Assembly: GCF_028464145.1 (NCBI RefSeq)
Contig: NZ_JAQPCG010000002.1
Location: 248,001 to 312,000, forward strand
Origin: Maribacter sp. PR1
GTDB lineage: Bacteria; Bacteroidota; Bacteroidia; Flavobacteriales; Flavobacteriaceae
Length of the DNA: 64,000 nucleotides
Direction: 5' to 3'
Part shown: positions 1 to 64,000 of the stretch, piece by piece
Layout of the letters: each line of letters opens with the position of its first letter
Numbering within the stretch: the first letter of the stretch is position 1
Notes under the pieces: generated by a model
Database searches by the model: none
Told to the model about the DNA's origin: nothing
What the model saw: only the letters and a program-made list of their open reading frames with translations
Position numbers and translations under genes: made by a program

Positions 1-15
1 TAATCCCATTCTATT

Positions 16-1971
16 ATGAAGAACCTTATACTAGCAGTCTTTTTGATAATTTCCAGCGTTACTGTAATGGAATCTCAAGATGTAGAACCAGTAACATGGG
101 AAGTTTCTGTTTCAGAAATATCCAAAAATGAATTTAATATAATTATCCAGGGTAATTTACTAGATGATTGGCATTTATTTTCACAATTTACAGACGAGGG
201 GGGCTCGTTACCTGCCAAATTAAATTTTATTAATTCCGGGGAGAACTATCAGTTAATCGGCCCTACTACGGAAGGTGACACTTTTAAAGCTTACAATGAC
301 ATTTTTAATGTAGAAGAAACCTATTTTATCAATGAGGCCAGGTTTACTCAAAGGGTTAAATTATTAAATACCGATGTACGCCAGATTAGTGTAATTCTTA
401 GTTATCAAGTCTGTAATGAAGTTTGTTTAAATAAGGAGAAGCAATTTAATATAGGACTTGATGGTGGAAACGCGACTATGGATACTGTTGTCCTGGACGA
501 GAAGAGTGAGGTTTTTTCAAAGGCATTGCGCCTTGATCTAAAGAACAAGCAGTTGCTCCAATCTTCTGCTACTCCTTTAAGTAATGATAGTAGCCTGTGG
601 AAAATATTTGTTCTAGGTTTCCTTGGGGGGTTGGTAGCATTGTTGACGCCTTGTGTGTTTCCTATGATTCCGCTTACGGTTTCGTATTTTACCAAGCAAT
701 CCGGTTCAAAGGTAAAAAGCACTATGAACGCTATGACCTATGGTCTTTTTATCTTTTTAATTTACCTCGCATTGAGTATTCCATTTCATTTCTTGGATTC
801 GGTGAATCCAGAAATTCTTAATACCATATCTACCAATGTGTGGTTGAACATTGCATTCTTTTTGATTTTCGTGGTGTTTGCATTTTCCTTTTTTGGGTAT
901 TTTGAGTTAACCCTTCCACATAGTTGGTCCAATAAAATGGATTCATCTTCTAACATTGGTGGTATTTTGGGCATATTTTTTATGGCATTGACCTTGGCCT
1001 TGGTTTCCTTTTCATGTACAGGGCCAATTTTGGGATCACTTTTAGCAGGTTCACTTTCTGCAGATGGGGGAGCCATGGAACTAACGGCAGGTATGGGAGG
1101 ATTTGGTATTGCCTTGGCCATGCCATTTGCCTTATTCGCACTCTTCCCAAAGTTATTGGTTTCCCTTCCAAAATCAGGAAGTTGGTTAAATACGGTAAAA
1201 GTTGTGTTAGGTTTTATAGAGCTTGGAATGGCCTTTAAATTCTTGTCTAATGCCGATTTAGTGAGCCATTGGGGATTGTTGAAAAGAGAAGTGTTTATTG
1301 GAATTTGGATAATTTTATTTGTGTTATCGGCCCTATACTTCCTTGGTATAGTTCGCTTTCCTCATAAAAAGAGAAAGAAACTTAGTTTTGGCAACATAGC
1401 AACGGGAATTATTATAGGGGGCATTATTATTTACCTTAGTTCCGGGCTTCAGAAAAACGCTCCATTAACACTGCTCAGCGGTTTTCCGCCACCATCTTTC
1501 TATAGTCTTTACGACCAGGAATACGACTGCCCTCTAGGACTTGATTGTTTTAAGGACTTCGACGAAGGTTACGCCTATGCCAAAGCAAAGGATAAACCAA
1601 TCTTGTTGGATTTTACCGGATGGGCATGCGTTAACTGTAGAAAAATGGAAGAAAATGTTTGGAGTATTCCCAAGATTCATCAAATTTTAAAAAATGATTT
1701 TGTATTGATTTCATTGTATGTTGACGACAGAAAACCATTGGGCAAACTTTCAGAATTTAATTATAAAGTTAGCGATACGCACTTAAAACTAATCAACACT
1801 GTCGGTGACAAATGGGCAACTTTTCAGTCTATAAACTTTAAAACTTCCTCCCAACCTTATTATGTCACATTAAATCCAAATCTTGAGTTGTTGAACCAGC
1901 CAATTCAATATTCCGGAATAGAAGAATATTATTTGTGGCTAAAGAGAAGTCTAGACAAAACGAATTATTGA
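16..1971 (+). CDS. dsbD: DsbD-family thiol:disulfide interchange protein
   Basis: This protein would carry reducing electrons from cytoplasmic thioredoxin across the inner membrane to periplasmic thiol proteins, including apocytochromes c. The order of parts is a signal peptide (about 1-20), a periplasmic alpha domain with the pair C133/C137 (CNEVC), and a multi-helix core from about residue 196. The core carries C213 in TPCVFP and C334 in SCTGP, the two redox cysteines of the DsbD/CcdA transporter. A C-terminal thioredoxin-like domain has CVNC at 538-541. At 651 residues it is the usual three-domain length. It fits the cytochrome c cluster 6 kb downstream, but that link is inference. The start is an ATG followed directly by the signal sequence. 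Confidence 0.92.
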   Translation: MKNLILAVFLIISSVTVMESQDVEPVTWEVSVSEISKNEFNIIIQGNLLDDWHLFSQFTDEGGSLPAKLNFINSGENYQLIGPTTEGDTFKAYNDIFNVEETYFINEARFTQRVKLLNTDVRQISVILSYQVCNEVCLNKEKQFNIGLDGGNATMDTVVLDEKSEVFSKALRLDLKNKQLLQSSATPLSNDSSLWKIFVLGFLGGLVALLTPCVFPMIPLTVSYFTKQSGSKVKSTMNAMTYGLFIFLIYLALSIPFHFLDSVNPEILNTISTNVWLNIAFFLIFVVFAFSFFGYFELTLPHSWSNKMDSSSNIGGILGIFFMALTLALVSFSCTGPILGSLLAGSLSADGGAMELTAGMGGFGIALAMPFALFALFPKLLVSLPKSGSWLNTVKVVLGFIELGMAFKFLSNADLVSHWGLLKREVFIGIWIILFVLSALYFLGIVRFPHKKRKKLSFGNIATGIIIGGIIIYLSSGLQKNAPLTLLSGFPPPSFYSLYDQEYDCPLGLDCFKDFDEGYAYAKAKDKPILLDFTGWACVNCRKMEENVWSIPKIHQILKNDFVLISLYVDDRKPLGKLSEFNYKVSDTHLKLINTVGDKWATFQSINFKTSSQPYYVTLNPNLELLNQPIQYSGIEEYYLWLKRSLDKTNY

Positions 1972-2212
1972 ACCCGGCACAAAAAATCCAATTTTATAGT
2001 TTTCTGATACTTAAATATGCTAAAACCCATTGATTAATGCGTAATAGTACCACTATAGTTGTTATATGGTTAATGATGAATTGTATAACCTAATTACATA
2101 ATTTATTTTAAAGTTATTCTGCTATCATCACTTAGAATCCATCACTCATAATGAGTTTTATTTTACGAGGACTATATATTTAAATTTATTACCAATCTTT
2201 AAAATAATCTTT

Positions 2213-2740
2213 ATGGTCAGTGTTGAAAATATTCCATCTAATTATTGTTTTGCCGGAATAGGTATGTTATCTATCTATGATAGAAAAACTACGTCTAGAA
2301 AGCCTATTATGCTAGAAATGCCCATAGCATGTAGCCTATCTGTTGATGGGGGATTATTATTCTCGTTCAAAGAAAAAGACTTTATTTTTGAATCTTTGGA
2401 AGCAAGACAAAATCTCAGAAAAGAATTTGGTTTAGGGTTTAGTCCATTTACACCACAAGATTTTTTTAACGGTCGCTTTATGGACGACTTCGCATATGAT
2501 GAGCTGACCGAAACCATAAGTACTTTTATTATCGGTGGGGATTTAACATCGCTCGGAAAGGCTCGTCCAGCCTCCTTTATTGGTAATATAAAGATGATCG
2601 ACGACTTAATTCACTTAAACACCAATTTTACGTTGAGTAACTACGAGTTTTTAAACTCAAAGCCAGAATATCTTACAAAGTCTGGGAAATCGAAGCTGGT
2701 CGAATTTGAAATAGCTTCTAAATTAGTGTTTACCGCCTAA
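2213..2740 (+). CDS. Hypothetical protein, 175 aa
   Basis: I do not recognise this protein. It has no signal peptide, membrane helix or obvious catalytic motif, so a cytoplasmic location is likely. The composition is ordinary for a globular protein, with phenylalanine-rich patches near residues 60-90. The reading frame is intact from an ATG and is separated by 241 nt from the dsbD-like gene and by about 50 nt from the convergent lipoprotein gene. It appears to stand alone as a single-gene unit. Codon use looks like that of its neighbours. Confidence refers to it being a real gene, not to any function. Confidence 0.7.
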   Translation: MVSVENIPSNYCFAGIGMLSIYDRKTTSRKPIMLEMPIACSLSVDGGLLFSFKEKDFIFESLEARQNLRKEFGLGFSPFTPQDFFNGRFMDDFAYDELTETISTFIIGGDLTSLGKARPASFIGNIKMIDDLIHLNTNFTLSNYEFLNSKPEYLTKSGKSKLVEFEIASKLVFTA

Positions 2741-2793
2741 TATATTTTCTATTGGAGTACGCCTCATAAATAGCAATTCCAAATAAAAAAACA

Positions 2794-3924
2794 CTAATCA
2801 CATTCTTTTTTGAGCTTTAATTCATTACTCCCTGATTCAATTTCTATTCGCGTACCATCATCTTCATCATTAACTTCAACAAGGGTCCATTGGATATTGA
2901 GTCCGGTCAATGGAGAATCCATATTTAATACGAGGAGAGATAAATTATCATTGCTTTGGGATGTTATTGACCAGGTACCTGTAACAGTAGTGTCCATATT
3001 TTCAGCCAAAATGGTGCCGTCCATATTAAAGCTAAAACTATAGGTGCTATAGGAGCTAGTCTCATTTTCACCATCCAGCGTCACTTCTTCTGCGGACCAA
3101 TTGCATACAGTTAACAATTCCGTAAACTGAGATTCTGTGAGGTTAATTTCATCCTCATCCTCCTCATCCTCCTCGTCATTATAATCAAAATCATCCTCTT
3201 CGTCACAATCATCTTTTGCTTCGGTAATAATATCTTCAAGTGAAATTAAATCATTGATTTCTAATTCGTTACCGTTGAATAGTCTTACAAAAATGGGAAA
3301 TTCCATATTTATTACAAGCGATACGTTCAAACTATTTATGAGCTCGAACAATTGTTTGTCGTTGGCAATTGAAATACGATTGGTCAATTCAGTATTTATA
3401 TCGAAAGTCGAGGCGCTGATAGGATATTTAAAATCGATACACTCAATATCATCATCCTCAATATTTTCTCCATTACATTCACTGGCCAAATTACTGAGTT
3501 CATTGTTGTCAGTGATTTGTAGTTCGGAGAAATCATTTTTGATAATTGTAATGGGAAATGTGATATTTAAAATATCCTCATCCGATGTAAATGCATCGAA
3601 AATATCTTCGATTCGATTAAAATCAGCCTCAGATTCAATTGTCATTTCCTGTCCGTTGGCCTCCACATTTATAGGTAATTGAATATTGAAGCAGTTGGCC
3701 ATGTCCAGAATATTGTCATTGGAACCATCGTTCATCGAAACACGAAGCATTAAATCCGCAATTTCTGTATTGGCTTCAAGTGACTTTTCTTTTGGCCCTT
3801 GCTCAAGCTCATAACTTTCCTTGTTGCAGGAGATAAATACCTGAATGAGAAGTAATACAAAAAGGCTCCAATAGCGAGTTTTCACAGATAAATTTTTTAA
3901 ATAAGACCGTTGAACATAGAACAA
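2794..3924 (-). CDS. Acidic lipoprotein with duplicated domain and lipocalin-like C-terminus
   Basis: A hydrophobic leader ends in a lipobox (VFISC), so the protein is probably lipid-anchored in the envelope. After an anchor linker come two related segments. Each begins with a cysteine and a short beta strand ending in PI, continues with a second strand containing FPI, and ends in an E/D-rich helix closed by a cysteine; this looks like an internal duplication. A stretch of almost only Asp/Glu follows (about residues 245-265). The last 100 residues resemble small lipocalin-like domains of Bacteroidota (CNW...GTW pattern). A GTG 14 codons downstream of the ATG gives a more typical short leader and may be the true start. 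The gene diverges from the ECF sigma gene with 68 nt between them, so the two may share control. Function unknown. Confidence 0.75.
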   Translation of the reverse strand: MFYVQRSYLKNLSVKTRYWSLFVLLLIQVFISCNKESYELEQGPKEKSLEANTEIADLMLRVSMNDGSNDNILDMANCFNIQLPINVEANGQEMTIESEADFNRIEDIFDAFTSDEDILNITFPITIIKNDFSELQITDNNELSNLASECNGENIEDDDIECIDFKYPISASTFDINTELTNRISIANDKQLFELINSLNVSLVINMEFPIFVRLFNGNELEINDLISLEDIITEAKDDCDEEDDFDYNDEEDEEDEDEINLTESQFTELLTVCNWSAEEVTLDGENETSSYSTYSFSFNMDGTILAENMDTTVTGTWSITSQSNDNLSLLVLNMDSPLTGLNIQWTLVEVNDEDDGTRIEIESGSNELKLKKECD

Positions 3925-3992
3925 CTAACTTAGCCAATTTACGCTCATAGGACTATTTTTTTTACATTTATCCGATTTTAATTAACAAAAAA

Positions 3993-4511
3993 ATGCCCAA
4001 AGATTTAAACGAGAATGTATGTGATGATGAAATTTTCGCGGGTATATATAAAAAACTTTCCAAAGATTTACTAGGGTTCTTGTACTATAAATTTAACGGG
4101 CGTGCGGATTGTAATGATAAAATGCAAGAGGCTTTTATTAAACTATGGGATAATTGTAGGACCGTAAGTCCCAGTAAGGCAAAAGCCTTTCTATTTAAGG
4201 TAGCCAGTAATATGATGCTGAACGAGTTAAAACATGAAAAGGTTGTATTGAGGTATGCAAAACAGAAACCAAAAGATATTAATATCGAGACACCTCAATA
4301 TTTATTGGAGGAAGAAGAATTTCTAAAAAAATACCAAGTAGCCCTAGCCACATTGACCGAAAATCAACGTGTGGCCTTTTTACTTTTTAAGGCCGATGGT
4401 AAGAGCCAAAAGGAAATAGCAGAAATGTTGGGTGTTACGAGAAGAGTGGTAGAAAGCAGAATATTCAATGCTTATAAAAAATTAAGGAGTAGCATGGACG
4501 AGTTTAAGTAG
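3993..4511 (+). CDS. ECF RNA polymerase sigma factor (FecI-like)
   Basis: This is an extracytoplasmic-function sigma factor of 172 residues with only regions 2 and 4. Region 2 (about 20-85) holds the promoter-melting and core-binding segment, with the acidic MQEAFIKLWDN stretch. Region 4 (about 115-168) contains the helix-turn-helix KSQKEIAEMLGVTRRVVESR. A FecR anti-sigma gene and a TonB receptor gene follow, the standard cell-surface signalling set in which ligand uptake by the receptor releases the sigma factor. A TACATTTA sequence at 3963-3970, just upstream, resembles the Bacteroidota -7 box. The ligand cannot be read from the sequence. Confidence 0.93.
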   Translation: MPKDLNENVCDDEIFAGIYKKLSKDLLGFLYYKFNGRADCNDKMQEAFIKLWDNCRTVSPSKAKAFLFKVASNMMLNELKHEKVVLRYAKQKPKDINIETPQYLLEEEEFLKKYQVALATLTENQRVAFLLFKADGKSQKEIAEMLGVTRRVVESRIFNAYKKLRSSMDEFK

Positions 4512-4564
4512 AGCGACGCGTAAAAATTGTTTTTGAGTTGTTCTATTTAAGTAGCAGAAAATAT

Positions 4565-5473
4565 ATGGAAGAAAATTACCTTATAAAAAAATGGTTGACC
4601 GGCACACTTTCTAATGATGAATGGGAAGAATTTAAAAAGCTGGATGACTATGAATTACATTTAAAGTTGGGCGAAAAGGCCAAGTATTTTAAAGCCGAGG
4701 AATTTTTGAATCCTGCGGATTTTGATATACTAAAGGAAAGGATGAAGTCTAGACCAAGGCCAACGCAAAAGTTTAATACATATAAGACTTTAATGCGATT
4801 TGCCGCCTTATTGGTAATTGCCATTGGAGTCTACTTTGCTTTCAATTCTACTAATTTAACAGAAATAAATACTGGAGTGGGCGAAAAAACTACGGTATTT
4901 TTGCCAGATGCATCTGAAGTTTTGCTTAATGCCATGACCGAGATTGAATTCAATGAAAAGAAATGGGACAAAAAAAGAGAAATAAAACTATCGGGAGAAG
5001 CCTATTTTAAAGTAGCCAAAGGCGAAGTTTTTGATGTGCTTACTTCGGAAGGCAAAGTAAGTGTTTTAGGTACAAAGTTCAACGTAAAAAGTAGGGATGG
5101 ACTTTTTGAGGTTGTTTGCAATGAAGGCAGTGTTGGCGTTGAATACCAAGGAGAGTATGAGAAATTGCTTCCTGGCCAATACTTGCATGTTTATGACGGT
5201 GGAATAGCTATTGACAAGATTCCAAATGTTAAACCACTATGGCTTAAAAATATTAGTAACTTTAATAAAGTTCCTTTTTCTGAAGTGATTCAAGAGCTAG
5301 AAAGACAGTATGGTATAAAGGTGGAAGCCAAGAACGTTGATTTGAATCATGTTTTTAAGGGAGGATTTACGCATGATGATCTTAATAAAGCTTTGGAATC
5401 TATTACGTTACCAATGGGATTAACTTATGTTATCAAATCACCAAAACTGGTCGTTTTAAAATATAGTGAATAG
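4565..5473 (+). CDS. FecR-family anti-sigma factor
   Basis: This is an inner-membrane anti-sigma regulator. The N-terminal cytoplasmic part (about 1-75) would hold the ECF sigma factor. A single membrane helix follows near residues 78-95 (LLVIAIGVYFAF), then a periplasmic FecR domain rich in beta strands (about 105-200) and a C-terminal DUF4974-like STN segment that would contact the receptor. I chose the ATG at 4565; a TTG nine codons upstream stays in frame but adds nothing typical of the family. The gene lies 53 nt after the sigma factor, and its last 8 nt overlap the receptor gene, so translation is probably coupled. Confidence 0.93.
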   Translation: MEENYLIKKWLTGTLSNDEWEEFKKLDDYELHLKLGEKAKYFKAEEFLNPADFDILKERMKSRPRPTQKFNTYKTLMRFAALLVIAIGVYFAFNSTNLTEINTGVGEKTTVFLPDASEVLLNAMTEIEFNEKKWDKKREIKLSGEAYFKVAKGEVFDVLTSEGKVSVLGTKFNVKSRDGLFEVVCNEGSVGVEYQGEYEKLLPGQYLHVYDGGIAIDKIPNVKPLWLKNISNFNKVPFSEVIQELERQYGIKVEAKNVDLNHVFKGGFTHDDLNKALESITLPMGLTYVIKSPKLVVLKYSE

Positions 5474-7967
5474 TTGGAAGCTACTTTTCTTATTGGTATT
5501 CCTCCATATTGGTTCGTTTCTTCAGGGTCAAAATAAAGAGGAGAAGTTACCTCTTGCCCAAGTCCTAACAATTTTAGAAAGCCGGTACCGATGTCAATTT
5601 AATTATGTAGTTGAGACAACTGAAGGTATTTTACTTGAGGCACCTCCTAAACTTATGCCACTAAAAAAAGTAATTAAATATTTGGGTAAGGAGACGGAAC
5701 TTAACTATAGAATAGTATCCCAGGGCTTTATTACTATAGAACCTCGAAAAACATTCGTTTTTTGTGGTCACCTTAAAGATGAATTAACTAAAGAACCGAT
5801 TATTTCAGCTACGATTCAGAGTGATGACAGTGCAGTGATAAGCGACTCCTTAGGGTATTTTAAGATAAAGACGATTGACCGTAAGCTTACGATTCGGCAT
5901 CTAGGGTATAAAACAACTATAATTGAAACAGATTTTTTTAATTCCGATGGCTGTTCAACTATTTATTTAGACCAACAAGACGAAAGACTTTCCGAAGTGG
6001 TTATTATGAACTTATTGACAAAGGGTATCAATAAGAAAAGTGACGGTTCTTATCTCATAGACTTTTCAAATTTTGGAATACTCCCAGGCCTTTTGGAAAC
6101 CGACGCTCTACAAACCGTACAAGCTTTGCCGGGAGTGCAAAGTATAAATGAAACCGTGTCCAATATCAATATTAGAGGCGGGTCGAACGATCAAAACTTA
6201 TTGCTTTGGGATGGAATTAAAATGTATCAATCGGGTCATTTTTTTGGTTTAATTTCCATTTATAATCCTTTTATGACACCCTACACACGCCTAATTAAAA
6301 ATGGAAGTCAAGTAGACTACACCGATGGTGTTTCAGGAACCATAGAAATGGGAACTGCACGGGATCTTAACGATGAGTTTACAGGGAGTCTAGGCCTTAA
6401 TTTCATCAGTGCGTATGGTTTCGCGGATATTCCTTTGGGTAGGCGCTCCTCTTTACAAGTAGCTGCAAGAAACTCCATAAGTAATTTAGTAAAAACCCCA
6501 ACTTATAATTCATACGCCGATAGAATAATTTCTGGCACAGATCTACAATCAAATTTACAGTACCAAAAGGGTGCCGATATAGAGTTTGATTTTTATGACG
6601 CCAGCTTACGATGGCTATGGGAAATTAACGATAAAAATAGATTGCGTATCAGCTTTATGAATGTACGTAACGAATTTGACTTTAAGGAAGATTTTGTATC
6701 CGATGCTACACAAAACTTCAGGTCAAGCACCTTATTCCAAAATAGCCTCTCGCTTGGATTGCATTATAAAAGAAATTGGAGCAATTCCTTTACCTCTGAA
6801 CTCCAAGCCTATGTTACGGATTATGGTCTTGAGGCAAAGAATCAAGACCGAATAAAAGACCAGCTTTTTATGCAAGAGAATCATGTCCTGGAAACCGGGT
6901 TAAAATTCAATGGTTTTTATACGATGAAAAATGGGCTAAAACTATTGACAGGTTACCAATTTACTCAAACACAAATAACGGATTTCGATTTTGTTGATGA
7001 TCCAATATATCGTCTAAAAGTTCGAGAAATTATAAGTACCCACGGGCTATACGGGCAATTGCATTTAGAATCACAGAATAATTCAGCACAAATCAATATT
7101 GGTTTTCGATTTAATTATATAGATAAGCTGGATACTTACCGCTTGGAACCAAGAGTAAGCTATAACCAAAAGCTTTTTAAGCATTTTACCTTTGAGATAC
7201 TTGGTGAAATGAAGCATCAGGTGACTTCCCAGGTCATCAATTTTCAAAGTGATTTTTTGGGGATAGAAAAACGCCGATGGCAGTTGGCCAATAATAGTGA
7301 CATCCCATTAATTAAAAGTAGGCAAGCTTCAGCGGGTCTTCATTATGTAAAGAAAGGATGGTTGGTTAGCGGCGAGACCTATATTAAAGATGTTACCGGA
7401 ATTACCGCTCAAAGTCAAGGGTTTCAAAACCAGTATGAATTTGTTAAGTCAATTGGGAGTTATAATGCATATGGAATAGATTTTTTAATTAGAAAGGAAT
7501 GGGAAAAGTTTAATACTTGGCTAAGTTATTCCAACATGGAGAATCATTATAGGTTTGCGTTTTCAGAAAGGTCATTCCCCAACAATTTGGAGATTTACAA
7601 TGCCATTACTTTTGGTTCATCCTTTAAATGGAACAAATTGAAATTGTCGGCAGGTTTTACTTGGCATTCCGGAAAACCCACTACGCTGCCAATTATAAGG
7701 GAAGAAATTGTAAATGGGCAAGTAAATTATGAACCTGCCAATAGCAGTGTGCTTGATGAATATTTTAGAACCGATTTATCTGCGCATTACCAGATGAATT
7801 TGTCAGAGCACGTTAAGGCGGATTTAAGTTTTTCTATTTGGAATATTTCAGGGCATAGAAATAATATTAACAAATACTATTATATCAATGACTCCGGTAC
7901 TCTGCAGGAGGTAAACAAATATGGGTTAAACACTACGCCCAATTTTAGTTTTCGTTTGTCCTTTTAA
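5466..7967 (+). CDS. TonB-dependent receptor with STN and carboxypeptidase-D-like domains
   Basis: This is an outer-membrane receptor for energised uptake that also signals. The order is a signal peptide (about 1-22), a secretin/TonB short N-terminal domain (about 28-95) that would touch FecR, a carboxypeptidase-D regulatory-like beta domain (about 98-170), a plug (about 175-290, with LPGVQSI and NIRGG) and a 22-strand-type barrel ending in a terminal phenylalanine. The start is a GTG at 5466, overlapping the fecR stop by 8 nt; no ATG lies nearby. No SusD partner follows, so glycan import through a SusCD pair is unlikely. An iron chelate, heme or another small ligand is more plausible, but this is inference. 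Confidence 0.93.
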   Translation: MNSWKLLFLLVFLHIGSFLQGQNKEEKLPLAQVLTILESRYRCQFNYVVETTEGILLEAPPKLMPLKKVIKYLGKETELNYRIVSQGFITIEPRKTFVFCGHLKDELTKEPIISATIQSDDSAVISDSLGYFKIKTIDRKLTIRHLGYKTTIIETDFFNSDGCSTIYLDQQDERLSEVVIMNLLTKGINKKSDGSYLIDFSNFGILPGLLETDALQTVQALPGVQSINETVSNINIRGGSNDQNLLLWDGIKMYQSGHFFGLISIYNPFMTPYTRLIKNGSQVDYTDGVSGTIEMGTARDLNDEFTGSLGLNFISAYGFADIPLGRRSSLQVAARNSISNLVKTPTYNSYADRIISGTDLQSNLQYQKGADIEFDFYDASLRWLWEINDKNRLRISFMNVRNEFDFKEDFVSDATQNFRSSTLFQNSLSLGLHYKRNWSNSFTSELQAYVTDYGLEAKNQDRIKDQLFMQENHVLETGLKFNGFYTMKNGLKLLTGYQFTQTQITDFDFVDDPIYRLKVREIISTHGLYGQLHLESQNNSAQINIGFRFNYIDKLDTYRLEPRVSYNQKLFKHFTFEILGEMKHQVTSQVINFQSDFLGIEKRRWQLANNSDIPLIKSRQASAGLHYVKKGWLVSGETYIKDVTGITAQSQGFQNQYEFVKSIGSYNAYGIDFLIRKEWEKFNTWLSYSNMENHYRFAFSERSFPNNLEIYNAITFGSSFKWNKLKLSAGFTWHSGKPTTLPIIREEIVNGQVNYEPANSSVLDEYFRTDLSAHYQMNLSEHVKADLSFSIWNISGHRNNINKYYYINDSGTLQEVNKYGLNTTPNFSFRLSF

Positions 7968-8431
7968 ACCTAATTTATAATGGCCATGAGCTCACGGTCC
8001 GTTATTGTCCACTTTTAATTTTAAAACGCTCTAGTCATTTTTTACACTGTTTGTTTTAAAAGTATGTATATCCCAGACTAAGCCTGTTATTTAAAATTCC
8101 AGATTGTTATTCATCGAATTAGTTGAAGATTTTTACACACTGCCGTGTAAAATAGCATGCTTAGTTGTTTTGTTTGTAAGGACAAGATTTTTAAATCAAG
8201 TGATTTTAATAATGATGTTGATTTCGTGTTGAGGAAAACCTATTTAATAAACCTATTTTTTAATCAACATAGCTTAAAATAAATATAGACGAATGTTCCA
8301 ATTGAGATGGTTTATTGCGTTGATATTTAGTGTTTTGTAATAAATAAAAATATTAATTGAATATGGGTGTTTACACAGTTTTTCATTATAAAGGAAGTAC
8401 TAACAATAGATAATTTTTAAATACTATAGCA
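7968..8431. other. 464-nt AT-rich intergenic region with repeated TTTACAC motifs
   Basis: No gene is visible here. The stretch separates the TonB receptor from the cytochrome operon and should hold that operon's promoter. TTTACAC occurs three times on the plus strand, at 8041-8047, 8132-8138 and 8370-8376. The middle copy is half of a perfect inverted repeat, and the last copy lies in the partial palindrome GTGTTTACAC (8367-8376). These may be operator sites for a regulator of the cytochrome operon. Confidence 0.4.
8131..8152. promoter_or_regulatory. Perfect inverted repeat, candidate operator
   Basis: TTTTACAC and GTGTAAAA face each other across a 6-nt centre (ACTGCC). There is no T-tract after the stem, so a terminator is unlikely and a dimeric regulator site is the better reading. 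It lies about 280 nt upstream of the cytochrome operon. Confidence 0.35.
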
Positions 8432-9259
8432 TTGACTAAAACAGTCCATTTTATTTATATAAGTATGATGGTGTTAGTGACAATATTGGTGACCATATAT
8501 CTTTTTTATACCGGATACACCTATTATTTAACACCCTTGGAAGAGCGGTTTTATCATCCAAACCATAATTGGTTTAAACCCAGTGGTATTCAAGGTCAGG
8601 GTTTGGGTATCATAGGAACCTTCTTGATCGTATTTGGGGTTACCATATATATTCTAAGAAAACGATATAATTTACTAAGCAGATTTATCAGACTAAAATA
8701 CCTGCTTGAGTTTCATATTTTTTTATGCACCGTAGGGCCTATTATGATTCTCTTTCATACAGCGTTCAAGTTTGGAGGTATTGTATCTATTGCATTTTGG
8801 AGTATGACGGCGGTGGTGCTTAGTGGAGTTTTAGGGAGGTTTATTTATAACCAAATCCCAAGAACCATAGAAGGTAGGGAATTAAGTATTGGCGAGTTGA
8901 ACAATATGAAAACAAACTTGGCCGTATCGCTGCACCAGAAATATAATTTAGAGAGTAATACCATTGATATCGTTTCAAACTTAATGAGTGAAGAAAACAC
9001 GGACGATAGCGGTAAAAAATTGAGCTATTTAAAAAAGGTGTTGGGGCGTAAAGACGTTTCTAAAACGGATCGCAAAGAGATTTTAGGCATTGCAAAAAAG
9101 GAGTTTTCATTAACTAAAAAAATTGCAAGACTTCAAAAAATGCAAAAACTATTTAAATACTGGCATGTGATACATATGCCTTTTGCAATTATCATGTTGG
9201 TAGTTGTAATCATCCATGTGGCGGTAACGCTTGCCCTTGGTTATAAATGGATATTCTAA
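8432..9259 (+). CDS. Di-heme b-type cytochrome-like membrane protein
   Basis: This membrane protein of 275 residues has hydrophobic segments near 8-30, 57-76, 93-113, 117-140 and 246-270. Two helices carry histidine pairs with identical spacing: H95/H109 and H248/H262, each 14 residues apart. That is the classic layout for two stacked b hemes in one four-helix bundle, as in formate dehydrogenase gamma and thiosulfate reductase cytochrome b subunits. A charged cytoplasmic loop (about 141-240) lies between the helix pairs. I infer that it moves electrons across the inner membrane between the flavoprotein encoded next and the periplasmic multiheme cytochromes. The start is a TTG; an ATG at 8465 would shorten the first helix. 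The exact family was not identified. Confidence 0.7.
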   Translation: MTKTVHFIYISMMVLVTILVTIYLFYTGYTYYLTPLEERFYHPNHNWFKPSGIQGQGLGIIGTFLIVFGVTIYILRKRYNLLSRFIRLKYLLEFHIFLCTVGPIMILFHTAFKFGGIVSIAFWSMTAVVLSGVLGRFIYNQIPRTIEGRELSIGELNNMKTNLAVSLHQKYNLESNTIDIVSNLMSEENTDDSGKKLSYLKKVLGRKDVSKTDRKEILGIAKKEFSLTKKIARLQKMQKLFKYWHVIHMPFAIIMLVVVIIHVAVTLALGYKWIF

Positions 9260-10596
9260 TGAACGAGGTATTGCTGGAACAATTTATAATTTACGGAACC
9301 GTGTTTGCGCTTTGTGCAATCACCTTGTTTTTTTATACCCGTAAAAAAAAGAAGAACTATACCAAGACCAAGGAAAAAGTAAAATTGGCTAAAATAGAAG
9401 GCCTTTTTGAACCTGTTTCCCTACATCCGTTTATAGATTTAAAAAGTTGTATTGGTAGTGGTGCCTGTATAACCGCATGTCCTGAAAAGGACATTCTTGG
9501 GATTGTAGATGGTGTGGCAACGGTAATAAACACCTCCAATTGTATTGGTCACGGTGCCTGTTTTCATGCTTGTCCCGTAGAAGCGATTTCCCTTAGAATT
9601 GGTTCGGAGACCAGAGGTGTGGATTTGCCGCATGTCAGTGAGGATTACGAAACCAATATAAAGGGAATGTACATTGCTGGTGAACTTGGTGGTATGGGCC
9701 TTATTAAGAATAGTGTTGAACAAGGCCAAATGGCGGTAAAAAGTATGCTCAAATCAAAGAAACCCTCAAAAGAAGGTGTTTTGGATTTGGTCATCATTGG
9801 TGCTGGACCAGCAGGAATTTCCGCGTCTTTGGCAGCGAAGGAAAATAACATGACCTCAATCACTTTAGAACAAGATTCTTTAGGGGGTACGGTTTATACT
9901 TTTCCAAGGTCAAAAATAGTGATGACCGCGCCCATGAACCTACCCTTATATGGTAAGGTTAAATTGTTCGATACCAATAAAGATGAACTCTTACAGATCT
10001 GGAAAAAAGTAATTGCTGAACATCAATTGGATGTACGAGAACATTCTAAAGTTGATAAAATTGTCCCTATAGAAAATGAAGTATTCAAGATTGTTACCAA
10101 TACTGGCGAAGAATTTTTATGTAATCAAGTGCTGCTTTCAATCGGTAGGCGTGGTACGCCCAGAAAATTAGGGGTTACAGGGGAGGAAAGTCAAAAAGTG
10201 GCCTATAGGCTTCTAGAGCCAGAATTAATTAAGGATAAAAAAGTAATAGTAGTAGGCGGTGGTGATTCCGCTATTGAGTCGGCTATGTTGTTAGTGGATG
10301 CCAATGAGGTAATTCTTTCTTATAGGAAGGATAAATTTTCTAGGCTGAAACCCAAAAACAGAGATAAAATCCAAGAGGCTGAAAGCAATAACATTATAAA
10401 GGTCATTTACAATTCCAATTTGGTTTCAATAAAGGATAAAAGTGTACTCATGACTATTGATGGGGGAGAACCAGAAGAATTCGAAAATGATTTGGTGTAC
10501 ATTTTTGCCGGTGGGGAACTGCCCACTAGCTTTTTAGAAAGTGCCGGAGTGAAAATAACCAAGCGCTTTGGTCATATTATGAAATCGCATAAATAA
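9259..10596 (+). CDS. Fe-S/FAD NAD(P)-dependent oxidoreductase
   Basis: A membrane-anchored electron-input enzyme. An N-terminal helix (about 8-26) is followed by a lysine-rich stop-transfer stretch, so the rest is probably cytoplasmic. Two ferredoxin-like motifs follow, CIGSGACITACP and CIGHGACFHACP. Then comes a FAD-type segment (YIAGELGGMG) and a thioredoxin-reductase-like module with GAGPAG (about 181-186) and a second nucleotide-binding GGGDSA. In both cluster motifs the second of the four usual cysteines is replaced, by Ser and by His. I chose the ATG at 9259, which overlaps the previous stop in TAATG; an ATG at 9247 is also possible. The likely role is oxidising NAD(P)H and passing electrons to the di-heme protein. 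Confidence 0.85.
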   Translation: MNEVLLEQFIIYGTVFALCAITLFFYTRKKKKNYTKTKEKVKLAKIEGLFEPVSLHPFIDLKSCIGSGACITACPEKDILGIVDGVATVINTSNCIGHGACFHACPVEAISLRIGSETRGVDLPHVSEDYETNIKGMYIAGELGGMGLIKNSVEQGQMAVKSMLKSKKPSKEGVLDLVIIGAGPAGISASLAAKENNMTSITLEQDSLGGTVYTFPRSKIVMTAPMNLPLYGKVKLFDTNKDELLQIWKKVIAEHQLDVREHSKVDKIVPIENEVFKIVTNTGEEFLCNQVLLSIGRRGTPRKLGVTGEESQKVAYRLLEPELIKDKKVIVVGGGDSAIESAMLLVDANEVILSYRKDKFSRLKPKNRDKIQEAESNNIIKVIYNSNLVSIKDKSVLMTIDGGEPEEFENDLVYIFAGGELPTSFLESAGVKITKRFGHIMKSHK

Positions 10597-10598
10597 TA

Positions 10599-12437
10599 TT
10601 GAGAAATATAACGAAACATATAACCCTCATTTTGATGCTGGTAATAGGTGCGATATACGGCCAAATTTCACCTGGTGACTTGACCGATGCGCATGCAGAT
10701 TTGGAGGGTATAAGCAATTGTACCCAATGTCATGAATTAGGGAACAAAGTGTTGGACCGTTTGTGTTTGGAATGCCATACGGAAATACAGACTATGGTCA
10801 ATAAAAAAAGTGGTTATCACGGCAATACAGAAGTGGTAAAAAAAGATTGTGCGGAGTGCCATGGTGAGCATAATGGTAGAAAGTTTGATATGATGCGGTT
10901 TGACGAGGATGCTTTTGATCATAATCTCACCGGATATGAGCTAGAGGGGAAACATGAAACAGTAGATTGTCGCGAGTGTCACACACCAGATAATATTCAA
11001 GATTTGGACATTAATAAGAATAAGGAAACATTTTTAGGCTTGGATGAAGCTTGTTTATCCTGTCATGATGATTATCATCAGGGAACCCTTGCCGAAGACT
11101 GTAGGCAATGTCATGATATGCAAGGTTTTGAACCTGCACCATTATTTGATCATGCTGATGCAGAATTTGTTTTAAAAGGAGAACATATAGATGTAGACTG
11201 TATAGAATGCCACCAAATTACGACCCAGAACGGATTTGAATTTCAGGAGTTTACAGGTATTGAATTTAATGATTGTGTGAGTTGTCATGAAGATAAGCAC
11301 AACGAACAATTACCTGGTCAGTGTGCTCAATGCCATACGGAATCCTCTTTCAATGAATTTGCCGGAATGGATAAATTTGACCACAACCTTACTCGATTTG
11401 AATTAAAGGGTAGTCACAAGACCACGGACTGTTTTAATTGTCATACACCTACGTCGGAGCCACTTTTGGTTTTTCAAGATCAAAGAAATGTCAATGAAAA
11501 TAGTTGTGTTAGTTGTCATGAAGATGTCCATAATGGATCCTACGGTACCAACTGTGTAAAATGCCATAGGGAAACCAGCTTTTTGTCTCTTAGGAACATG
11601 GATTTCTTTGATCATAATGTTACAGATTATCCGTTGGAGGGAAAACATACAGAAGTAGATTGTAGGGAATGTCATGAAAAAAGGTTTTCAACACCTATCG
11701 ATTTTAGTGCATGTAATAATTGCCATGCCGATTACCACGAGGGTGAATTTACCGAAAATGAAATAACACCAGATTGTGTAACCTGCCATTCATTGGAAAA
11801 AGGATTTGATTATAGTCTGTATACCTTGGAGCAACATCAGGAAACAAAGTTTCCGTTAGAAGGGGCACATGTAGCAACGCCATGTTTTGCCTGTCATGTA
11901 GATGAAAGAAAAGATAGGTGGACTTTTAGGGAAATGGGGACAGATTGTGTGGATTGCCATGAAGACATCCATCAAGATTTTATAGATGAAAAATTTTATC
12001 CAAAAGATGACTGTAGGTATTGCCATAGTAATAAGGCATGGGCCGATGTTCCTTTTGATCACTCAAAAACAGATTGGCCGCTAGATGGCAAGCATTTGGA
12101 AGTGGACTGTAGGGAATGTCACTTTACTGAAAATGAAAATAAACCCAAAGAAATAGTCCAGGAATTCGCCAACCTAAATTCGGAATGTTATGCATGCCAT
12201 GAAAATGTTCACGGGACTGTTTTTGAGGAGGATGGGATTACGAATTGTATAAGCTGCCATGTAACGGATAGCTGGTACCCCAAAAGATTTAATCACGATA
12301 TGACGGATTTCCCGTTGGAAGGGGAACATGATAAAATAGCCTGTAGTTCATGTCATGAGGTCACCAATGCAGCAGGTGAAGTTGAAACGATTTATAAACT
12401 AGAAAAATTCAGATGTATAGACTGTCATTTACAATAG
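10599..12437 (+). CDS. Multiheme c-type cytochrome, 23 CxxCH motifs
   Basis: This is an exported cytochrome with a signal peptide (about 1-22, cut near IYG-Q) and 23 CxxCH heme-attachment motifs in 612 residues. It is built from about seven degenerate copies of a module. Each copy starts with FDH or a similar motif, runs through LEGKH and VDCRECH, and contains further CxxCH sites. The conserved lone histidines in each copy are natural sixth ligands, so most hemes may be bis-histidine. Such chains act as periplasmic or outer-membrane electron wires. The start is a TTG two nt after the previous stop, since the first ATG would cut the signal peptide. The end overlaps the next cytochrome gene by 25 nt. 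It resembles cytochrome c3/c7-type repeat proteins; the electron partner is inferred only from the operon. Confidence 0.93.
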   Translation: MRNITKHITLILMLVIGAIYGQISPGDLTDAHADLEGISNCTQCHELGNKVLDRLCLECHTEIQTMVNKKSGYHGNTEVVKKDCAECHGEHNGRKFDMMRFDEDAFDHNLTGYELEGKHETVDCRECHTPDNIQDLDINKNKETFLGLDEACLSCHDDYHQGTLAEDCRQCHDMQGFEPAPLFDHADAEFVLKGEHIDVDCIECHQITTQNGFEFQEFTGIEFNDCVSCHEDKHNEQLPGQCAQCHTESSFNEFAGMDKFDHNLTRFELKGSHKTTDCFNCHTPTSEPLLVFQDQRNVNENSCVSCHEDVHNGSYGTNCVKCHRETSFLSLRNMDFFDHNVTDYPLEGKHTEVDCRECHEKRFSTPIDFSACNNCHADYHEGEFTENEITPDCVTCHSLEKGFDYSLYTLEQHQETKFPLEGAHVATPCFACHVDERKDRWTFREMGTDCVDCHEDIHQDFIDEKFYPKDDCRYCHSNKAWADVPFDHSKTDWPLDGKHLEVDCRECHFTENENKPKEIVQEFANLNSECYACHENVHGTVFEEDGITNCISCHVTDSWYPKRFNHDMTDFPLEGEHDKIACSSCHEVTNAAGEVETIYKLEKFRCIDCHLQ

Positions 12438-14263
12438 CATTTTTATTTGGGTTATTTCTAGTAAATGCCCAATCGCCACATGGTGAAAATTTTAGGGTGG
12501 CCTGTGAACAGTGTCACGACCCTTCTGGGTGGACTATTGATTTTAATTCCCTGCAATATGACCATGATAAGACTGAGTTTCCTTTAGAAGGTTCACATCA
12601 GATGGTAGATTGTAAGTTATGCCATGAGGATTTGACTTTTAAAGGAGCTCCAATGGATTGTGCCACGTGCCATACAGATGTTCATAGTCAATCTGTGGGT
12701 AATGATTGTGTTCGTTGTCATACTTCAGAATCCTGGTTGGTAAATAATATTCCGGAAATTCATGAAGAAAATGGATTTGCTTTGGTGGGGTCACATAGTA
12801 ATTTAAGCTGTATAGAATGTCATACATCTGAAACGGCCTTGCGTTTTGATCGTATTGGGAATGATTGCATCAACTGTCACCAAGATGATTATGCCAATAC
12901 ACAAAGTCCAGACCATCAAGCAGGTGGGTTTTCTATGGATTGTACCGAATGTCACAATCCAATGGGTTTTGGCTGGGATTCACAAAGTATAAATCACGAC
13001 TTTTTCCCGTTGACACAAGGTCATGATATTCAAGATTGTACACAATGTCATACCACAGGAAACTATGCAGATGCTTCTCCGGAATGTATAAGTTGTCACC
13101 AAGAGGATTATGCTGCTACGCAAGACCCTAACCATCAAATCAATGGTTTTTCAACCGATTGTGCTTCTTGTCATACAACCGCTCCAGGTTGGAAACCGGC
13201 AACTATTAACCATGACTTTTTTCCTCTAACGCAAGGTCATGATATTCAGGATTGTATCGAATGCCATACCAATGGTACCTATGCTGGTCTTACCCCTGAT
13301 TGTGTCAATTGTCACCAAGAGGATTATAACGGTACGCAGGACCCAAATCACCAAACAACTGGTTTTTCTACCGATTGTGTCATTTGTCATACGACCAATC
13401 CAGGGTGGACCCCGGCAACCATAAACCATGATTTTTTCCCTTTGACACAAGGACATGACATACAGGATTGTACCGCGTGTCATACCAATGGCACCTATTC
13501 GGGTCTTTCCCCCGATTGTGTAAATTGTCACCAAGCGGATTATAACGGTACCCAGGACCCTAATCACCAAACCAGTGGTTTTTCAACAGACTGTGCTTCT
13601 TGCCATAGTACCAACCCAGGATGGTCACCAGCAGTAATAAACCATGACTTTTTCCCGTTGACTTTGGGGCATGATATTCAGGATTGTACCCAATGCCATA
13701 CCAATGGCACTTATGTAGGGCTTTCCCCGGATTGCGTCAATTGCCACCAAGAGGATTATAACGGTACCCAAGACCCAAATCACCAGACCAGCGGTTTTTC
13801 AACGGACTGCGCATCCTGTCATAGTACCAACCCGGGATGGTCTCCTGCGTCAATAAATCATGATTTTTTCCCATTGACACAAGGACATGACATTCAGGAT
13901 TGTAACCAATGCCATACCAATGGTACCTATACTGGACTTTCACCGGACTGTGTCAATTGTCATCAAGATGATTATAACCAGACCACTGATCCTAATCACC
14001 AGGCAGCAGGTTTCCCAACCGATTGTGTTTCGTGCCATACAACGGCTCCTGGTTGGAGCCCTTCGACTTTTGACCATGATAATTATTTTCCCATTTATTC
14101 TGGAAACCACCGTCAAGGCGAGACTTGGGATACCTGTATAGAATGCCATACTACACCAAACAATTTTACGGTTTTTGACTGTATACATTGCCATCAGGAT
14201 GACCACAATACAAATCTGGGCAATCAAAGATGTTATGAATGCCACCCTAATGGCAGAGAATAA
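12413..14263 (+). CDS. Multiheme c-type cytochrome, 25 CxxCH motifs, tandem 72-aa repeats
   Basis: A second large exported cytochrome, with a signal peptide (about 1-19, ending VNA-Q) and 25 CxxCH motifs in 616 residues. The first 190 residues follow the same module style as the preceding cytochrome (YDH, PLEGSH, VDCKLCH). The rest is five nearly identical 72-residue units starting at NHDFFPL, and then a diverged last unit. Each unit has three CxxCH motifs and exactly three other histidines (NHD, GHD, PNH), which matches three bis-histidine hemes per unit. The ATG start lies inside the end of the previous gene, so translation is probably coupled. Together the two proteins could carry 48 hemes. 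The cellular site, periplasm or cell surface, cannot be decided from the sequence. Confidence 0.93.
   Translation: MYRLSFTIAFLFGLFLVNAQSPHGENFRVACEQCHDPSGWTIDFNSLQYDHDKTEFPLEGSHQMVDCKLCHEDLTFKGAPMDCATCHTDVHSQSVGNDCVRCHTSESWLVNNIPEIHEENGFALVGSHSNLSCIECHTSETALRFDRIGNDCINCHQDDYANTQSPDHQAGGFSMDCTECHNPMGFGWDSQSINHDFFPLTQGHDIQDCTQCHTTGNYADASPECISCHQEDYAATQDPNHQINGFSTDCASCHTTAPGWKPATINHDFFPLTQGHDIQDCIECHTNGTYAGLTPDCVNCHQEDYNGTQDPNHQTTGFSTDCVICHTTNPGWTPATINHDFFPLTQGHDIQDCTACHTNGTYSGLSPDCVNCHQADYNGTQDPNHQTSGFSTDCASCHSTNPGWSPAVINHDFFPLTLGHDIQDCTQCHTNGTYVGLSPDCVNCHQEDYNGTQDPNHQTSGFSTDCASCHSTNPGWSPASINHDFFPLTQGHDIQDCNQCHTNGTYTGLSPDCVNCHQDDYNQTTDPNHQAAGFPTDCVSCHTTAPGWSPSTFDHDNYFPIYSGNHRQGETWDTCIECHTTPNNFTVFDCIHCHQDDHNTNLGNQRCYECHPNGRE
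12992..14071 (+). repeat. Five tandem 216-bp coding repeats
   Basis: Units begin at 12992, 13208, 13424, 13640 and 13856, exactly 216 nt apart, and a diverged sixth start follows at 14072. The units are very similar in DNA as well as protein. This points to recent duplication and possible copy-number change by slippage or recombination. Each unit encodes a three-heme module of the 25-heme cytochrome. Confidence 0.92.
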
Positions 14264-14269
14264 GTTTGC

Positions 14270-15850
14270 ATGAAAAAACTATTAAATTTTATAATGGCCT
14301 TCATGGCACTGGTGCCTATTATGTCTGGTCAAGAAATTGATAAGACGTTAACGGGTAAGGTAACTTTTGTGACCTCCCAGAATATCTATGTCCGTTTTAC
14401 GGACACAGAACCAATAGCAATTGGTGATTCTTTGCAGCTAAAAGCTAGTAGTGCATCTTGCTTGGTCGTTACCAGTAAATCTACAACCTCTTGTGTTTGT
14501 GAAATTATAAATGGTTGTGCTGTAGAAAAAGGAGATGCCGTTACTTATAACGTTATACCTAAAAAGAAGATTGAAGCACCTAAAATTGTAAAGGAGGAAT
14601 TAACTTTAGGAACGACCGATTTAGCAGAAGAGGAACCCTTTTATAAAGAAGATATAAGAGGTAGGATATCCGCCAGTAGTCAAAGCATTATTGCGAGTAA
14701 CAGGGATGATCGCCATAGATTTATGGGAAGGCTTTCCTTGAACGCAGATCATCTACGGAATTCTAAATTTTCATTTAATACTTATTTAAACTATCGGCAA
14801 ATATTAGATTCTGGTGAAAGTTCTTCACTTCGACAAAATAGTCTTTTCAGAGTCTATAATTTAGCGGCACATTACGAAGTATTGCCCTCTTTGTCGGTAA
14901 TTTTAGGAAGAAATATCAATCCAAAAATATCATCATTGGGTGCTATTGATGGACTACAGGCCGAAAAGTATTTTGGTAAAAAATATATAGGCGCCATTGT
15001 TGGTTTTAGACCTGATATTTTTGATTTTGGATTCAATTCCAACTTACTGCAATATGGCGGTTATGTTGGTGTTGCAACAGATAGTGACGATTTATATTCC
15101 CAGACTACTTTAGGGTTTATACAACAGCAAAATAGCGGTGAGATAGACCGTAGATATGCTTATTTTCAACATAACAGTACCATTTTAAAAAACTTGAACG
15201 TTTTTTCATCATTGGAGGTAGATTTGTTTAGCAATTTGAACAATGAGGTGAGTAATGATATTAGATTGACCAATTTGTATGTTTCCGCTAGATATCGATT
15301 CAATAGAAAGCTAAACTTGTCACTGTCTTATGATTCAAGAAAACGCATTTTGTATTATGAAACCTTCCAGACAGATATTGAAAGATTGCTGGATAATAAT
15401 ATGGCACGTCAGGGAGCACGTGCCCGTATTAATTTTAAACCTTACAAGGGTATAATGGCGGGCGCCAGTTACAGTAAACGATTTCAGAATAATAGTGAAA
15501 ACAAATCGGACAATATAAATGGGTTTGTTACTTTTTCTAGATTGTCAAATATTGGAGGTAGACTCTCCCTATCATATAACAGAAATGATTCCAATTATTT
15601 ATTAAGTAATATTGGTTCCGCACGTTATTATCGCGATTTTTTACGTGGAAGATTAAATACCAATGTTTACTATAGATATGTGCATTACGATTATGTGAAT
15701 ATGCTCAATACTTTTGATCAACATTATATGGGAGCTGATGTATCCTATAACATTACAAGAAAACTATTATTCAGTATTTCAGGGGAGTATACTATGTATA
15801 ACCAAGAAAATAACATAAGGATTTTTACAAGATTAATACAACGATTTTAA
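14270..15850 (+). CDS. Predicted outer-membrane beta-barrel protein of the cytochrome operon
   Basis: A signal peptide (about 1-20) is followed by a small beta domain of about 75 residues with the pattern GKVTFV...VRF...GDSLQL and four cysteines near residues 63-84. A linker comes next. From about residue 125 there are alternating hydrophobic and polar strands with aromatic girdle residues, and the protein ends in phenylalanine, as outer-membrane barrels usually do. The length (526 aa) allows roughly 16-20 strands. It starts 6 nt after the 25-heme cytochrome gene. I infer a porin partner for the cytochromes, as in porin-cytochrome conduits, but there is no recognisable MtrB family signature. 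It may instead be a general porin. Confidence 0.7.
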   Translation: MKKLLNFIMAFMALVPIMSGQEIDKTLTGKVTFVTSQNIYVRFTDTEPIAIGDSLQLKASSASCLVVTSKSTTSCVCEIINGCAVEKGDAVTYNVIPKKKIEAPKIVKEELTLGTTDLAEEEPFYKEDIRGRISASSQSIIASNRDDRHRFMGRLSLNADHLRNSKFSFNTYLNYRQILDSGESSSLRQNSLFRVYNLAAHYEVLPSLSVILGRNINPKISSLGAIDGLQAEKYFGKKYIGAIVGFRPDIFDFGFNSNLLQYGGYVGVATDSDDLYSQTTLGFIQQQNSGEIDRRYAYFQHNSTILKNLNVFSSLEVDLFSNLNNEVSNDIRLTNLYVSARYRFNRKLNLSLSYDSRKRILYYETFQTDIERLLDNNMARQGARARINFKPYKGIMAGASYSKRFQNNSENKSDNINGFVTFSRLSNIGGRLSLSYNRNDSNYLLSNIGSARYYRDFLRGRLNTNVYYRYVHYDYVNMLNTFDQHYMGADVSYNITRKLLFSISGEYTMYNQENNIRIFTRLIQRF

Positions 15851-15860
15851 ATTTTATATC

Positions 15861-16679
15861 ATGAGAATTAAATTAAATATAGTAAGCGTACTAGCTATTA
15901 CGGTAATGGTTAGCTCCTGTAATAATGGACCAAAGGTCATTGCACCTTCCACAGAATCAGATGGAGTTTCCGAGTCTAGCGGAAGTGGCATTTTCGCTCC
16001 TAATCCAGATATTCAGGTCACCCAAAATAATACGGGTGCCTTTAATGAAGATTTACATAAAGTGGTGGTTAAGGAAGTGCTGCCTACAGACCGTTATGTA
16101 TATTTAAAAGTTATTGAGGACTCAAACAAACAATTTTGGATCGCTTCTAGAAAACAGGAAGTGGCCAAAGGGGATGTTTATTTTTACAGAAACCCACTTT
16201 TGAAAACAAATTTTGAAAGTAAAGAGTACAATAGGGTATTTGACACCATTTACCTGGTTACCAATTTAGTTGCAGAAGACCATTCCAAACATGTGGGCCA
16301 ATTAAATACTGCGACCAGTAGTCCTACCATGGAGAAAGTTAGGGTTGTAAAAGAAGATATTCCTACCCATACGGATAAAAAAGTTGAATTTAAAGGAGCT
16401 ATTAAAATTTCTGAATTGGTAAAAGACCCCAAAAAATATGAAGGGTATTCCGTTCAAATTAACGGAAAGTGTGTAAAGGTCAACCCTAATATTATGCAGC
16501 GCAATTGGCTCCATATCCAGGATGGTAGTAAGAATGACTTTGATTTAGTAGTTACCTCAAGTTCATTTGTTCCAGAAGGTTCGGATATCACTATTAAGGC
16601 TACCGTAAGTTTAAATCGAGATTTTGGCGCAGGTTATAAGTACGACCTGATTTTAGAAAACGGTACCTTGATTAAATAG
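15861..16679 (+). CDS. Lipoprotein with C-terminal OB-fold-like domain
   Basis: The leader ends in a lipobox (VSSC, cysteine 20), so this is a lipid-anchored envelope protein. Residues about 25-60 form a Ser/Gly/Asn-rich linker. A beta-rich domain follows (about 70-150). The C-terminal part (about 175-270) has the shape of an OB-fold domain of the kind found beside c-type cytochromes: ISELVKDPKKYEG, then QINGKCVKV, NWLHIQDG and a final beta pair. It starts 10 nt after the barrel gene, is the last gene of the operon, and converges on ccsBA with only 10 nt between the stops. It may help to assemble or anchor the cytochrome complex, which is inference. Confidence 0.75.
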   Translation: MRIKLNIVSVLAITVMVSSCNNGPKVIAPSTESDGVSESSGSGIFAPNPDIQVTQNNTGAFNEDLHKVVVKEVLPTDRYVYLKVIEDSNKQFWIASRKQEVAKGDVYFYRNPLLKTNFESKEYNRVFDTIYLVTNLVAEDHSKHVGQLNTATSSPTMEKVRVVKEDIPTHTDKKVEFKGAIKISELVKDPKKYEGYSVQINGKCVKVNPNIMQRNWLHIQDGSKNDFDLVVTSSSFVPEGSDITIKATVSLNRDFGAGYKYDLILENGTLIK

Positions 16680-16689
16680 TTATTTTAGA

Positions 16690-19600
16690 TTAGGATATTA
16701 TTTTAAACTTTCGCTTTTTAAGGTACGCTAAGGTGCTTATAATTACTATTGTTACTACAACAATATATACCCAATTCGGAATAGGAATGGGGTCTCCAGT
16801 AGCATAAGAATGTAATCCGGATAAGTAATAGTTTACACCGTAATAGGTCATAAGTACGGATGCCAATCCAAAAATTGTGGCAACATTATAAGCAAAAAGG
16901 CCTGTTAACTTTGGTATAATACGCATATGTAGAATAAATGCATATACCAAAATAGTAACCAAAGCCCAGGTTTCCTTGGCATCCCAGCCCCAGTATCTTC
17001 CCCAAGACTCGTTGGCCCAAACACCACCTAAATAGGTGCCGACACTTACCATAAATAGTCCACCTATTAAGGTAAGCTCGCTGATATAGGACATTTCTTG
17101 TATAATTCGTTTAATTCTATCCATATTGGATTCTTTCAAGAAAATCATGAGGACAAGATTAATTAAGCCTATGATGGCACCTAGCATCAAGAAACCATAA
17201 CTACCTGCTTCTAAAGAAACGTGAATGGTTAGCCAATAGGATTTTAAGACGGGAACCAAAGGCGTAATTTCAGGATCAAGAAAACTTAAGGTAGAAACCA
17301 ATAAAATGGTTGCCGCTAATACCATGGTTGCGGCAAGCCCTCCAAAAGATTTTCTTGTAAACAGAACACCTGCCAATGTAGAGGTCCAGGCAATATAGAT
17401 CATAGATTCATAACCATTACTCCAAGGTGCACGTCCGGAAACGTACCAACGTAGACCAAGCCCTATAGTGTGCAGTACAAAGCCAATTACCACCAAGGCA
17501 AATAAAATTTGATACACCTTTTTAAGTTTGATATTTGGTTTAAATACGGAGAGGAACAGGAAAAACAATAATGCCAGGCCTAAAAGAAAATAGAAGATTG
17601 CCAATCTGGTAAACACATTCATTTTGTTCAACAGAATTTCAGCATTTAATTTTGTATCTGAAGGTAGCACCTCACCACCGTTATTCTTCTGGTAATCCTT
17701 TAGCTCAGTAAGTAATAGGTTAGCCTGATCATAGTTATCACTAGTAATTCCGGACTTTAATGCAGAAGCATAGGCATTGAAAAATTTATCGGCCACATTA
17801 TTTTCATGATTATGACCGTCGTTTTGGCTGTGATTATGGGTTGAATTGGATACCCAAGTATTATTTGGGTCACCAGGATTTGGAATAATTTTTAAAAGTG
17901 ACCCAGAAAAGGCCATACTCAGAATATTGATACGTTCATCAATTTTCATGAGTTCTTTTTCATAGACCCCTTTATCAATGGGATCCAAACTATAGATCCT
18001 ACGCATTTCTTCCCGTAGTTTATAGGTGCCATTTTGGTCAAAGAAGTCTTTGTATGCGGCATAATCTTCCGCAACACTTAACAATTTATGAATGTTTTGA
18101 TGTTTTCCCAATTTGATGATCGGTGCGCTGTACCACGCTTGCTTATTCGCAAAAAGACTCAATATAATCTGGTCAGCACTTAACCCGTACATACTTTCCT
18201 TACGGGCCAATTTCCGCATAATTTCCCGAGAGAGGGTATGCATAGGTTTCATCCTTCCTTTAAAATCCTGCACTACCAAAGAACTGAACTCGCTGGCATG
18301 GTCTGCTTCAACTGCATTTTTAACAAAAGATTCTTGAGCATTCGCGGATAAAGAAATAAACAGGACTAGGATAAAAGTGCCGCTCTTTGCTCTAAGTTTT
18401 TTGATTTTTTGGGTGACTTGGTAAAAACGGGTGTTCTTATTGAACAGAGTCCATAGCATACCTATGGTCAATAGGGCATAGCCTATGTAGGAAATCCAAG
18501 TACCCCAAAAATCGTGGTTTACACTTAAATAGGTTCCTTTCTCATCTTTGTCAAAAGATGATTGAAAGAAACGGTAGCCATCATAATCTAATATATTATT
18601 CATAAAAATGCGATAATCAAAGCGTTCATTGTTTCTGGAATCCATAAGGGTAACTTCACTCGCATAGGAAGAGGCACTGTTAGTACCAGGATATTTTTCA
18701 AGTATAAATTCGTTGAGTTTTATTTGAAAGGGCACAACCACTTCTTTGGAACCATAGGATACCGAGATGTCTAAATTATTAAAGTTCAATAGCTGAGGTC
18801 TTCCTGAATTTCCTCTACTACCGTACACCATAGCTTCCTGCGAATTACCATTAACGGATATATCCATTACTACGGCGTTTACGCTCTCGTTTTTGATTTT
18901 TGAACTTTCAGAAACCATTTGAACTTTACCACTTTTCATAAATTTTGAAAACACCACATTTGTACTGCCATCAGAGTAAAGTGATCTTAAGCGCAAAGGG
19001 TTATAGGTATTGAAGCCCATAATAGTGTCCTTTTGTTGTGTGGCCATTACGGTCTGTGTAAAGGTTCTATCGGAAGAAAAAAATAATGAATCATTGCGTA
19101 AAACAATGTTGAAAGCATTGGGTAGTAGCGTTTCCTTGAAATTATATACAAAATTGCGGATGCGTTTTGTTTGACCTTGATTGATGAAATACTCTTCCCT
19201 TCCATTTGCCCCTGCAACTACAATTTGTATAGTAGGTTTACCGTCAATACTCTCGACCAACCTTTGTTTGGGGTTGGGTATAAAATCTTTGACTTTTATC
19301 TCAACAAGATCATCACCAATTAAATAAGATTCACTCCAACTATTATTTCCTAAGGAGGCGAACAAAACAGGTTCTTCAAAATCATAGGTTTGCCCAGCTT
19401 TTGACACCTTAAATTTCAAAAATGAATTGGATGATAAAAAGCGGTTGGAAGCATTATTTTCTCGAATATGCATAACACCCTCAAAACCAAAGTATCGTGT
19501 TACACCCGCACCTATTAAAATGATAATGATGGACGCATGAAATAGTAATAATGGCCATTTCTTTTGAGGAATCATTCGGAACTTGAAAATATTCACAATA

Positions 19601-19803
19601 ATGCTAATACCGAATAATAGAAGTAAGAGTTCAAACCACCAAGATTTGAAAATGACCTTTTGTGCCGCACTGGTGCCAAAATCGTTTTCCACAAAAGTGG
19701 CGATAGCTATGGCTGCGGCGAATAGTAGTATATAAAGTCCGGCAGCTCTGGTGTTAAAAAGACTAGAAATAAGTTTTTTTGATTTCTGAAAGATGTTCAA
19801 CAT
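16690..19803 (-). CDS. ccsBA: System II cytochrome c synthase, fused ResB-CcsA
   Basis: This enzyme exports heme and attaches it to CxxCH motifs of apocytochromes in the periplasm. The N-terminal half is ResB/CcsB-like, with helices near 18-37, 48-66 and 77-95, a long periplasmic beta region and a helix near 440-460. The C-terminal half is CcsA, with several helices and the tryptophan-rich heme-handling motif WGRYWGWDAKE near residue 930. Conserved histidines flank this motif. At 1037 residues it matches the fused form of Bacteroidota. The middle region contains a histidine-rich loop (HNHSQNDGHNH, near residue 657). Its position next to 48 CxxCH motifs fits its role, although it is on the opposite strand and separately transcribed. 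Confidence 0.93.
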   Translation of the reverse strand: MLNIFQKSKKLISSLFNTRAAGLYILLFAAAIAIATFVENDFGTSAAQKVIFKSWWFELLLLLFGISIIVNIFKFRMIPQKKWPLLLFHASIIIILIGAGVTRYFGFEGVMHIRENNASNRFLSSNSFLKFKVSKAGQTYDFEEPVLFASLGNNSWSESYLIGDDLVEIKVKDFIPNPKQRLVESIDGKPTIQIVVAGANGREEYFINQGQTKRIRNFVYNFKETLLPNAFNIVLRNDSLFFSSDRTFTQTVMATQQKDTIMGFNTYNPLRLRSLYSDGSTNVVFSKFMKSGKVQMVSESSKIKNESVNAVVMDISVNGNSQEAMVYGSRGNSGRPQLLNFNNLDISVSYGSKEVVVPFQIKLNEFILEKYPGTNSASSYASEVTLMDSRNNERFDYRIFMNNILDYDGYRFFQSSFDKDEKGTYLSVNHDFWGTWISYIGYALLTIGMLWTLFNKNTRFYQVTQKIKKLRAKSGTFILVLFISLSANAQESFVKNAVEADHASEFSSLVVQDFKGRMKPMHTLSREIMRKLARKESMYGLSADQIILSLFANKQAWYSAPIIKLGKHQNIHKLLSVAEDYAAYKDFFDQNGTYKLREEMRRIYSLDPIDKGVYEKELMKIDERINILSMAFSGSLLKIIPNPGDPNNTWVSNSTHNHSQNDGHNHENNVADKFFNAYASALKSGITSDNYDQANLLLTELKDYQKNNGGEVLPSDTKLNAEILLNKMNVFTRLAIFYFLLGLALLFFLFLSVFKPNIKLKKVYQILFALVVIGFVLHTIGLGLRWYVSGRAPWSNGYESMIYIAWTSTLAGVLFTRKSFGGLAATMVLAATILLVSTLSFLDPEITPLVPVLKSYWLTIHVSLEAGSYGFLMLGAIIGLINLVLMIFLKESNMDRIKRIIQEMSYISELTLIGGLFMVSVGTYLGGVWANESWGRYWGWDAKETWALVTILVYAFILHMRIIPKLTGLFAYNVATIFGLASVLMTYYGVNYYLSGLHSYATGDPIPIPNWVYIVVVTIVIISTLAYLKKRKFKIIS

Positions 19804-20583
19804 GGTAAAATGACTGGCAATTAAGAGTTTGTGTGGAAAGTAAAATCAATTGACATAAACAATTGGTTTATTGCTATACTATTTTAAGATTAAGCAAAAC
19901 CAAAAATTTAATGCCCTTCTTTTTAGTATAACAGCCGAAAGTCTAGAATTACTCAAACAAAATCCTTAAAATCTAGGTTATGGAGTACTTGAAGTCTTTC
20001 ACAACAGAAAAGGGTAGAAAAAATATAAAATTCAAATCAATTAATACTGTTTAGACACTCTTATCTTAACGTTTATACAACGAAAGCGTCGAAACGCCTT
20101 TCGGGTAGATCAATTCGGTTACCTATTTTGAAAAAATGATTGTAACATATTGTTTATTAAAGGAATAGGTTAGGGGCTCTAGCTCTGAAACGATTCGAAC
20201 TTTTAATTTTAGCAATGTTCAAAGTAAATATTACTTCATTTTCCAAATTTACTCTAGCGTGTAATTATCCACAATCATAATCTGAACATGTATATTTTAA
20301 TTATTTTATAAGTTCGAATATAGTTTGGACTATAAATAAATTCAAATAAGTAATATCGGCTTTCAACTTCAATAGTCAATTCCTTTGTGTAACCAATCTA
20401 CAAAATTACTTGCTGCAGCATTCATATTATGGGCAATACCCAATTAATCTTTTAAGAGACTTTCTAATGCGCGTTTCGATACTTTCATATACATAAAGAT
20501 TGATTTGACAACAAAATATAAGTAATTTCTTACATTAGTTGCGATATTTAAATTGATTAATATGAATATCAATTATTTGAATT
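19804..20583. other. 780-nt intergenic region, mostly without visible function
   Basis: This is the longest gene-free stretch in the window and is strongly AT-rich. It should hold the divergent promoters of ccsBA (minus) and the hybrid kinase (plus). A hairpin-forming sequence lies at 20081-20103 (CGAAAGCGT facing ACGCCTTTCG with one bulge) without a T-tract. A short interrupted reading frame is described separately at 20369-20494. I see nothing else that I can name. Confidence 0.5.
20369..20494 (-). pseudogene. Short protein-like frame broken by one stop codon
   Basis: Reading the minus strand from an ATG at 20494 gives 16 protein-like residues (MYMKVSKRALESLLKD), a TAA at 20444-20446, then 24 more ending in NFVDWLHKGIDY before a TGA. 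The second part has the composition of a real protein, with an internal ATG at 20423-20425. It may be a small gene with a nonsense mutation or the relic of a longer one. I do not recognise the family, and chance is possible. Confidence 0.25.
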
Positions 20584-22266
20584 ATGTCCGAATTCTCAAA
20601 ACGTAGAGTAAACATTGTTTACAAGCTTTCCTTATTGACCATGATTATTTCAGTGCTCTGGTTTTTTTTAGCACGAAGTTCGGAATTGTTCGAGTTGAGC
20701 AACTATATCGGGGTAACGGTCCCTTTTTTTGTGTTATCTGCGGTAATCTCGAAGAGGGGGAACCTGACTTTGGCCAGATTTATTTACCTTATTGTCTTTA
20801 ATTTGAGCGTTGCCGTAACCTCTTCCTTTATCGGTAAGGCCGGTAGCGTGGAGTTCATACTAATGTTCGCCATGGGGTTACCTTTTTTATTTTTTTCATT
20901 TCGAAGGGAAAGATTGTATATCCTGATTTTTCCATCGTTATCAATGGCGCTTTGGTCTCTTCTGTACGCAACTGATTTCAACTTGTTTACAACTACGAAG
21001 CTGGATGAACTTATGGCCGGAAGGTACGTTTATCCTATTTCCATTCTCACCACTTCAATTTTCACTACTTATCAATTGGTGTTCTTTTCGGTCATTAACC
21101 TCCAATTTTTTTCGAGGATTCATAGTGAACGGGAAAAAGCCATCGAAGCATCCAATGCCAAGTCCAAATTCTTGACCATGATGAGCCATGAGATTCGGAC
21201 ACCGTTAAATGCGATTACCGGGCTTTCACATATCTTGGGGGATACGAACCCTAGAGAAGATCAACGGGAGAACATAGAGGCATTGAATTACTCGGGGAAA
21301 ATATTACTTAACTTACTGAACAACGTATTGGATTTTAGTAAAATGGAATCCAGTGGAATACAACTCAATCCGATTCCCGCCGATATAAAAGCAGCTGCGA
21401 GACAGATGAAACAGATACATGGTCCCGCCTGTTTGAAGAAGGGAATTTCCTTGGAACTGGAAATTGATGAAGAACTTCCAAGTGTATGGTTGGATATAGA
21501 CCGTTTCAATCAGGCGATAAACAATCTGGTCTCCAATGCCATAAAGTTTACAGAAAAAGGAAGTGTGACCTTAAAAATTAAGAAACAGGAGGAAAAAACT
21601 GGGAGTATACATGTTCGCATCGAAGTCATTGATACTGGATTCGGTATTGCGCAGGAACAATTGGAGACTATATGGGAACCGTTTACTCAGGCTTCTACGA
21701 GTACGGATCGTTTTTATGGTGGCACGGGACTTGGCCTCCCCATTGTCAAGAGCGTTTTGGAAGCTATGGATTCAACAGTAAAAATTGAAAGCGATGTAGG
21801 AATCGGAAGTCGCTTTTACTTTGATCTCGAATTAAAGCTGGCCTCGGATGGAAGATTGGACTATGACACTGAAAAAAAAGAGCGGAATCTCAAGGGCAGA
21901 AGAATCTTGTTGGTAGAGGACAACAAAATCAATATCATGGTTTGCAAACAGGTATTGGAGAAGGCAAACCTAGTTGTTGATGTTGCCTTTGATGGGCTAA
22001 TGGCTGTCAATATGGTAAGGAAGAACATTTATGATGTCGTCCTAATGGATATTCAGATGCCGGTAATGGACGGATACACTTCGGCAATGGAAATCAGAAA
22101 ATTCAATACCACTGTACCGATATTGGCCCTATCCGCCTCTGTATTTTTAGAAGTAAAGGACAAGATTCTTCAAAGTGGAATGAACGGTTTCGTATTTAAA
22201 CCCTTCAATCCAGAAGAACTGTTCAACAGAATCGAAGAGGTGATGGATATGCCGATGGCCTCCTAA
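20584..22266 (+). CDS. Hybrid sensor histidine kinase/response regulator
   Basis: A membrane sensor kinase with its own receiver. Five or six hydrophobic helices span about residues 12-180 with almost no periplasmic domain, so it may sense a membrane-borne or cytoplasmic signal. HisKA follows with H202 in MMSHEIRTPLNA. The ATPase domain has the N-box NQAINNLVSNAIKF, DTGFGI and GGTGLGLPI. The C-terminal receiver (about 438-555) has D489 in VLMDIQMPVMDG and the conserved lysine in FKPF. No DNA-binding domain is present, so output is through the receiver to an unknown partner. The gene stands alone. By eye its base composition looks slightly more GC-rich than the genes around it; this was not computed. 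Confidence 0.93.
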   Translation: MSEFSKRRVNIVYKLSLLTMIISVLWFFLARSSELFELSNYIGVTVPFFVLSAVISKRGNLTLARFIYLIVFNLSVAVTSSFIGKAGSVEFILMFAMGLPFLFFSFRRERLYILIFPSLSMALWSLLYATDFNLFTTTKLDELMAGRYVYPISILTTSIFTTYQLVFFSVINLQFFSRIHSEREKAIEASNAKSKFLTMMSHEIRTPLNAITGLSHILGDTNPREDQRENIEALNYSGKILLNLLNNVLDFSKMESSGIQLNPIPADIKAAARQMKQIHGPACLKKGISLELEIDEELPSVWLDIDRFNQAINNLVSNAIKFTEKGSVTLKIKKQEEKTGSIHVRIEVIDTGFGIAQEQLETIWEPFTQASTSTDRFYGGTGLGLPIVKSVLEAMDSTVKIESDVGIGSRFYFDLELKLASDGRLDYDTEKKERNLKGRRILLVEDNKINIMVCKQVLEKANLVVDVAFDGLMAVNMVRKNIYDVVLMDIQMPVMDGYTSAMEIRKFNTTVPILALSASVFLEVKDKILQSGMNGFVFKPFNPEELFNRIEEVMDMPMAS

Positions 22267-22341
22267 TTTTAAAGGGAAGAGTAGCGGGTTTTAGGTTATA
22301 TGGAAAAATACCTTTCGCATAATAGTTCTTAAAATTCCAAT

Positions 22342-22521
22342 TTAAATTGGTTCAATTACCAAAAGATCAATAATGTAGTTGTCAAGAGATACGGCCCCTT
22401 GATGGGTTAATACCCAAAGTGAAACAACTACTTTTTCCTTTTTTACATTAAAGGTTTCATCTTTTTTAAGGGGCGCAGTAACCCTTAGTACCAGACTTGG
22501 TATCCAGACCAAGATCACCAT
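22342..22521 (-). CDS. Possible small gene or relic, 59 codons
   Basis: An ATG 20 nt downstream of the sugar porter stop opens a 59-codon frame on the same strand. A hydrophobic start (MVILVWIPSLVLRVTA) is followed by a strand-rich tail ending VSLDNYIIDLLVIEPI. The tail resembles the closing strands of a carbohydrate-binding module (SLWV..., then a DNYII strand), so this may be the remains of a larger secreted protein. It is too short to be confident of. Confidence 0.3.
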   Translation of the reverse strand: MVILVWIPSLVLRVTAPLKKDETFNVKKEKVVVSLWVLTHQGAVSLDNYIIDLLVIEPI

Positions 22522-22541
22522 AAGTGTTTAAAACTCCTGAA

Positions 22542-23861
22542 CTAAGATTTCTGGGTGAGGGTTTTGCTGAGCTCTTCCAAGGATATTCCTTTTGTTTCCG
22601 GCATCATAAACTTAACGAACAACAGTTGTAGCACCATCATAAGGGCAAAGAAGGTAAATACCATTCCGGCACCTATAGTGGAGAACAAAAATGGTACTGC
22701 CGCAGGGATAGCGGCTGCTAAAATCCAATGTACTGAAGAGCCAAAAGATTGGCCACTACCCCTTAAATGATTAGGGAATATTTCAGAAATAAATACCCAA
22801 ATAATGGTCCCTTGACCAATGGCATGGGCTGCAATGAATATAAAGAGGAATATCGGCACGGCCATGCCTTGCCATCCAAAGAAAAATGCGCAGGCCACTA
22901 ATGAAAGCGAAATAATATAGCCAATAGAACCGATATACATTAACTGTTTTCTTCCTAAGCGGTCCACAAGGTTTATACCCAATAGGGTAAATAACATATT
23001 GGTAATGCCAATACCTACACTGCTCAATAGCGCAGTGCTCTCTCCCAGACCAGCTTCTTCAAAGATTCTGGGTGCGTAATATAAAAAGGCATTAATTCCC
23101 GAAGTCTGATTAAAAAACGCGATAAGAAAGGCAAGAATCAGTGGAAAGCGATACTTTTTCATGAATATGTTTTCATGGCTTTCTGGCTGTACATCGTTTT
23201 TTTGAATTTCTGAAATCATCTCTTGTACATCCCCTTGTGGATTAATGATCTTGAGTATTTTTCCCGCTTCTTCATCTTTACCGTTCATCAATAACCACCT
23301 TGGGCTTTTGGGTACGGTTAAAATGAACAACGTGTAGATTATGGCCGGGAAGGCCTCAACTCCTACCATCCATCGCCAATCATTTTCACCTATACCACTT
23401 AGGAGATAGTTCGATAGAAAAGCCACAAGAATACCAAAAACAAGACTAAATTGATAAAAACCTACGAGCTTGCCTCTGCTGTTTGCCGGTGATATTTCTG
23501 AGATATAGGCTGGAGCGGCAATAGTAGAAACACCAACGCCAATACCTCCTAGGAAGCGGAAAATGGCAAAAGTTAATGGGTCATTGGACAGGGCAGACCC
23601 AATTGCGGACGCGGTATACAAAATTCCTATAGCAATCAAAGTATTTTTTCTTCCCCATTTGTCGGTAGGGATTCCTGCGAAAATAGCACCGATTACAGTT
23701 CCCCAAAGCGCACCGGACATAACTACCCATCCATGGAAGACATCGGAACTTTCCCAAAGTGCTTGCAATTTTTTATCGGCACCGGAAATAACTACGGTAT
23801 CAAACCCAAACAAAAATCCTGCTAATGCGGCAGTGATTGACCAAAGTACAATTTTGTTCAT
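22542..23861 (-). CDS. MFS sugar:H+ symporter (sugar porter family)
   Basis: A 12-helix major facilitator of 439 residues in the inner membrane. Sugar porter signatures are clear: DKWGRKNT after helix 2, the PKSPRWL motif after helix 6, DRLGRKQ after helix 8 and MPETKGISLEEL after helix 12. The central QTSGINAFLYYAP segment matches the sugar-contacting QxxxxN-YY region of XylE/GLUT proteins. It would import a hexose or pentose with protons. No sugar-use gene is beside it, so the substrate cannot be assigned. It is separated from the divergent SDR gene by 108 nt. Confidence 0.92.
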   Translation of the reverse strand: MNKIVLWSITAALAGFLFGFDTVVISGADKKLQALWESSDVFHGWVVMSGALWGTVIGAIFAGIPTDKWGRKNTLIAIGILYTASAIGSALSNDPLTFAIFRFLGGIGVGVSTIAAPAYISEISPANSRGKLVGFYQFSLVFGILVAFLSNYLLSGIGENDWRWMVGVEAFPAIIYTLFILTVPKSPRWLLMNGKDEEAGKILKIINPQGDVQEMISEIQKNDVQPESHENIFMKKYRFPLILAFLIAFFNQTSGINAFLYYAPRIFEEAGLGESTALLSSVGIGITNMLFTLLGINLVDRLGRKQLMYIGSIGYIISLSLVACAFFFGWQGMAVPIFLFIFIAAHAIGQGTIIWVFISEIFPNHLRGSGQSFGSSVHWILAAAIPAAVPFLFSTIGAGMVFTFFALMMVLQLLFVKFMMPETKGISLEELSKTLTQKS

Positions 23862-23969
23862 CTTTTTATATTTTAAAACCTTTAAATATAGTAAATCAAA
23901 CCCGTTAAATCTTTAAGCAAATCCGCTACTTTAGTTCATTGGGATTGATAATTTTGTAAAAAAACAAAA

Positions 23970-24680
23970 ATGAACGATTTGAAAAACAAGGTGGCCTATA
24001 TTACGGGAGGCACTAAGGGTATAGGATTAGGAGTTGCAAAATCTCTTTTGAATGCAGGAATAAAAGTGGCTATTAGCGGAAGGTCGGATGCCAGTGTACA
24101 AAAAGGACTTAAGAGCTTGAACAATGAAAATACTATGGGAGTAGTATCTGATGTTAGCAACATCGAGGATGAAATGAATGCTATTAGTCAAATCATAGCT
24201 AAATGGGGGCATCTAGATGTAGTCTTGGCCAATGCCGGGGTCGGTAATTTTGCTCCAATCGATGAAATGACGGAGGACCAATGGCATCAGATGATAGATA
24301 CGAACTTAAATGGTGTTTTTCATACCTTAAAGGCTTCAGTTGAAGAGCTTAAAAAGACCAAGGGTTATTACATGACGTTGGCAAGTTTGGCGGGCACAAA
24401 CTTTTTTGCTTCTGGAGCAGGTTATAACGCGTCCAAATTTGGAGTAGTTGGTTTCACACAGGCCGCTATGTTGGACTTAAGAAAGTATGATGTTAAAGTC
24501 ACTACAATAATGCCAGGCTCAGTAGCATCACATTTCAATAATAATGAGCCGGATGATTCAGATGCTTGGAAGATTCAACCCGAGGACATTGGCCGACTTG
24601 TTCTGGACTTATTGAGGATGCATCCAAGAACTTTACCCAGTAAAATTGAAGTAAGACCCACAAGACCAGATAAGAAATAG
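23970..24680 (+). CDS. Short-chain dehydrogenase/reductase
   Basis: A classical SDR oxidoreductase of 236 residues. The NAD(P)-binding motif TGGTKGIG lies at 12-19, the NAG motif in LANAGVGNF near 87, a catalytic serine in TLASLAG near 138 and the YNASK active-site motif near 151. The substrate is unknown; SDR subfamilies cannot be separated by eye here. The gene converges on addB with a single base between the two stop codons and no terminator, so readthrough or shared 3' ends are likely. Confidence 0.93.
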   Translation: MNDLKNKVAYITGGTKGIGLGVAKSLLNAGIKVAISGRSDASVQKGLKSLNNENTMGVVSDVSNIEDEMNAISQIIAKWGHLDVVLANAGVGNFAPIDEMTEDQWHQMIDTNLNGVFHTLKASVEELKKTKGYYMTLASLAGTNFFASGAGYNASKFGVVGFTQAAMLDLRKYDVKVTTIMPGSVASHFNNNEPDDSDAWKIQPEDIGRLVLDLLRMHPRTLPSKIEVRPTRPDKK

Positions 24681-24681
24681 G

Positions 24682-27420
24682 CTAAACCTCTTTTTCAATA
24701 AAAGGAATTTTTGGGTCAAGGATTTCCTCAATCAAACTAAAGAGTAATTGCTCAAATTCTTGAACAACGGCTCTATCTATGATGGGGTTCTTTTTTGTGT
24801 CCCGAACGGAAGTTTTTTTACAGAATAGCATTACACCTTCTTTCAAGTTTTTAATGCTTATAATCCCTGCATAGATGTTTTCAGATTCATTGGTCTTCAG
24901 AAACATATAGGAATAACAGAGTAATTGAAAGGCTTTGCTAAAGTCATAATTTTCTATGATATCACTCCAATTGATAACCTCTAAATTTCTCTTTTCTACC
25001 TTCCCTGTTTTGTAATCTATGATTCGGGTTATTCCATCGAAAGTATCGATACGGTCCAATTTTCCTTTAAGAATTATATTCTTATTGGAGCCCGGTAAAG
25101 TAACCGCTACATGTAGCTTTTTCTCCAATCCGAGGATTTTAATGGTATGATGGGATAATTGTTCAATTTCGTTATCCACAAAGTTTTGGATATACTTAAT
25201 AATGACATTGTAAGCTATAAGGTTTTTACCGCTATCATAGGCTCCATCCAAATATGTTTTTTTAAAGTTGGTCCGTACTAAGGTTGTTATCCTTGTCCGT
25301 GCGTCTTTAAGATCATCTTTGAGAATTTCCTTACCTAGGAAAGGAGTGTAGAGTTCCTCCAGCGTGTCGTGTATTATGGTCCCCATTGTATTTGCGGCAA
25401 TATTTTCCTCAACGTCATCTGAATCTTCTATCCCCATTAAGTTTCGCTTGTAGAAGTCTAAGGGGTTTCTAATATAATTGCTCAGTGAACTAGGCGAGAA
25501 TCCTTGGATAGCATAGGCATTTAGCATTTCCAGTAAATTTTGAGTTTTATGCACCTCCCTCTCAATTTTTTTTATTTCCTGGATTTTAGGTGCTAGAACC
25601 CTTTCGGTTACATCTTTACGGTTTTCATCCGTAAGAATTTGGGTTATTAACCTACTTTTCTCCCCACCTTCCAAGACATCCGGTTCTGTGTTGTAGATAA
25701 GAAATACTTTTTTTGCTCGTTGAATAAGTCTATAAAAGTGATAAGTGTATACGGCATCCTTCTCTTTATAGGTGGGTAACCCATACTCTACTTTTAAATC
25801 GAACGGAATAAAGGAGTTGTTAGATTTTCCAGAAGGTAATATCCCTTCATTTACGGAAGTTAGAATTACAGTTTCAAAGTCTAGATTTCTACTTTCCAAC
25901 ATCCCCATAATCTGTAGGCCTTCTAAAGGATCTCCTTGGAAGTCCAAGGTTTCCGAGGCGATGAGCTGTTGGTACAGACTTTTTAAGCTTTTAAGCGAAG
26001 TTAGATACTCGTACTGATCAATTAAATCCTTAATTTGATTGAAGAGCGTATTTATTTTAAAAAGTTGCTCCAATGCCAAATGGTCCTCGGCTTCCTCAAA
26101 TATATCTTTAAACGTTAAAATTAAAGTATTACATTTTGAGACATAGGTCTTTGGATTTTTATATGTAGAGAATAAAGATGAAATAATTGTTGAACGATTG
26201 TCCAAAAGCTCTTGGATTTTTTTATCGGATAAATAAATCCAGTTTTTATGATAAATATTGTTTATTATGGCACCCACATCTATGTTACAAAATTTTAGAA
26301 GTGCTACCGAAAAGGGATTGTTCAAGAATTTGGTAAAGTCTTTATAGAACCAACCTCTTTTTGTTTTGGATAGATGTAAATCTATGAAGGAAGTAAAAAA
26401 TGTGGCTATTCCTGAAAGTTCCACTTTCTGCCCCATTGTAATGTTGATGTCTGGAATACTTTTTGGAATGCTGTGTAATAAGGGATTTAATAAGGATTCA
26501 TCCCCGAGTATAACAGCGGTATCCTTTAATCCTTTTGGATTTTCTAGTGCCATTCTTTCCAATAGACTTCCAACGTATTTTGTTTGGGCTATATTTTTTG
26601 GCACACCTACAACTTGTATTTCTTTGGGCTTAGAATAGTATGTACTTATACCCTGGGTCTTATTGGATTTTAGGTACGGCCATGAATTTTTGTGTTTTCT
26701 TATAAAAAGTCCTGCATCGTGTAATTTATCTTTTAGAAAATATTCGTCTATATCCCAATATATTTTTGAATTAGAATTGGCAAGTATTGTTTGAATGATA
26801 TTACTTTCTGCAGTATTTATGGCGTTAAAGCCCATGAAAATATGGGATTTATTAGTATTCGCCACATAATCAGTAATTTTTTCAGAAGCTTTTCTGTAAA
26901 CGAGTCCTTGGTGGCCTGCCTCATTCTTTAGGAGGTTAGAATTGTAGGTACTATAAATTTGGTTTAATTGTTTCCAGAAGTGTAGATAGTTTTCCATTAA
27001 GGACGTTCTATCTTTTTGTAGGGACCAATGATTAACTTCTTGGATTGCCGATAAGCCTGAAAATAAGGATGAAGTGTCAACAAGGTATCTGTCTAATTCA
27101 TTGATGTCCTGTAACAGGGTTTGTCCCCAATTAAGAAAGGATTCGAAAGACTCTTTTTCATAGGTGCCAACTTGCAAATAGGCTTTATAAAGCTGAAAAA
27201 GTTGTTGGGTTTGAGAAGCGTAGGATAATCCAGAAATATTTTCAACAAACTCTTCGATACTATATATGCCGGGTGAGACTATTGTTTTACCTATTTTTTT
27301 AGAAATGATTTTTTTTAAAAAAGTCCCAGCTCTTTTACTAGGAAGGACATAGATACATTGATCAATATCAACTCCCATATTGTATAATTCATCAATGACC
27401 TTTTCAAGAAAACTTACCAT
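24682..27420 (-). CDS. addB: AddB-like helicase-nuclease subunit (PD-(D/E)XK)
   Basis: This is the partner subunit of the AddAB helicase-nuclease, which resects double-strand breaks for RecA-dependent repair. The N-terminus has the degenerate AddB nucleotide-loop region (VLPSKRAGTFLKK). The C-terminus carries the PD-(D/E)XK nuclease core RIDTFDG...IIDYKTGK near residues 790-805. The long middle is the inactivated helicase fold typical of AddB. I see no set of four cysteines for the Fe-S staple known from Bacillus AddB. The ATG lies directly after the terminator of the OmpA-family gene upstream. Its addA partner is on the same strand 2.7 kb away. Confidence 0.85.
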   Translation of the reverse strand: MVSFLEKVIDELYNMGVDIDQCIYVLPSKRAGTFLKKIISKKIGKTIVSPGIYSIEEFVENISGLSYASQTQQLFQLYKAYLQVGTYEKESFESFLNWGQTLLQDINELDRYLVDTSSLFSGLSAIQEVNHWSLQKDRTSLMENYLHFWKQLNQIYSTYNSNLLKNEAGHQGLVYRKASEKITDYVANTNKSHIFMGFNAINTAESNIIQTILANSNSKIYWDIDEYFLKDKLHDAGLFIRKHKNSWPYLKSNKTQGISTYYSKPKEIQVVGVPKNIAQTKYVGSLLERMALENPKGLKDTAVILGDESLLNPLLHSIPKSIPDINITMGQKVELSGIATFFTSFIDLHLSKTKRGWFYKDFTKFLNNPFSVALLKFCNIDVGAIINNIYHKNWIYLSDKKIQELLDNRSTIISSLFSTYKNPKTYVSKCNTLILTFKDIFEEAEDHLALEQLFKINTLFNQIKDLIDQYEYLTSLKSLKSLYQQLIASETLDFQGDPLEGLQIMGMLESRNLDFETVILTSVNEGILPSGKSNNSFIPFDLKVEYGLPTYKEKDAVYTYHFYRLIQRAKKVFLIYNTEPDVLEGGEKSRLITQILTDENRKDVTERVLAPKIQEIKKIEREVHKTQNLLEMLNAYAIQGFSPSSLSNYIRNPLDFYKRNLMGIEDSDDVEENIAANTMGTIIHDTLEELYTPFLGKEILKDDLKDARTRITTLVRTNFKKTYLDGAYDSGKNLIAYNVIIKYIQNFVDNEIEQLSHHTIKILGLEKKLHVAVTLPGSNKNIILKGKLDRIDTFDGITRIIDYKTGKVEKRNLEVINWSDIIENYDFSKAFQLLCYSYMFLKTNESENIYAGIISIKNLKEGVMLFCKKTSVRDTKKNPIIDRAVVQEFEQLLFSLIEEILDPKIPFIEKEV

Positions 27421-27430
27421 TGATGTAAAA

Positions 27431-27460
27431 ATAAAAAAGCTCCGCGTTATGCGGAGCTTT
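27431..27460 (-). terminator. Intrinsic terminator after the OmpA-family gene
   Basis: A perfect 10-bp stem (AAAGCTCCGC, 27436-27445, with GCGGAGCTTT, 27451-27460) closes a 5-nt loop. On the minus strand it is followed by a T-tract. The addB start codon is only about 10 nt beyond the T-tract. Confidence 0.9.
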
Positions 27461-27498
27461 TATTGTATTAAAACACTTAATGTTTATATAAGGTGAAC

Positions 27499-28848
27499 TT
27501 ATTTTACTAAGTTAATTTCTACCCTTCTGTTTTGTGCTCTACCAGCTCTTGTATTGTTAGTAGCAATTGGCTTGTCTTCACCGTATCCTACAGCTGATAA
27601 TCTGAATTCTTCGATTCCTTTGTCTACTAAGAATTCTTTTACAGAAAGAGCTCTAGACTCAGAAAGACTTTGGTTCAATTTAGCACTACCTACACTATCA
27701 GTGTGACCTTCAACTGTAAATTTAGCAGTTGGATATTCATTCAAAATTTGGATGATATCAACCATTACAGAAGTAGACTCAGCTTTGATAGAAGATTTAC
27801 CTGTATCGAACAAAATTGTTCTTGCGTACTCGTTCAATTGTTTCTGAACTTCCTCGGTAACTTCTGGACAACCAGCGTTAGCGACAGTACCGGCAACGTC
27901 TGGACATTGATCGTCTTTATCAAGAACGCTATCTCCATCACTATCAGGCCATGGGCATCCGTTATTTTCAGATGGACCAGCTTCGTTTGGACATTCATCA
28001 TCCTTATCAGCTACACCATCTCCATCAGCATCTGGGCAACCAGCTAGAGCGGCAAGACCAGCTTCGTTAGGACAAGCATCGTCCTTGTCAGCTACACCAT
28101 CACCGTCAGCATCTGGACAACCGTTCATTTCTTTAGAACCAGCTTCGTTAGGACAGCTATCTTTGCTGTCTTCTATGCCATCACCGTCTGAATCTGGACA
28201 ACCGTTGAATGCTTCAAGACCAGCAACTTCTGGACAAGCATCATCTTTGTCATATATACCGTCTCCATCCGTATCAGTACCTCCAAATTTAACAGAGATA
28301 CCAGCTAAATGTTGAAAATGCTTAACTCCGTAATCTTCGAAAGCATGTTTGTAAGTAGACTGTAAGGTAAGGCCAATATTTTCTGTGAACCAAAAGTTGA
28401 TTCCAAGACCACCATTAACAGTACCAGCTCCGATTTCATCTACCCAAGTGTAACCACCACCTACTTCGATGAAAGGATCAATAACCGATTCTCTTTTGAT
28501 GAAGTCATATTTTATTGTACCATCTATAGCATAGTGAGATAAATCATCAACGCTAACGTCACCTAATTTGCTGATTTTGTTTAGGGAACCTCTGGCTCCG
28601 ATAGAAAAACCATCACCAACACTTTTCGATATCCCAACATAAGAGATAGAAGGAAGAATGTTCCAATGATCGTTGACATTAAAGAATTCATTACCAAAAG
28701 AACTTACATCCCCAGTTGGATATACGTCTATGGCGTTAGCCCCGAACTGCACTTGCCAAGGATTATTCTCGTCTTGCGCTTGTACGTTGTTAAAACCTAC
28801 AACAAGTAGGGCAACAACCAATAATTTGCTAAGATGTTTCATGTTCAA
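27499..28848 (-). CDS. OmpA-family outer-membrane protein with thrombospondin type 3 repeats
   Basis: A structural outer-membrane protein. It has a signal peptide (about 1-24), an eight-strand-type N-terminal barrel (about 30-195), then five calcium-binding thrombospondin type 3 repeats of the form [19 protein letters not shown] (about 197-330). The OmpA C-terminal domain (about 340-449), with the peptidoglycan-contact pattern [10 protein letters not shown] and NRRVEI, follows. This barrel-TSP3-OmpA order is common in Bacteroidota. It would link the outer membrane to peptidoglycan. A textbook promoter lies upstream and a strong terminator downstream, as expected for an abundant protein made from its own transcript. 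Confidence 0.95.
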
Positions 28849-28877
28849 AATTTTAAGTTTTAAGTGTTTATTAGCTG

Positions 28878-28908
28878 CAAATGTAAGTTGTTAAATATTA
28901 TTAACAAA
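28878..28908 (-). promoter_or_regulatory. Bacteroidota-type promoter of the OmpA-family gene
   Basis: On the minus strand TTTG (28905-28908) and TACATTTG (28878-28885) are separated by exactly 19 nt, a full match to the Bacteroidota sigma consensus TTTG-N19-TAnnTTTG. It lies 30 nt upstream of the start codon. Confidence 0.85.
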
Positions 28909-28955
28909 ATCAATTTCCTGTTTTTTTAACTCATTTAATAGTATAAAATGCACAT

Positions 28956-30149
28956 TTAAACGACATTTAGTTCCCTTCCTACTTTTATAAAAGCATTAAT
29001 TGCTTGGTCCAGATGTGTTTTTTCATGGGCTGCTGATAGTTGCACACGTATTCTCGCCTTGCCCTTGGGTACCACAGGATAGAAGAATCCTATGACATAA
29101 ATACCTTGCTCTAATAGTTTTTCTGCCATCTGTTGCGATAGTTTTGCATCATATAACATCACAGGTACAATCGCAGAATCGCCGTCTATAATGTCAAAAC
29201 CTGCTTTTTTCATGCCTTTTTTAAAATATGCTGTATTGGCCTGTAATTTATCTCGTAGGCTGGTATCGTTAGCCAACATTTCAAAAACTTTAATGGATGC
29301 GCCTACAATAGCTGGGGCTAAAGAGTTTGAAAACAGATATGGTCTTGATCGTTGTCTTAGTATTTCTATGATTTCTTTTTTTCCTGTAGTATAACCACCC
29401 ATTGCACCGCCCAAGGCCTTTCCTAAAGTACCGGTTACAATATCAATACGCCCCATTACATTTTTTTCTTCCAGAGTTCCAATGCCTTTGGGACCAATAA
29501 AACCTGTGGCATGACATTCGTCTATCATTACCATGGCATCATACTTATCGGCCAAATCACAGATTTTATCTAAAGGGGCGACCAAACCATCCATGGAAAA
29601 TACACCATCGGTTACTATGATTTTAAACCGTGCTCCACTTTCATTAGCTTTTTTTAGTTGACTCTCCAAATCCTCCATATCACTATTTGCATAGCGATAT
29701 CTTTGGGCTTTACATAGTCTTACCCCGTCTATTATGGAAGCATGGTTTAAAGAATCTGATATAATGGCGTCTTCAGCCGTAAGTAAAGGTTCGAATACAC
29801 CGCCATTGGCATCAAATGCTGCGGCGTATAGAATGGTATCCTCGGTTCCATAAAAATCGGCTATCTTATTTTCTAATTCCTTGTGGATGTCTTGAGTACC
29901 GCAAATAAATCTTACGGAGGACATTCCAAAGCCATGGGAGTCCAAAGTATCTTTTGCCGCCTGGATAACATCTGGATGTGAAGAAAGCCCCAAATAGTTG
30001 TTGGCACAAAAATTAATAACCTCCTCTCCTGTAGAAATTTTTATTACCGCATCTTGGGGAGAGACAATAATTCTTTCCTTTTTATAAAGGCCGTCTTCCT
30101 TTATCTGTTCTAGTTCTTCCTGAAGGTGTTCTTTTATTTTTCCGTACAT
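28956..30149 (-). CDS. kbl: Glycine C-acetyltransferase (2-amino-3-ketobutyrate CoA ligase)
   Basis: A PLP enzyme that joins the threonine breakdown product 2-amino-3-ketobutyrate with CoA to give glycine and acetyl-CoA. At 397 residues it has the length of Kbl. Signatures are [14 protein letters not shown] near the N-terminus, [10 protein letters not shown], the DECHATGF cofactor-contact motif and the PLP lysine in [14 protein letters not shown]. Related AONS-family enzymes (BioF, HemA, Spt) are alternatives, but the N-terminal and active-site sequences fit Kbl best. No threonine dehydrogenase gene is adjacent. It lies 3 nt downstream of addA on the same strand and may be cotranscribed with it. 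Confidence 0.92.
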
Positions 30150-30152
30150 ATT

Positions 30153-33100
30153 TTAAGTAAATTCGATTATTATATCTTCGTTAATATACGCAATGATTTT
30201 ATTCTTAACCTCATATCCCATATCCCTATAAGCATTAGCGTAGGCTTCTATTTGTTCCTTGTATTTTGGACTTTTTTTACCGGTTTTATAGTCAATAATA
30301 TGAACTTGGCCTTTATTTATTACCACCCTATCGGGTCTTAAAACTTCCCCATTGGATAAAAGCAGTTCTTTTTCGTTAAGTATAAGGTTGTCCTTTGTAA
30401 AGAAACCCTTTAAGTTTGAATGGTTTATTACTTTATAGAGTATATCTCGAACCGTATTGTAGTTAGCAGGACCTAACAATCCTTTTTTACGAGCACTTTC
30501 TAAAGCTACTTCTAAATCTTCTTCATGGTCTATGTTCCCAAGAATATGATGTATAATGTTTCCTTGCTGTATTGCAGCTTCCCTTTCCGTATCCCATAGC
30601 ATACCCGCCTTAGTATGGATTTTAAATGCTTTTCTATCCTTATGCGTATATATATATGGTATGCTTATTTCTGAATCATTAACATCATTTACTCTTAATT
30701 GCTTTGGAACCGTACCAAAATCATACTCCATTTTGTCTTGTTGCCACATTCCCTGCTGGCTTAAGTAATGCATAAAAAGTCCCGAATAATAATCAGTCTT
30801 GAAGATTCCATCCCTTTTTAGGTCCTGATAACTTATAATATAGAGCGCGTTTATTGCTCTGGTAAGTACTACATATAGTAGGTTGTAAGCGTCTAATTGT
30901 AATTGTTGATGTTCTTCTTCATATAAGGCAGCCTCTATGCTTCCATAATTTAGAACTTCCTGTTTTTTACTAATAAGTAACTCTTGGAATCCTAAAAATG
31001 ACTTCGAATCCACAGAAACCCATAGTTTGGGATCTATTTCTTCAAAAACTTTGGTGTTTGCATATGGAAATATAACTACAGGAAACTCCAACCCTTTGGA
31101 TTTATGTATGGTCATTATCTGTATTGCCGAAGTATTTTCGGGAGTACTGATGCTGAGTTTGCCCGCTTTTATTTCCCAATGAGTAAGGAATGATTGCAAA
31201 TCTGTACCATGGTTTTGTTCTATCTCAAAAACAAAGTCCATAAATGACATGAGGTGAGCATCAGTTAAAGGAGCGAGATCAAAAGTTTTGATGGCGTACT
31301 CCATTGTATCTAACAGCGATTGGCCTTTATGTTTTTCTACATTGAAATGATAATGGTCGCTAAGCAGTGAACCGGGGTTGTTTAGATGTTGATGAATAAA
31401 ATCGTGTTTATTTTTAATTGCACCCGATAAATACTCCAGTAGCTTATAGTTGTTTTCTTTATTATCCTGAACCAATATATAGTGTACTAAGGAAACTAAG
31501 AATTGAACCTTTGGGCTGCTGGATAGCAAAAGGGAATCGGAAGAAATAACCGGAATACTGTCCTTCATGAGAAAATCCGTCAATATTACGGCATGTTTTC
31601 GTTTGCGGACTATAATGCAAATGTCGCTATAATCGAACCCATTATCCAAGGACTGTTTAATTGCCTCGACAACTTTTTCGGCGTAGATATAATCTTCTTC
31701 CTCCTCTAAAAAGCTTAGCTTAACATATCCTCCGTTTTTGTTATTGGTTTCTTGCTTATTCCCTTCTTCAAAAAAACTTCGGTAAAGTGAATTTTCTAAA
31801 AGTGGAGAGATACTTTGAAAAAAACTGTTATTGAATTTTATGATTTCGTCGTAACTCCTATAATTCCTAGGCAGCATATATGCCTCGCTGCTTACGGAGA
31901 AAGGATTGGAGTTTTGTGTTGCTAAGTTTAAGAATTGTTCGGCCTTACCGCCTCTCCATCTATATATGGCTTGTTTAGCATCTCCTACCAAAAACAATGA
32001 ACCCGTTCTGCCCTGTGCGTCTGCGCCTTCGAGTGCGTTGGCTATTAGTGGAATCAAGTTGTTCCATTGCATTTCTGAGGTGTCTTGAAACTCGTCTATA
32101 AAATAATGCCTGTATTTTTCACCCAAACGCTCATAGATAAATGGTGCGGGCTGATTTTTTATTTCCTTGGAAATTATACTATTAAATTCAGAAATGGATA
32201 GTTGGTCCTTTTCCAATTGTATTTGCTTTAATTCTTCGTTTATGGTGTTCAATAAAGTTAACGGAACAAGATTATTATAGATGTTAAGGAGGTAACTACG
32301 TTTGTAGATAATCTCTTTAAGGTCTAAGTATCGCTGCAGTAGGTTATTGCAAAAATCTTCCGTAGGGGGTTCCATTTTGGCCTTTAGCACCTTACCTTCC
32401 AATAGATTTTCCTCAAGCTTGTTGTTATATAAAAGGGAAGGTTTTAATTGGCCTTCCAAGACTTTTTTGAAATGATTGGGCAAAGTCTGCCTCGGGAAAT
32501 GTTCCATGGCGACCCCCATGGATTCTATATAGGAAATTGTTTCTTTGGCAATATGGAAGGCATTTTTCTCCGTATCCTTTTTTAAGGAACGTAAATGATT
32601 TTGTAATGCTCTAAAGTCGGATAGTTTTTTTTCACCAAAACTTTGAATATGTGATGTATTGTTCTCATCCAAAAGTAACTTTCCAATTTTTAAAAGATCA
32701 AAACCAATGTCCCAACTTTTATCGTCATCGATTTTTTCCATGGCAAAATCCATAAGGATTTCAGTAAGTTCTTGATCTTCCCCCGCTTTTGATAAGACTC
32801 TGGATACGGCTTCGATTAGGAGCATATCCATATCCAAAACAACTTCGAAATTTTGTGGAATTTTTAAATCTCGTGCAAAAGTGCGTATAATCCTATGGGT
32901 AAATTTGTCTATGGTAGAAATATCGAAAAAGGCATAGTTATGCAGGATTTCCTTTAATCTAAGCTTACTGAGTTCCCTTAAGGAATCCCTGCTTAAACGT
33001 AAATCATCCATCAATTCAATAAAGAGTGAAGGTGCCTTCTCCAGAGAGTCAATTTTGCCAAAGGTGAAAAGGCTTTCAAGGATACGATATTTCATTTCGT

Positions 33101-33251
33101 TTACCGCCTTATTGGTAAACGTTATCGCCAATATCCGTTTAAAGTTATTTGGGGAAGAAAGCACAATTTTTAGATATGCCTTGGAAAGAGCGTAGGTCTT
33201 ACCAGAGCCTGCCGAGGCGTTAAATATCTTAAAAGGACTTTCTTGTACCAA
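30153..33251 (-). CDS. addA: AddA-like UvrD-type helicase-nuclease
   Basis: The motor and nuclease subunit of AddAB. Walker A is ASAGSGKT at residues 12-19, motif Ia is LAITFTNKAVNEMK, motif II is FIDEFQDTSEMQW, motif III is VGDAKQAIYRWRGG and the late helicase motif LLYVVLTRAINALY is present. The C-terminal nuclease has RPDRVV and IIDYKTGKKSPKYKEQIEAYA. At 1032 residues it is slightly shorter than the Bacillus protein. It would unwind and trim broken ends before recombination. The start is the ATG 12 codons before Walker A. kbl follows after 3 nt, and addB comes later on the same strand behind the OmpA-family gene. Confidence 0.9.
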   Translation of the reverse strand: MVQESPFKIFNASAGSGKTYALSKAYLKIVLSSPNNFKRILAITFTNKAVNEMKYRILESLFTFGKIDSLEKAPSLFIELMDDLRLSRDSLRELSKLRLKEILHNYAFFDISTIDKFTHRIIRTFARDLKIPQNFEVVLDMDMLLIEAVSRVLSKAGEDQELTEILMDFAMEKIDDDKSWDIGFDLLKIGKLLLDENNTSHIQSFGEKKLSDFRALQNHLRSLKKDTEKNAFHIAKETISYIESMGVAMEHFPRQTLPNHFKKVLEGQLKPSLLYNNKLEENLLEGKVLKAKMEPPTEDFCNNLLQRYLDLKEIIYKRSYLLNIYNNLVPLTLLNTINEELKQIQLEKDQLSISEFNSIISKEIKNQPAPFIYERLGEKYRHYFIDEFQDTSEMQWNNLIPLIANALEGADAQGRTGSLFLVGDAKQAIYRWRGGKAEQFLNLATQNSNPFSVSSEAYMLPRNYRSYDEIIKFNNSFFQSISPLLENSLYRSFFEEGNKQETNNKNGGYVKLSFLEEEEDYIYAEKVVEAIKQSLDNGFDYSDICIIVRKRKHAVILTDFLMKDSIPVISSDSLLLSSSPKVQFLVSLVHYILVQDNKENNYKLLEYLSGAIKNKHDFIHQHLNNPGSLLSDHYHFNVEKHKGQSLLDTMEYAIKTFDLAPLTDAHLMSFMDFVFEIEQNHGTDLQSFLTHWEIKAGKLSISTPENTSAIQIMTIHKSKGLEFPVVIFPYANTKVFEEIDPKLWVSVDSKSFLGFQELLISKKQEVLNYGSIEAALYEEEHQQLQLDAYNLLYVVLTRAINALYIISYQDLKRDGIFKTDYYSGLFMHYLSQQGMWQQDKMEYDFGTVPKQLRVNDVNDSEISIPYIYTHKDRKAFKIHTKAGMLWDTEREAAIQQGNIIHHILGNIDHEEDLEVALESARKKGLLGPANYNTVRDILYKVINHSNLKGFFTKDNLILNEKELLLSNGEVLRPDRVVINKGQVHIIDYKTGKKSPKYKEQIEAYANAYRDMGYEVKNKIIAYINEDIIIEFT

Positions 33252-33297
33252 TTTTTCCTTGCAAAATAAGGATTATGGAACAGTTCTTAACAAATTA

Positions 33298-33332
33298 TTG
33301 GGTTAATATAAATGTTAAAATCCTTAAATTTG
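33298..33332 (+). promoter_or_regulatory. Probable sod promoter
   Basis: TAAATTTG (33325-33332) fully matches the Bacteroidota -7 box and lies 36 nt before the start codon. A TTG sits 24 nt upstream of it, slightly farther than the usual spacing. Confidence 0.6.
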
Positions 33333-33368
33333 AGATACAATAATTATTAATCTAAAAACAATAAAATT

Positions 33369-33977
33369 ATGGCTTTTCAATTACCGAATTTGCCTTATGC
33401 ATATGATGCTTTAGAACCTCATATAGATGCAAGGACAATGGAAATTCATCATACAAAACATCATAATGGATATACCACAAAACTAAATGCGGCCATCGAA
33501 GGAACGGACCTAGATGGTAAATCAATAGAAGATATTCTTTCCGGATTGGATATGGATAATACTGCGGTTAGGAATAATGGCGGTGGTTTTTATAATCATT
33601 CACTATTCTGGACTATTCTTTCTCCAAATGGAGGAGGAGCACCCTCTGGTGAATTGGCTAAAGCAATTGATAATGCTTTTGGTTCTTTTGATGGGTTCAA
33701 GGAAAAATTTACAAGTGCAGCAGGGTCAAGATTTGGATCTGGATGGGCTTGGTTATGTGTCCATAAAGGAGGAAAGGTGGAAATTTGCTCTACACCGAAT
33801 CAGGATACACCCATTATGCCAGGAGTAGGCTGTGGAGGACATCCAATTTTAGGGCTTGATGTTTGGGAGCACGCATATTACTTAAATTATCAAAATAAGC
33901 GCCCCGAATATATCAATGCTTTTTTTAATCTTATAAATTGGGATGAAGTTTCAAAATTATATGCGGCCAATAAATAA
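33369..33977 (+). CDS. sodA: Superoxide dismutase, Mn/Fe family (Mn-type signature)
   Basis: Converts superoxide to oxygen and hydrogen peroxide in the cytoplasm; there is no signal peptide. Metal ligands are H27, H77 (YNHSLFW), D164 and H168 (LDVWEHAYY). The second-shell glutamine is Q145 in STPNQD and glycines precede the NHSLFW segment. Both features are typical of manganese rather than iron enzymes; in FeSOD the glutamine sits near residue 70 instead. Cambialistic use remains possible. The length (202 aa) is normal. It is a single-gene unit with its own promoter and a perfect-palindrome terminator. Confidence 0.95.
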
Positions 33978-34013
33978 AATAGGCCATTAAAAAAACTTAA
34001 GAAAAAGTAAGAC

Positions 34014-34050
34014 AACCACTTACAGAGTACTCTGTAAGTGGTTTTTATTT
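34014..34050 (+). terminator. sod terminator, 30-nt perfect palindrome
   Basis: 34014-34043 is a perfect palindrome (AACCACTTACAGAGT and its complement) followed by TTTATTTT. It ends the sod transcript 36 nt after its stop codon. Confidence 0.9.
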
Positions 34051-34059
34051 TGATATAAT

Positions 34060-34132
34060 AGAAAAGGGTGGAGAAGTCTCCACCCTTTTTGTCCCAAATC
34101 TTACCATAAACTTAACCTACTTATGCTATGGC
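34060..34132 (-). ncRNA. Candidate small RNA, tandem copy 1
   Basis: On the minus strand a conserved core begins with CCATAGCATAAGTAGG (from 34131) and runs about 40 nt to a GGGAC sequence. It ends in a terminator hairpin with stem GGGTGGAGA (34066-34074) and its complement (34077-34085), then TTTTC. The promoter-like box (GTAATTTA, 34138-34145) is the weakest of the three copies. The core differs from copies 2 and 3 at only two positions. Confidence 0.5.
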
Positions 34133-34252
34133 AAGACTAAATTACTGGTATTGTGGGAAATAAAAAAAGAAATGTTAAAAAATTTTAAGATACGCGCAGC
34201 CATCTAATTTTTGGAGCTATGGATAATACTTATTCAATCGAGTAGTTTCCAA

Positions 34253-34326
34253 ATAAAAAAGGTAGAGCACAGCTCTACCTTTTTTCCCCAAATCTTACCA
34301 TGAACTTAACCTACTTATGCTATGGT
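34253..34326 (-). ncRNA. Candidate small RNA, tandem copy 2
   Basis: The same core starts at 34325 on the minus strand. A perfect -7 box, TATATTTG (34331-34338), lies 5 nt upstream, placing the predicted transcript start at the core. The 3' hairpin has stem GGTAGAGC/GCTCTACC followed by TTTTTT. Compared with copy 3 two stem positions changed on both sides, which preserves pairing. The predicted RNA is about 73 nt. Confidence 0.6.
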
Positions 34327-34457
34327 TCTTCAAATATATATTGAATCAATAATCGAAAAAAAGCTATTGGTTAAACGGCGTAAACCTTAGTTGAAATACC
34401 TAAGTTGTATTATTATCTTACAGTTAGGGAAGGTAGTATGGAATAAAAATGTAGAAA

Positions 34458-34531
34458 ATAAAAAAGGTGGAGAGTTCTCCACCTTTTTTGCCCCAAATCT
34501 TACCATGAACTTAACCTACTTATGCTATGGC
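34458..34531 (-). ncRNA. Candidate small RNA, tandem copy 3
   Basis: The core starts at 34530 on the minus strand, 6 nt after a -7-like box TACATTTA (34537-34544). The hairpin has stem GGTGGAGA/TCTCCACC followed by TTTTTT. Core sequence is identical to copy 2. The first copy on this strand lies about 106 nt downstream of the purF stop. I do not recognise a named RNA family. Confidence 0.6.
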
Positions 34532-34636
34532 AAGCTTAAATGTAAGGGTAGCGCTATCTGAAAAGTTATTACATCGACGAAATGCACTTTTTTACGATGA
34601 AACGCATGATGTTTAGGTTGAAATGACATCTTTCCT

Positions 34637-36535
34637 TTAATAAGCCCTTTCATTTTTCCCTTCATAAAAGTTGATAAAAGCCCTATTGACCACCCTATTT
34701 CCACCAGGAGTTGGATAGTTTCCTGTAAAGTACCAATCCCCTAAGTTTTTTGGACACGCCTCATGCAGACTAGAAATGCTTTGGTAAATTATCTGTACCT
34801 CTGCTTTGATATCTGCAGGGCTTAAAAGTTTTCCAATTTTGTCTGAAATGGTATTTGCACTGAAAGGCGTATAAATTTCCTTTACATAGTTCTTAATATC
34901 CTTGTCTTTGGAGTTAACTTGCGCTATACATTTTTTGTAAACATTCTCAATTACATGCATAGAGTTGTTTTCTTCATGTAATGCTAAAGCGGCTCGGAAA
35001 GCAATAAAGTCTTCCAATTTAGCCATGTCGATACCATAGCAATCCGGATATCTGATTTGTGGCGCCGATGAAACTACAATGATTTTTTTAGGAGACAGTC
35101 TGTCCAGTATTCGCAAAATACTTTTTTTGAGTGTGGTTCCCCGGACAATACTATCATCTATGATAACCAAATTATCACCTTTCTTAACAGAGCCATATGA
35201 AATATCGTAAACATGGGCCACCAAGTCATCACGACTATCGTCTTGGGTTATAAAGGTTCTTAGTTTGGCATCCTTAATGGCCACTTTTTCAATTCTCGGT
35301 CTAACCTCCAAAATCTCATGTAATTCTTCACTAGTAATTTTGGAGCCAATGGATAATATTTGTTCCTCCTTCTTTTTGTTGAGGTAATTTTGGGCCTCCT
35401 TGACCATACCAAAAAAGGAGGTTTCCGCAGTATTGGGTATGTATGAAAACACGGAATTTTTTATATCCCCATCGATTGCCTTAAGAATTTGGGGAAAGAC
35501 CAATTTCCCTAGCATTTTTCGTTCTTGATAAATTTCTTTGTCGCTACCTCTAGAAAAATAGATACGTTCAAAAGAACATGCCTTGCGCTCCCTGGGTTCC
35601 AAAATTTGTTTGATTTTGGTAGCACCGTTCTTTTTAATAATGATTGCATTACCTGGTTCCAATTCTTGAACCTCTTCAAAAGGAACGTTGAAAACCGTTT
35701 GGATTGCAGGTCTTTCCGAAGCCACTACAACTATTTCGTCATCTTTATAGTAATAAGCAGGTCTAATTCCAGCGGGGTCACGCAGTACAAAAGCATCTCC
35801 ATGTCCTAAAAGTCCGGCCATGGTAAAACCACCATCGAAATTTTTAGCCGCCCTTCTCAATATTTTTGACACCTTTAATCTTTCAGCAATCAATGGAGAA
35901 GCTTCCTGTTTGGTATGTCCTTCTTTTTTAATTTGCTTGTAAAGTTTGGCTACGGCATCGTCCAAAAAGTGACCTATTTTCTCCATAACCGTAACAGTAT
36001 CCGCCATCTCTTTTGGATGTTGACCTAATTGCACCAAATTGTCAAATAGCTCATGGACATTGGTTAAGTTAAAGTTTCCTGCAACAATTAGGTTTCTATG
36101 CATCCAGTTGTTTTGTCTTAGAAATGGATGCACACTTTCAATACTGTTTTTCCCAAAAGTTCCGTAGCGCACGTGACCTAAAAGAAGTTCGCCGATATAA
36201 GGGATGTTCTTTTTCTGTAGGGCAACATTATCTTCGTATTCGGGATGCTCCTTAAGCTCTTTATTTATTCGATCGTTGATCTGTGCAAAAATATCCTGAA
36301 TGGGCTGTTGTTGGCAGGAACGAACGCGACTCATGTAACGTTGACCTGCATCCACATCCAGTTTAATACTTGCGAAACCAGCACCATCCTGACCACGGTT
36401 GTGCTGTTTTTCCATCATTAGGTACATCTTGTTAACTCCGTAAAAGGCCGACCCATATTTTTCTTTATAATATTCCAGCGGCTTTAGCAATCGGATAACC
36501 GAAATACCACACTCGTGCTTAATAGCGTCACTCAT
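34637..36535 (-). CDS. purF: Amidophosphoribosyltransferase, long Bacteroidota form
   Basis: Transfers glutamine amide nitrogen to PRPP, the first step of purine synthesis. The N-terminal class II glutaminase nucleophile is C9 after an eight-residue propeptide (MSDAIKHE), which must be removed. HNRGQDGAGFAS, GHVRYGTFG and GNFNLTN follow the glutaminase pattern. The phosphoribosyltransferase part has DPAGIRPAYY and the PRPP loop VIIDDSIVRGTT near residues 455-467. At 632 residues it is about 150 longer than Bacillus PurF, with insertions in the glutaminase half. A second, shorter PurF may exist elsewhere in the genome, so a specialised role cannot be excluded. Confidence 0.88.
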   Translation of the reverse strand: MSDAIKHECGISVIRLLKPLEYYKEKYGSAFYGVNKMYLMMEKQHNRGQDGAGFASIKLDVDAGQRYMSRVRSCQQQPIQDIFAQINDRINKELKEHPEYEDNVALQKKNIPYIGELLLGHVRYGTFGKNSIESVHPFLRQNNWMHRNLIVAGNFNLTNVHELFDNLVQLGQHPKEMADTVTVMEKIGHFLDDAVAKLYKQIKKEGHTKQEASPLIAERLKVSKILRRAAKNFDGGFTMAGLLGHGDAFVLRDPAGIRPAYYYKDDEIVVVASERPAIQTVFNVPFEEVQELEPGNAIIIKKNGATKIKQILEPRERKACSFERIYFSRGSDKEIYQERKMLGKLVFPQILKAIDGDIKNSVFSYIPNTAETSFFGMVKEAQNYLNKKKEEQILSIGSKITSEELHEILEVRPRIEKVAIKDAKLRTFITQDDSRDDLVAHVYDISYGSVKKGDNLVIIDDSIVRGTTLKKSILRILDRLSPKKIIVVSSAPQIRYPDCYGIDMAKLEDFIAFRAALALHEENNSMHVIENVYKKCIAQVNSKDKDIKNYVKEIYTPFSANTISDKIGKLLSPADIKAEVQIIYQSISSLHEACPKNLGDWYFTGNYPTPGGNRVVNRAFINFYEGKNERAY

Positions 36536-36548
36536 TGGTATAAGTATT

Positions 36549-36578
36549 AAAAAAACCCCAAAGATGGGGCGTGGGGTT
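36549..36578 (-). terminator. Terminator overlapping the pfkB stop codon
   Basis: On the minus strand CCCC-ATCTTT-GGGG is followed by a run of seven Ts. A longer alternative stem (AACCCC/GGGGTT) reaches into the TAA of the PfkB gene. It ends the kinase transcript just before purF starts at 36535. Confidence 0.75.
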
Positions 36579-37503
36579 ATTGTAATTCAATTTCAAATTG
36601 TGTTAATGCCTTGAATTGATGCAATCTTTTATTTATTTCGTCTCGATCCAAATGTAGCATGCGTTCCGTTCCAAATTTCTCAACCGAAAAGGATGCCAAA
36701 TTAGAGCCATGAATAACGGCTTTTTTCAAATTTTCAAAGGTAACATCATCCGATGCTGCCAAATAACCGGAAAAACCTCCTGCAAAGGTATCCCCGGCAC
36801 CGGTAGGATCAAAAACATCCTCTAACGGTAAAGCGGGCGCAAAGAAAACCTGTTCCTCATGAAACAACAAGGCTCCGTGTTCTCCTTTTTTAATGACCAC
36901 ATATTCAGGACCCATTTCAAAAATTTTCTGTGCGGCCTTTACCAATGAATATTCACCTGTCAATTGTCTGGCTTCTTCATCATTAATGGTCAAAACATCT
37001 ATCTTTTCGATGACCTCGGTCAATTCGCTCAGTGTATGGTCCATCCAAAAGTTCATGGTATCCAATATGATGAGCTTTGGTCGTTTTTCCATTTGATTAA
37101 TTACACTCATCTGAATATTCGGATGCAAGTTTCCGAGCATCACTACGTCGGAATCTTTATAGTTGGACGGAACTACAGGATTAAAATTGGCCAGAACATT
37201 AAGTTCGGTAGCCAATGTGTCCCTTGAGTTTAGGTCATTGTGATATTTTCCTTTCCAGAAAAAAGTTTTGCCTCCTTCAACTATTTCCAAACTGGAAATA
37301 TCAATATTTTTCTCTGTAAAAAAGTCCAAATATTCTTGTGGAAAATCATCTCCTACAACAGAAACAATGGCAGAATCAACCTCAAATTGCGATGCCGCCA
37401 AACCTATAAAAGTCGCCGCACCACCTAGAATTTTATCCGTTTTTCCAAAAGGGGTTTCAATAGCGTCAAAAGCAACCGTACCAACAATCAAAAGCTTACC
37501 CAT
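36577..37503 (-). CDS. PfkB-family sugar/nucleoside kinase
   Basis: A ribokinase-fold kinase of 308 residues. The N-terminal GGAATFIG segment shapes the substrate site. The C-terminal signature DPTGAGDTFAGGFSG holds the anion hole and the catalytic aspartate. It would phosphorylate a sugar, nucleoside or related alcohol with ATP. The substrate cannot be read; position next to purF hints at nucleoside or ribose metabolism, but this is inference. A -7-type box (TATATTTG, minus strand, 37527-37534) lies just upstream, and a terminator separates it from purF, so it may be a single-gene unit. Confidence 0.9.
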   Translation of the reverse strand: MGKLLIVGTVAFDAIETPFGKTDKILGGAATFIGLAASQFEVDSAIVSVVGDDFPQEYLDFFTEKNIDISSLEIVEGGKTFFWKGKYHNDLNSRDTLATELNVLANFNPVVPSNYKDSDVVMLGNLHPNIQMSVINQMEKRPKLIILDTMNFWMDHTLSELTEVIEKIDVLTINDEEARQLTGEYSLVKAAQKIFEMGPEYVVIKKGEHGALLFHEEQVFFAPALPLEDVFDPTGAGDTFAGGFSGYLAASDDVTFENLKKAVIHGSNLASFSVEKFGTERMLHLDRDEINKRLHQFKALTQFEIELQ

Positions 37504-37526
37504 AAATCATATCCAAAATGAAGTTG

Positions 37527-37534
37527 CAAATATA
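37527..37534 (-). promoter_or_regulatory. -7 promoter box of the PfkB kinase gene
   Basis: TATATTTG on the minus strand matches TAnnTTTG, 24 nt before the ATG. No clear -33 TTTG was found at the ideal distance. Confidence 0.5.
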
Positions 37535-37593
37535 AGGATTTGGATAACGAATTGTAATTGTTAAGACAAGACAATTTCAATACTTATTAAGAT

Positions 37594-38229
37594 TTACTTT
37601 CTCCCAAAATCAGCGGGGATTTCTCCCCAGGCTTTGGTTTCCCATTTTACAATAGGAGTTGAATATTGGTTTTTTTTCAGCCAGTTTTCGGCTCTTTTGA
37701 TCAAATCGAACAACCCTTTGTTTTTTTTGTTTTCCGTGAGTTTGGTATTGCACTTTTTTTTTCGAACCCAGCTCATTGCGGTACGGGAGTCCGTATAAAT
37801 AATACGGTCACTTTTTCTTTCTTTTAAAAAGGCCAAACCATGGACAATGGCCAGGAACTCACCAATATTATTGGTACCTTGCCCAAAGGGACCTTGTTTA
37901 AAAAGCGTTTTCTTTGTTTTGGTATCTACACCTTGATATTCCATTACTCCAGGGTTTCCACTAGAGGCGGCATCTACGGAAATAGAATGGTAATTGGGTT
38001 GGCCAATTTTTAAAAGTTCAGCAGGTAAAAGCTCCGACTCCCCTTTCTTCTTGCCCTTATAATCTTCGTAATTTCCATTATAGGCCTTTTTGGCCATTTC
38101 AAATGTCAAAAAGGACTTGTATTCAGCACCTTTTATCCCACTTATGGCAGCCTTACAGTCATCCCAAGATTCGTATATGCCAGGTTTTTTTCCTTTCCAA
38201 ACAACGTAATGCTTTTTCTTTTTGCTCAT
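37594..38229 (-). CDS. rnhA: Ribonuclease H with N-terminal viroplasmin domain
   Basis: Cuts the RNA strand of RNA-DNA hybrids. Residues about 5-55 form a caulimovirus-type viroplasmin domain (YYVVWKG-like start, GIYESWDDCKAAI, GAEYKSF, AKKAY), known to bind hybrids in eukaryotic-type RNase H1. The catalytic domain (about 75-211) has aspartate in SVDAASSGNPG, glutamate in NNIGEFLAIVHGL, aspartate in IYTDSRTAMSW and a final aspartate in PADFGRK. Its start codon overlaps the end of purN by 4 nt, so the two are cotranscribed and translationally coupled. The domain order and length are normal for the Bacteroidota form. Confidence 0.92.
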   Translation of the reverse strand: MSKKKKHYVVWKGKKPGIYESWDDCKAAISGIKGAEYKSFLTFEMAKKAYNGNYEDYKGKKKGESELLPAELLKIGQPNYHSISVDAASSGNPGVMEYQGVDTKTKKTLFKQGPFGQGTNNIGEFLAIVHGLAFLKERKSDRIIYTDSRTAMSWVRKKKCNTKLTENKKNKGLFDLIKRAENWLKKNQYSTPIVKWETKAWGEIPADFGRK

Positions 38230-38804
38230 TTGGATAGGAGTTCTTCAATAACCTTTGGAAAATATTCATATTCTAACTTGTGAACTTTATTTGCAATGTC
38301 CTCTGAACTATCAGCTTTGGTTATTCTCGTTTTCACTTGCGTAATAAAAGCCCCTTCATCGTAATTCGCATTTACATAGTGTATAGTAATGCCCGTTTCT
38401 TTTTCATTATTTTCCTTGACGGAGTTATGTACATGCATACCGTACATGCCTTTCCCTCCATATTTTGGCAATAGTGCGGGGTGAATATTGATGATTTTAT
38501 TGGGAAAAGTATCAATTATCTTTTCCGGGATTTTCCAGAGAAAACCGGCCAAGACAATTAAGTCCGGATTTAGACCCTTAAGAATATTTAGAACACAATC
38601 ACTTTTAACGTAGGCATGTCTATTAAAGTAAAGGGCATCGATATTCAATCTGTTGCAACGGTCCAAAACCTGGGCGTCTCTTTTATTCGTTAGAACAGCC
38701 GAAACTGTAATGCTTTTATTATCACTGAAATAATTGACTATATTCTCTACATTGGAGCCTGAACCTGAAGCTAATAAAACAATTTTTTTAGTGTCCAATG
38801 GCAA
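38226..38804 (-). CDS. purN: Phosphoribosylglycinamide formyltransferase
   Basis: The third step of purine synthesis: transfer of a formyl group from 10-formyl-tetrahydrofolate to GAR. The phosphate loop is ASGSGSNVENI near residue 12. Catalytic residues are the Asn and His in NIHPALLPKYGGKGMYG and the Asp in NANYDEGAFI. At 192 residues it has the usual length. It leads a two-gene unit with the RNase H gene. It diverges from acpP across a 254-nt spacer, the usual Bacteroidota arrangement of purN against acpP-fabF-rnc. Confidence 0.93.
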   Translation of the reverse strand: MPLDTKKIVLLASGSGSNVENIVNYFSDNKSITVSAVLTNKRDAQVLDRCNRLNIDALYFNRHAYVKSDCVLNILKGLNPDLIVLAGFLWKIPEKIIDTFPNKIINIHPALLPKYGGKGMYGMHVHNSVKENNEKETGITIHYVNANYDEGAFITQVKTRITKADSSEDIANKVHKLEYEYFPKVIEELLSK

Positions 38805-38992
38805 AATAGTTAAGTTGATTCATTAAAATAATATCAATACGTAAGACAAAAGAAATCAGAATTTAAGTAAGCACCAAGATTTTATTTATAAATAAACCCG
38901 GTAAAACATTCGTTTTTTGCATGAAATTTTATTCATTCAAATACGGTGGTATGAATTTTATTTTATTAAATTACAGTACATTTTAACGACAA

Positions 38993-39025
38993 TTGGTGTA
39001 TTTAATCCAAAGTTTTTTATTTTTG
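38993..39025 (+). promoter_or_regulatory. acpP promoter
   Basis: TTG (38993-38995) and TATTTTTG (39018-39025) are separated by 22 nt and match the Bacteroidota pattern. The box lies 33 nt before the start codon. Confidence 0.7.
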
Positions 39026-39058
39026 CCATCAATTTAAATTTTTAAAACCAATATTATT

Positions 39059-39292
39059 ATGTCAGACATTGCATCAAGAGTAAAAGCTATCATTGTTGAT
39101 AAATTAGGAGTTGATGAAAACGAAGTGGTATCAGAAGCTAGCTTTACCAACGATTTAGGGGCAGATTCATTGGATACTGTTGAGTTGATTATGGAGTTCG
39201 AAAAAGAATTCGATATTCAAATCCCTGATGATCAAGCTGAGAACATCGCAACAGTTGGCCAGGCCATTAGCTATATAGAAGAAGCAAAGTAA
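39059..39292 (+). CDS. acpP: Acyl carrier protein
   Basis: A small acidic carrier of fatty acyl chains, 77 residues. The phosphopantetheine attachment serine is S37 in the invariant DSL motif of [11 protein letters not shown]. The rest follows the four-helix ACP pattern, with [13 protein letters not shown] before the last helix. It is followed by fabF, the normal gene order. A hairpin with a T-tract lies between the two, so most transcripts may end after acpP, which would fit the high demand for ACP. Confidence 0.97.
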
Positions 39293-39320
39293 TTTGATGA
39301 TTTCTTAAACAGAATTAAAA

Positions 39321-39360
39321 TTATCCATGCGGTAAATTCTCCGCATGGATAATTTTTTTT
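39321..39360 (+). terminator. Terminator or attenuator between acpP and fabF
   Basis: A 12-bp stem (TTATCCATGCGG, 39321-39332, with CCGCATGGATAA, 39341-39352) and an 8-nt loop lead into a T-tract. fabF starts 40 nt later without a clear own promoter, so partial readthrough is likely. Confidence 0.85.
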
Positions 39361-39400
39361 AATTTACCTTCGGTTTATTTCTAAACTAAAAACAAGTTCA

Positions 39401-40651
39401 ATGCAATTAAAGCGAGTTGTGGTTACCGGGTTGGGAGCTCTTACCCCAATAGGTAACAATATTGAGGAGTATTGGAACGGTCTTGTAAACGGAAAAAGCG
39501 GATCTGCACCCATTACCTATTATGATACTGAAAAATTTAAGGTAAAATTCGCCTGTGAACTAAAGGATTATAATACTGAGGATTATTTCGACCGAAAGGA
39601 AGGTCGTAAGCTGGATAGGTTTGCGCAATATGCATTAATATCTTCCGATGAGGCTATTAAGGACTCAAAATTAGATTTGGAAAAGCTCGATAAGTTTAGG
39701 ACCGGAGTAATCTGGGGAGCTGGTATTGGAGGTCTGGAGACTTTTCAAAATGAAGTAATGAATTTTGCACAAGGAGATGGAACCCCCCGTTTTAATCCAT
39801 TCTTTATCCCTAAAATGATTGCAGATATTGCACCTGGTCATATCTCTATAAAGCACGGTTTTATGGGGCCAAATTATACCACGGTCTCAGCTTGTGCATC
39901 TTCTGCAAATGCCTTGATAGATGCATTAAATTATATACGTTTAGGACATTGCGATGTTATCGTATCTGGTGGAAGTGAAGCAGCTGTTACCATAGCAGGA
40001 ATGGGAGGGTTTGGTGCTATGCATGCACTTTCAACGCGAAACGATAGTCCGGAAACGGCATCCAGACCATTTGACGCTACAAGGGATGGTTTTGTTCTTG
40101 GAGAAGGAGCAGGAGCTTTAATTTTAGAGGAATATGAACATGCAAAAGCTAGAGGGGCGAAAATTTATGCAGAAGTTGCCGGAGGGGGACTTTCTAGTGA
40201 TGCCTACCATATGACCGCCCCACATCCAGAAGGAATAGGTGTAGTAAAAGTGATGGAAAATTGCTTGAAGGATGCCGGGATGAGCATTGAGGAAGTGGAT
40301 GCAATTAACACCCATGGTACCTCTACACCATTAGGTGATGTTGCAGAATTAAAGGCTATTTCAGAAGTTTTTGGTGAACATGCGAAAGACATAAATATAA
40401 ACTCTACAAAATCGATGACGGGTCATTTGTTGGGAGCTGCAGGGGCAATAGAAGCGATAGCTTCCATATTGGCTATGGAGCATGGTGTTGTTCCTCCCAC
40501 TATAAATCACACAACAGTCGACGAAAATATAGATCCGAGTCTAAACTTGACGCTGAACAAAGCTCAGAAAAGGGAAGTAAAGGTCGCTATGAGCAACACC
40601 TTTGGTTTTGGTGGTCATAATGCTTGTGTCGTCTTTAAGAAAATAGACTAA
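39401..40651 (+). CDS. fabF: Beta-ketoacyl-ACP synthase II
   Basis: Condenses malonyl-ACP with a growing acyl-ACP in fatty acid elongation. The catalytic cysteine is C165 in TVSACASSAN. The two active-site histidines lie in NTHGTSTPLGD and KSMTGHLLGAAGA. The C-terminal NTFGFGGHNAC segment is typical. At 416 residues it has the usual length. It lies between acpP and rnc, with only 7 nt to the rnc start. KAS I (FabB) is less likely given length and Bacteroidota gene order. Confidence 0.96.
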   Translation: MQLKRVVVTGLGALTPIGNNIEEYWNGLVNGKSGSAPITYYDTEKFKVKFACELKDYNTEDYFDRKEGRKLDRFAQYALISSDEAIKDSKLDLEKLDKFRTGVIWGAGIGGLETFQNEVMNFAQGDGTPRFNPFFIPKMIADIAPGHISIKHGFMGPNYTTVSACASSANALIDALNYIRLGHCDVIVSGGSEAAVTIAGMGGFGAMHALSTRNDSPETASRPFDATRDGFVLGEGAGALILEEYEHAKARGAKIYAEVAGGGLSSDAYHMTAPHPEGIGVVKVMENCLKDAGMSIEEVDAINTHGTSTPLGDVAELKAISEVFGEHAKDININSTKSMTGHLLGAAGAIEAIASILAMEHGVVPPTINHTTVDENIDPSLNLTLNKAQKREVKVAMSNTFGFGGHNACVVFKKID

Positions 40652-40658
40652 GTTCTTT

Positions 40659-41390
40659 ATGACCTTTCCTAAAAATATCTTCAATTCCCATCCTAAACAG
40701 GATGGGGATTTTTTTTTAGGCTTAAAAAGGATTTTGGGATTTAAACCAAAACAATTGGTTTTTTATAAAAAAGCTTTCCTTCATCGGTCAATGAATAGAA
40801 AAGACGAAGAAGGAAACCCAATGAATTATGAGCGGCTGGAGTTTTTAGGTGATTCCATGTTGGGCACCATTATTTCCAAACATCTTTACAATGAAGTCCC
40901 TGAGGGTGACGAAGGGTACTTAACCAAAATGAGATCGAAAATCGTAAGCCGAGAGCATTTGAACGAACTTGGTAAAGATTTGCAGTTGATAAAATATGTA
41001 GAAAGTAGAATTCCAAAAACCCATTTTGGCGAAAATATACATGGGAATGTTTTCGAGGCTCTTGTGGGAGCCATATATCTGGATAGGGGGTATAAGTATT
41101 GTGAGAAATTTATAAACAAAAGGGTCATAGAACCCTATGTGGATATTGAGCAGTTAGAGGGAAAAGTAATAAGCTATAAGAGTTTGGTTATAGAATGGTG
41201 TCAGAAGCAGAAAAAATCCTTTAACTTCAATGTTTATGAGGATACAGGTAATGACTCCCTTAAGCATTTTGCCGTAAAATTATCCATAGATAACCAGGTA
41301 GTGTCCAAGGCAAGGGCAACATCCAAGAAAAAAGCGGAGGAAAGGGCATCCAAAAGAGCATTTTTTGCCCTACAGGATAAAATGAAATAA
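40659..41390 (+). CDS. rnc: Ribonuclease III
   Basis: Cleaves double-stranded RNA in rRNA and mRNA processing. The signature helix is ERLEFLGDSMLG near residues 69-80, with the second acidic site in NVFEALVGAIYLDRG. The double-stranded RNA-binding domain occupies about 170-240 (SYKSLVIEWCQ..., KKKAEERASKRAF). At 243 residues it is a normal Bacteroidota RNase III with a short N-terminal extension. The coding sequence for residues 10-20 folds as a terminator-like hairpin, listed separately. The next in-frame ATG would remove the first helix, so the start at 40659 is retained. Confidence 0.95.
   Translation: MTFPKNIFNSHPKQDGDFFLGLKRILGFKPKQLVFYKKAFLHRSMNRKDEEGNPMNYERLEFLGDSMLGTIISKHLYNEVPEGDEGYLTKMRSKIVSREHLNELGKDLQLIKYVESRIPKTHFGENIHGNVFEALVGAIYLDRGYKYCEKFINKRVIEPYVDIEQLEGKVISYKSLVIEWCQKQKKSFNFNVYEDTGNDSLKHFAVKLSIDNQVVSKARATSKKKAEERASKRAFFALQDKMK
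40687..40717 (+). promoter_or_regulatory. Terminator-like hairpin inside the rnc 5' coding region
   Basis: CCCATCC (40687-40693), a 6-nt loop and GGATGGG (40100-series offset: 40700-40706) are followed by GA and nine Ts. It sits 28 nt into rnc and 35 nt after the fabF stop. It has every mark of an intrinsic terminator, yet it encodes conserved residues (QDGDFF). It may trim readthrough from fabF or limit RNase III production. Confidence 0.5.
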
Positions 41391-41508
41391 TCATAGTTAC
41401 AATTACAACAAAACACTAACCTTTTCATAACAATAATGATATCTTAAACTTATTTTCCAGTTAGGCATTATACTTTAATAGTTCTATATTTACCGTTTTT
41501 CCGTGCAT

Positions 41509-41976
41509 ATGTCGGCAGTTTATAAAATAAAAGATGATTTTTATGATGATTCCTTTCTTTTAGTCGCATTGCATAGCACTTTGGAGGATTTTGCAATTGC
41601 TTATGGATTGAACAAGGTTCTAAAGTCCAGATTCAAAAGAAGCCGGAAGGGTTTTGAATTATCGGAGAACCGATCATTTCCATTTTATGAATGGGAGGAT
41701 GAATATAATTATAGGTATTGGGTACTTATTGCCAACCATAGTTCAAAAAAGGAATTGGTGAACAATAATGACTTATTTCAAAATGAGTCTACCTTCTCTA
41801 CCCCACGCTTAATACCAGAACTTAAGGAGGTGGATTATTTTTTAAAAATAGAGGAGGACGATGATACCATGGTGGGGGAAGAAATAATAAAGACTATTTT
41901 AGGTATGCCAAGGATTATGGCGGCTTATGAAGTCGATACAAATAAACTTAAGTCTAAAAACAATTTAATTTTTTAA
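41509..41976 (+). CDS. IPExxxVDY-family protein
   Basis: A conserved Bacteroidota protein of unknown function, recognised by the signature IPELKEVDYFLKI near residues 105-117. It has 155 residues, no signal peptide or membrane helix, and is probably cytoplasmic. In this lineage it regularly lies between rnc and pyk, as here, with 3 nt to the pyk start. I chose the ATG at 41509; a GTG two codons upstream is also in frame. The C-terminal LGMPRIMAAYEVD stretch is another conserved-looking block. Confidence 0.88.
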   Translation: MSAVYKIKDDFYDDSFLLVALHSTLEDFAIAYGLNKVLKSRFKRSRKGFELSENRSFPFYEWEDEYNYRYWVLIANHSSKKELVNNNDLFQNESTFSTPRLIPELKEVDYFLKIEEDDDTMVGEEIIKTILGMPRIMAAYEVDTNKLKSKNNLIF

Positions 41977-41979
41977 TAA

Positions 41980-43422
41980 ATGCCAATCAATAAGAAGACA
42001 AAGATAGTAGCAACTTTAGGCCCGGCTACTAGTAAGAAAGATGTGCTAAAAAGCATGATACTGGCAGGAGTAGATGTCTTTAGGATTAATTTTTCTCATG
42101 CGGACTATGAAGATGTCAAGGAACGTGTTTCCATGATTCGTGAATTAAACGAGGAATTGGAAACCAATACTTCAATACTGGCTGATTTACAAGGACCAAA
42201 ATTGAGGGTGGGCGTAATGGCCGGTGATGTCGTAGTTAGCCCCGGTGATGAGATTACTTTTGTGACAGGAGATCCTTTTGAAGGTACTGCCGAAAGAGTC
42301 TACATGAATTATAAAGAGTTCCCGCGCGACGTAAAGCCTGGAGAACGAATTCTACTTGATGATGGAAAGCTAATGTTCGAGGCGGTTTCTTCAAACGGAG
42401 AAACAGAAGTGAAAGCCAAAGTAATCCAAGGAGGGCCTTTAAAGTCCAAGAAGGGTGTAAACCTTCCTAATACAAATATTTCCCTACCTGCCCTTACCAA
42501 AAAGGACATTAAGGATGCAGAATTTGCGATTTCCTTGGAGGTTGATTGGATTGCACTTTCGTTTGTAAGGTTTAGTCAGGATTTAATCGACCTACAAAAC
42601 ATAATTAAAGAACATTCCGAACACAAAATTCCAATCATTGCCAAAATTGAGAAGCCTGAGGCAGTTGAGAATATCGACAAAATTGTGGCATACTGTGATG
42701 CATTAATGGTGGCAAGAGGTGATTTAGGCGTAGAGGTGCCAGCACAGGAGGTTCCTTTAATTCAAAAGAAATTGGTGCTTAGAGCTAAAAAAGCTAGAAT
42801 ACCGGTCATTATTGCAACCCAAATGATGGAAACAATGATTACCAGTTTAACACCAACAAGGGCAGAGGTGAACGATGTAGCCAACTCCGTAATGGATGGC
42901 GCAGATGCAGTAATGTTATCTGGAGAGACTTCTGTTGGTAATTACCCGGTACAGGTCATAGAAAAAATGGCGAGTATACTAGGAAGTGTTGAGGCATCTG
43001 AATTGATTAAAGTGCCACATGACCCACCACATGTACGTACCAATAGATACATCACTAAATCCATTTGTTATCATGCTGCCTTAATGGCAAATGAAATAAA
43101 GGCAAAGGCTATTTCTACCTTGACCAATAGCGGTTATACCGCTTTTCAAATTTCGGCATGGAGACCCAGTGCCCATATTTTGGTATTTACATCCAATAAA
43201 AGAATATTGACCCAACTAAATTTACTTTGGGGAGTGAAGGCTTTTTATTACGATAAGTTTGTTTCAACGGATCAAACCATTGAGGACGTTAATGGTATCG
43301 CTTGTAAAAAAGGCTTCTTGGAAGTAGGGGACATGTTGGTAAGTTTGGCGGCAATGCCTATAAAAGATAAGGGCATGGTAAATACCCTACGGGTAACGGA
43401 AATTGAGACTTGTAATTTTTAA
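41980..43422 (+). CDS. pyk: Pyruvate kinase
   Basis: Makes pyruvate and ATP from phosphoenolpyruvate and ADP. The N-terminus KTKIVATLGPATS and FRINFSHADYED are the classic first-domain motifs. The active-site lysine lies in IAKIEKPEAVENI, followed by MVARGDLGVEVP and the TQMMETMI stretch. The lid domain and the C-terminal regulatory domain are present. At 480 residues it is of full length. It is the last gene of the acpP-fabF-rnc-IPExxxVDY-pyk run and is closed by a strong palindromic terminator. Confidence 0.97.
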   Translation: MPINKKTKIVATLGPATSKKDVLKSMILAGVDVFRINFSHADYEDVKERVSMIRELNEELETNTSILADLQGPKLRVGVMAGDVVVSPGDEITFVTGDPFEGTAERVYMNYKEFPRDVKPGERILLDDGKLMFEAVSSNGETEVKAKVIQGGPLKSKKGVNLPNTNISLPALTKKDIKDAEFAISLEVDWIALSFVRFSQDLIDLQNIIKEHSEHKIPIIAKIEKPEAVENIDKIVAYCDALMVARGDLGVEVPAQEVPLIQKKLVLRAKKARIPVIIATQMMETMITSLTPTRAEVNDVANSVMDGADAVMLSGETSVGNYPVQVIEKMASILGSVEASELIKVPHDPPHVRTNRYITKSICYHAALMANEIKAKAISTLTNSGYTAFQISAWRPSAHILVFTSNKRILTQLNLLWGVKAFYYDKFVSTDQTIEDVNGIACKKGFLEVGDMLVSLAAMPIKDKGMVNTLRVTEIETCNF

Positions 43423-43444
43423 GGTATATAAGTTAAAACAAATC

Positions 43445-43475
43445 AAAGGTCCGATGAATTCATCGGACCTTTTTT
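43445..43475 (+). terminator. pyk terminator, 28-nt perfect palindrome
   Basis: 43445-43472 is a perfect palindrome (AAAGGTCCGATGAA and its complement) running into a T-tract, 22 nt after the pyk stop. Confidence 0.93.
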
Positions 43476-43924
43476 AGGTATATCAAGGTAAGCAATTCCC
43501 TTATAGGAAGTTAAAAACAAAAAAGGGAAGTACAAAACTTTGGAATTTTACATTTTTACGAGTAGGTGTACTAATTTAGGTTATAGTCTATAATATGATA
43601 GGCCCCTAGTTTTCCGAGTAACTCGGAGGAAAAAACTCTATTCTTAGGGACAGGTATAAAAACCATTTAAAATTAAAATAGAAAGAACTCTAATTTATTC
43701 GTCGCCTACTTAATTGAAAAAACAATATGTTTTCAAGGTTTTGTCCATAGTAGAAAGGTTGGATATAAATAAGCTCAACAACCTTCTGAACCTAAACCCC
43801 AAGTGGCATTGTTTTAGGGTTTCTTGAATAAGTCTAAACCTTAACTTTAGTTCTTTTTTATGAGTTGATGTAGGTGGCATAATCAAATTGATGATTAGCT
43901 TCGTACACTTAAATTCAACTCATT
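43476..43924. other. 449-nt intergenic region with a hairpin, no gene seen
   Basis: A stem is formed by CCGAGT and ACTCGG around 43614-43626, flanked by T and A runs. A weak inverted repeat of CCTAAAC and GTTTTAGG lies near 43790-43820. A 37-codon frame from a TTG at 43714 is too short to support as a gene. The promoter of the small membrane protein downstream should lie in the last 100 nt, but no clear box was found. Confidence 0.4.
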
Positions 43925-44380
43925 TTGATACTGGATTTTCTTTTGGCAATGTTGTGGAGTTTCTCCCCGTTTGGTGAGGCCAAGGTGGGTATTCCGTATG
44001 GTATGCTCAATGGGTTGAACATCTATGCAGTCTTTGTTTTTTGCTTTTTGGCAAATGTCCTTGTCTTTCCTATGATGATGTTTTTTCTAGATAAGATCAA
44101 CATTTATTTCATACGGTGGCGTTTTTATAAAAAATCTGCCTTATTTGTTGCGAGAAGGGCAAAGACGGGTTCAGGTGATAAGATTAAGAAGTTTGGGTTT
44201 TTGGGATTAATGTTATTTGTAATGATACCGCTTCCCGGTACTGGTGTCTATGCAGGTAGCATTGCAGCTTATCTATTTAAAATTGAGCGCCAAAAGGCTT
44301 TTTGGGCCAATACTACGGGTATTTTCTTTTCTTCGGTCATTGTATGGTTAGCTACCTTGGCCTCCATGAAAATAATTTGA
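43925..44380 (+). CDS. Small multidrug-export-like membrane protein (COG2426 type)
   Basis: An integral membrane protein of 151 residues with four hydrophobic segments (about 2-20, 28-52, 92-115, 125-148). It carries the family patterns FGEAKVGIPYG near the N-terminus and MIPLPGTGVYAGS in the second half, seen in the putative small multidrug export family. The family name is old, and transport has not been established for most members. The start is a TTG; the first ATG would remove half of the first helix. It converges on dinB with 37 nt between stops. Confidence 0.8.
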   Translation: MILDFLLAMLWSFSPFGEAKVGIPYGMLNGLNIYAVFVFCFLANVLVFPMMMFFLDKINIYFIRWRFYKKSALFVARRAKTGSGDKIKKFGFLGLMLFVMIPLPGTGVYAGSIAAYLFKIERQKAFWANTTGIFFSSVIVWLATLASMKII

Positions 44381-44417
44381 CTTGGCTCTATATAAAGGAT
44401 CTTGATAAATTTAAGTT

Positions 44418-45521
44418 CTAAAAATCAAACTTCAGCTGAAAGGAAACAGTTTCGTTTTCTGATTTAGGATGCTCCTTTTTTTCAGTATTTAGATTGGCGA
44501 GTGAAATCCCCAATAAACGTACAGAATTTTGAAGTTTATCCTGATACAGTAGTTCTTTTGCCGTTTCAATAATCAACCTTTTGTCCGATATAAAGTAAGG
44601 CAATGTTTTACTCCTTGTATTTAGGGTGAAGTCGCTATACTTTATTTTTAGCGTAACTGTTTTTCCCGCAATTTTCGATTTTTGTAATCGTCTTTCAAGT
44701 TCATTGGCAATATGTTCCAATCGTTCCAACATAAAAATTTCACTACTTAAGTTTTCATTAAAAGTACGTTCGGCTCCAACGGATTTCGGAATACGATGAG
44801 GTTTTACAGGGCTAGTGTGGATGCCACGTACTACATTAAAATAGTATTTTCCGCTCTTGCCAAAATTCGTTTCTAGAAACTCTTCAGATTTGCTTTTAAG
44901 GTCTTTCCCTGTAAAAATGCCAAGATGGTACATTTTATCTGCCGTTACCTTACCCACACCATAGAACTTTCTAATTTCCAAATCTTCCAAGAAAGCCAGG
45001 ACCTCCTCTGGATTGACCGTTTTTTGTCCGTTTGGCTTGTTTATATCGCTAGCGACCTTAGCTACAAACTTATTTATGGATATACCCGCAGAAGCATTTA
45101 GCCCAGTTTCCTCTAATATGCGTTTTCTTATTTCCTGGGCAATAAGTGTTGCAGAAGGGTTACCCTTTTTATTCGTTGTCACATCCAGATAGGCCTCATC
45201 TAGCGATAAGGGTTCAACTAAGTCCGTATAATCGAAAAAGATGGCACGGATTTGCTTAGAAATCTCCTTATACCTGTCAAAACGCGCTTTTACAAAGATG
45301 AGTTCGGGACAGTTTCTCTTGGCTACTACACTGCTCATGGCACTACGGACACCGTATTTCCTGGCTTCATAACTAGCTGCTGAAACAACGCCTCTTTCGG
45401 AGCTTCCACCTACGGCAATCGGTTTACCTCTTAGGTTTGGATCGTCCAACTGTTCTACGGATGCATAGAAGGCATCCATATCTACATGGATAATTTTTCG
45501 TAATGGAAAATCATTGGACAT
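44418..45521 (-). CDS. dinB: DNA polymerase IV
   Basis: A Y-family polymerase that copies past damaged bases. Metal-binding acidic residues are D14 and D16 in HVDMDAFYASVEQ and D108/E109 in SLDEAYLD. VSAASYEARKYGVRSAM is the finger segment. The helix-hairpin-helix region KFYGVGKVTADKM and a little-finger domain follow. The C-terminal QLKFDF resembles a sliding-clamp-binding peptide. At 367 residues the length is normal. No SOS box could be judged by eye. It diverges from the NAD(P)-binding gene across only 28 nt. Confidence 0.94.
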   Translation of the reverse strand: MSNDFPLRKIIHVDMDAFYASVEQLDDPNLRGKPIAVGGSSERGVVSAASYEARKYGVRSAMSSVVAKRNCPELIFVKARFDRYKEISKQIRAIFFDYTDLVEPLSLDEAYLDVTTNKKGNPSATLIAQEIRKRILEETGLNASAGISINKFVAKVASDINKPNGQKTVNPEEVLAFLEDLEIRKFYGVGKVTADKMYHLGIFTGKDLKSKSEEFLETNFGKSGKYYFNVVRGIHTSPVKPHRIPKSVGAERTFNENLSSEIFMLERLEHIANELERRLQKSKIAGKTVTLKIKYSDFTLNTRSKTLPYFISDKRLIIETAKELLYQDKLQNSVRLLGISLANLNTEKKEHPKSENETVSFQLKFDF

Positions 45522-45549
45522 CCTGTAAAATTAAGGTATATTTAATTTG

Positions 45550-46221
45550 ATGGAACAGCGGAATAAAACGGCTATAATTATTGGGGCAACTGGTTTAACC
45601 GGGGGCCAGCTTCTAAATTCTTTACTTAGCGATAACCGGTATCAAAAGATAAAATTATTCTCAAGAACGAGTATCGGCATAAACTCCGATAAAATTGAAG
45701 AATTTTTGGGAGATGTCATAGACTTGGAAAACTTTGCCCTTGACTTCACTGCCGATGAGGTTTTTTGTTGTATTGGAACTACAAAATCAAAAACTCCTGA
45801 TAAGGAGATGTACCGTAAAATAGATTATGGAATACCTAAAAAAGCTGTGAAATTATGTAAGGCTAATGGTATAGATACCTTTTTGGTCATTTCCGCTCTT
45901 GGAGCTAATCCTAAAAGTAAGGTTTTCTACAATAGATTAAAGGGAGAAATGGAGAATGAAGTTATGGCAACGGGTTTAAATCATACCTATATTCTGCAAC
46001 CTTCGCTAATCAGTGGAAAACGAAATGAATGGCGGTTTGGGGAATGGGTAGTAAAGCAACTTTTTAAAATATTTAACCTTTTGTTGCTTGGTCCTTTAAA
46101 GAAGTACCAATCTATTCATCCTGATGAAATTGTAAAATGTATGATTTGGTTGGCAAACAATAAACCGATTGCCGGAAGAATTTCCTCAGAAAAAATTAAA
46201 AAACTGGCAAAAAATGCTTGA
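45550..46221 (+). CDS. NAD(P)-binding Rossmann protein (TIP30/HTATIP2-like)
   Basis: An atypical short-chain dehydrogenase of 223 residues. The nucleotide loop is GATGLTGGQLL near residues 12-22. The FCCIGTTKSKTPDKE segment and SALGANPKSKVFYNRLKGEME match the TIP30-like group, in which YNRLKGE holds the Tyr-x-x-x-Lys pair. The substrate is unknown. I chose the ATG at 45550; a TTG directly before it is also in frame. The last 8 nt overlap the CYTH gene, so the two are coupled. Confidence 0.87.
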   Translation: MEQRNKTAIIIGATGLTGGQLLNSLLSDNRYQKIKLFSRTSIGINSDKIEEFLGDVIDLENFALDFTADEVFCCIGTTKSKTPDKEMYRKIDYGIPKKAVKLCKANGIDTFLVISALGANPKSKVFYNRLKGEMENEVMATGLNHTYILQPSLISGKRNEWRFGEWVVKQLFKIFNLLLLGPLKKYQSIHPDEIVKCMIWLANNKPIAGRISSEKIKKLAKNA

Positions 46222-46681
46222 GATAGAACGAAAATTTTTAGTTGATTCAATGGTGTTCATAGAAGGAGCTATTTCCAAGACCAAAATAGTCCAAGGATTT
46301 TTAAACACTCATCCAGAGAGAACCGTTCGTATCCGGATTAAGGGTGAGAAAGGTTTTATTACAGTAAAAGGAATATCAAACGATTCAGGTACTACAAGGT
46401 TTGAGTGGGAAAGTGAAATTGATATTAAAGATGCCGAAAAGCTTTTGCAACTCTGTGAAAAAGGGATAATAGAGAAAACTAGATATTTAGTGCCGATAGG
46501 AAATCATGCTTTTGAAGTTGATATTTTCGATGGAGAAAACAAGGGCTTAATTCTCGCTGAAGTAGAACTCAATAACGAAAACGAATCAATACAAAAACCA
46601 AATTGGCTAGGAAATGAGGTAACAGGTGATGTTAGATATTATAATTCTCAACTTAGTAGTAACCCTTTTAAAACTTGGTAA
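46214..46681 (+). CDS. CYTH-domain protein (triphosphate tunnel fold)
   Basis: A 155-residue protein with the defining N-terminal EIERKFLV motif at residues 3-10. The alternating charged beta strands of the tunnel fold follow: TVRIRIKGEKGFITVKG, a FEWE strand, EKTRYLVP, FEVDIFDG and LAEVEL. Family members bind or split inorganic triphosphate or act on thiamine triphosphate or nucleotides; the substrate here is unknown. I chose the ATG at 46214, two residues before EIERKF, because upstream in-frame sequence belongs to the previous gene. A lipoprotein gene starts 1 nt after its stop. Confidence 0.88.
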   Translation: MLEIERKFLVDSMVFIEGAISKTKIVQGFLNTHPERTVRIRIKGEKGFITVKGISNDSGTTRFEWESEIDIKDAEKLLQLCEKGIIEKTRYLVPIGNHAFEVDIFDGENKGLILAEVELNNENESIQKPNWLGNEVTGDVRYYNSQLSSNPFKTW

Positions 46682-46682
46682 T

Positions 46683-47171
46683 ATGAAATGGATGTATTAT
46701 TTATTGATTATCTCAATTTTCACGGCTTGTGGGGAACCAAAATTGGATAGGGAAATCGACAATCAAGTTGAGTACGTTTCCAAAACCATGTTGGATATTA
46801 AAAAAGAGCTGGTCGATAGGGGATATGAGGTGTTTGATTATGTGGACGAGGAGACCAAGGATACGGTTTTAATGCAGCAGTATTTTATTGCGTTTTTAAA
46901 ATCAGGCGCAAATCGGAGTCAATCTATACAAGAGGCCGATAGTCTTCAATCTCTTCATTTGGCTCATTTGCAAAAAATGTACGAACTTGGGTATGCGGAT
47001 ATCTCAGGACCTTTTGGTGATAATGGAGAAATTAGAGGCATAACTATATACAACACACCGAATCTGGAAATGGCGGACAGTTTGGCGAACAATGACCCAA
47101 TGGTCAAAGCCGGTAGATTGGTCATTGAAATTCACCCCTGGTGGGCCGCAAAAGGGTATTCTTTGAGATGA
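46683..47171 (+). CDS. Small lipoprotein, 162 aa, unknown function
   Basis: The leader MKWMYYLLIISIFTAC ends in a lipobox with cysteine 16, so this is an envelope lipoprotein. The mature part is acidic and mostly helical, with a well-formed stretch around LQKMYELGYADISGP and a C-terminal EIHPWWAAKG. I do not recognise a family. I chose the ATG at 46683 because it starts the signal peptide; the frame is open farther upstream. It is the third gene of a coupled run with the NAD(P)-binding and CYTH genes. Confidence 0.75.
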   Translation: MKWMYYLLIISIFTACGEPKLDREIDNQVEYVSKTMLDIKKELVDRGYEVFDYVDEETKDTVLMQQYFIAFLKSGANRSQSIQEADSLQSLHLAHLQKMYELGYADISGPFGDNGEIRGITIYNTPNLEMADSLANNDPMVKAGRLVIEIHPWWAAKGYSLR

Positions 47172-47205
47172 CCTATTTTAAGAGTTCAATTTCTTTCGTA
47201 AACCC

Positions 47206-48351
47206 TTATCTACTAGTTTCCGTACTTGAAGTCCTATAGATTATCCAGTTGCTTTTTTGTCTGTAGGCTTTCCTTCTTATTTTAAATACCTTTTTTAGTA
47301 AATAGGGAACTATACCTAATAAAGAGAATGTTATCCCTAACAATAGCACGGAATACCCATTTGAAAAAAGTGCTCCACTCGATAAAATTCCAAGAATCAA
47401 AATTGTTGATAAAGGAAAAGATAACGCTAGGATATTAACGCCAAAGGTCGCATTAAAGGTTTTTTGCTTTTTTCTGATATCCATTTCTTGACTTCCTACA
47501 ACTGCAATATGCGAGAAGGGCCAAAAGCTACATGCACTTAAACCAAAGGAAAGTAGGACAAGGATATCTTTCTGAATTGTAATGTTGGCAACTATAATAA
47601 AAATACCAGATACCACGGAAACAAATCCTGCTCTAAGAAACAACAAGGAGAAGATTTTAAATATTTGTTGTTTCTTTATTTTTACTGCTAGGCCTATAAA
47701 CAGCAGTACCAAAGGGGTCATAATAACGCTGAGCCTTGTAAGCGTATCGCTAATGATAAATGGCAATGACTCCATTTTAAAACCAAAAAATACCAAAATC
47801 AAGGCAATGACTATAAAGATATTTACGGGTTCGGAGATCATTGCCATTGTCAAAGACTTTAATTTCGAAGCTCTAGACTGATTTGTAATAGCTCTTTTGC
47901 TATAGTACCAGTTCATGGCTACGAGATATAAAATGATTAGGACAAACACTTTGTTGCCCAAATCTGCCATCGCAGCTTTTGCTAAATATTCTTCACCTAA
48001 AAATTCAAGAATAAAAGGAAAACAGGAAAGACCAGGAGCCAGCGAAGGAACGAGTAATCTAGCGGTTCTATATTCTGGAGTACCCTTTTTAATTCCTGTT
48101 AGAGGCATCAAGTAGGGGAATAAAAGAAATAGGACTACGTTTAACCCAAGTGCCAAAATCGGTAAAGAAAGCAAAGCGGCATCTATTTTAACACCGATAA
48201 GCGCAATAAAAATGGTTGCCGGCAAGGCAAGGTTTAGTATTATTTTTTTGATACCGGTTAACTCCTCTTTGGATTTAAACTTGTATTTGAGAAGTAGACC
48301 TATACCAATAAATAATAAAAAGGTAAAGGTTTTTTGAAGGGTGTAATCCAT
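47206..48351 (-). CDS. AEC-family transporter
   Basis: An auxin-efflux-carrier-like membrane protein of 381 residues. About ten helices form two halves. The N-terminal half has LNLALPATIFIALIGV, with the conserved LALPA segment, and the C-terminal half has FGLSACSFWPFSHIAVVGSQE before the last helices. Members export or exchange organic acids and amino-acid-like anions, but the substrate is open. It starts 2 nt after the stop of the Tat-signal aminotransferase gene on the same strand, so cotranscription is likely and the pair may serve one compound. Confidence 0.87.
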   Translation of the reverse strand: MDYTLQKTFTFLLFIGIGLLLKYKFKSKEELTGIKKIILNLALPATIFIALIGVKIDAALLSLPILALGLNVVLFLLFPYLMPLTGIKKGTPEYRTARLLVPSLAPGLSCFPFILEFLGEEYLAKAAMADLGNKVFVLIILYLVAMNWYYSKRAITNQSRASKLKSLTMAMISEPVNIFIVIALILVFFGFKMESLPFIISDTLTRLSVIMTPLVLLFIGLAVKIKKQQIFKIFSLLFLRAGFVSVVSGIFIIVANITIQKDILVLLSFGLSACSFWPFSHIAVVGSQEMDIRKKQKTFNATFGVNILALSFPLSTILILGILSSGALFSNGYSVLLLGITFSLLGIVPYLLKKVFKIRRKAYRQKSNWIIYRTSSTETSR

Positions 48352-48353
48352 CT

Positions 48354-49547
48354 TTACGCCAATACGTCTGTTAAAGCAGCCGTAAATATTTTCATTTCCT
48401 CCATGGTGCCCATGCTTACCCTACACCAGTTTTTCCCCATAAACTCAAAAGCTCTAACACCAACTTTCTTGTCCGTCATTTTTTCTAAAAATAGTTTACC
48501 GTCCATTTCAATAGGGAAGATTATAAAACTTGTGGAAGAGGGAACATAATCGTAACCTAGTTTAGATAGGCTCTTATAAACGTATTCCCTAGCTGCAGCA
48601 TTTTTAATTCTAGATGATTCTTGGAATTCAATATCATCCATACTTGCCATCGCAGCGAATATAGAAGTATACGATATGCCCATACCGCCTCGTGTTATTT
48701 TTTGGATTTTTTCCAGTGTGGATTCTTGGGCAACGACATAGCCCACGCGAAGTCCTGCCATTCCATGTATTTTTGAGAATGTACGCGCTATAATAACATC
48801 TTTACCTTCGTTTATTAAACTAACCATACTTTGTTTAGCACCATCTTCTATAAACGCCAGATAAGCTTCATCTATGAAAACGGGTACCTTTTCAGAAACT
48901 CGTGAACAAAAGTCAAGTAATTCATCGCTATCCGTAATACTCCCTGTTGGGTTGTTAGGATTACATATATATACTAATTTGGTTTCAGAATCTATGGCCT
49001 CCTCCATGGCCTTTAGGTCATGGGACCAATCTTCTTTTAAGGGAACAGGTTTCCAACTGGCTCCAGTAGCCTGTGCAACTTGCATAAGGGACATGTAAGA
49101 GGGGTCAGCTGAAACTACATTGCCTCCATTTAAAAACAGCACCATGCCGGTTTTTTCCAATAGATCCGAAGAACCAGGGCCCATCATAATATGCTTTGGA
49201 CTTACTCCTTCCTCCTCGGCAATTTTATCAATAAGATCAAACAGCTCGCGCCAGGCATATCTATTTCCCTTGACAGCAACTTTTTTTAAGGCCTCTATGG
49301 CCTTTGGGGAAGGCCCATAGGGATTTTCATTGGCATTTAATTTCGCCAAAAGTTTAGATTCCTCTGGAAACTTATCGGGTATAAATTCCTTAAAGAATGG
49401 ACTATACAAAGCGTTGCCTTCTAAATTTAAAGGGATATTTACTTTTGGGACTTCAGCAAGACCTAAATGCGGGAAAAGAGTAACTCCCCCAGCTGTAAGT
49501 AATCCTGTCTTTAACCAGTTTCTACGATTTAATTTTCCTGTTTCCAT
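48354..49547 (-). CDS. Tat-signal HisC-like aminotransferase
   Basis: A fold type I PLP enzyme of 397 residues, closest in pattern to histidinol-phosphate-type aminotransferases. It has LNANENPYGPSPKA, CNPNNPTGS, DEAYLAF and the PLP lysine in TFSKIHGMAGLRVG. Unusually, the first 30 residues are a twin-arginine signal (NRRNWLK, then a glycine/leucine-rich stretch ending LGLAE), so the folded enzyme would be exported with its cofactor. Synthesis of histidine in the periplasm makes no sense, so its substrate is probably different. It precedes the AEC transporter gene in the same unit. Confidence 0.87.
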   Translation of the reverse strand: METGKLNRRNWLKTGLLTAGGVTLFPHLGLAEVPKVNIPLNLEGNALYSPFFKEFIPDKFPEESKLLAKLNANENPYGPSPKAIEALKKVAVKGNRYAWRELFDLIDKIAEEEGVSPKHIMMGPGSSDLLEKTGMVLFLNGGNVVSADPSYMSLMQVAQATGASWKPVPLKEDWSHDLKAMEEAIDSETKLVYICNPNNPTGSITDSDELLDFCSRVSEKVPVFIDEAYLAFIEDGAKQSMVSLINEGKDVIIARTFSKIHGMAGLRVGYVVAQESTLEKIQKITRGGMGISYTSIFAAMASMDDIEFQESSRIKNAAAREYVYKSLSKLGYDYVPSSTSFIIFPIEMDGKLFLEKMTDKKVGVRAFEFMGKNWCRVSMGTMEEMKIFTAALTDVLA

Positions 49548-49706
49548 TAGTTCTATATGGTTTAATTAGCTATAGACACCAATTTAGAAATAGGTCATTC
49601 CAAATCCTATCCTAATAATATAAAAATCAAGGGGTTAAATCTCGTAAAATGTAGAATTAAGCAGGGTAAATTATGGATATGATAATGAAAAGATTAAAAA
49701 ACGGGG

Positions 49707-50102
49707 TTATTTTGCGAATATCCCATCCTTTTCAATCAAAGGAATGTTTATAAGGTTTTGCTCGCTTACCGTACCTTTTTCAAAAACAAAACGCTTTTCA
49801 TAAAGTTTATTATCAGCGTAGTAGGTAACAAAAAACTCGTTATTTAGTCGAAGAACTTCTTCTTGTACAAGTTCAACTTTTTCAAAGGTCTTGGCACCAA
49901 TAAGTCCGATAGCGTGACGCATAGTAGAGGTTTTGACCTCGTCATCATAACCTTTGGAAACAATAATAGCCATTTCAATAGGGGTGGTTCGATTATTGAT
50001 GATATAGGCGTTCCAGTCTTTAGATAGAAATTCATCGTTCCATTCATGGATCAAAGCGATATAAACATCCTTGGCAATAGGTATTTCTATATCTTTTTTC
50101 AA
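49707..50102 (-). CDS. Conserved flavobacterial hypothetical protein downstream of pheS
   Basis: A 131-residue protein without signal peptide or membrane helix. It has a mixed alpha/beta pattern (IAKDVYIALIHEWND, PIEMAIIVSKGYD, KRFVFEKG). In Flavobacteriaceae small proteins like this lie beside pheS and have sometimes been called phenylalanyl-tRNA synthetase subunits, but I see no synthetase motif. It is separated from pheS by a terminator hairpin. The function is unknown. Confidence 0.75.
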   Translation of the reverse strand: MKKDIEIPIAKDVYIALIHEWNDEFLSKDWNAYIINNRTTPIEMAIIVSKGYDDEVKTSTMRHAIGLIGAKTFEKVELVQEEVLRLNNEFFVTYYADNKLYEKRFVFEKGTVSEQNLINIPLIEKDGIFAK

Positions 50103-50130
50103 TCAATTTTTGTTTAAGGGATTAATACAT

Positions 50131-50157
50131 AAAAAAGAAAGTAGAAACGCTTTCTTT
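50131..50157 (-). terminator. pheS terminator
   Basis: AAAGAAAG (50134-50141) and CTTTCTTT (50150-50157) form an 8-bp stem with an 8-nt loop. On the minus strand the T-tract follows, shortly after the pheS stop. Confidence 0.75.
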
Positions 50158-50164
50158 ACTATAC

Positions 50165-51184
50165 CTATAAGGCACTCTTAAATTGCTCCAAGAATCTGAT
50201 ATCGTTTTCACTTAATAGTCGAATATCACTGATTTGATGTAATAAAAGAGCAATTCTATCAATTCCCATTCCGAATGCAAAACCGGAATACACATCAGGA
50301 TCAATTTCACAATTCTTCAATACATTCGGGTCCACCATTCCGCAACCCATTATCTCGAGCCAACCGGTTCCCTTGGTCATTTTGTAGTCGGTTTCAGTTT
50401 CCAACCCCCAATAAACGTCCACTTCTGCACTAGGTTCCGTAAATGGAAAATAGGAAGGACGTAATCTAATTTTAGATTTTCCAAAGAGTTCCGTTGTAAA
50501 GTATTGTAATGTCTGCTTTAAATCTGCGAAAGAAACATCCTTATCAATATATAGGCCTTCTACTTGATGAAAAAAGCAATGAGATCTTGCGGAAATAGCT
50601 TCATTTCTGTATACCCTGCCTGGGGAAATTGTTCGTATGGGAGGTTTGTTGTTTTCCATATACCTTACCTGTACTGAGGAAGTATGGGTTCTTAAAAGAA
50701 TATCAGGGTTTGTCTGTACAAAGAAAGTATCCTGCATATCCCTAGCAGGGTGATATTCCGGTAAGTTAAGCGCGGTAAAATTGTGCCAATCATCCTCTAT
50801 TTCGGGACCTTCGGAAACATTGAAACCAATTCTGGAAAAAATGTCTATTATTTTATTTTTTACAATTGATATGGGGTGCCTTGCACCAAGTTCCGTTGGG
50901 TTTCCAGGCCGTGTAAGGTCGCCAAAAAGCTTTTCTTCAGTCTTCATATTTTCCAAGGACCGCTTTAATTGCTCCACCTTTTCGGTAGCTGCTTGTTTAA
51001 GGTGGTTTATGGTTTGACCGAATTCCTTCTTCTGTTCATTAGGGACATTTTTAAACTCCGCAAAGAAGTCGTTTAAAATCCCTTTTTTACCCAAATATTT
51101 TATCCTGAAAGCTTCTACTGCCTCAAGGTTATCCGTAGTAAAGGAAGATACTTCTGCTATTTGCTCCTTTATTTTATCAATCAT
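50165..51184 (-). CDS. pheS: Phenylalanyl-tRNA synthetase alpha subunit
   Basis: Charges tRNA-Phe together with PheT. The N-terminal coiled coil (about 1-85, with [15 protein letters not shown]) would contact the tRNA. The class II catalytic core has [19 protein letters not shown], the motif 2 segment [21 protein letters not shown] and the motif 3 segment [14 protein letters not shown]. At 339 residues the length is normal. pheT is not adjacent, which is usual for this lineage. It is followed by a terminator and then by the 131-residue unknown gene. Confidence 0.96.
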
Positions 51185-51310
51185 ATGGCTTGATTAAAGC
51201 AGCAAATTTAAAACTTTTAAAAAAGGTAGGATATCTTTTTACAGATTAAGATATTTTATAAAAGTGTATAGGTTGACTTTCAAGAATGGAGTCCAATTCT
51301 TTTGTTGTAT

Positions 51311-51937
51311 TTAGTCTAGGTGGTAAATTTCCATGATTTCCTTTAAAATACCTTCAAAATCTATATTTAAGTCGATTAATTTTCCAGAATGAACATCGAA
51401 TACCCATCCATGAACCGTAAGTTCCCTTTGTCTAAATGCTTTCTGAACCACTGCGGTTTTGATAAGGTTTACACATTGCTCTTGTACATTAAGTTCAACT
51501 AGCCGATCATATTTTTTTTCTTCGTCTTCAATAGCATTCAATTCTTCTTTATGGAGTCTATATACATCTCGTATACAACGAAGCCATGGATTTAAAAGCC
51601 CAAGATCAGCGGATTGCATTGCGGCTTTTACGCCTCCACAGGCATAATGACCACAAACTAGAAGATGGTTTACCTTTAGATGTTCAACGGCATATTCGAC
51701 GACGGACATAGCATTGAGGTCTATATTGATGACCATATTGGCAATGTTACGGTGAACAAAGACTTCACCTGGGCTTAAACCCATAAGTTCTTCTGCAGTA
51801 ACCCGACTATCGGAACAACCTATATACAAAAACTGTGGACTCTGTCCTTTGCCTAAATCATCGAAGTAATTGGGATGTAATGAAAGTTTATCCTTTATCC
51901 ATTTTTCATTGTTCTCAAATACTTTTTCTAAGCTCAT
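51311..51937 (-). CDS. Beta-class carbonic anhydrase (first of two)
   Basis: Interconverts CO2 and bicarbonate in the cytoplasm. Zinc ligands are C41, H97 and C100, with the D43-R45 pair in CSDSRV and the second site in VCGHYACGGV. At 208 residues it is like E. coli Can-type enzymes. No signal peptide is present. It follows the second carbonic anhydrase and SulP gene on the same strand, but a strong terminator separates it from them, so it may have its own promoter. Confidence 0.95.
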   Translation of the reverse strand: MSLEKVFENNEKWIKDKLSLHPNYFDDLGKGQSPQFLYIGCSDSRVTAEELMGLSPGEVFVHRNIANMVINIDLNAMSVVEYAVEHLKVNHLLVCGHYACGGVKAAMQSADLGLLNPWLRCIRDVYRLHKEELNAIEDEEKKYDRLVELNVQEQCVNLIKTAVVQKAFRQRELTVHGWVFDVHSGKLIDLNIDFEGILKEIMEIYHLD

Positions 51938-51985
51938 TTGTTCAGAGGGTTAATGTTATGGATTGGAAAGATAGCTTATTATGTC

Positions 51986-52014
51986 AAAAAAAAGCCAATG
52001 TTCCTAACATTGGC
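51986..52014 (-). terminator. Terminator after the SulP-linked carbonic anhydrase
   Basis: GCCAATGTT (51994-52002) and AACATTGGC (52006-52014) form a perfect 9-bp stem with a 3-nt loop. On the minus strand eight Ts follow. Confidence 0.9.
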
Positions 52015-52038
52015 GATTTTAAGTATCTGATGGTATAA

Positions 52039-52665
52039 TTAATAGAATTCAACGGCACCCGAGGATACATTGTACATAGCTCCCACAATCATAACCTCTC
52101 CATTTTCTTCCATTTCAGCCAAAACTTTACTTCTTTCCCGAATATTTTCAATAGTAATCTCCACATTTTTCGCCGAAACATTATCTACAAACTCTAGGTT
52201 ACCTGAGTTTCTTTGGCTTTCATCTTTTGGTTCTTTTACTGCAGCGACAGCAGGCTCTATCTTATTTATCAAAGCCGTAAGATTTCCCAATCTCGCATGA
52301 TCACAGGCCCCTTTAATGGCGCCGCAACTCGTATGACCAAGGACTACGATTAGTTTAGTGCCTGCTAATTTACTGGCAAACTCCATACTACCTAGGATAT
52401 CCTCGTTCACAAAATTACCTGCAATCCGAATACTAAAAATATCTCCAAGTCCCTGATCAAATACCAATTCAGCAGAAACTCGCGAATCGATACAGCTTAA
52501 AATAGTGGCAAAAGGAAATTGCCCTTCACTGGTGTCGTTCACCTGCTCCAAAAGGTTCCGGTTAGCTTTTAGGTTGTTTTGAAATCTTTGGTTACCCTCT
52601 TTTAAAAATCGCAATGACTTTTCAGGAGTCATTGTTGCTTGGGTTTCTTTTGTATGTGCTTTCAT
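52039..52665 (-). CDS. Beta-class carbonic anhydrase (second, SulP-linked)
   Basis: Also a beta carbonic anhydrase of 208 residues, but clearly different from the neighbour. Zinc ligands are C58, H111 and C114, in CIDSRVSAE and LGHTSCGAIKGA. The N-terminus is longer, and residues about 120-170 hold a helical insert (LINKIEPAVAAVKEP). No signal peptide. It starts 17 nt after the SulP stop on the same strand, so the two are an operon. This suggests that it hydrates or dehydrates bicarbonate brought in by the transporter. Confidence 0.95.
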   Translation of the reverse strand: MKAHTKETQATMTPEKSLRFLKEGNQRFQNNLKANRNLLEQVNDTSEGQFPFATILSCIDSRVSAELVFDQGLGDIFSIRIAGNFVNEDILGSMEFASKLAGTKLIVVLGHTSCGAIKGACDHARLGNLTALINKIEPAVAAVKEPKDESQRNSGNLEFVDNVSAKNVEITIENIRERSKVLAEMEENGEVMIVGAMYNVSSGAVEFY

Positions 52666-52682
52666 TTTTCTTTTTTTGGTTA

Positions 52683-54275
52683 CTAGCTAAGGCTCAAATC
52701 TGATTTTGGCTTTTTATCAAAAAACTCAACAAAACTCTCAGGGTTTTCCACTACCCCTCTTTTGGAGATTAGTTTAATATCTATATTGCGCTCTTTGGCC
52801 TTAAATCTAAAATCTTCGAGAATTTCTATAATATCGTTATCGAGATACCGCGTATTTAGAACATTAAGTTCTAAATACGTGTTTTCGGGAAGACTATGCA
52901 ACTCTTTTAGAATGGCTCCTTTGTTGAAAAAGGTGACCTCCTCGGCCAAGGTCATCTTTATCCTTGGTGTTCCGTTGCTTTTGTCTTCTATATGTAAAAA
53001 GTGGGAATTTTGGTAACTTTTCAGTAGGATTACAATAATTCCAACGGCTAGGCCAAGACCTATACCTACTAAAAGGTCAGTAAATACGATACCTACTACT
53101 GTAACAAAAAAAGGTACTGATTGTTTCCATCCTAAATCGTACATTTTTTTGAAGAGCGCCGGTTTTGCCAATTTATAGCCCACAATAAATAATATGGCGG
53201 CAAGTACGGATAGCGGTATTTTATTCAATAAAGTTGGAATAAGAATTACGGAAAACAGTAGTAAAAAACCATGCACGATAGCGGACAATTTGGTTCTACC
53301 ACCGGATTGTATATTTGCTGAACTTCTTACAATTACCTGGGTAATGGGTAAACCACCAATCAGACCTGAAAGAATGTTACCTGTTCCTTGTGCCAATAAC
53401 TCCCTGTTTGTTGGTGTAACATTTTTGTGTGGGTCCAATTTATCGGTCGCTTCTACACAGAGCAAGGTTTCCAAACTCGCAACTAAAGCTATAGTGAAAC
53501 CGGTTACCCAAATCTGAGGGTTTGTAATAGCTGAAAAATTAGGGAAGCTGAATTGGCCAATAAACGAATTCAGATCATCTGGAACAGGAACACTTACCAA
53601 GTGGGACTTGGCAATGGAGAAAGTATCGCTATCTTGTGTAAACGCATAAAAAAGAATACCCAAAACCACTGCCACCAAAGGTCCTTGAACCACTTGAAAG
53701 AACTTCGCTTTTTTAGCCAAAACATTGTCCCAAACTATAATTACCAATAGGCCCACGATTCCAATAATCATAGAACCTAAAATTAGATTGTCGAAAATAT
53801 GATATATGGCGGAGAATGTATTCTCTCCTGTAGGCTCAAGAAAACTATCAGCTCCCTCCGGTTCGGCATCATAGCCAAAAAAATGGGGTATTTGTTTTAG
53901 TATGATAATAATTCCAATCCCCGTTAGCATACCCTTAATGACAGAGGAGGGGAAATAATACCCAATGACACCTGCTTTCAAAACCCCGAACAAGATTTGT
54001 ATTATTCCTCCTAAAACAACGGCAACCAGAAAGTTTTGATAACCACCTAGGGTTCCAATCGCAGTGAGTACAATAGCGGCTAATCCTGCTGCAGGACCAC
54101 TAACTCCAATCTTAGACCCACTCAGCGCCCCGACAACAATACCACCAATAATACCGGCAATTAAACCTGAAAATAATGGTGCGCCACTGGCTAATGCAAT
54201 ACCTAAACAAAGGGGCAACGCTACAAAGAAGACTACGATACTCGCTGGAATATCACTTTTTAAATGTTTAAACAT
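52683..54275 (-). CDS. SulP-family anion transporter with STAS domain, probably bicarbonate
   Basis: An inner-membrane anion transporter of 530 residues. The SulP core has ALPLCLGIALASGAPLFSGL, the SGPAAGLAAIV segment, and about 12-14 hydrophobic spans up to residue about 420. A short STAS regulatory domain follows (about 430-530, with NVLNTRYLDNDIIEILEDF). SulP proteins beside carbonic anhydrases are generally read as Na+-coupled bicarbonate importers; this is inference from context. I chose the ATG at 54275, which starts FKHLKSDIPAS; another ATG nine codons upstream at 54302 is in frame. Confidence 0.9.
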   Translation of the reverse strand: MFKHLKSDIPASIVVFFVALPLCLGIALASGAPLFSGLIAGIIGGIVVGALSGSKIGVSGPAAGLAAIVLTAIGTLGGYQNFLVAVVLGGIIQILFGVLKAGVIGYYFPSSVIKGMLTGIGIIIILKQIPHFFGYDAEPEGADSFLEPTGENTFSAIYHIFDNLILGSMIIGIVGLLVIIVWDNVLAKKAKFFQVVQGPLVAVVLGILFYAFTQDSDTFSIAKSHLVSVPVPDDLNSFIGQFSFPNFSAITNPQIWVTGFTIALVASLETLLCVEATDKLDPHKNVTPTNRELLAQGTGNILSGLIGGLPITQVIVRSSANIQSGGRTKLSAIVHGFLLLFSVILIPTLLNKIPLSVLAAILFIVGYKLAKPALFKKMYDLGWKQSVPFFVTVVGIVFTDLLVGIGLGLAVGIIVILLKSYQNSHFLHIEDKSNGTPRIKMTLAEEVTFFNKGAILKELHSLPENTYLELNVLNTRYLDNDIIEILEDFRFKAKERNIDIKLISKRGVVENPESFVEFFDKKPKSDLSLS

Positions 54276-54349
54276 AAATATTGAAGTCGTTAGGTCATCC
54301 AAACAAGGAAGACTGATTAATTAATAAAATAAATTTCACGGAAAAAAAC

Positions 54350-54640
54350 CTATGATTTTGGGGGAGGTAACGAAACTTCTGTATTGCTTGAAGAAAAACT
54401 TTCTATATTATTTTTGAAAACCAAGGAGTTTTGAGGTATGGGAAAGCTGAAATCGTGATTATAAGAAATAAGAAAAAATTCTGTTTCTAAAAATTCTGTT
54501 GTTTCTTGTTTCTCCTCCTCCTCATTTAAATCCATAACAATTTGACTCTTGTCACCAAGCTCTAATACAGTTAAAATGGAAGGAGCTAAAATGGCAACCA
54601 GTAATGAAATTGATAATAAATAGATAAAAAAGGTTTTCAA
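54350..54640 (-). CDS. Small membrane protein, 96 aa, upstream of sulP
   Basis: One N-terminal hydrophobic segment (about 4-26, LLSISLLVAILAPSIL) is either a membrane anchor or a signal peptide. The rest is acidic (NEEEEKQETTEF) and ends in a proline-serine tail. I do not recognise a family. It is on the same strand as sulP, 74 nt upstream of the chosen start, and may be the first gene of the sulP-carbonic anhydrase transcript. It is supported by an intact frame and its position only. Confidence 0.6.
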   Translation of the reverse strand: MKTFFIYLLSISLLVAILAPSILTVLELGDKSQIVMDLNEEEEKQETTEFLETEFFLISYNHDFSFPIPQNSLVFKNNIESFSSSNTEVSLPPPKS

Positions 54641-54702
54641 TAGTAAGCGGTTAGGTTAATCACTAATATACAAGAATGGATATAGATTCCTGTTAATTTT
54701 TA

Positions 54703-55464
54703 TTAAAAATCTTTTAATAGTTTAAGTTGGTTTACTGGCATCCAACCTGTTTTGCCATCAGCAAGTCTAATTTTGGTGTAATTGTTTAAACTATCCACTA
54801 CATTAACCTTGGTGCCGGAATGTAAAACAAAAATTTCATCACTGGCTTCATTGGGTTCTGAACTTACAGTTACTTCATCAGCAAAGATTATGGCGGGATT
54901 GTCCGAGGTAAAAGAACTCATCTCAATTGAAGCGAAAACAATAAAAACTACACATAGAAACAGCGCTATAATGCTACTAATAAATGCAAGTCGTTTTTTT
55001 GTGGAATATTGAAAATAGTAAAAAGCGATATATAAAATAACAAAAAGCAGCATACAAAGAACACTAGCATAAGCCCATTCGTCAAAAGTAAGTGAGGAAG
55101 TGATACTTTTGTATATCCTTGAAAACCCAGTTTTTGGCAAAGTTTCTATAGCATCAAGTGTCATATTTTGGGCATAACCTAAATTGGTTTTTACTTCTGG
55201 GTCATCTGGATTTAGCAAAAGGGATTTCTCATAGAAATAGATACTCTCAGGAATTTCATTTAACTTGTAATACGCATTGCCCAAGTTATAGTATAATGCT
55301 GCCGAGTGTTCATTACTTTCCAATATGGAGTTATATAGGTCTATAGCTTTTTCGTAATTTCCATTGTTGTAGGCTTCGGTGGCCTCATCAAAAAGGACAT
55401 CATTCTGGGCACTCGAAATGAATCCCATTAGCAAACCAAGTAGTAGTATTAATTTTTTCAACAT
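54703..55464 (-). CDS. batE: BatE, TPR and SH3-like protein
   Basis: The last gene of the bat (aerotolerance) operon. A signal peptide (about 1-19), a tetratricopeptide block (about 25-105, with EAYNNGNYEKAIDLY and YYNLGNAYYKLNEIPESI), two membrane helices near 130-175 and a C-terminal bacterial SH3-like domain (about 190-250, GTKVNVVDSLNNYTKIRLADGKTGW in pieces). The order matches BatE of Bacteroidota. It lies 2 nt after batD. The molecular role of the Bat complex is not well defined; it is thought to protect or assemble envelope proteins. Confidence 0.88.
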   Translation of the reverse strand: MLKKLILLLGLLMGFISSAQNDVLFDEATEAYNNGNYEKAIDLYNSILESNEHSAALYYNLGNAYYKLNEIPESIYFYEKSLLLNPDDPEVKTNLGYAQNMTLDAIETLPKTGFSRIYKSITSSLTFDEWAYASVLCMLLFVILYIAFYYFQYSTKKRLAFISSIIALFLCVVFIVFASIEMSSFTSDNPAIIFADEVTVSSEPNEASDEIFVLHSGTKVNVVDSLNNYTKIRLADGKTGWMPVNQLKLLKDF

Positions 55465-55466
55465 GG

Positions 55467-57248
55467 TTATAATTGTTTATCCATTAATGAAATGACCTCA
55501 CTTGCCTTATCATAATCCCTTTGCATTTCCACCTTTGAGAATGGACTATATCTTGCAGCTTCACAATTTTGCAATAGACCTAAGAATTCGTTTACTGTTG
55601 ATTCTTCGATTCCCTTTTTTAATAATAATTCTGAAATTTTATCCTTGCTAAACTCTGAAGTTTCAATCTTTAGTTTTGCTTTAAGATAGTTATGTAAGGC
55701 TCTTTCGAGAGCAACATAGAAAGCCTCCTTATTTCCTAGCTCCTTCCTCGCAGCTGAAAGATATTTTTTGGCCAATTTATTGGCTCGCTTTACTTTGTTA
55801 CCTACAACATCTTCGGCAATGGCATCCCTTTTCTTTCTAAGAAATATAGCCAAAGGAATCAAAAGTAAAGGACCAAATAGCAACCAATAATACCTAGCGG
55901 AACCAAAGAAATAAGAGGTCCCTTTTTGTGCAAGGTTCGGTGATAATTTTATAAAATTGAATTGATTGCCATTGGTTACCACTTGCTGTTTGCTTGACTG
56001 TCCAACAATAGGATCGGTTAAGTTACCTCCATTTGTTGGCCCCTCAAGAACATTGATCAAAACCTCCTCAGAATTCAGGGATTCATATTTTTCGGTCTTT
56101 GGATTAAAAAAACTGAAGGAAATGGATGGTATAGGATATTTCCCCCTAAAAGCAGGAACTATGGTATAACTGTTGCTAACTTTTCCCTGCATTCCACCGA
56201 GATTTGTTCTTACCTCTTCAGTAAATTCTGGTTCATAAACCTCCAAAGCGCTTGGAAGTTCTGGTTCTGGGAGTTTAAAAAGTTTTAGATTTCCTTTACC
56301 GCTAACTTCAACAATAGCCTGAAGCGATTCCGTTGCATTAAGGCTAGTTTTAGAAGTGTTTACGGAAAATTCAAAATCTCCAACGGCACCTGTGAAATCC
56401 GCAGGTTGGTTGGCAACAGGTAAACTTTTCACATTGATTACCCTATTTCCGGCGGAAACAGTTTTATTAGTTTGTGAATAAATTCTACCTCCAAAAAAAT
56501 CCCTTTGCCTTGTGGGCACATCAACCGTAACATCCAAGGAAAGCGGTTCTATTTCCAATTTACCCGCTTTTTGAGGGTAGAGAACCACCCTTTTTAGGAC
56601 CACATAACGGTAGGGTTTGCCTTGGTAGGTCCCATTTTGTGCCGAAAGTCTGGAAACCTTAATATCCTGACTCCAAAAATTATTGTATTTAGGGTTATCC
56701 AAGGGTTGATAATTGGATACGCTGATATTAGGGCTTACGTATAGTTTATAAACAACACTAATGGCCTCGTTTAAATAGGGGTTTGTCTTGGAAACTTCTG
56801 CAACTAAATGTAGATTTTCGTCCGCCACATCGTCTGCGGTCATCTCATCACTAGGTTTATCAACCGCAGCTGTAACTTCGATTTCTTTCGGTAAAGACTT
56901 ATACGTTTTGCCTTCTATAACTATAGTGGCCTGCTGAATGGTGAATTTACCCTGTGCTGTTGGCGCTAAGGTGTAAGAATATGTTTTAGAGTAGCTTCTA
57001 ACTCCGTTGATCCAGGAGGAACTAATGGATTGGGAAGGTCCCATGAGCACTCTAAAACCGTTAAAATCCGGGGGATTAAAGTTGTCCCCGTCTTTATTCA
57101 TTGTAAAGTCTACTCGAAGACGCTCATTAAGGCCAAGTTTTGGTTTGCTTAATTTCATTTCAAAGGTGACCGCTTCCTCTTCCTGTCCTCGCAGGAGGAT
57201 GGAAAAGAGAAATAATGGAACCAGAAAAATAAACTTTTTAGACATCAT
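55467..57248 (-). CDS. batD: BatD, oxygen-tolerance envelope protein
   Basis: A secreted and membrane-anchored protein of 593 residues. Signal peptide (about 1-21), several immunoglobulin-like beta domains beginning FEMKLSKPKLGLNERLRVDF, and one membrane helix near 450-470 (YYWLLFGPLLLIPLAIFL). A cytoplasmic helical tail follows (about 475-593). This is the usual BatD layout. It sits between batC and batE with a 6-nt gap to batC. It is probably the periplasm-facing part of the Bat assembly that works with MoxR and the VWA proteins. Confidence 0.9.
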   Translation of the reverse strand: MMSKKFIFLVPLFLFSILLRGQEEEAVTFEMKLSKPKLGLNERLRVDFTMNKDGDNFNPPDFNGFRVLMGPSQSISSSWINGVRSYSKTYSYTLAPTAQGKFTIQQATIVIEGKTYKSLPKEIEVTAAVDKPSDEMTADDVADENLHLVAEVSKTNPYLNEAISVVYKLYVSPNISVSNYQPLDNPKYNNFWSQDIKVSRLSAQNGTYQGKPYRYVVLKRVVLYPQKAGKLEIEPLSLDVTVDVPTRQRDFFGGRIYSQTNKTVSAGNRVINVKSLPVANQPADFTGAVGDFEFSVNTSKTSLNATESLQAIVEVSGKGNLKLFKLPEPELPSALEVYEPEFTEEVRTNLGGMQGKVSNSYTIVPAFRGKYPIPSISFSFFNPKTEKYESLNSEEVLINVLEGPTNGGNLTDPIVGQSSKQQVVTNGNQFNFIKLSPNLAQKGTSYFFGSARYYWLLFGPLLLIPLAIFLRKKRDAIAEDVVGNKVKRANKLAKKYLSAARKELGNKEAFYVALERALHNYLKAKLKIETSEFSKDKISELLLKKGIEESTVNEFLGLLQNCEAARYSPFSKVEMQRDYDKASEVISLMDKQL

Positions 57249-57254
57249 GCGTTT

Positions 57255-58103
57255 TTACCAATCTTTTTCATTTTTGACTTTCGCGCCTTTTACTTTTTTG
57301 GCGTCTATTTTTTCTTGAACTTGTTTCTCTGCGTTTTGCATGGCCCTTAAGAGATTTTCCACTTGCTGTTTAGAAAGTTGGTTGGGTTTCCGCTGAGGCT
57401 GGTCTTGAGGTTGGTCTCCTTGCTCCGGTTTTTTCTTTTGTTCTTCTTTTTGATCTCCGTCACCCTCCTTGTTTTCATCTTTCTTTTCATCACCTTGATC
57501 TCCCTGGTCCCCTTGGTCTTTCTTATCTTGGTTTTGATCGTCTTTATTGTCCCCTTCCTTGTCTTGATCTTGGTCTTTTTTATCCTGTTGATCCTGCTGA
57601 TCTTTGTTCTCGTCGTTTTTATCCTTGTTTTCTTCCTCCTCTTTTTTCTGCATTTCTTTGGCCAAGGCAAGATTGTATCTTGTTTCGTCGTCGGTTGGGT
57701 CGTTTCTAAGGGCTTCCTTATAAGCTTCAATAGCTTTAGGATATTCCTTGCGCTTCATAAACACATTGCCCATATTATGATAGGCTTTATGCTTTTCCTC
57801 TTTGGATGATGTAGCTTCTCCTGCTTCCTTAAATCTGCCAAATGCTTCGCTATACGTTTCTTGGTTATAATAGGCAGTACCCAAATTATATGGGGCAGCC
57901 GCATTCTCAGGACTCTCCGCAATCGCTTTTCTATAATCTACTTCGGCCTGAACAAAATTATTTTCTGACAGGTTTTTGTTGCCATCCCAAGTGAGGTTTG
58001 TAGAGTTCTTCAGCGCTTTTGCTTTTTCTTTTACATCTTCTTCTTGTGCTACTATGAAAGTGGAAATGAATAGGAGTAAAAATGTTGTAATCAGTTTTCT
58101 CAT
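57255..58103 (-). CDS. batC: BatC, TPR protein with Lys/Asp/Gln-rich tail
   Basis: A signal peptide (about 1-19) is followed by three tetratricopeptide repeats (about 50-145: EVDYRKAIAESPENAAAPYN-type, YYNQETYSEAFGRF, FMKRKEYPKAIEAY). A low-complexity tail of about 100 residues made nearly only of D, K, Q, E, N and G comes next (about 150-250), then a short helix and the conserved-looking end. This tail is common in BatC proteins of this lineage. It is 1 nt from batB. The antisense strand of the tail looks like a hydrophobic frame, but that is a composition artefact. Confidence 0.9.
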   Translation of the reverse strand: MRKLITTFLLLFISTFIVAQEEDVKEKAKALKNSTNLTWDGNKNLSENNFVQAEVDYRKAIAESPENAAAPYNLGTAYYNQETYSEAFGRFKEAGEATSSKEEKHKAYHNMGNVFMKRKEYPKAIEAYKEALRNDPTDDETRYNLALAKEMQKKEEEENKDKNDENKDQQDQQDKKDQDQDKEGDNKDDQNQDKKDQGDQGDQGDEKKDENKEGDGDQKEEQKKKPEQGDQPQDQPQRKPNQLSKQQVENLLRAMQNAEKQVQEKIDAKKVKGAKVKNEKDW

Positions 58104-58104
58104 T

Positions 58105-59151
58105 TTATTCCGGATGTTTATCGTTAAACAAATTAAGCCGCTTCAACCATTTTGTCTTCCGGTCCAAGATAAAGATTTCCAAAAATAGGAACAATAAGCC
58201 AGCTCCCAGAAACCATTGAAATTGGTCTTTATATTCCGCAAATTGTTTGGCTTCAAACTCTTTCTTATCCATTTGAAGCAGCTCCTCCTTTATAAACTCT
58301 ACAGCGGCATCTGTGTTGGAGCCATCGATATATTGTCCGTTGCCCTCGTCGGATATTTCCATGAGGACATCTTGGTTTAACTTGGTAATGACCGTAAGGC
58401 CTTGGGCATCCTTTTTCAAGGATTCCATAATACCGTTTCTTTTTATAGGGATAACAGATCCTTTTGGGGTTCCTACCCCAATGGTATAAATAGTAATACC
58501 TTCCTCAACGGCTTCTTCTACCGAACTCATGGTCGATTCTTCAGAATGATCCTCACCATCCGAAATTATAAATAGCACCCTATTGGTCTGTTCCTCATCG
58601 TCATAAAAAGTTGTAGCCAATTCTATGGCCTCATTGATAGCTGTTCCTTGTGAGGTAAGCATATCCGTGTTCATACTTTGCAAAAACATTTTGGCGGCGC
58701 CATAATCGGTGGTAATAGGTAATTGTGGAAAGGCTTGACCAGCATAAGCTATAATTCCTATACGGTCACTGGCCAATTGATTAATGATTTCTGAAACCAA
58801 TCGTTTTGCCTTTTCCAACCTATTTGGTGCAATGTCTTCTGCCAACATACTTTTGGAAACGTCCACGGCAAACACTATGTCCACTCCTTCCCGCTTTACA
58901 GTTTCAAGTTTGGTGCCTATTTTAGGGTTAACGAGGCCCATAATTAATCCGGAAAGCCCCAAGAGGAAGAAAATGAGTTTTAGAGTGCCTTTATAGTATG
59001 ATCTAGTAGGGGTCAATCGTTTTAACAAGAAGCTATCACCAAACTTCTTTTGTGTTCTTTTTTTCCAAATAAGGAGGAACAGGTACAAGACTATGAGCAC
59101 CGGTATGGTGAACAATAAATAAAAATATATTTTCTCGTCGAATTGAATCAT
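58105..59151 (-). CDS. batB: BatB, von Willebrand factor A membrane protein
   Basis: A VWA-domain protein of 348 residues with membrane helices at about 8-28 and 58-75 and near the C-terminus (WFLGAGLLFLFLEIFIL, about 312-330). The metal-ion-dependent adhesion site is VDVSKSML in FAVDVSKSMLAED, with the threonine in TSQGTAI and the aspartate in IISDGEDHSEES. It would sit in the inner membrane with the VWA domain in the periplasm or cytoplasm. It is paralogous to BatA, which is encoded 3 nt upstream. The pair is the core of the Bat operon. Confidence 0.93.
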   Translation of the reverse strand: MIQFDEKIYFYLLFTIPVLIVLYLFLLIWKKRTQKKFGDSFLLKRLTPTRSYYKGTLKLIFFLLGLSGLIMGLVNPKIGTKLETVKREGVDIVFAVDVSKSMLAEDIAPNRLEKAKRLVSEIINQLASDRIGIIAYAGQAFPQLPITTDYGAAKMFLQSMNTDMLTSQGTAINEAIELATTFYDDEEQTNRVLFIISDGEDHSEESTMSSVEEAVEEGITIYTIGVGTPKGSVIPIKRNGIMESLKKDAQGLTVITKLNQDVLMEISDEGNGQYIDGSNTDAAVEFIKEELLQMDKKEFEAKQFAEYKDQFQWFLGAGLLFLFLEIFILDRKTKWLKRLNLFNDKHPE

Positions 59152-59154
59152 GTT

Positions 59155-60153
59155 CTAAATAAAGCTTCTAAATAAGGTGTTTCTCAAAATCCATTCCAAA
59201 AGGAGTAGGGCACCGGCAATTAAAATCCAAGGCCTAAACTTCTCCTCATAGCGGTAATATTTGAATTCCTCTATATCCGTTTTTTCCAATTTGTTTATTT
59301 CGTCATAAATTTCTTCCAAAGTTTCATTATCCGTGGCCCTAAAATATTTTCCTCCCGTTACATCGGAGATGCTTTTCAATAGGTCTTCATCGATTTCTAC
59401 TTGTCGCATTCCATATCTAAATGAACCATCTGCGTTGTAGGCAATGGGGGAAAGGGCATTTCCATTGGTTCCCAAGCCAATGGTATAAGTTTTAATATCG
59501 AACTCAATAGCAAGATCTGCTGCCGTTTGTGGTTCAATAAACCCGGAGTTGTTTACACCATCCGTCAATAAAATAATAATTTTACTCTTAGCCTTACTTT
59601 CCTTTAATCTATTTACGGAGGTGGCTAATCCCATACCAATGGCGGTACCATCCTCTAACTGACCATATGTAATCTCCCTTAGAGCATTTAAAACAATATT
59701 TTTATCGGTAGTAACGGGTGTTTTTGTATATCCTTCACCAGCATAAGCCACGAGTCCAATACGATCGTTAGGCCTCTTTTTTATAAAATCTGCAGCCACT
59801 TCCTTAAGGGCCGAAAGGCGGTTTGGCTTAAGATCTCTAGCCAACATACTCGAGGAAACATCGATAGCCATAACAATATCGATTCCTCTTGTGGTTTTGG
59901 TGCGCGTAGAAATATCTTCTGTTTGTGGTCTGGCCATCGCCACGATAATGGCGCTTAACGCCAAAAGCCTTAAAATGAATAGCCCAGGTTTTAGCTTTGG
60001 CAAAAAACTTTTATGTTGAAAACTCTTTACTGTTGCAATCTTAAGGGCCGCGGTTTCTTCTTTTCGTTTAAATATATACCAAAGTATCGCTAATGGCAGT
60101 AGAAGAAAAAGCCAAAAGAAATCCGGATTTGCAAATGATATATTTTCTAACAT
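59155..60153 (-). CDS. batA: BatA, von Willebrand factor A membrane protein
   Basis: A VWA-domain protein of 332 residues with helices near 10-26 and 55-75 and a C-terminal helix near 310-328. The metal site is intact: AIDVSSSMLARD, threonine in EDGTAIGMG and LLTDGVNNSG. The layout is as in Bacteroidota BatA. It overlaps the upstream 553-residue gene by 1 nt (ATG/TAA sharing), so translation is coupled. It works with MoxR, an AAA+ ATPase thought to remodel VWA proteins. Confidence 0.93.
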   Translation of the reverse strand: MLENISFANPDFFWLFLLLPLAILWYIFKRKEETAALKIATVKSFQHKSFLPKLKPGLFILRLLALSAIIVAMARPQTEDISTRTKTTRGIDIVMAIDVSSSMLARDLKPNRLSALKEVAADFIKKRPNDRIGLVAYAGEGYTKTPVTTDKNIVLNALREITYGQLEDGTAIGMGLATSVNRLKESKAKSKIIILLTDGVNNSGFIEPQTAADLAIEFDIKTYTIGLGTNGNALSPIAYNADGSFRYGMRQVEIDEDLLKSISDVTGGKYFRATDNETLEEIYDEINKLEKTDIEEFKYYRYEEKFRPWILIAGALLLLEWILRNTLFRSFI

Positions 60154-61814
60154 TAAACTTCTGTTTTTACCTCAACACTGGATAAGATTCTCTCCACTAT
60201 TTCCTGTGCGTATGTATCATCATCTAACCATGTAAGGATAACATTTTGTTGGAAACCTTTTCCGCCAAAAAGTAATACCGTGTATTGCCCCTTGACCAAT
60301 TCGTCTGAATCGGGTATTGCAAAATCTCCACTACCATAGACTTTTAACCCTTTTACGCCACTCACGGTTGTAAACTCCTCCTGTTTGGTAATTATGTTTT
60401 TTGTGCCTTGCGATTCAAACCCCTCTATAATTTGTTCTACCGACTGTTCAAACGCGGCTTCGACATCTTGGTTCATTGTTATTGAAGTCGTTGCCACCGT
60501 AAATAAACCGATAGGGCTATGATAACCAAAGGCTTGAATATCCTGGATATTTGCTTTGGCCTCTGGTGGTAGTTTTACCTCTTGCCTAACCAAAACCTGT
60601 GGAGTTTCGAGAATTATTGGGGGATAGCCATAAGAACTGGAAATCCAATCACCTTCCAATAATTCTTTGGTGGGATGTCCCAGTACCGTATCTTTAAGAT
60701 AGGTGAAGCCAAATTTGAATCCTGCGACGAGTATTCCCAATACGATAACACCCGCCAGGGTAGATAAGCCAATAATAAGTTTCTTTTTTTGCTTTCTTCG
60801 ATCTAGTTCCTCCAAATATTCCGCTTGCTGCATTAATTCTTCTTCGGTAGGTTCCGGTAATGCATCATGGGTTCTAACTACAATTTGCTCAACCAATTTT
60901 CGGTCCTGTTCAGCGACAGAGGTAGAAGGCTTGGTTCTCGCAAATTTGACCAAATCTGCCGTTTGCAAGATATTCTTGAATTGTTGTATGGTATCTTGAT
61001 CTAATTCCAACTCTCCAGAATCACTTAAAAGTTCCAGTTTTTCAATCAATTGACCTGTAGTGCTCTCCAATGCGGATACATGGGCATCTTCCTCTAAATA
61101 AGAGCGAACGATAGTGGTAAGCTCGGAATAATACTCCTTGAACTCGTCCTGAATCAGATATTTCGAGTTTTCCAGTCGTTTTAACTCTAACAGGGCTCTA
61201 TCATATGGGGGCAATAACGCTTCCTTTTCTTCTTGTGTCAAAGGTTTTTTACGAATAAAGAACCAGTAAACCAATCCACCAAGGAGGAACAGAACCAATA
61301 AACCGATCACTGCATATCTCCACCAATCCGTAAAACTTTTATCCACATTGATCAATGGTTTTATGTCGTACATTTTTTGGGCGACCGTGTCCACGGGAAC
61401 GGTTTCAACGTTGATCATCATGGAGTCCGTAAAATAACCTAAGCCATTAATCTCTATTCTTTGTGTTGGTAACTTATAGGAGCCCGAATCGAATTGGGTA
61501 AGCGCATAAATTTTTTGAAGTGTAAGCCTATCTTGTTTTTTGGTGGTATCGGTAGCAAATGCTTCCACGGTTTCTAAGGGAGAAAATGTTTGCCCCTCAG
61601 GGAAGATAACCTGGTCCGTAGAATCGACTTCAACCAAAACCTTCCAATTAATCTGCTCTCCAATTTTTATAAAGGTGGTATCCACCGACGTGGAAATTTT
61701 GGGCTGGTCCTGTGCAGTGCCAATTAAGCAGCATAAAAAAAGACAAAAAGCAATAGCATACTTTGCCCGAGACAAAATCGCAATATGTTTACCGTCTATC
61801 CTTTGCATTTTCAC
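60153..61814 (-). CDS. Bat-operon membrane protein, BatD-like, 553 aa
   Basis: Signal peptide (about 14-34) and a beta-sandwich domain of BatD type (about 37-150, with DTTFIKIGEQINWKVLVEVDS). A membrane helix follows at about 168-188 and a helical cytoplasmic domain (about 195-320) with ALLPPYDRALLELKRLENSK. A second helix near 345-365 precedes a C-terminal domain with VEAAFEQSVEQIIEGFESQ. Such proteins stand between the DUF58 gene and batA in Flavobacteriaceae. The gene overlaps the DUF58 gene by 1 nt. The exact role is unknown; it probably scaffolds the VWA proteins. Confidence 0.8.
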   Translation of the reverse strand: MKMQRIDGKHIAILSRAKYAIAFCLFLCCLIGTAQDQPKISTSVDTTFIKIGEQINWKVLVEVDSTDQVIFPEGQTFSPLETVEAFATDTTKKQDRLTLQKIYALTQFDSGSYKLPTQRIEINGLGYFTDSMMINVETVPVDTVAQKMYDIKPLINVDKSFTDWWRYAVIGLLVLFLLGGLVYWFFIRKKPLTQEEKEALLPPYDRALLELKRLENSKYLIQDEFKEYYSELTTIVRSYLEEDAHVSALESTTGQLIEKLELLSDSGELELDQDTIQQFKNILQTADLVKFARTKPSTSVAEQDRKLVEQIVVRTHDALPEPTEEELMQQAEYLEELDRRKQKKKLIIGLSTLAGVIVLGILVAGFKFGFTYLKDTVLGHPTKELLEGDWISSSYGYPPIILETPQVLVRQEVKLPPEAKANIQDIQAFGYHSPIGLFTVATTSITMNQDVEAAFEQSVEQIIEGFESQGTKNIITKQEEFTTVSGVKGLKVYGSGDFAIPDSDELVKGQYTVLLFGGKGFQQNVILTWLDDDTYAQEIVERILSSVEVKTEV

Positions 61815-62680
61815 TATCCTCTTCTTTTAAAATATCCCAAAAGCTTTTTCACATAGCTTTCATCTACCCTACAGTCCAATACTCCGCAACCCGATTTTGT
61901 AAAGGTTTCCTTGAAATAATTGACCCGTTCCCTGTAAAAATCAGTATAGGAATTACGGACTTTTCTAGATTGTGTATTGACCAATTGCAGCGCACCTGTT
62001 TCGGCATCCATCATTTGTACAACACCAAGGTTTGGAATCTCTTCCTCACGTTCATCATAAACCCTAATTCCCGTTACATCGTGCTTATTACCTGTGATTT
62101 TTAAGGTTTTCTCGTAATCGGAAGCAATAAAGTCGGACAAGACAAATACTATCGCCTTCTTTTTCATAACATTGGTAAGGTATTTCAGAGCCTCCGCAAC
62201 ATCAGTTTTATTACTATTGGGCTTAAATTCCAACAACTCTCTTATAATTCGGAGCACATGGGTCTTACCTTTTTTGGGAGGTATAAATAGTTCTACTTCG
62301 TCGGAAAACAGAATAACACCTACCTTGTCATTATTTTGTAGCGCACTAAAGGCAAGAGTCGCCGAAATTTCTGTTACAATTTCGTTTTTAAATTGATTCT
62401 TAGTACCAAAGAATTCGGAACCACTAACATCTACCATGAGCATCATGGTCAATTCCCGCTCTTCTTCAAAGACTTTTACATAGGGTTCGTTATATCTTGC
62501 GGTAACGTTCCAATCAATGCTACGGACGTCGTCTCCAAATTGATATTGTCTTACCTCACTAAATGTCATTCCCCTACCCTTGAACGTAGAATGATATTCC
62601 CCACCAAAAATATGGTCGGACAGACGTCGCGTCTTAATTTCAATCTTACGAACTTTTTTGAGTAATTCTTTGGTATCCAT
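61814..62680 (-). CDS. DUF58 VWA-like protein
   Basis: A cytoplasmic protein of 288 residues in the DUF58 family, which is the usual companion of MoxR ATPases. It starts with a helical DTKELLKKVRKIEIKTRR region, then the family signature GRGMTFSEVRQYQFGDDVRSIDW (described in parts: SEVRQYQ and GDDVRSIDWNVTAR). A VWA-like core follows with MMLMVDVSGSE and FVLSDF. No membrane helix is seen. It lies 100 nt downstream of moxR and overlaps the next gene by 1 nt. Confidence 0.92.
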   Translation of the reverse strand: MDTKELLKKVRKIEIKTRRLSDHIFGGEYHSTFKGRGMTFSEVRQYQFGDDVRSIDWNVTARYNEPYVKVFEEERELTMMLMVDVSGSEFFGTKNQFKNEIVTEISATLAFSALQNNDKVGVILFSDEVELFIPPKKGKTHVLRIIRELLEFKPNSNKTDVAEALKYLTNVMKKKAIVFVLSDFIASDYEKTLKITGNKHDVTGIRVYDEREEEIPNLGVVQMMDAETGALQLVNTQSRKVRNSYTDFYRERVNYFKETFTKSGCGVLDCRVDESYVKKLLGYFKRRG

Positions 62681-62780
62681 TTTTTTCAGTAAACAGTAAT
62701 TAGTGAGCAGCGATCAACAACAAAATCATTATTCTCTTTAGATTGAAAAATGAATTCTTAAGTGAAAACCGTGAACTGAT

Positions 62781-63782
62781 TTATGGTACTTCTATTTCGT
62801 TTACAATCTTATTAATAATTTCCTCAGAAGTAATATTTTCGGCTTCGGCCTCATAGGTGATGCCCACTCTATGTCGTAAAACATCATGAACGATGGCCCT
62901 TACATCTTCTGGAACCACATACCCCCTGCGCTTAATAAAAGCATAACATTTTGCAGCAATACCCAAATTGATACTACCACGAGGAGAAGCTCCAAAACTG
63001 ATAAGCGGTTTAAGGTTTTCTAGGTTATATTTTTCAGGATACCTCGTGGCAAAAATGATATCAAGAATATATTTTTCAATTTTTTCGTCCATATAAACTT
63101 CACGTACTGCCTTTTGCGCGCTTAGGATTTGTTTTAACGAAACTACGGGTTTAACTGTTTCATACGCCCCCAAAAGATTCTGACGCATTATCAATTGCTC
63201 CTCATTCATTTTTGGATAATCGATAACGGTTTTTAACATAAATCGATCAACTTGAGCTTCCGGCAGGGGATAGGTGCCTTCCTGTTCCACAGGGTTTTGT
63301 GTAGCCATAACCAAAAAAGGCTTATCCAGGATAAATGTTTCGTCACCAATGGTCACCTGCTTTTCTTGCATCGCCTCCAATAAGGCGGATTGCACTTTGG
63401 CAGGTGCCCTGTTAATTTCATCGGCTAGAACAAAATTGGCGAAAATGGGACCTTTTTTTATGGAGAAGTCATTTTCTTTCATATTATAAATAAGAGTTCC
63501 TACGACATCTGCAGGTAAAAGATCCGGTGTAAACTGAATTCTGCTGAAACTCCCCTTAACGGCTTTGGCCAAAGTATTGATTGCTAAGGTTTTTGCTAGT
63601 CCAGGAACCCCTTCCAATAAGATATGTCCTTGGCCCAATAGCCCTATCAATAATCTTTCTACCATGTGTTTTTGACCCACAATAACCTTGTTCATTTCCA
63701 GAACAAGTAAATCTATAAATGCACTTTCCTGAGCTATCTTCTCATTGACCGCATTTATGTCTACAGTTGTATTTTCTTCCAT
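62781..63782 (-). CDS. moxR: MoxR-family AAA+ ATPase
   Basis: The first gene of the bat operon and its ATPase. Walker A is GVPGLAKT at residues 58-65, Walker B is FVLADEINRAP, sensor 1 is in ATQNPVEQEGTYPLPEAQ and the arginine-finger segment is QVDRF. The C-terminal lid has FGASPRGSINL. At 333 residues it has the typical length. MoxR proteins act as chaperone-like motors on VWA proteins, here the DUF58, BatA and BatB products. A promoter lies about 20-50 nt upstream of the ATG. Confidence 0.95.
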   Translation of the reverse strand: MEENTTVDINAVNEKIAQESAFIDLLVLEMNKVIVGQKHMVERLLIGLLGQGHILLEGVPGLAKTLAINTLAKAVKGSFSRIQFTPDLLPADVVGTLIYNMKENDFSIKKGPIFANFVLADEINRAPAKVQSALLEAMQEKQVTIGDETFILDKPFLVMATQNPVEQEGTYPLPEAQVDRFMLKTVIDYPKMNEEQLIMRQNLLGAYETVKPVVSLKQILSAQKAVREVYMDEKIEKYILDIIFATRYPEKYNLENLKPLISFGASPRGSINLGIAAKCYAFIKRRGYVVPEDVRAIVHDVLRHRVGITYEAEAENITSEEIINKIVNEIEVP

Positions 63783-63801
63783 GTATTAGGTAATATTTTC
63801 C

Positions 63802-63833
63802 GAAATTTAGCTAAAAAATTAACAGTTGTGCAA
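63802..63833 (-). promoter_or_regulatory. Probable promoter of the moxR-bat operon
   Basis: On the minus strand TTG (63831-63833) and TAAATTTC (63802-63809) are 21 nt apart; the -7 box differs from TAnnTTTG only at the last base. Confidence 0.55.
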
Positions 63834-63892
63834 ATTGAAAATTAATTAGTTGAGTAGCTGTTAATGATAGGTTAAAAAAAGCCTCAATGCCC

Positions 63893-63900
63893 TATTTTTG
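63893..63900 (+). promoter_or_regulatory. -7 promoter box before the terminal partial gene
   Basis: TATTTTTG is a full match to TAnnTTTG, 39 nt before the ATG of the aldo/keto reductase-like gene. Confidence 0.5.
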
Positions 63901-63939
63901 TGAAGTATTTAAGGTATTTCTTTTTAATTTAACTTCCTT

Positions 63940-64000
63940 ATGAAAAGCACCACAGAATATTCCAGAATAATTGCCGGTACCATGACATGGGGCAAATGGG
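63940..64000 (+). CDS. Aldo/keto reductase, N-terminus only (cut by window end)
   Basis: Only about 20 codons are visible. They read MKSTTEYSRIIAGTMTWGKW, and the segment SRIIAGTMTWGKW is typical of the first strand of aldo/keto reductases of the YdhF type. The gene runs out of the window. It diverges from moxR, with the two starts 157 nt apart. The family call rests on this short stretch only. Confidence 0.65.
   Translation, partial: MKSTTEYSRIIAGTMTWGKW

What the first reader, a model, noticed from the sequence alone, without database searches (positions are those of the whole stretch)
8432..16679. Candidate transmembrane electron conduit with 48 predicted c hemes
Six tightly packed genes encode a flavin/Fe-S NAD(P) oxidoreductase, a di-heme b-type membrane protein, two exported cytochromes with 23 and 25 CxxCH motifs, a predicted outer-membrane barrel and a lipoprotein. 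The parts cover every step from cytoplasmic NAD(P)H to the outer membrane. Porin-cytochrome conduits are known from Shewanella and Geobacter, but these proteins do not show their signatures. A conduit of this make-up in a flavobacterium would be new to me. The direction of flow and the terminal acceptor are not visible.
Basis: partly seen in the sequence, partly recalled or inferred. Interest (0 to 1): 0.8.

Follow-up and report, generated by a model that had tools for sequence, protein, structure and literature searches.

The report
Predicted flavobacterial cross-envelope heme wire
A flavobacterium carries a conserved set of six genes that looks like a complete electrical wire from the cell interior through both membranes, much like an untested wire predicted earlier in proteobacteria, and one of its proteins comes in many lengths.

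Summary
The six genes, 48 CxxCH motifs (23+25) and coordinates are confirmed. The block (membrane b-cytochrome B, Fe-S/flavoprotein FeS, cytochromes cyt1 and cyt2, barrel, lipoprotein, then CcsBA) is co-inherited: in 37 of 40 named loci with at least 9 kb before the barrel, all four redox genes precede it, from Flavobacteriaceae to Ignavibacteriales. In a draw of 296 phylum genomes the barrel was found in 27, all 27 with B. One whole block lies on an Emticicia plasmid. B carries the Hx13H/SGxxG/Hx13H signature of 'PCC3/PCC4' inner-membrane proteins of He et al. 2017; the barrel is modelled with 22 strands. cyt1 keeps 20 or 23 hemes at near-fixed spacing; cyt2 has 13 to 61, built from 3-heme modules, and can differ between close strains. 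Best reading: an NAD(P)H-fed outward electron conduit of PCC3-like plan with an added cytosolic Fe-S/flavin subunit; my paper searches found no description of it in Bacteroidota. Location of cyt2, direction and acceptor are inferred. PCC3 sequences could not be compared. The block is patchy (7 of 149 family genomes).

The parts
8432..9259 (+). B: 275-aa, 5-TM membrane protein, probably di-heme b-type; H95/H109 (TM3), S131GxxG135 (TM4), W244, H248/H262 (TM5)
   Evidence: PCC3/PCC4 IMP signature in PMC5566968
9247..10596 (+). FeS: N-terminal TM stretch, two ferredoxin motifs (about 9424-9591; C68-S71-C74-C78P and C99-H102-C105-C109P), FAD/NAD(P) domain (about 9784-10566)
10599..12437 (+). cyt1: probably exported 23-heme cytochrome, near-fixed heme spacing in relatives
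12413..14263 (+). cyt2: probably exported 25-heme cytochrome with tandem 72-aa 3-heme modules
12989..14001 (+). 216-bp tandem array (4.7 copies, 80% matches) encoding the cyt2 modules
14270..15850 (+). barrel: N-terminal small beta domain (aa 26-94) then 22 predicted barrel strands (aa 128-525)
15861..16679 (+). lipo: probable lipoprotein (C20) with two OB-like domains
16690..19803 (-). CcsBA cytochrome c assembly protein, convergent; a second copy elsewhere in the genome is 40% identical

Best explanation
An outward, NAD(P)H-fed porin-cytochrome conduit of PCC3-like plan. Cytosolic NAD(P)H reduces the FAD of FeS; electrons pass through its two Fe-S clusters to the cytoplasmic-side heme of B, then to its periplasmic-side heme, then to cyt1, a 23-heme rod with a His for every heme that bridges the periplasm, then through the 22-strand barrel to cyt2, a modular heme wire that faces or reaches the outside. 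The lipoprotein anchors or assembles the outer-membrane part and CcsBA attaches the hemes. Shown by sequence or model: the parts, His pairs, heme modules, barrel, co-inheritance. Inferred: docking order, outward direction, surface exposure of cyt2, acceptor (metal oxides, humics, flavins, or iron to be acquired).
For: Co-inheritance. B: two Hx13H and SGxxG conserved, the signature given for PCC3/PCC4 IMPs, the Hx13H pairs also for ferric reductase/NOX domains. Loop charges (+6 in the TM2-3 loop; 22 K/R against 13 D/E in the 110-residue TM4-5 loop) put these loops inside, so one His pair lies on each side (inference). cyt1: 23 conserved distal His for 23 hemes in 35 sequences, 21 for 20 in 12; cyt2: at least as many non-motif His as hemes in 50 of 50: conduction rather than catalysis. 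cyt2 has 13-61 hemes while cyt1 has 20 or 23. Barrel model with 22 strands. The same inner-membrane logic (2Fe-2S/FAD reductase, IMP, 7-heme cytochrome) is seen in 7 of 7 plasmid loci opened. PCC3 periplasmic MHCs have 21/24/27 hemes and extracellular ones 10-35 in Gallionellaceae (PMC10734462, passages). Direction (inference from general bioenergetics): electrons leaving NAD(P)H for c-hemes run downhill and with the membrane potential.
Against: No transcript, protein or electrode data. Neither cytochrome shows a lipobox (N-terminal letters) and I saw no surface-export signal; no dedicated predictor was run. Barrel fold matches are generic (ushers, Occ porins, AlgE; TM-score on the model's length at most 0.45 in the 50 shown; MtrB not among them); barrel closure was not checked. 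PCC3 itself is functionally unverified (PMC12442390 passages), and in Sideroxydans ES-1 it went down on Fe(II) (PMC8788666 passages). B could still use quinone. No FNR-type site upstream beyond chance. Two of 29 genomes with strong B lack a found barrel, and the one other genome of the own genus searched has none.
Confidence: 0.6

Rival explanations
1. Inward electron uptake: extracellular Fe(II), Mn(II) or another donor feeds cyt2, barrel, cyt1 and B, with B reducing quinone and FeS serving a side role.
For: He et al. drew PCC3 from an extracellular donor to the quinone pool (PMC5566968); known conduits can be bidirectional (PMC8258643 passage).
Against: 43 of 44 loci with B also have FeS, the exception being a decayed one (L028); electron transfer from Fe(II) to NAD(P)+ through B would be uphill chemically and against the membrane potential (inference).
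Confidence: 0.17
2. The block reduces extracellular or surface-bound ferric iron (or another metal) for acquisition or detoxification rather than respiration.
For: ECF sigma, FecR and a receptor-like gene lie just upstream and their homologues lie beside B in L047; 5 of the 7 plasmid triples opened sit near copper or heavy-metal genes; B shares the Hx13H pairs of ferric reductase domains.
Against: Homologues of the upstream genes were found in only 1 of 61 named loci, within the flanks held (L047); 48 hemes exceed what a simple ferric reductase needs (inference).
Confidence: 0.13
3. The cytochromes are a periplasmic electron store or feed a soluble periplasmic reductase, and the barrel is an ordinary porin.
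For: No surface signal seen on cyt2; a capacitor role has been proposed for PCC3 cytochromes (PMC10734462 passage); nitrite reductase NrfA is enriched in block-bearing genomes, 18 of 27 against 28 of 269 (kinship not controlled).
Against: The barrel was not found without B in 296 genomes; the own genome has the block but no NrfA match; cyt2 length varies widely, unlike a part bound to the width of the periplasm (inference).
Confidence: 0.1

Closest known systems
PCC3 porin-cytochrome cluster (He et al. 2017, PMC5566968)
   Same: Porin, two giant cytochromes (one of about 21 hemes, one variable and larger), 5-TM IMP with SGxxG and two Hx13H motifs, 22-39 residues per heme, repeat-built cytochromes.
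   Different: Described in Alpha-, Beta- and Gammaproteobacteria with four genes; here Bacteroidota/Ignavibacteriales, with an Fe-S/FAD/NAD(P) protein, an OB-like lipoprotein and usually CcsBA. Sequence kinship of porins and cytochromes untested.
PCC4 subgroup II (same paper, passages)
   Same: Fe-S gene next to the IMP gene.
   Different: Porin with three periplasmic cytochromes and no extracellular one; Fe-S protein given as pfam13247.
MtrCAB / MtoAB / PioAB
   Same: Barrel plus multiheme cytochromes; same kind of task.
   Different: No MtrB_PioB match in the genome; DmsE decaheme model at 61.4 bits against cut-off 192.2.
Geobacter extHIJKLMNOPQS (selenite/tellurite) cluster
   Same: Porin, multiheme cytochromes, b-type membrane protein; weak hits to ExtJ (barrel N-terminus, E 0.014) and ExtN (cyt1).
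   Different: Hits far below cut-offs; Rieske protein and other gene content (PMC5877670 passages).
Plasmid triples: 2Fe-2S/FAD reductase, IMP, 7-heme cytochrome
   Same: Same inner-membrane logic; both Hx13H in 6 of 7 and SGxxG in 6 of 7 IMPs.
   Different: The only plasmid with a relative of the barrel, or of most of cyt1, was Emticicia's; no giant cytochrome is annotated beside the 7 triples opened.
NADPH oxidase / ferric reductase domain
   Same: Two Hx13H pairs on two helices, fed by a flavin protein (recalled).
   Different: Separate Fe-S/flavin protein of thioredoxin-reductase type; electrons go to a heme wire.

Membership tests
PCC3 | 5-TM inner-membrane protein with SGxxG on TM4 and two (W)x3Hx13H on TM3 and TM5 | tested here: met
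   of 44 sequences with letters (the 45th is a fragment) H95, H109, S131, G132, G135, W244, H262 in 44, H248 in 43; but the first W (W91) only in 9.
PCC3 | Outer-membrane barrel gene in the cluster | tested here: met
   Model with 22 strands, pLDDT 84.8, pTM 0.65; membrane location itself not shown.
PCC3 | Periplasmic cytochrome of about 21 hemes | tested here: met
   Heme number only: cyt1 23 in 35 and 20 in 12 of 47 sequences including the window; location inferred.
PCC3 | Extracellular cytochrome with many, variable hemes | tested here: inconclusive
   Counts 13-61 met; extracellular location not shown.
PCC3 | 22-39 residues per heme | tested here: met
   cyt2 24.3-27.5 in 50 sequences; window cyt1 612/23.
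PCC3 | Sequence homology of porin and cytochromes to proteobacterial PCC3 | not testable with these tools
MtrAB/MtoAB/PioAB | MtrB_PioB barrel (PF11854) | tested here: not met
   0 matches in the genome; none for the barrel in Pfam/NCBIfam at E up to 0.1.
MtrAB/MtoAB/PioAB | DmsE/MtrA decaheme cytochrome | tested here: not met
   61.4 bits, cut-off 192.2.
Geobacter ext (selenite/tellurite) cluster | ExtJ, ExtN family models | tested here: not met
   15.8 bits vs 52.5; 44.3 vs 200.
Geobacter OmbB-OmaB-OmcB | OmbB-type porin | not tested
   No model of that name was used; no porin family passed its cut-off for the barrel.

The most novel reading that the evidence does not exclude
Bacteroidota have their own phylum-wide class of trans-envelope wire, once seen on a plasmid, that takes electrons straight from NAD(P)H, by-passing quinone, through an unusual Fe-S protein whose two clusters have Ser/Thr and His where ferredoxins have the second Cys, and whose outer wire is length-tunable by gain or loss of 3-heme modules between close relatives.
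Probability: 0.33. Interest if true: 0.82.

Novelty: new variant of a known kind. Interest (0 to 1): 0.62.

Why it matters
It extends a predicted, untested class of giant-heme conduits to a phylum better known for heterotrophs (recalled), names hosts such as Arenibacter, Maribacter, Yeosuana, Aequorivita and Emticicia in which it can be tested, and offers natural length variants of one wire (16 against 25 hemes in two Arenibacter with 94-98% identity in B, FeS, cyt1 and barrel) to ask how heme number sets reach or rate.

Tried and rejected
Ext (Geobacter) kinship was followed because of weak hits and dropped: far below cut-offs. Mtr kinship: none found. FNR, CRP, Fur-like and flavobacterial promoter patterns in 300 bp before B in 43 sequences: no more than simple shuffles give, apart from one CRP-like site in L066. 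NosZ association: 11 of 27 against 88 of 269, not significant. Sequence searches of PDB chains with barrel, its alignment, the lipo alignment and B: nothing credible. PHROGs with barrel and lipo: nothing credible. PMC11475568: 0 occurrences of Bacteroid-, Flavobacter-, Ignavibacter-, Chlorobi in the main text (supplement not seen). Foldseek of the barrel gave generic barrels; of lipo, tandem OB-fold proteins with low TM-scores. Cytochrome_B family PF00033: no match in the own genome.

Caveats. Tandem repeats can collapse in short-read assemblies; in the window neighbouring modules share 135-178 of 216 bases, so collapse is less likely here, but single relatives may be wrong. Of eight pairs of loci picked by hand, cyt2 counts differ in four and agree in four. 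The NrfA cut (E < 1e-50) was mine, and the lists were copied by hand into. The genome search scores only a few first-look candidates per genome (4), so barrels may be missed; some of its 27 barrel matches are partial.
Full report
OBSERVATION. The six ORFs lie where stated, on one strand, overlapping or at most 10 bases apart. CxxCH counts are 23 and 25; no other open stretch over 60 codons in the 64 kb has more than one. Both cytochromes begin with a hydrophobic, signal-like stretch, use every Cys in a motif and carry 24 and 26 further His. Pfam names cytochrome C7/c3 domains and Fer4_10 + Pyr_redox_3; B, barrel and lipo have no family above its cut-off. A CcsBA gene lies convergently after lipo; the genome holds a second copy, 40% identical. 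The host is a member of Flavobacteriaceae by inference: three 'same family' contigs (G037, G133, G073) have the lengths of the Maribacter, Yeosuana and Marinirhabdus contigs.

CO-INHERITANCE. In the family, the barrel occurs in 7 of 149 genomes including its own; the one other genome of the own genus listed (G075) lacks it. The other six, each of another genus, have the order B-FeS-cyt1-cyt2-barrel-lipo, five with convergent CcsBA and the sixth cut by its contig end in lipo. Homologues in the 61: B 44, FeS 44, cyt1 46, cyt2 59, barrel 60, lipo 49, CcsBA 40; many loci are cut by contig ends. In 40 loci the barrel frame starts at least 9 kb in; 37 of the 40 have B, FeS, cyt1 and cyt2 before it; the exceptions are L028 (decayed), L056 (only cyt1 before the barrel) and L070 (only cyt2). 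Of 49 with at least 5 kb downstream, 44 have a lipo homologue and 39 a CcsBA homologue somewhere in the locus. Record titles range from Flavobacteriaceae through Saprospiraceae and Bacteroidales to Ignavibacteriales, many of them metagenome bins. A whole block (23 and 40 hemes) with CcsBA in front lies on plasmid pEMTOL02 of Emticicia oligotrophica, typed as non-mobilizable. The reverse test used a draw of 296 phylum genomes, own genome included: barrel in 27 (some matches partial); B at E < 1e-60 in 29, among them all 27; B without a found barrel in G361 and G432; four further genomes had only weak B hits. By the listed coordinates B and a barrel match lie within 10 kb in 25 of 27 (G228 on two contigs, G436 about 20 kb apart). 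Of these, G283 is a decayed remnant, and G401 counts by its second barrel match, its best one lying about 95 kb off with two stops.

ANATOMY. B: H95/H109 on TM3, S131-G132-x-x-G135 on TM4, W244-H248-H262 on TM5, each in 43 or 44 of 44 sequences with letters; W91 in 9. Loop charges put the TM2-3 and TM4-5 loops inside, so one His pair is near the cytoplasm and one near the periplasm (inference). FeS: C68, C74, C78-P79 and C99, C105, C109-P110 are invariant in 45 sequences; at the place of the canonical second Cys stand S (41) or T (4) at 71 and H (45 of 45) at 102. Its C-terminal half is closest to YpdA/thioredoxin-reductase-type enzymes. That residues 71 and 102 are ligands is inference; NADH or NADPH is untested.

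cyt1: the spacing of motifs in the sequences printed is nearly identical from the window to Ignavibacteriales; the 20-heme form differs chiefly by one 3-heme module. Counts: 23 in 35 and 20 in 12 sequences. Conserved distal His: 23 in the 23-heme set, 21 in the 20-heme set. cyt2: in the sequences printed, an N-terminal spacing (36,16,16,34,19,25,32,16,25, small variants), repeats of 31,16,25 (variants such as 35,15,25) and an end cap. Of 50 sequences not cut by contig ends (window included; 10 cut ones left out), 47 have 3n+1 motifs; the three others (18, 32, 42) show long gaps where a plain CxxCH is missing. Range 13-61. Two Arenibacter differ 25 to 16 and two Yeosuana 22 to 31 with 82-98% identity in B, FeS, cyt1 and barrel; four of the eight pairs compared show no difference. 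The tree of B+FeS+barrel (support values not printed) shows cyt2 counts changing near the tips and cyt1 counts at a few deep places.

Barrel: AlphaFold2 from 55 sequences, pLDDT 84.8, pTM 0.65; I count 22 strands of 9 or more residues at 128-525 after a small beta domain 26-94 and a poorly predicted linker. A 22-strand barrel has a backbone radius of about 20 A against about 24 A for 26 strands (formula; 26 for MtrB is recalled). Closure of the barrel was not checked. Foldseek hits are generic. lipo: pLDDT 80.7, pTM 0.43; best matches are tandem OB-fold proteins at low TM-score; role unknown.

MECHANISM. The order of carriers follows from topology and neighbourhood: NAD(P)H, FAD, Fe-S, two b hemes, cyt1, barrel, cyt2. 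A His for each heme argues for conduction. Near-constant cyt1 and widely varying cyt2 fit a periplasm-bridging part and a part not confined by the periplasm (inference). Outward flow follows if FeS is the obligate partner, since NAD(P)+ reduction from outside donors would be uphill and against the potential (inference from general bioenergetics). Quinone use by B is not excluded. The own genome has NosZ above cut-off and no NrfA match; NrfA is enriched among block-bearing genomes, 18 of 27 against 28 of 269, while NosZ is not, 11 of 27 against 88 of 269. The first hints at low-oxygen life but is not corrected for kinship.

KNOWN KINDS. He et al. 2017 (PMC5566968; passages, sections 15 and 17 in full) describe PCC3: porin, extracellular MHC (median 34 hemes), periplasmic MHC (median 21), and an IMP of about 300 aa with the motif above, in Proteobacteria. 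PMC10734462 (passages) gives 21/24/27 and 10-35 hemes and long, mostly linear models. PMC12442390 (passages) calls PCC3 functionally unverified; PMC8788666 (passages) found it lowered on Fe(II). PMC7399161 (passages) reports variable-length giant MHCs in Burkholderiales and OmbB-like clusters in Ignavibacteria. PMC8258643 (passages) reports a seven-gene cluster (six MHCs and a barrel) in a Bacteroidetes MAG, of other make-up. Searches for a Bacteroidota system of this make-up listed none that I could recognise; only open-licence PMC papers are held, and most of the listed papers were seen as listings only.

A wider inner-membrane theme: tblastn of B against plasmids gave 47 records. Seven plasmid loci opened (five, two) all have a 2Fe-2S or FAD reductase, an IMP-like protein and a 7-heme cytochrome in that order; two Hx13H in 6 of 7 and SGxxG in 6 of 7.

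VERDICT. A real gene block, conserved but patchy; it meets the PCC3 features that could be tested, while sequence kinship and protein location could not be; with a cytosolic entry module not in the PCC3 description and a new host phylum, it is a new variant of a known, still unproven kind.

Noticed in passing
window 3993-7967: ECF sigma factor, FecR and a receptor-like gene (weak CarbopepD_reg domain) directly upstream; homologues (44-57%) lie beside B in L047, opposite strand.
   Followed up: partly
window 9424-9591: Ferredoxin motifs with invariant Ser/Thr and invariant His at the place of the second Cys (45 of 45 sequences).
   Followed up: partly
L075 9736-19218: Whole block on plasmid pEMTOL02 of Emticicia oligotrophica, with YceI, Rieske and DUF5777 barrel genes upstream.
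   Followed up: partly
L028 about 9919-12093; G283 contig 56: Decayed copies: a piece of B next to a barrel that lacks its front part; in L028 FeS and both cytochromes were not found.
   Followed up: no
L086-L092: Recurrent plasmid triple of 2Fe-2S/FAD reductase, IMP and 7-heme cytochrome, in 5 of 7 near copper or heavy-metal genes; function unknown.
   Followed up: partly
own genome C1 342284-342742: A further open frame of 463 codons with Cytochrome_C7 matches outside the block.
   Followed up: no
L046, L055: A second cyt2-like gene in the locus (19 and 13 hemes).
   Followed up: no
window 20584-22266: Hybrid histidine kinase/response regulator on the + strand, beyond the CcsBA gene.
   Followed up: no
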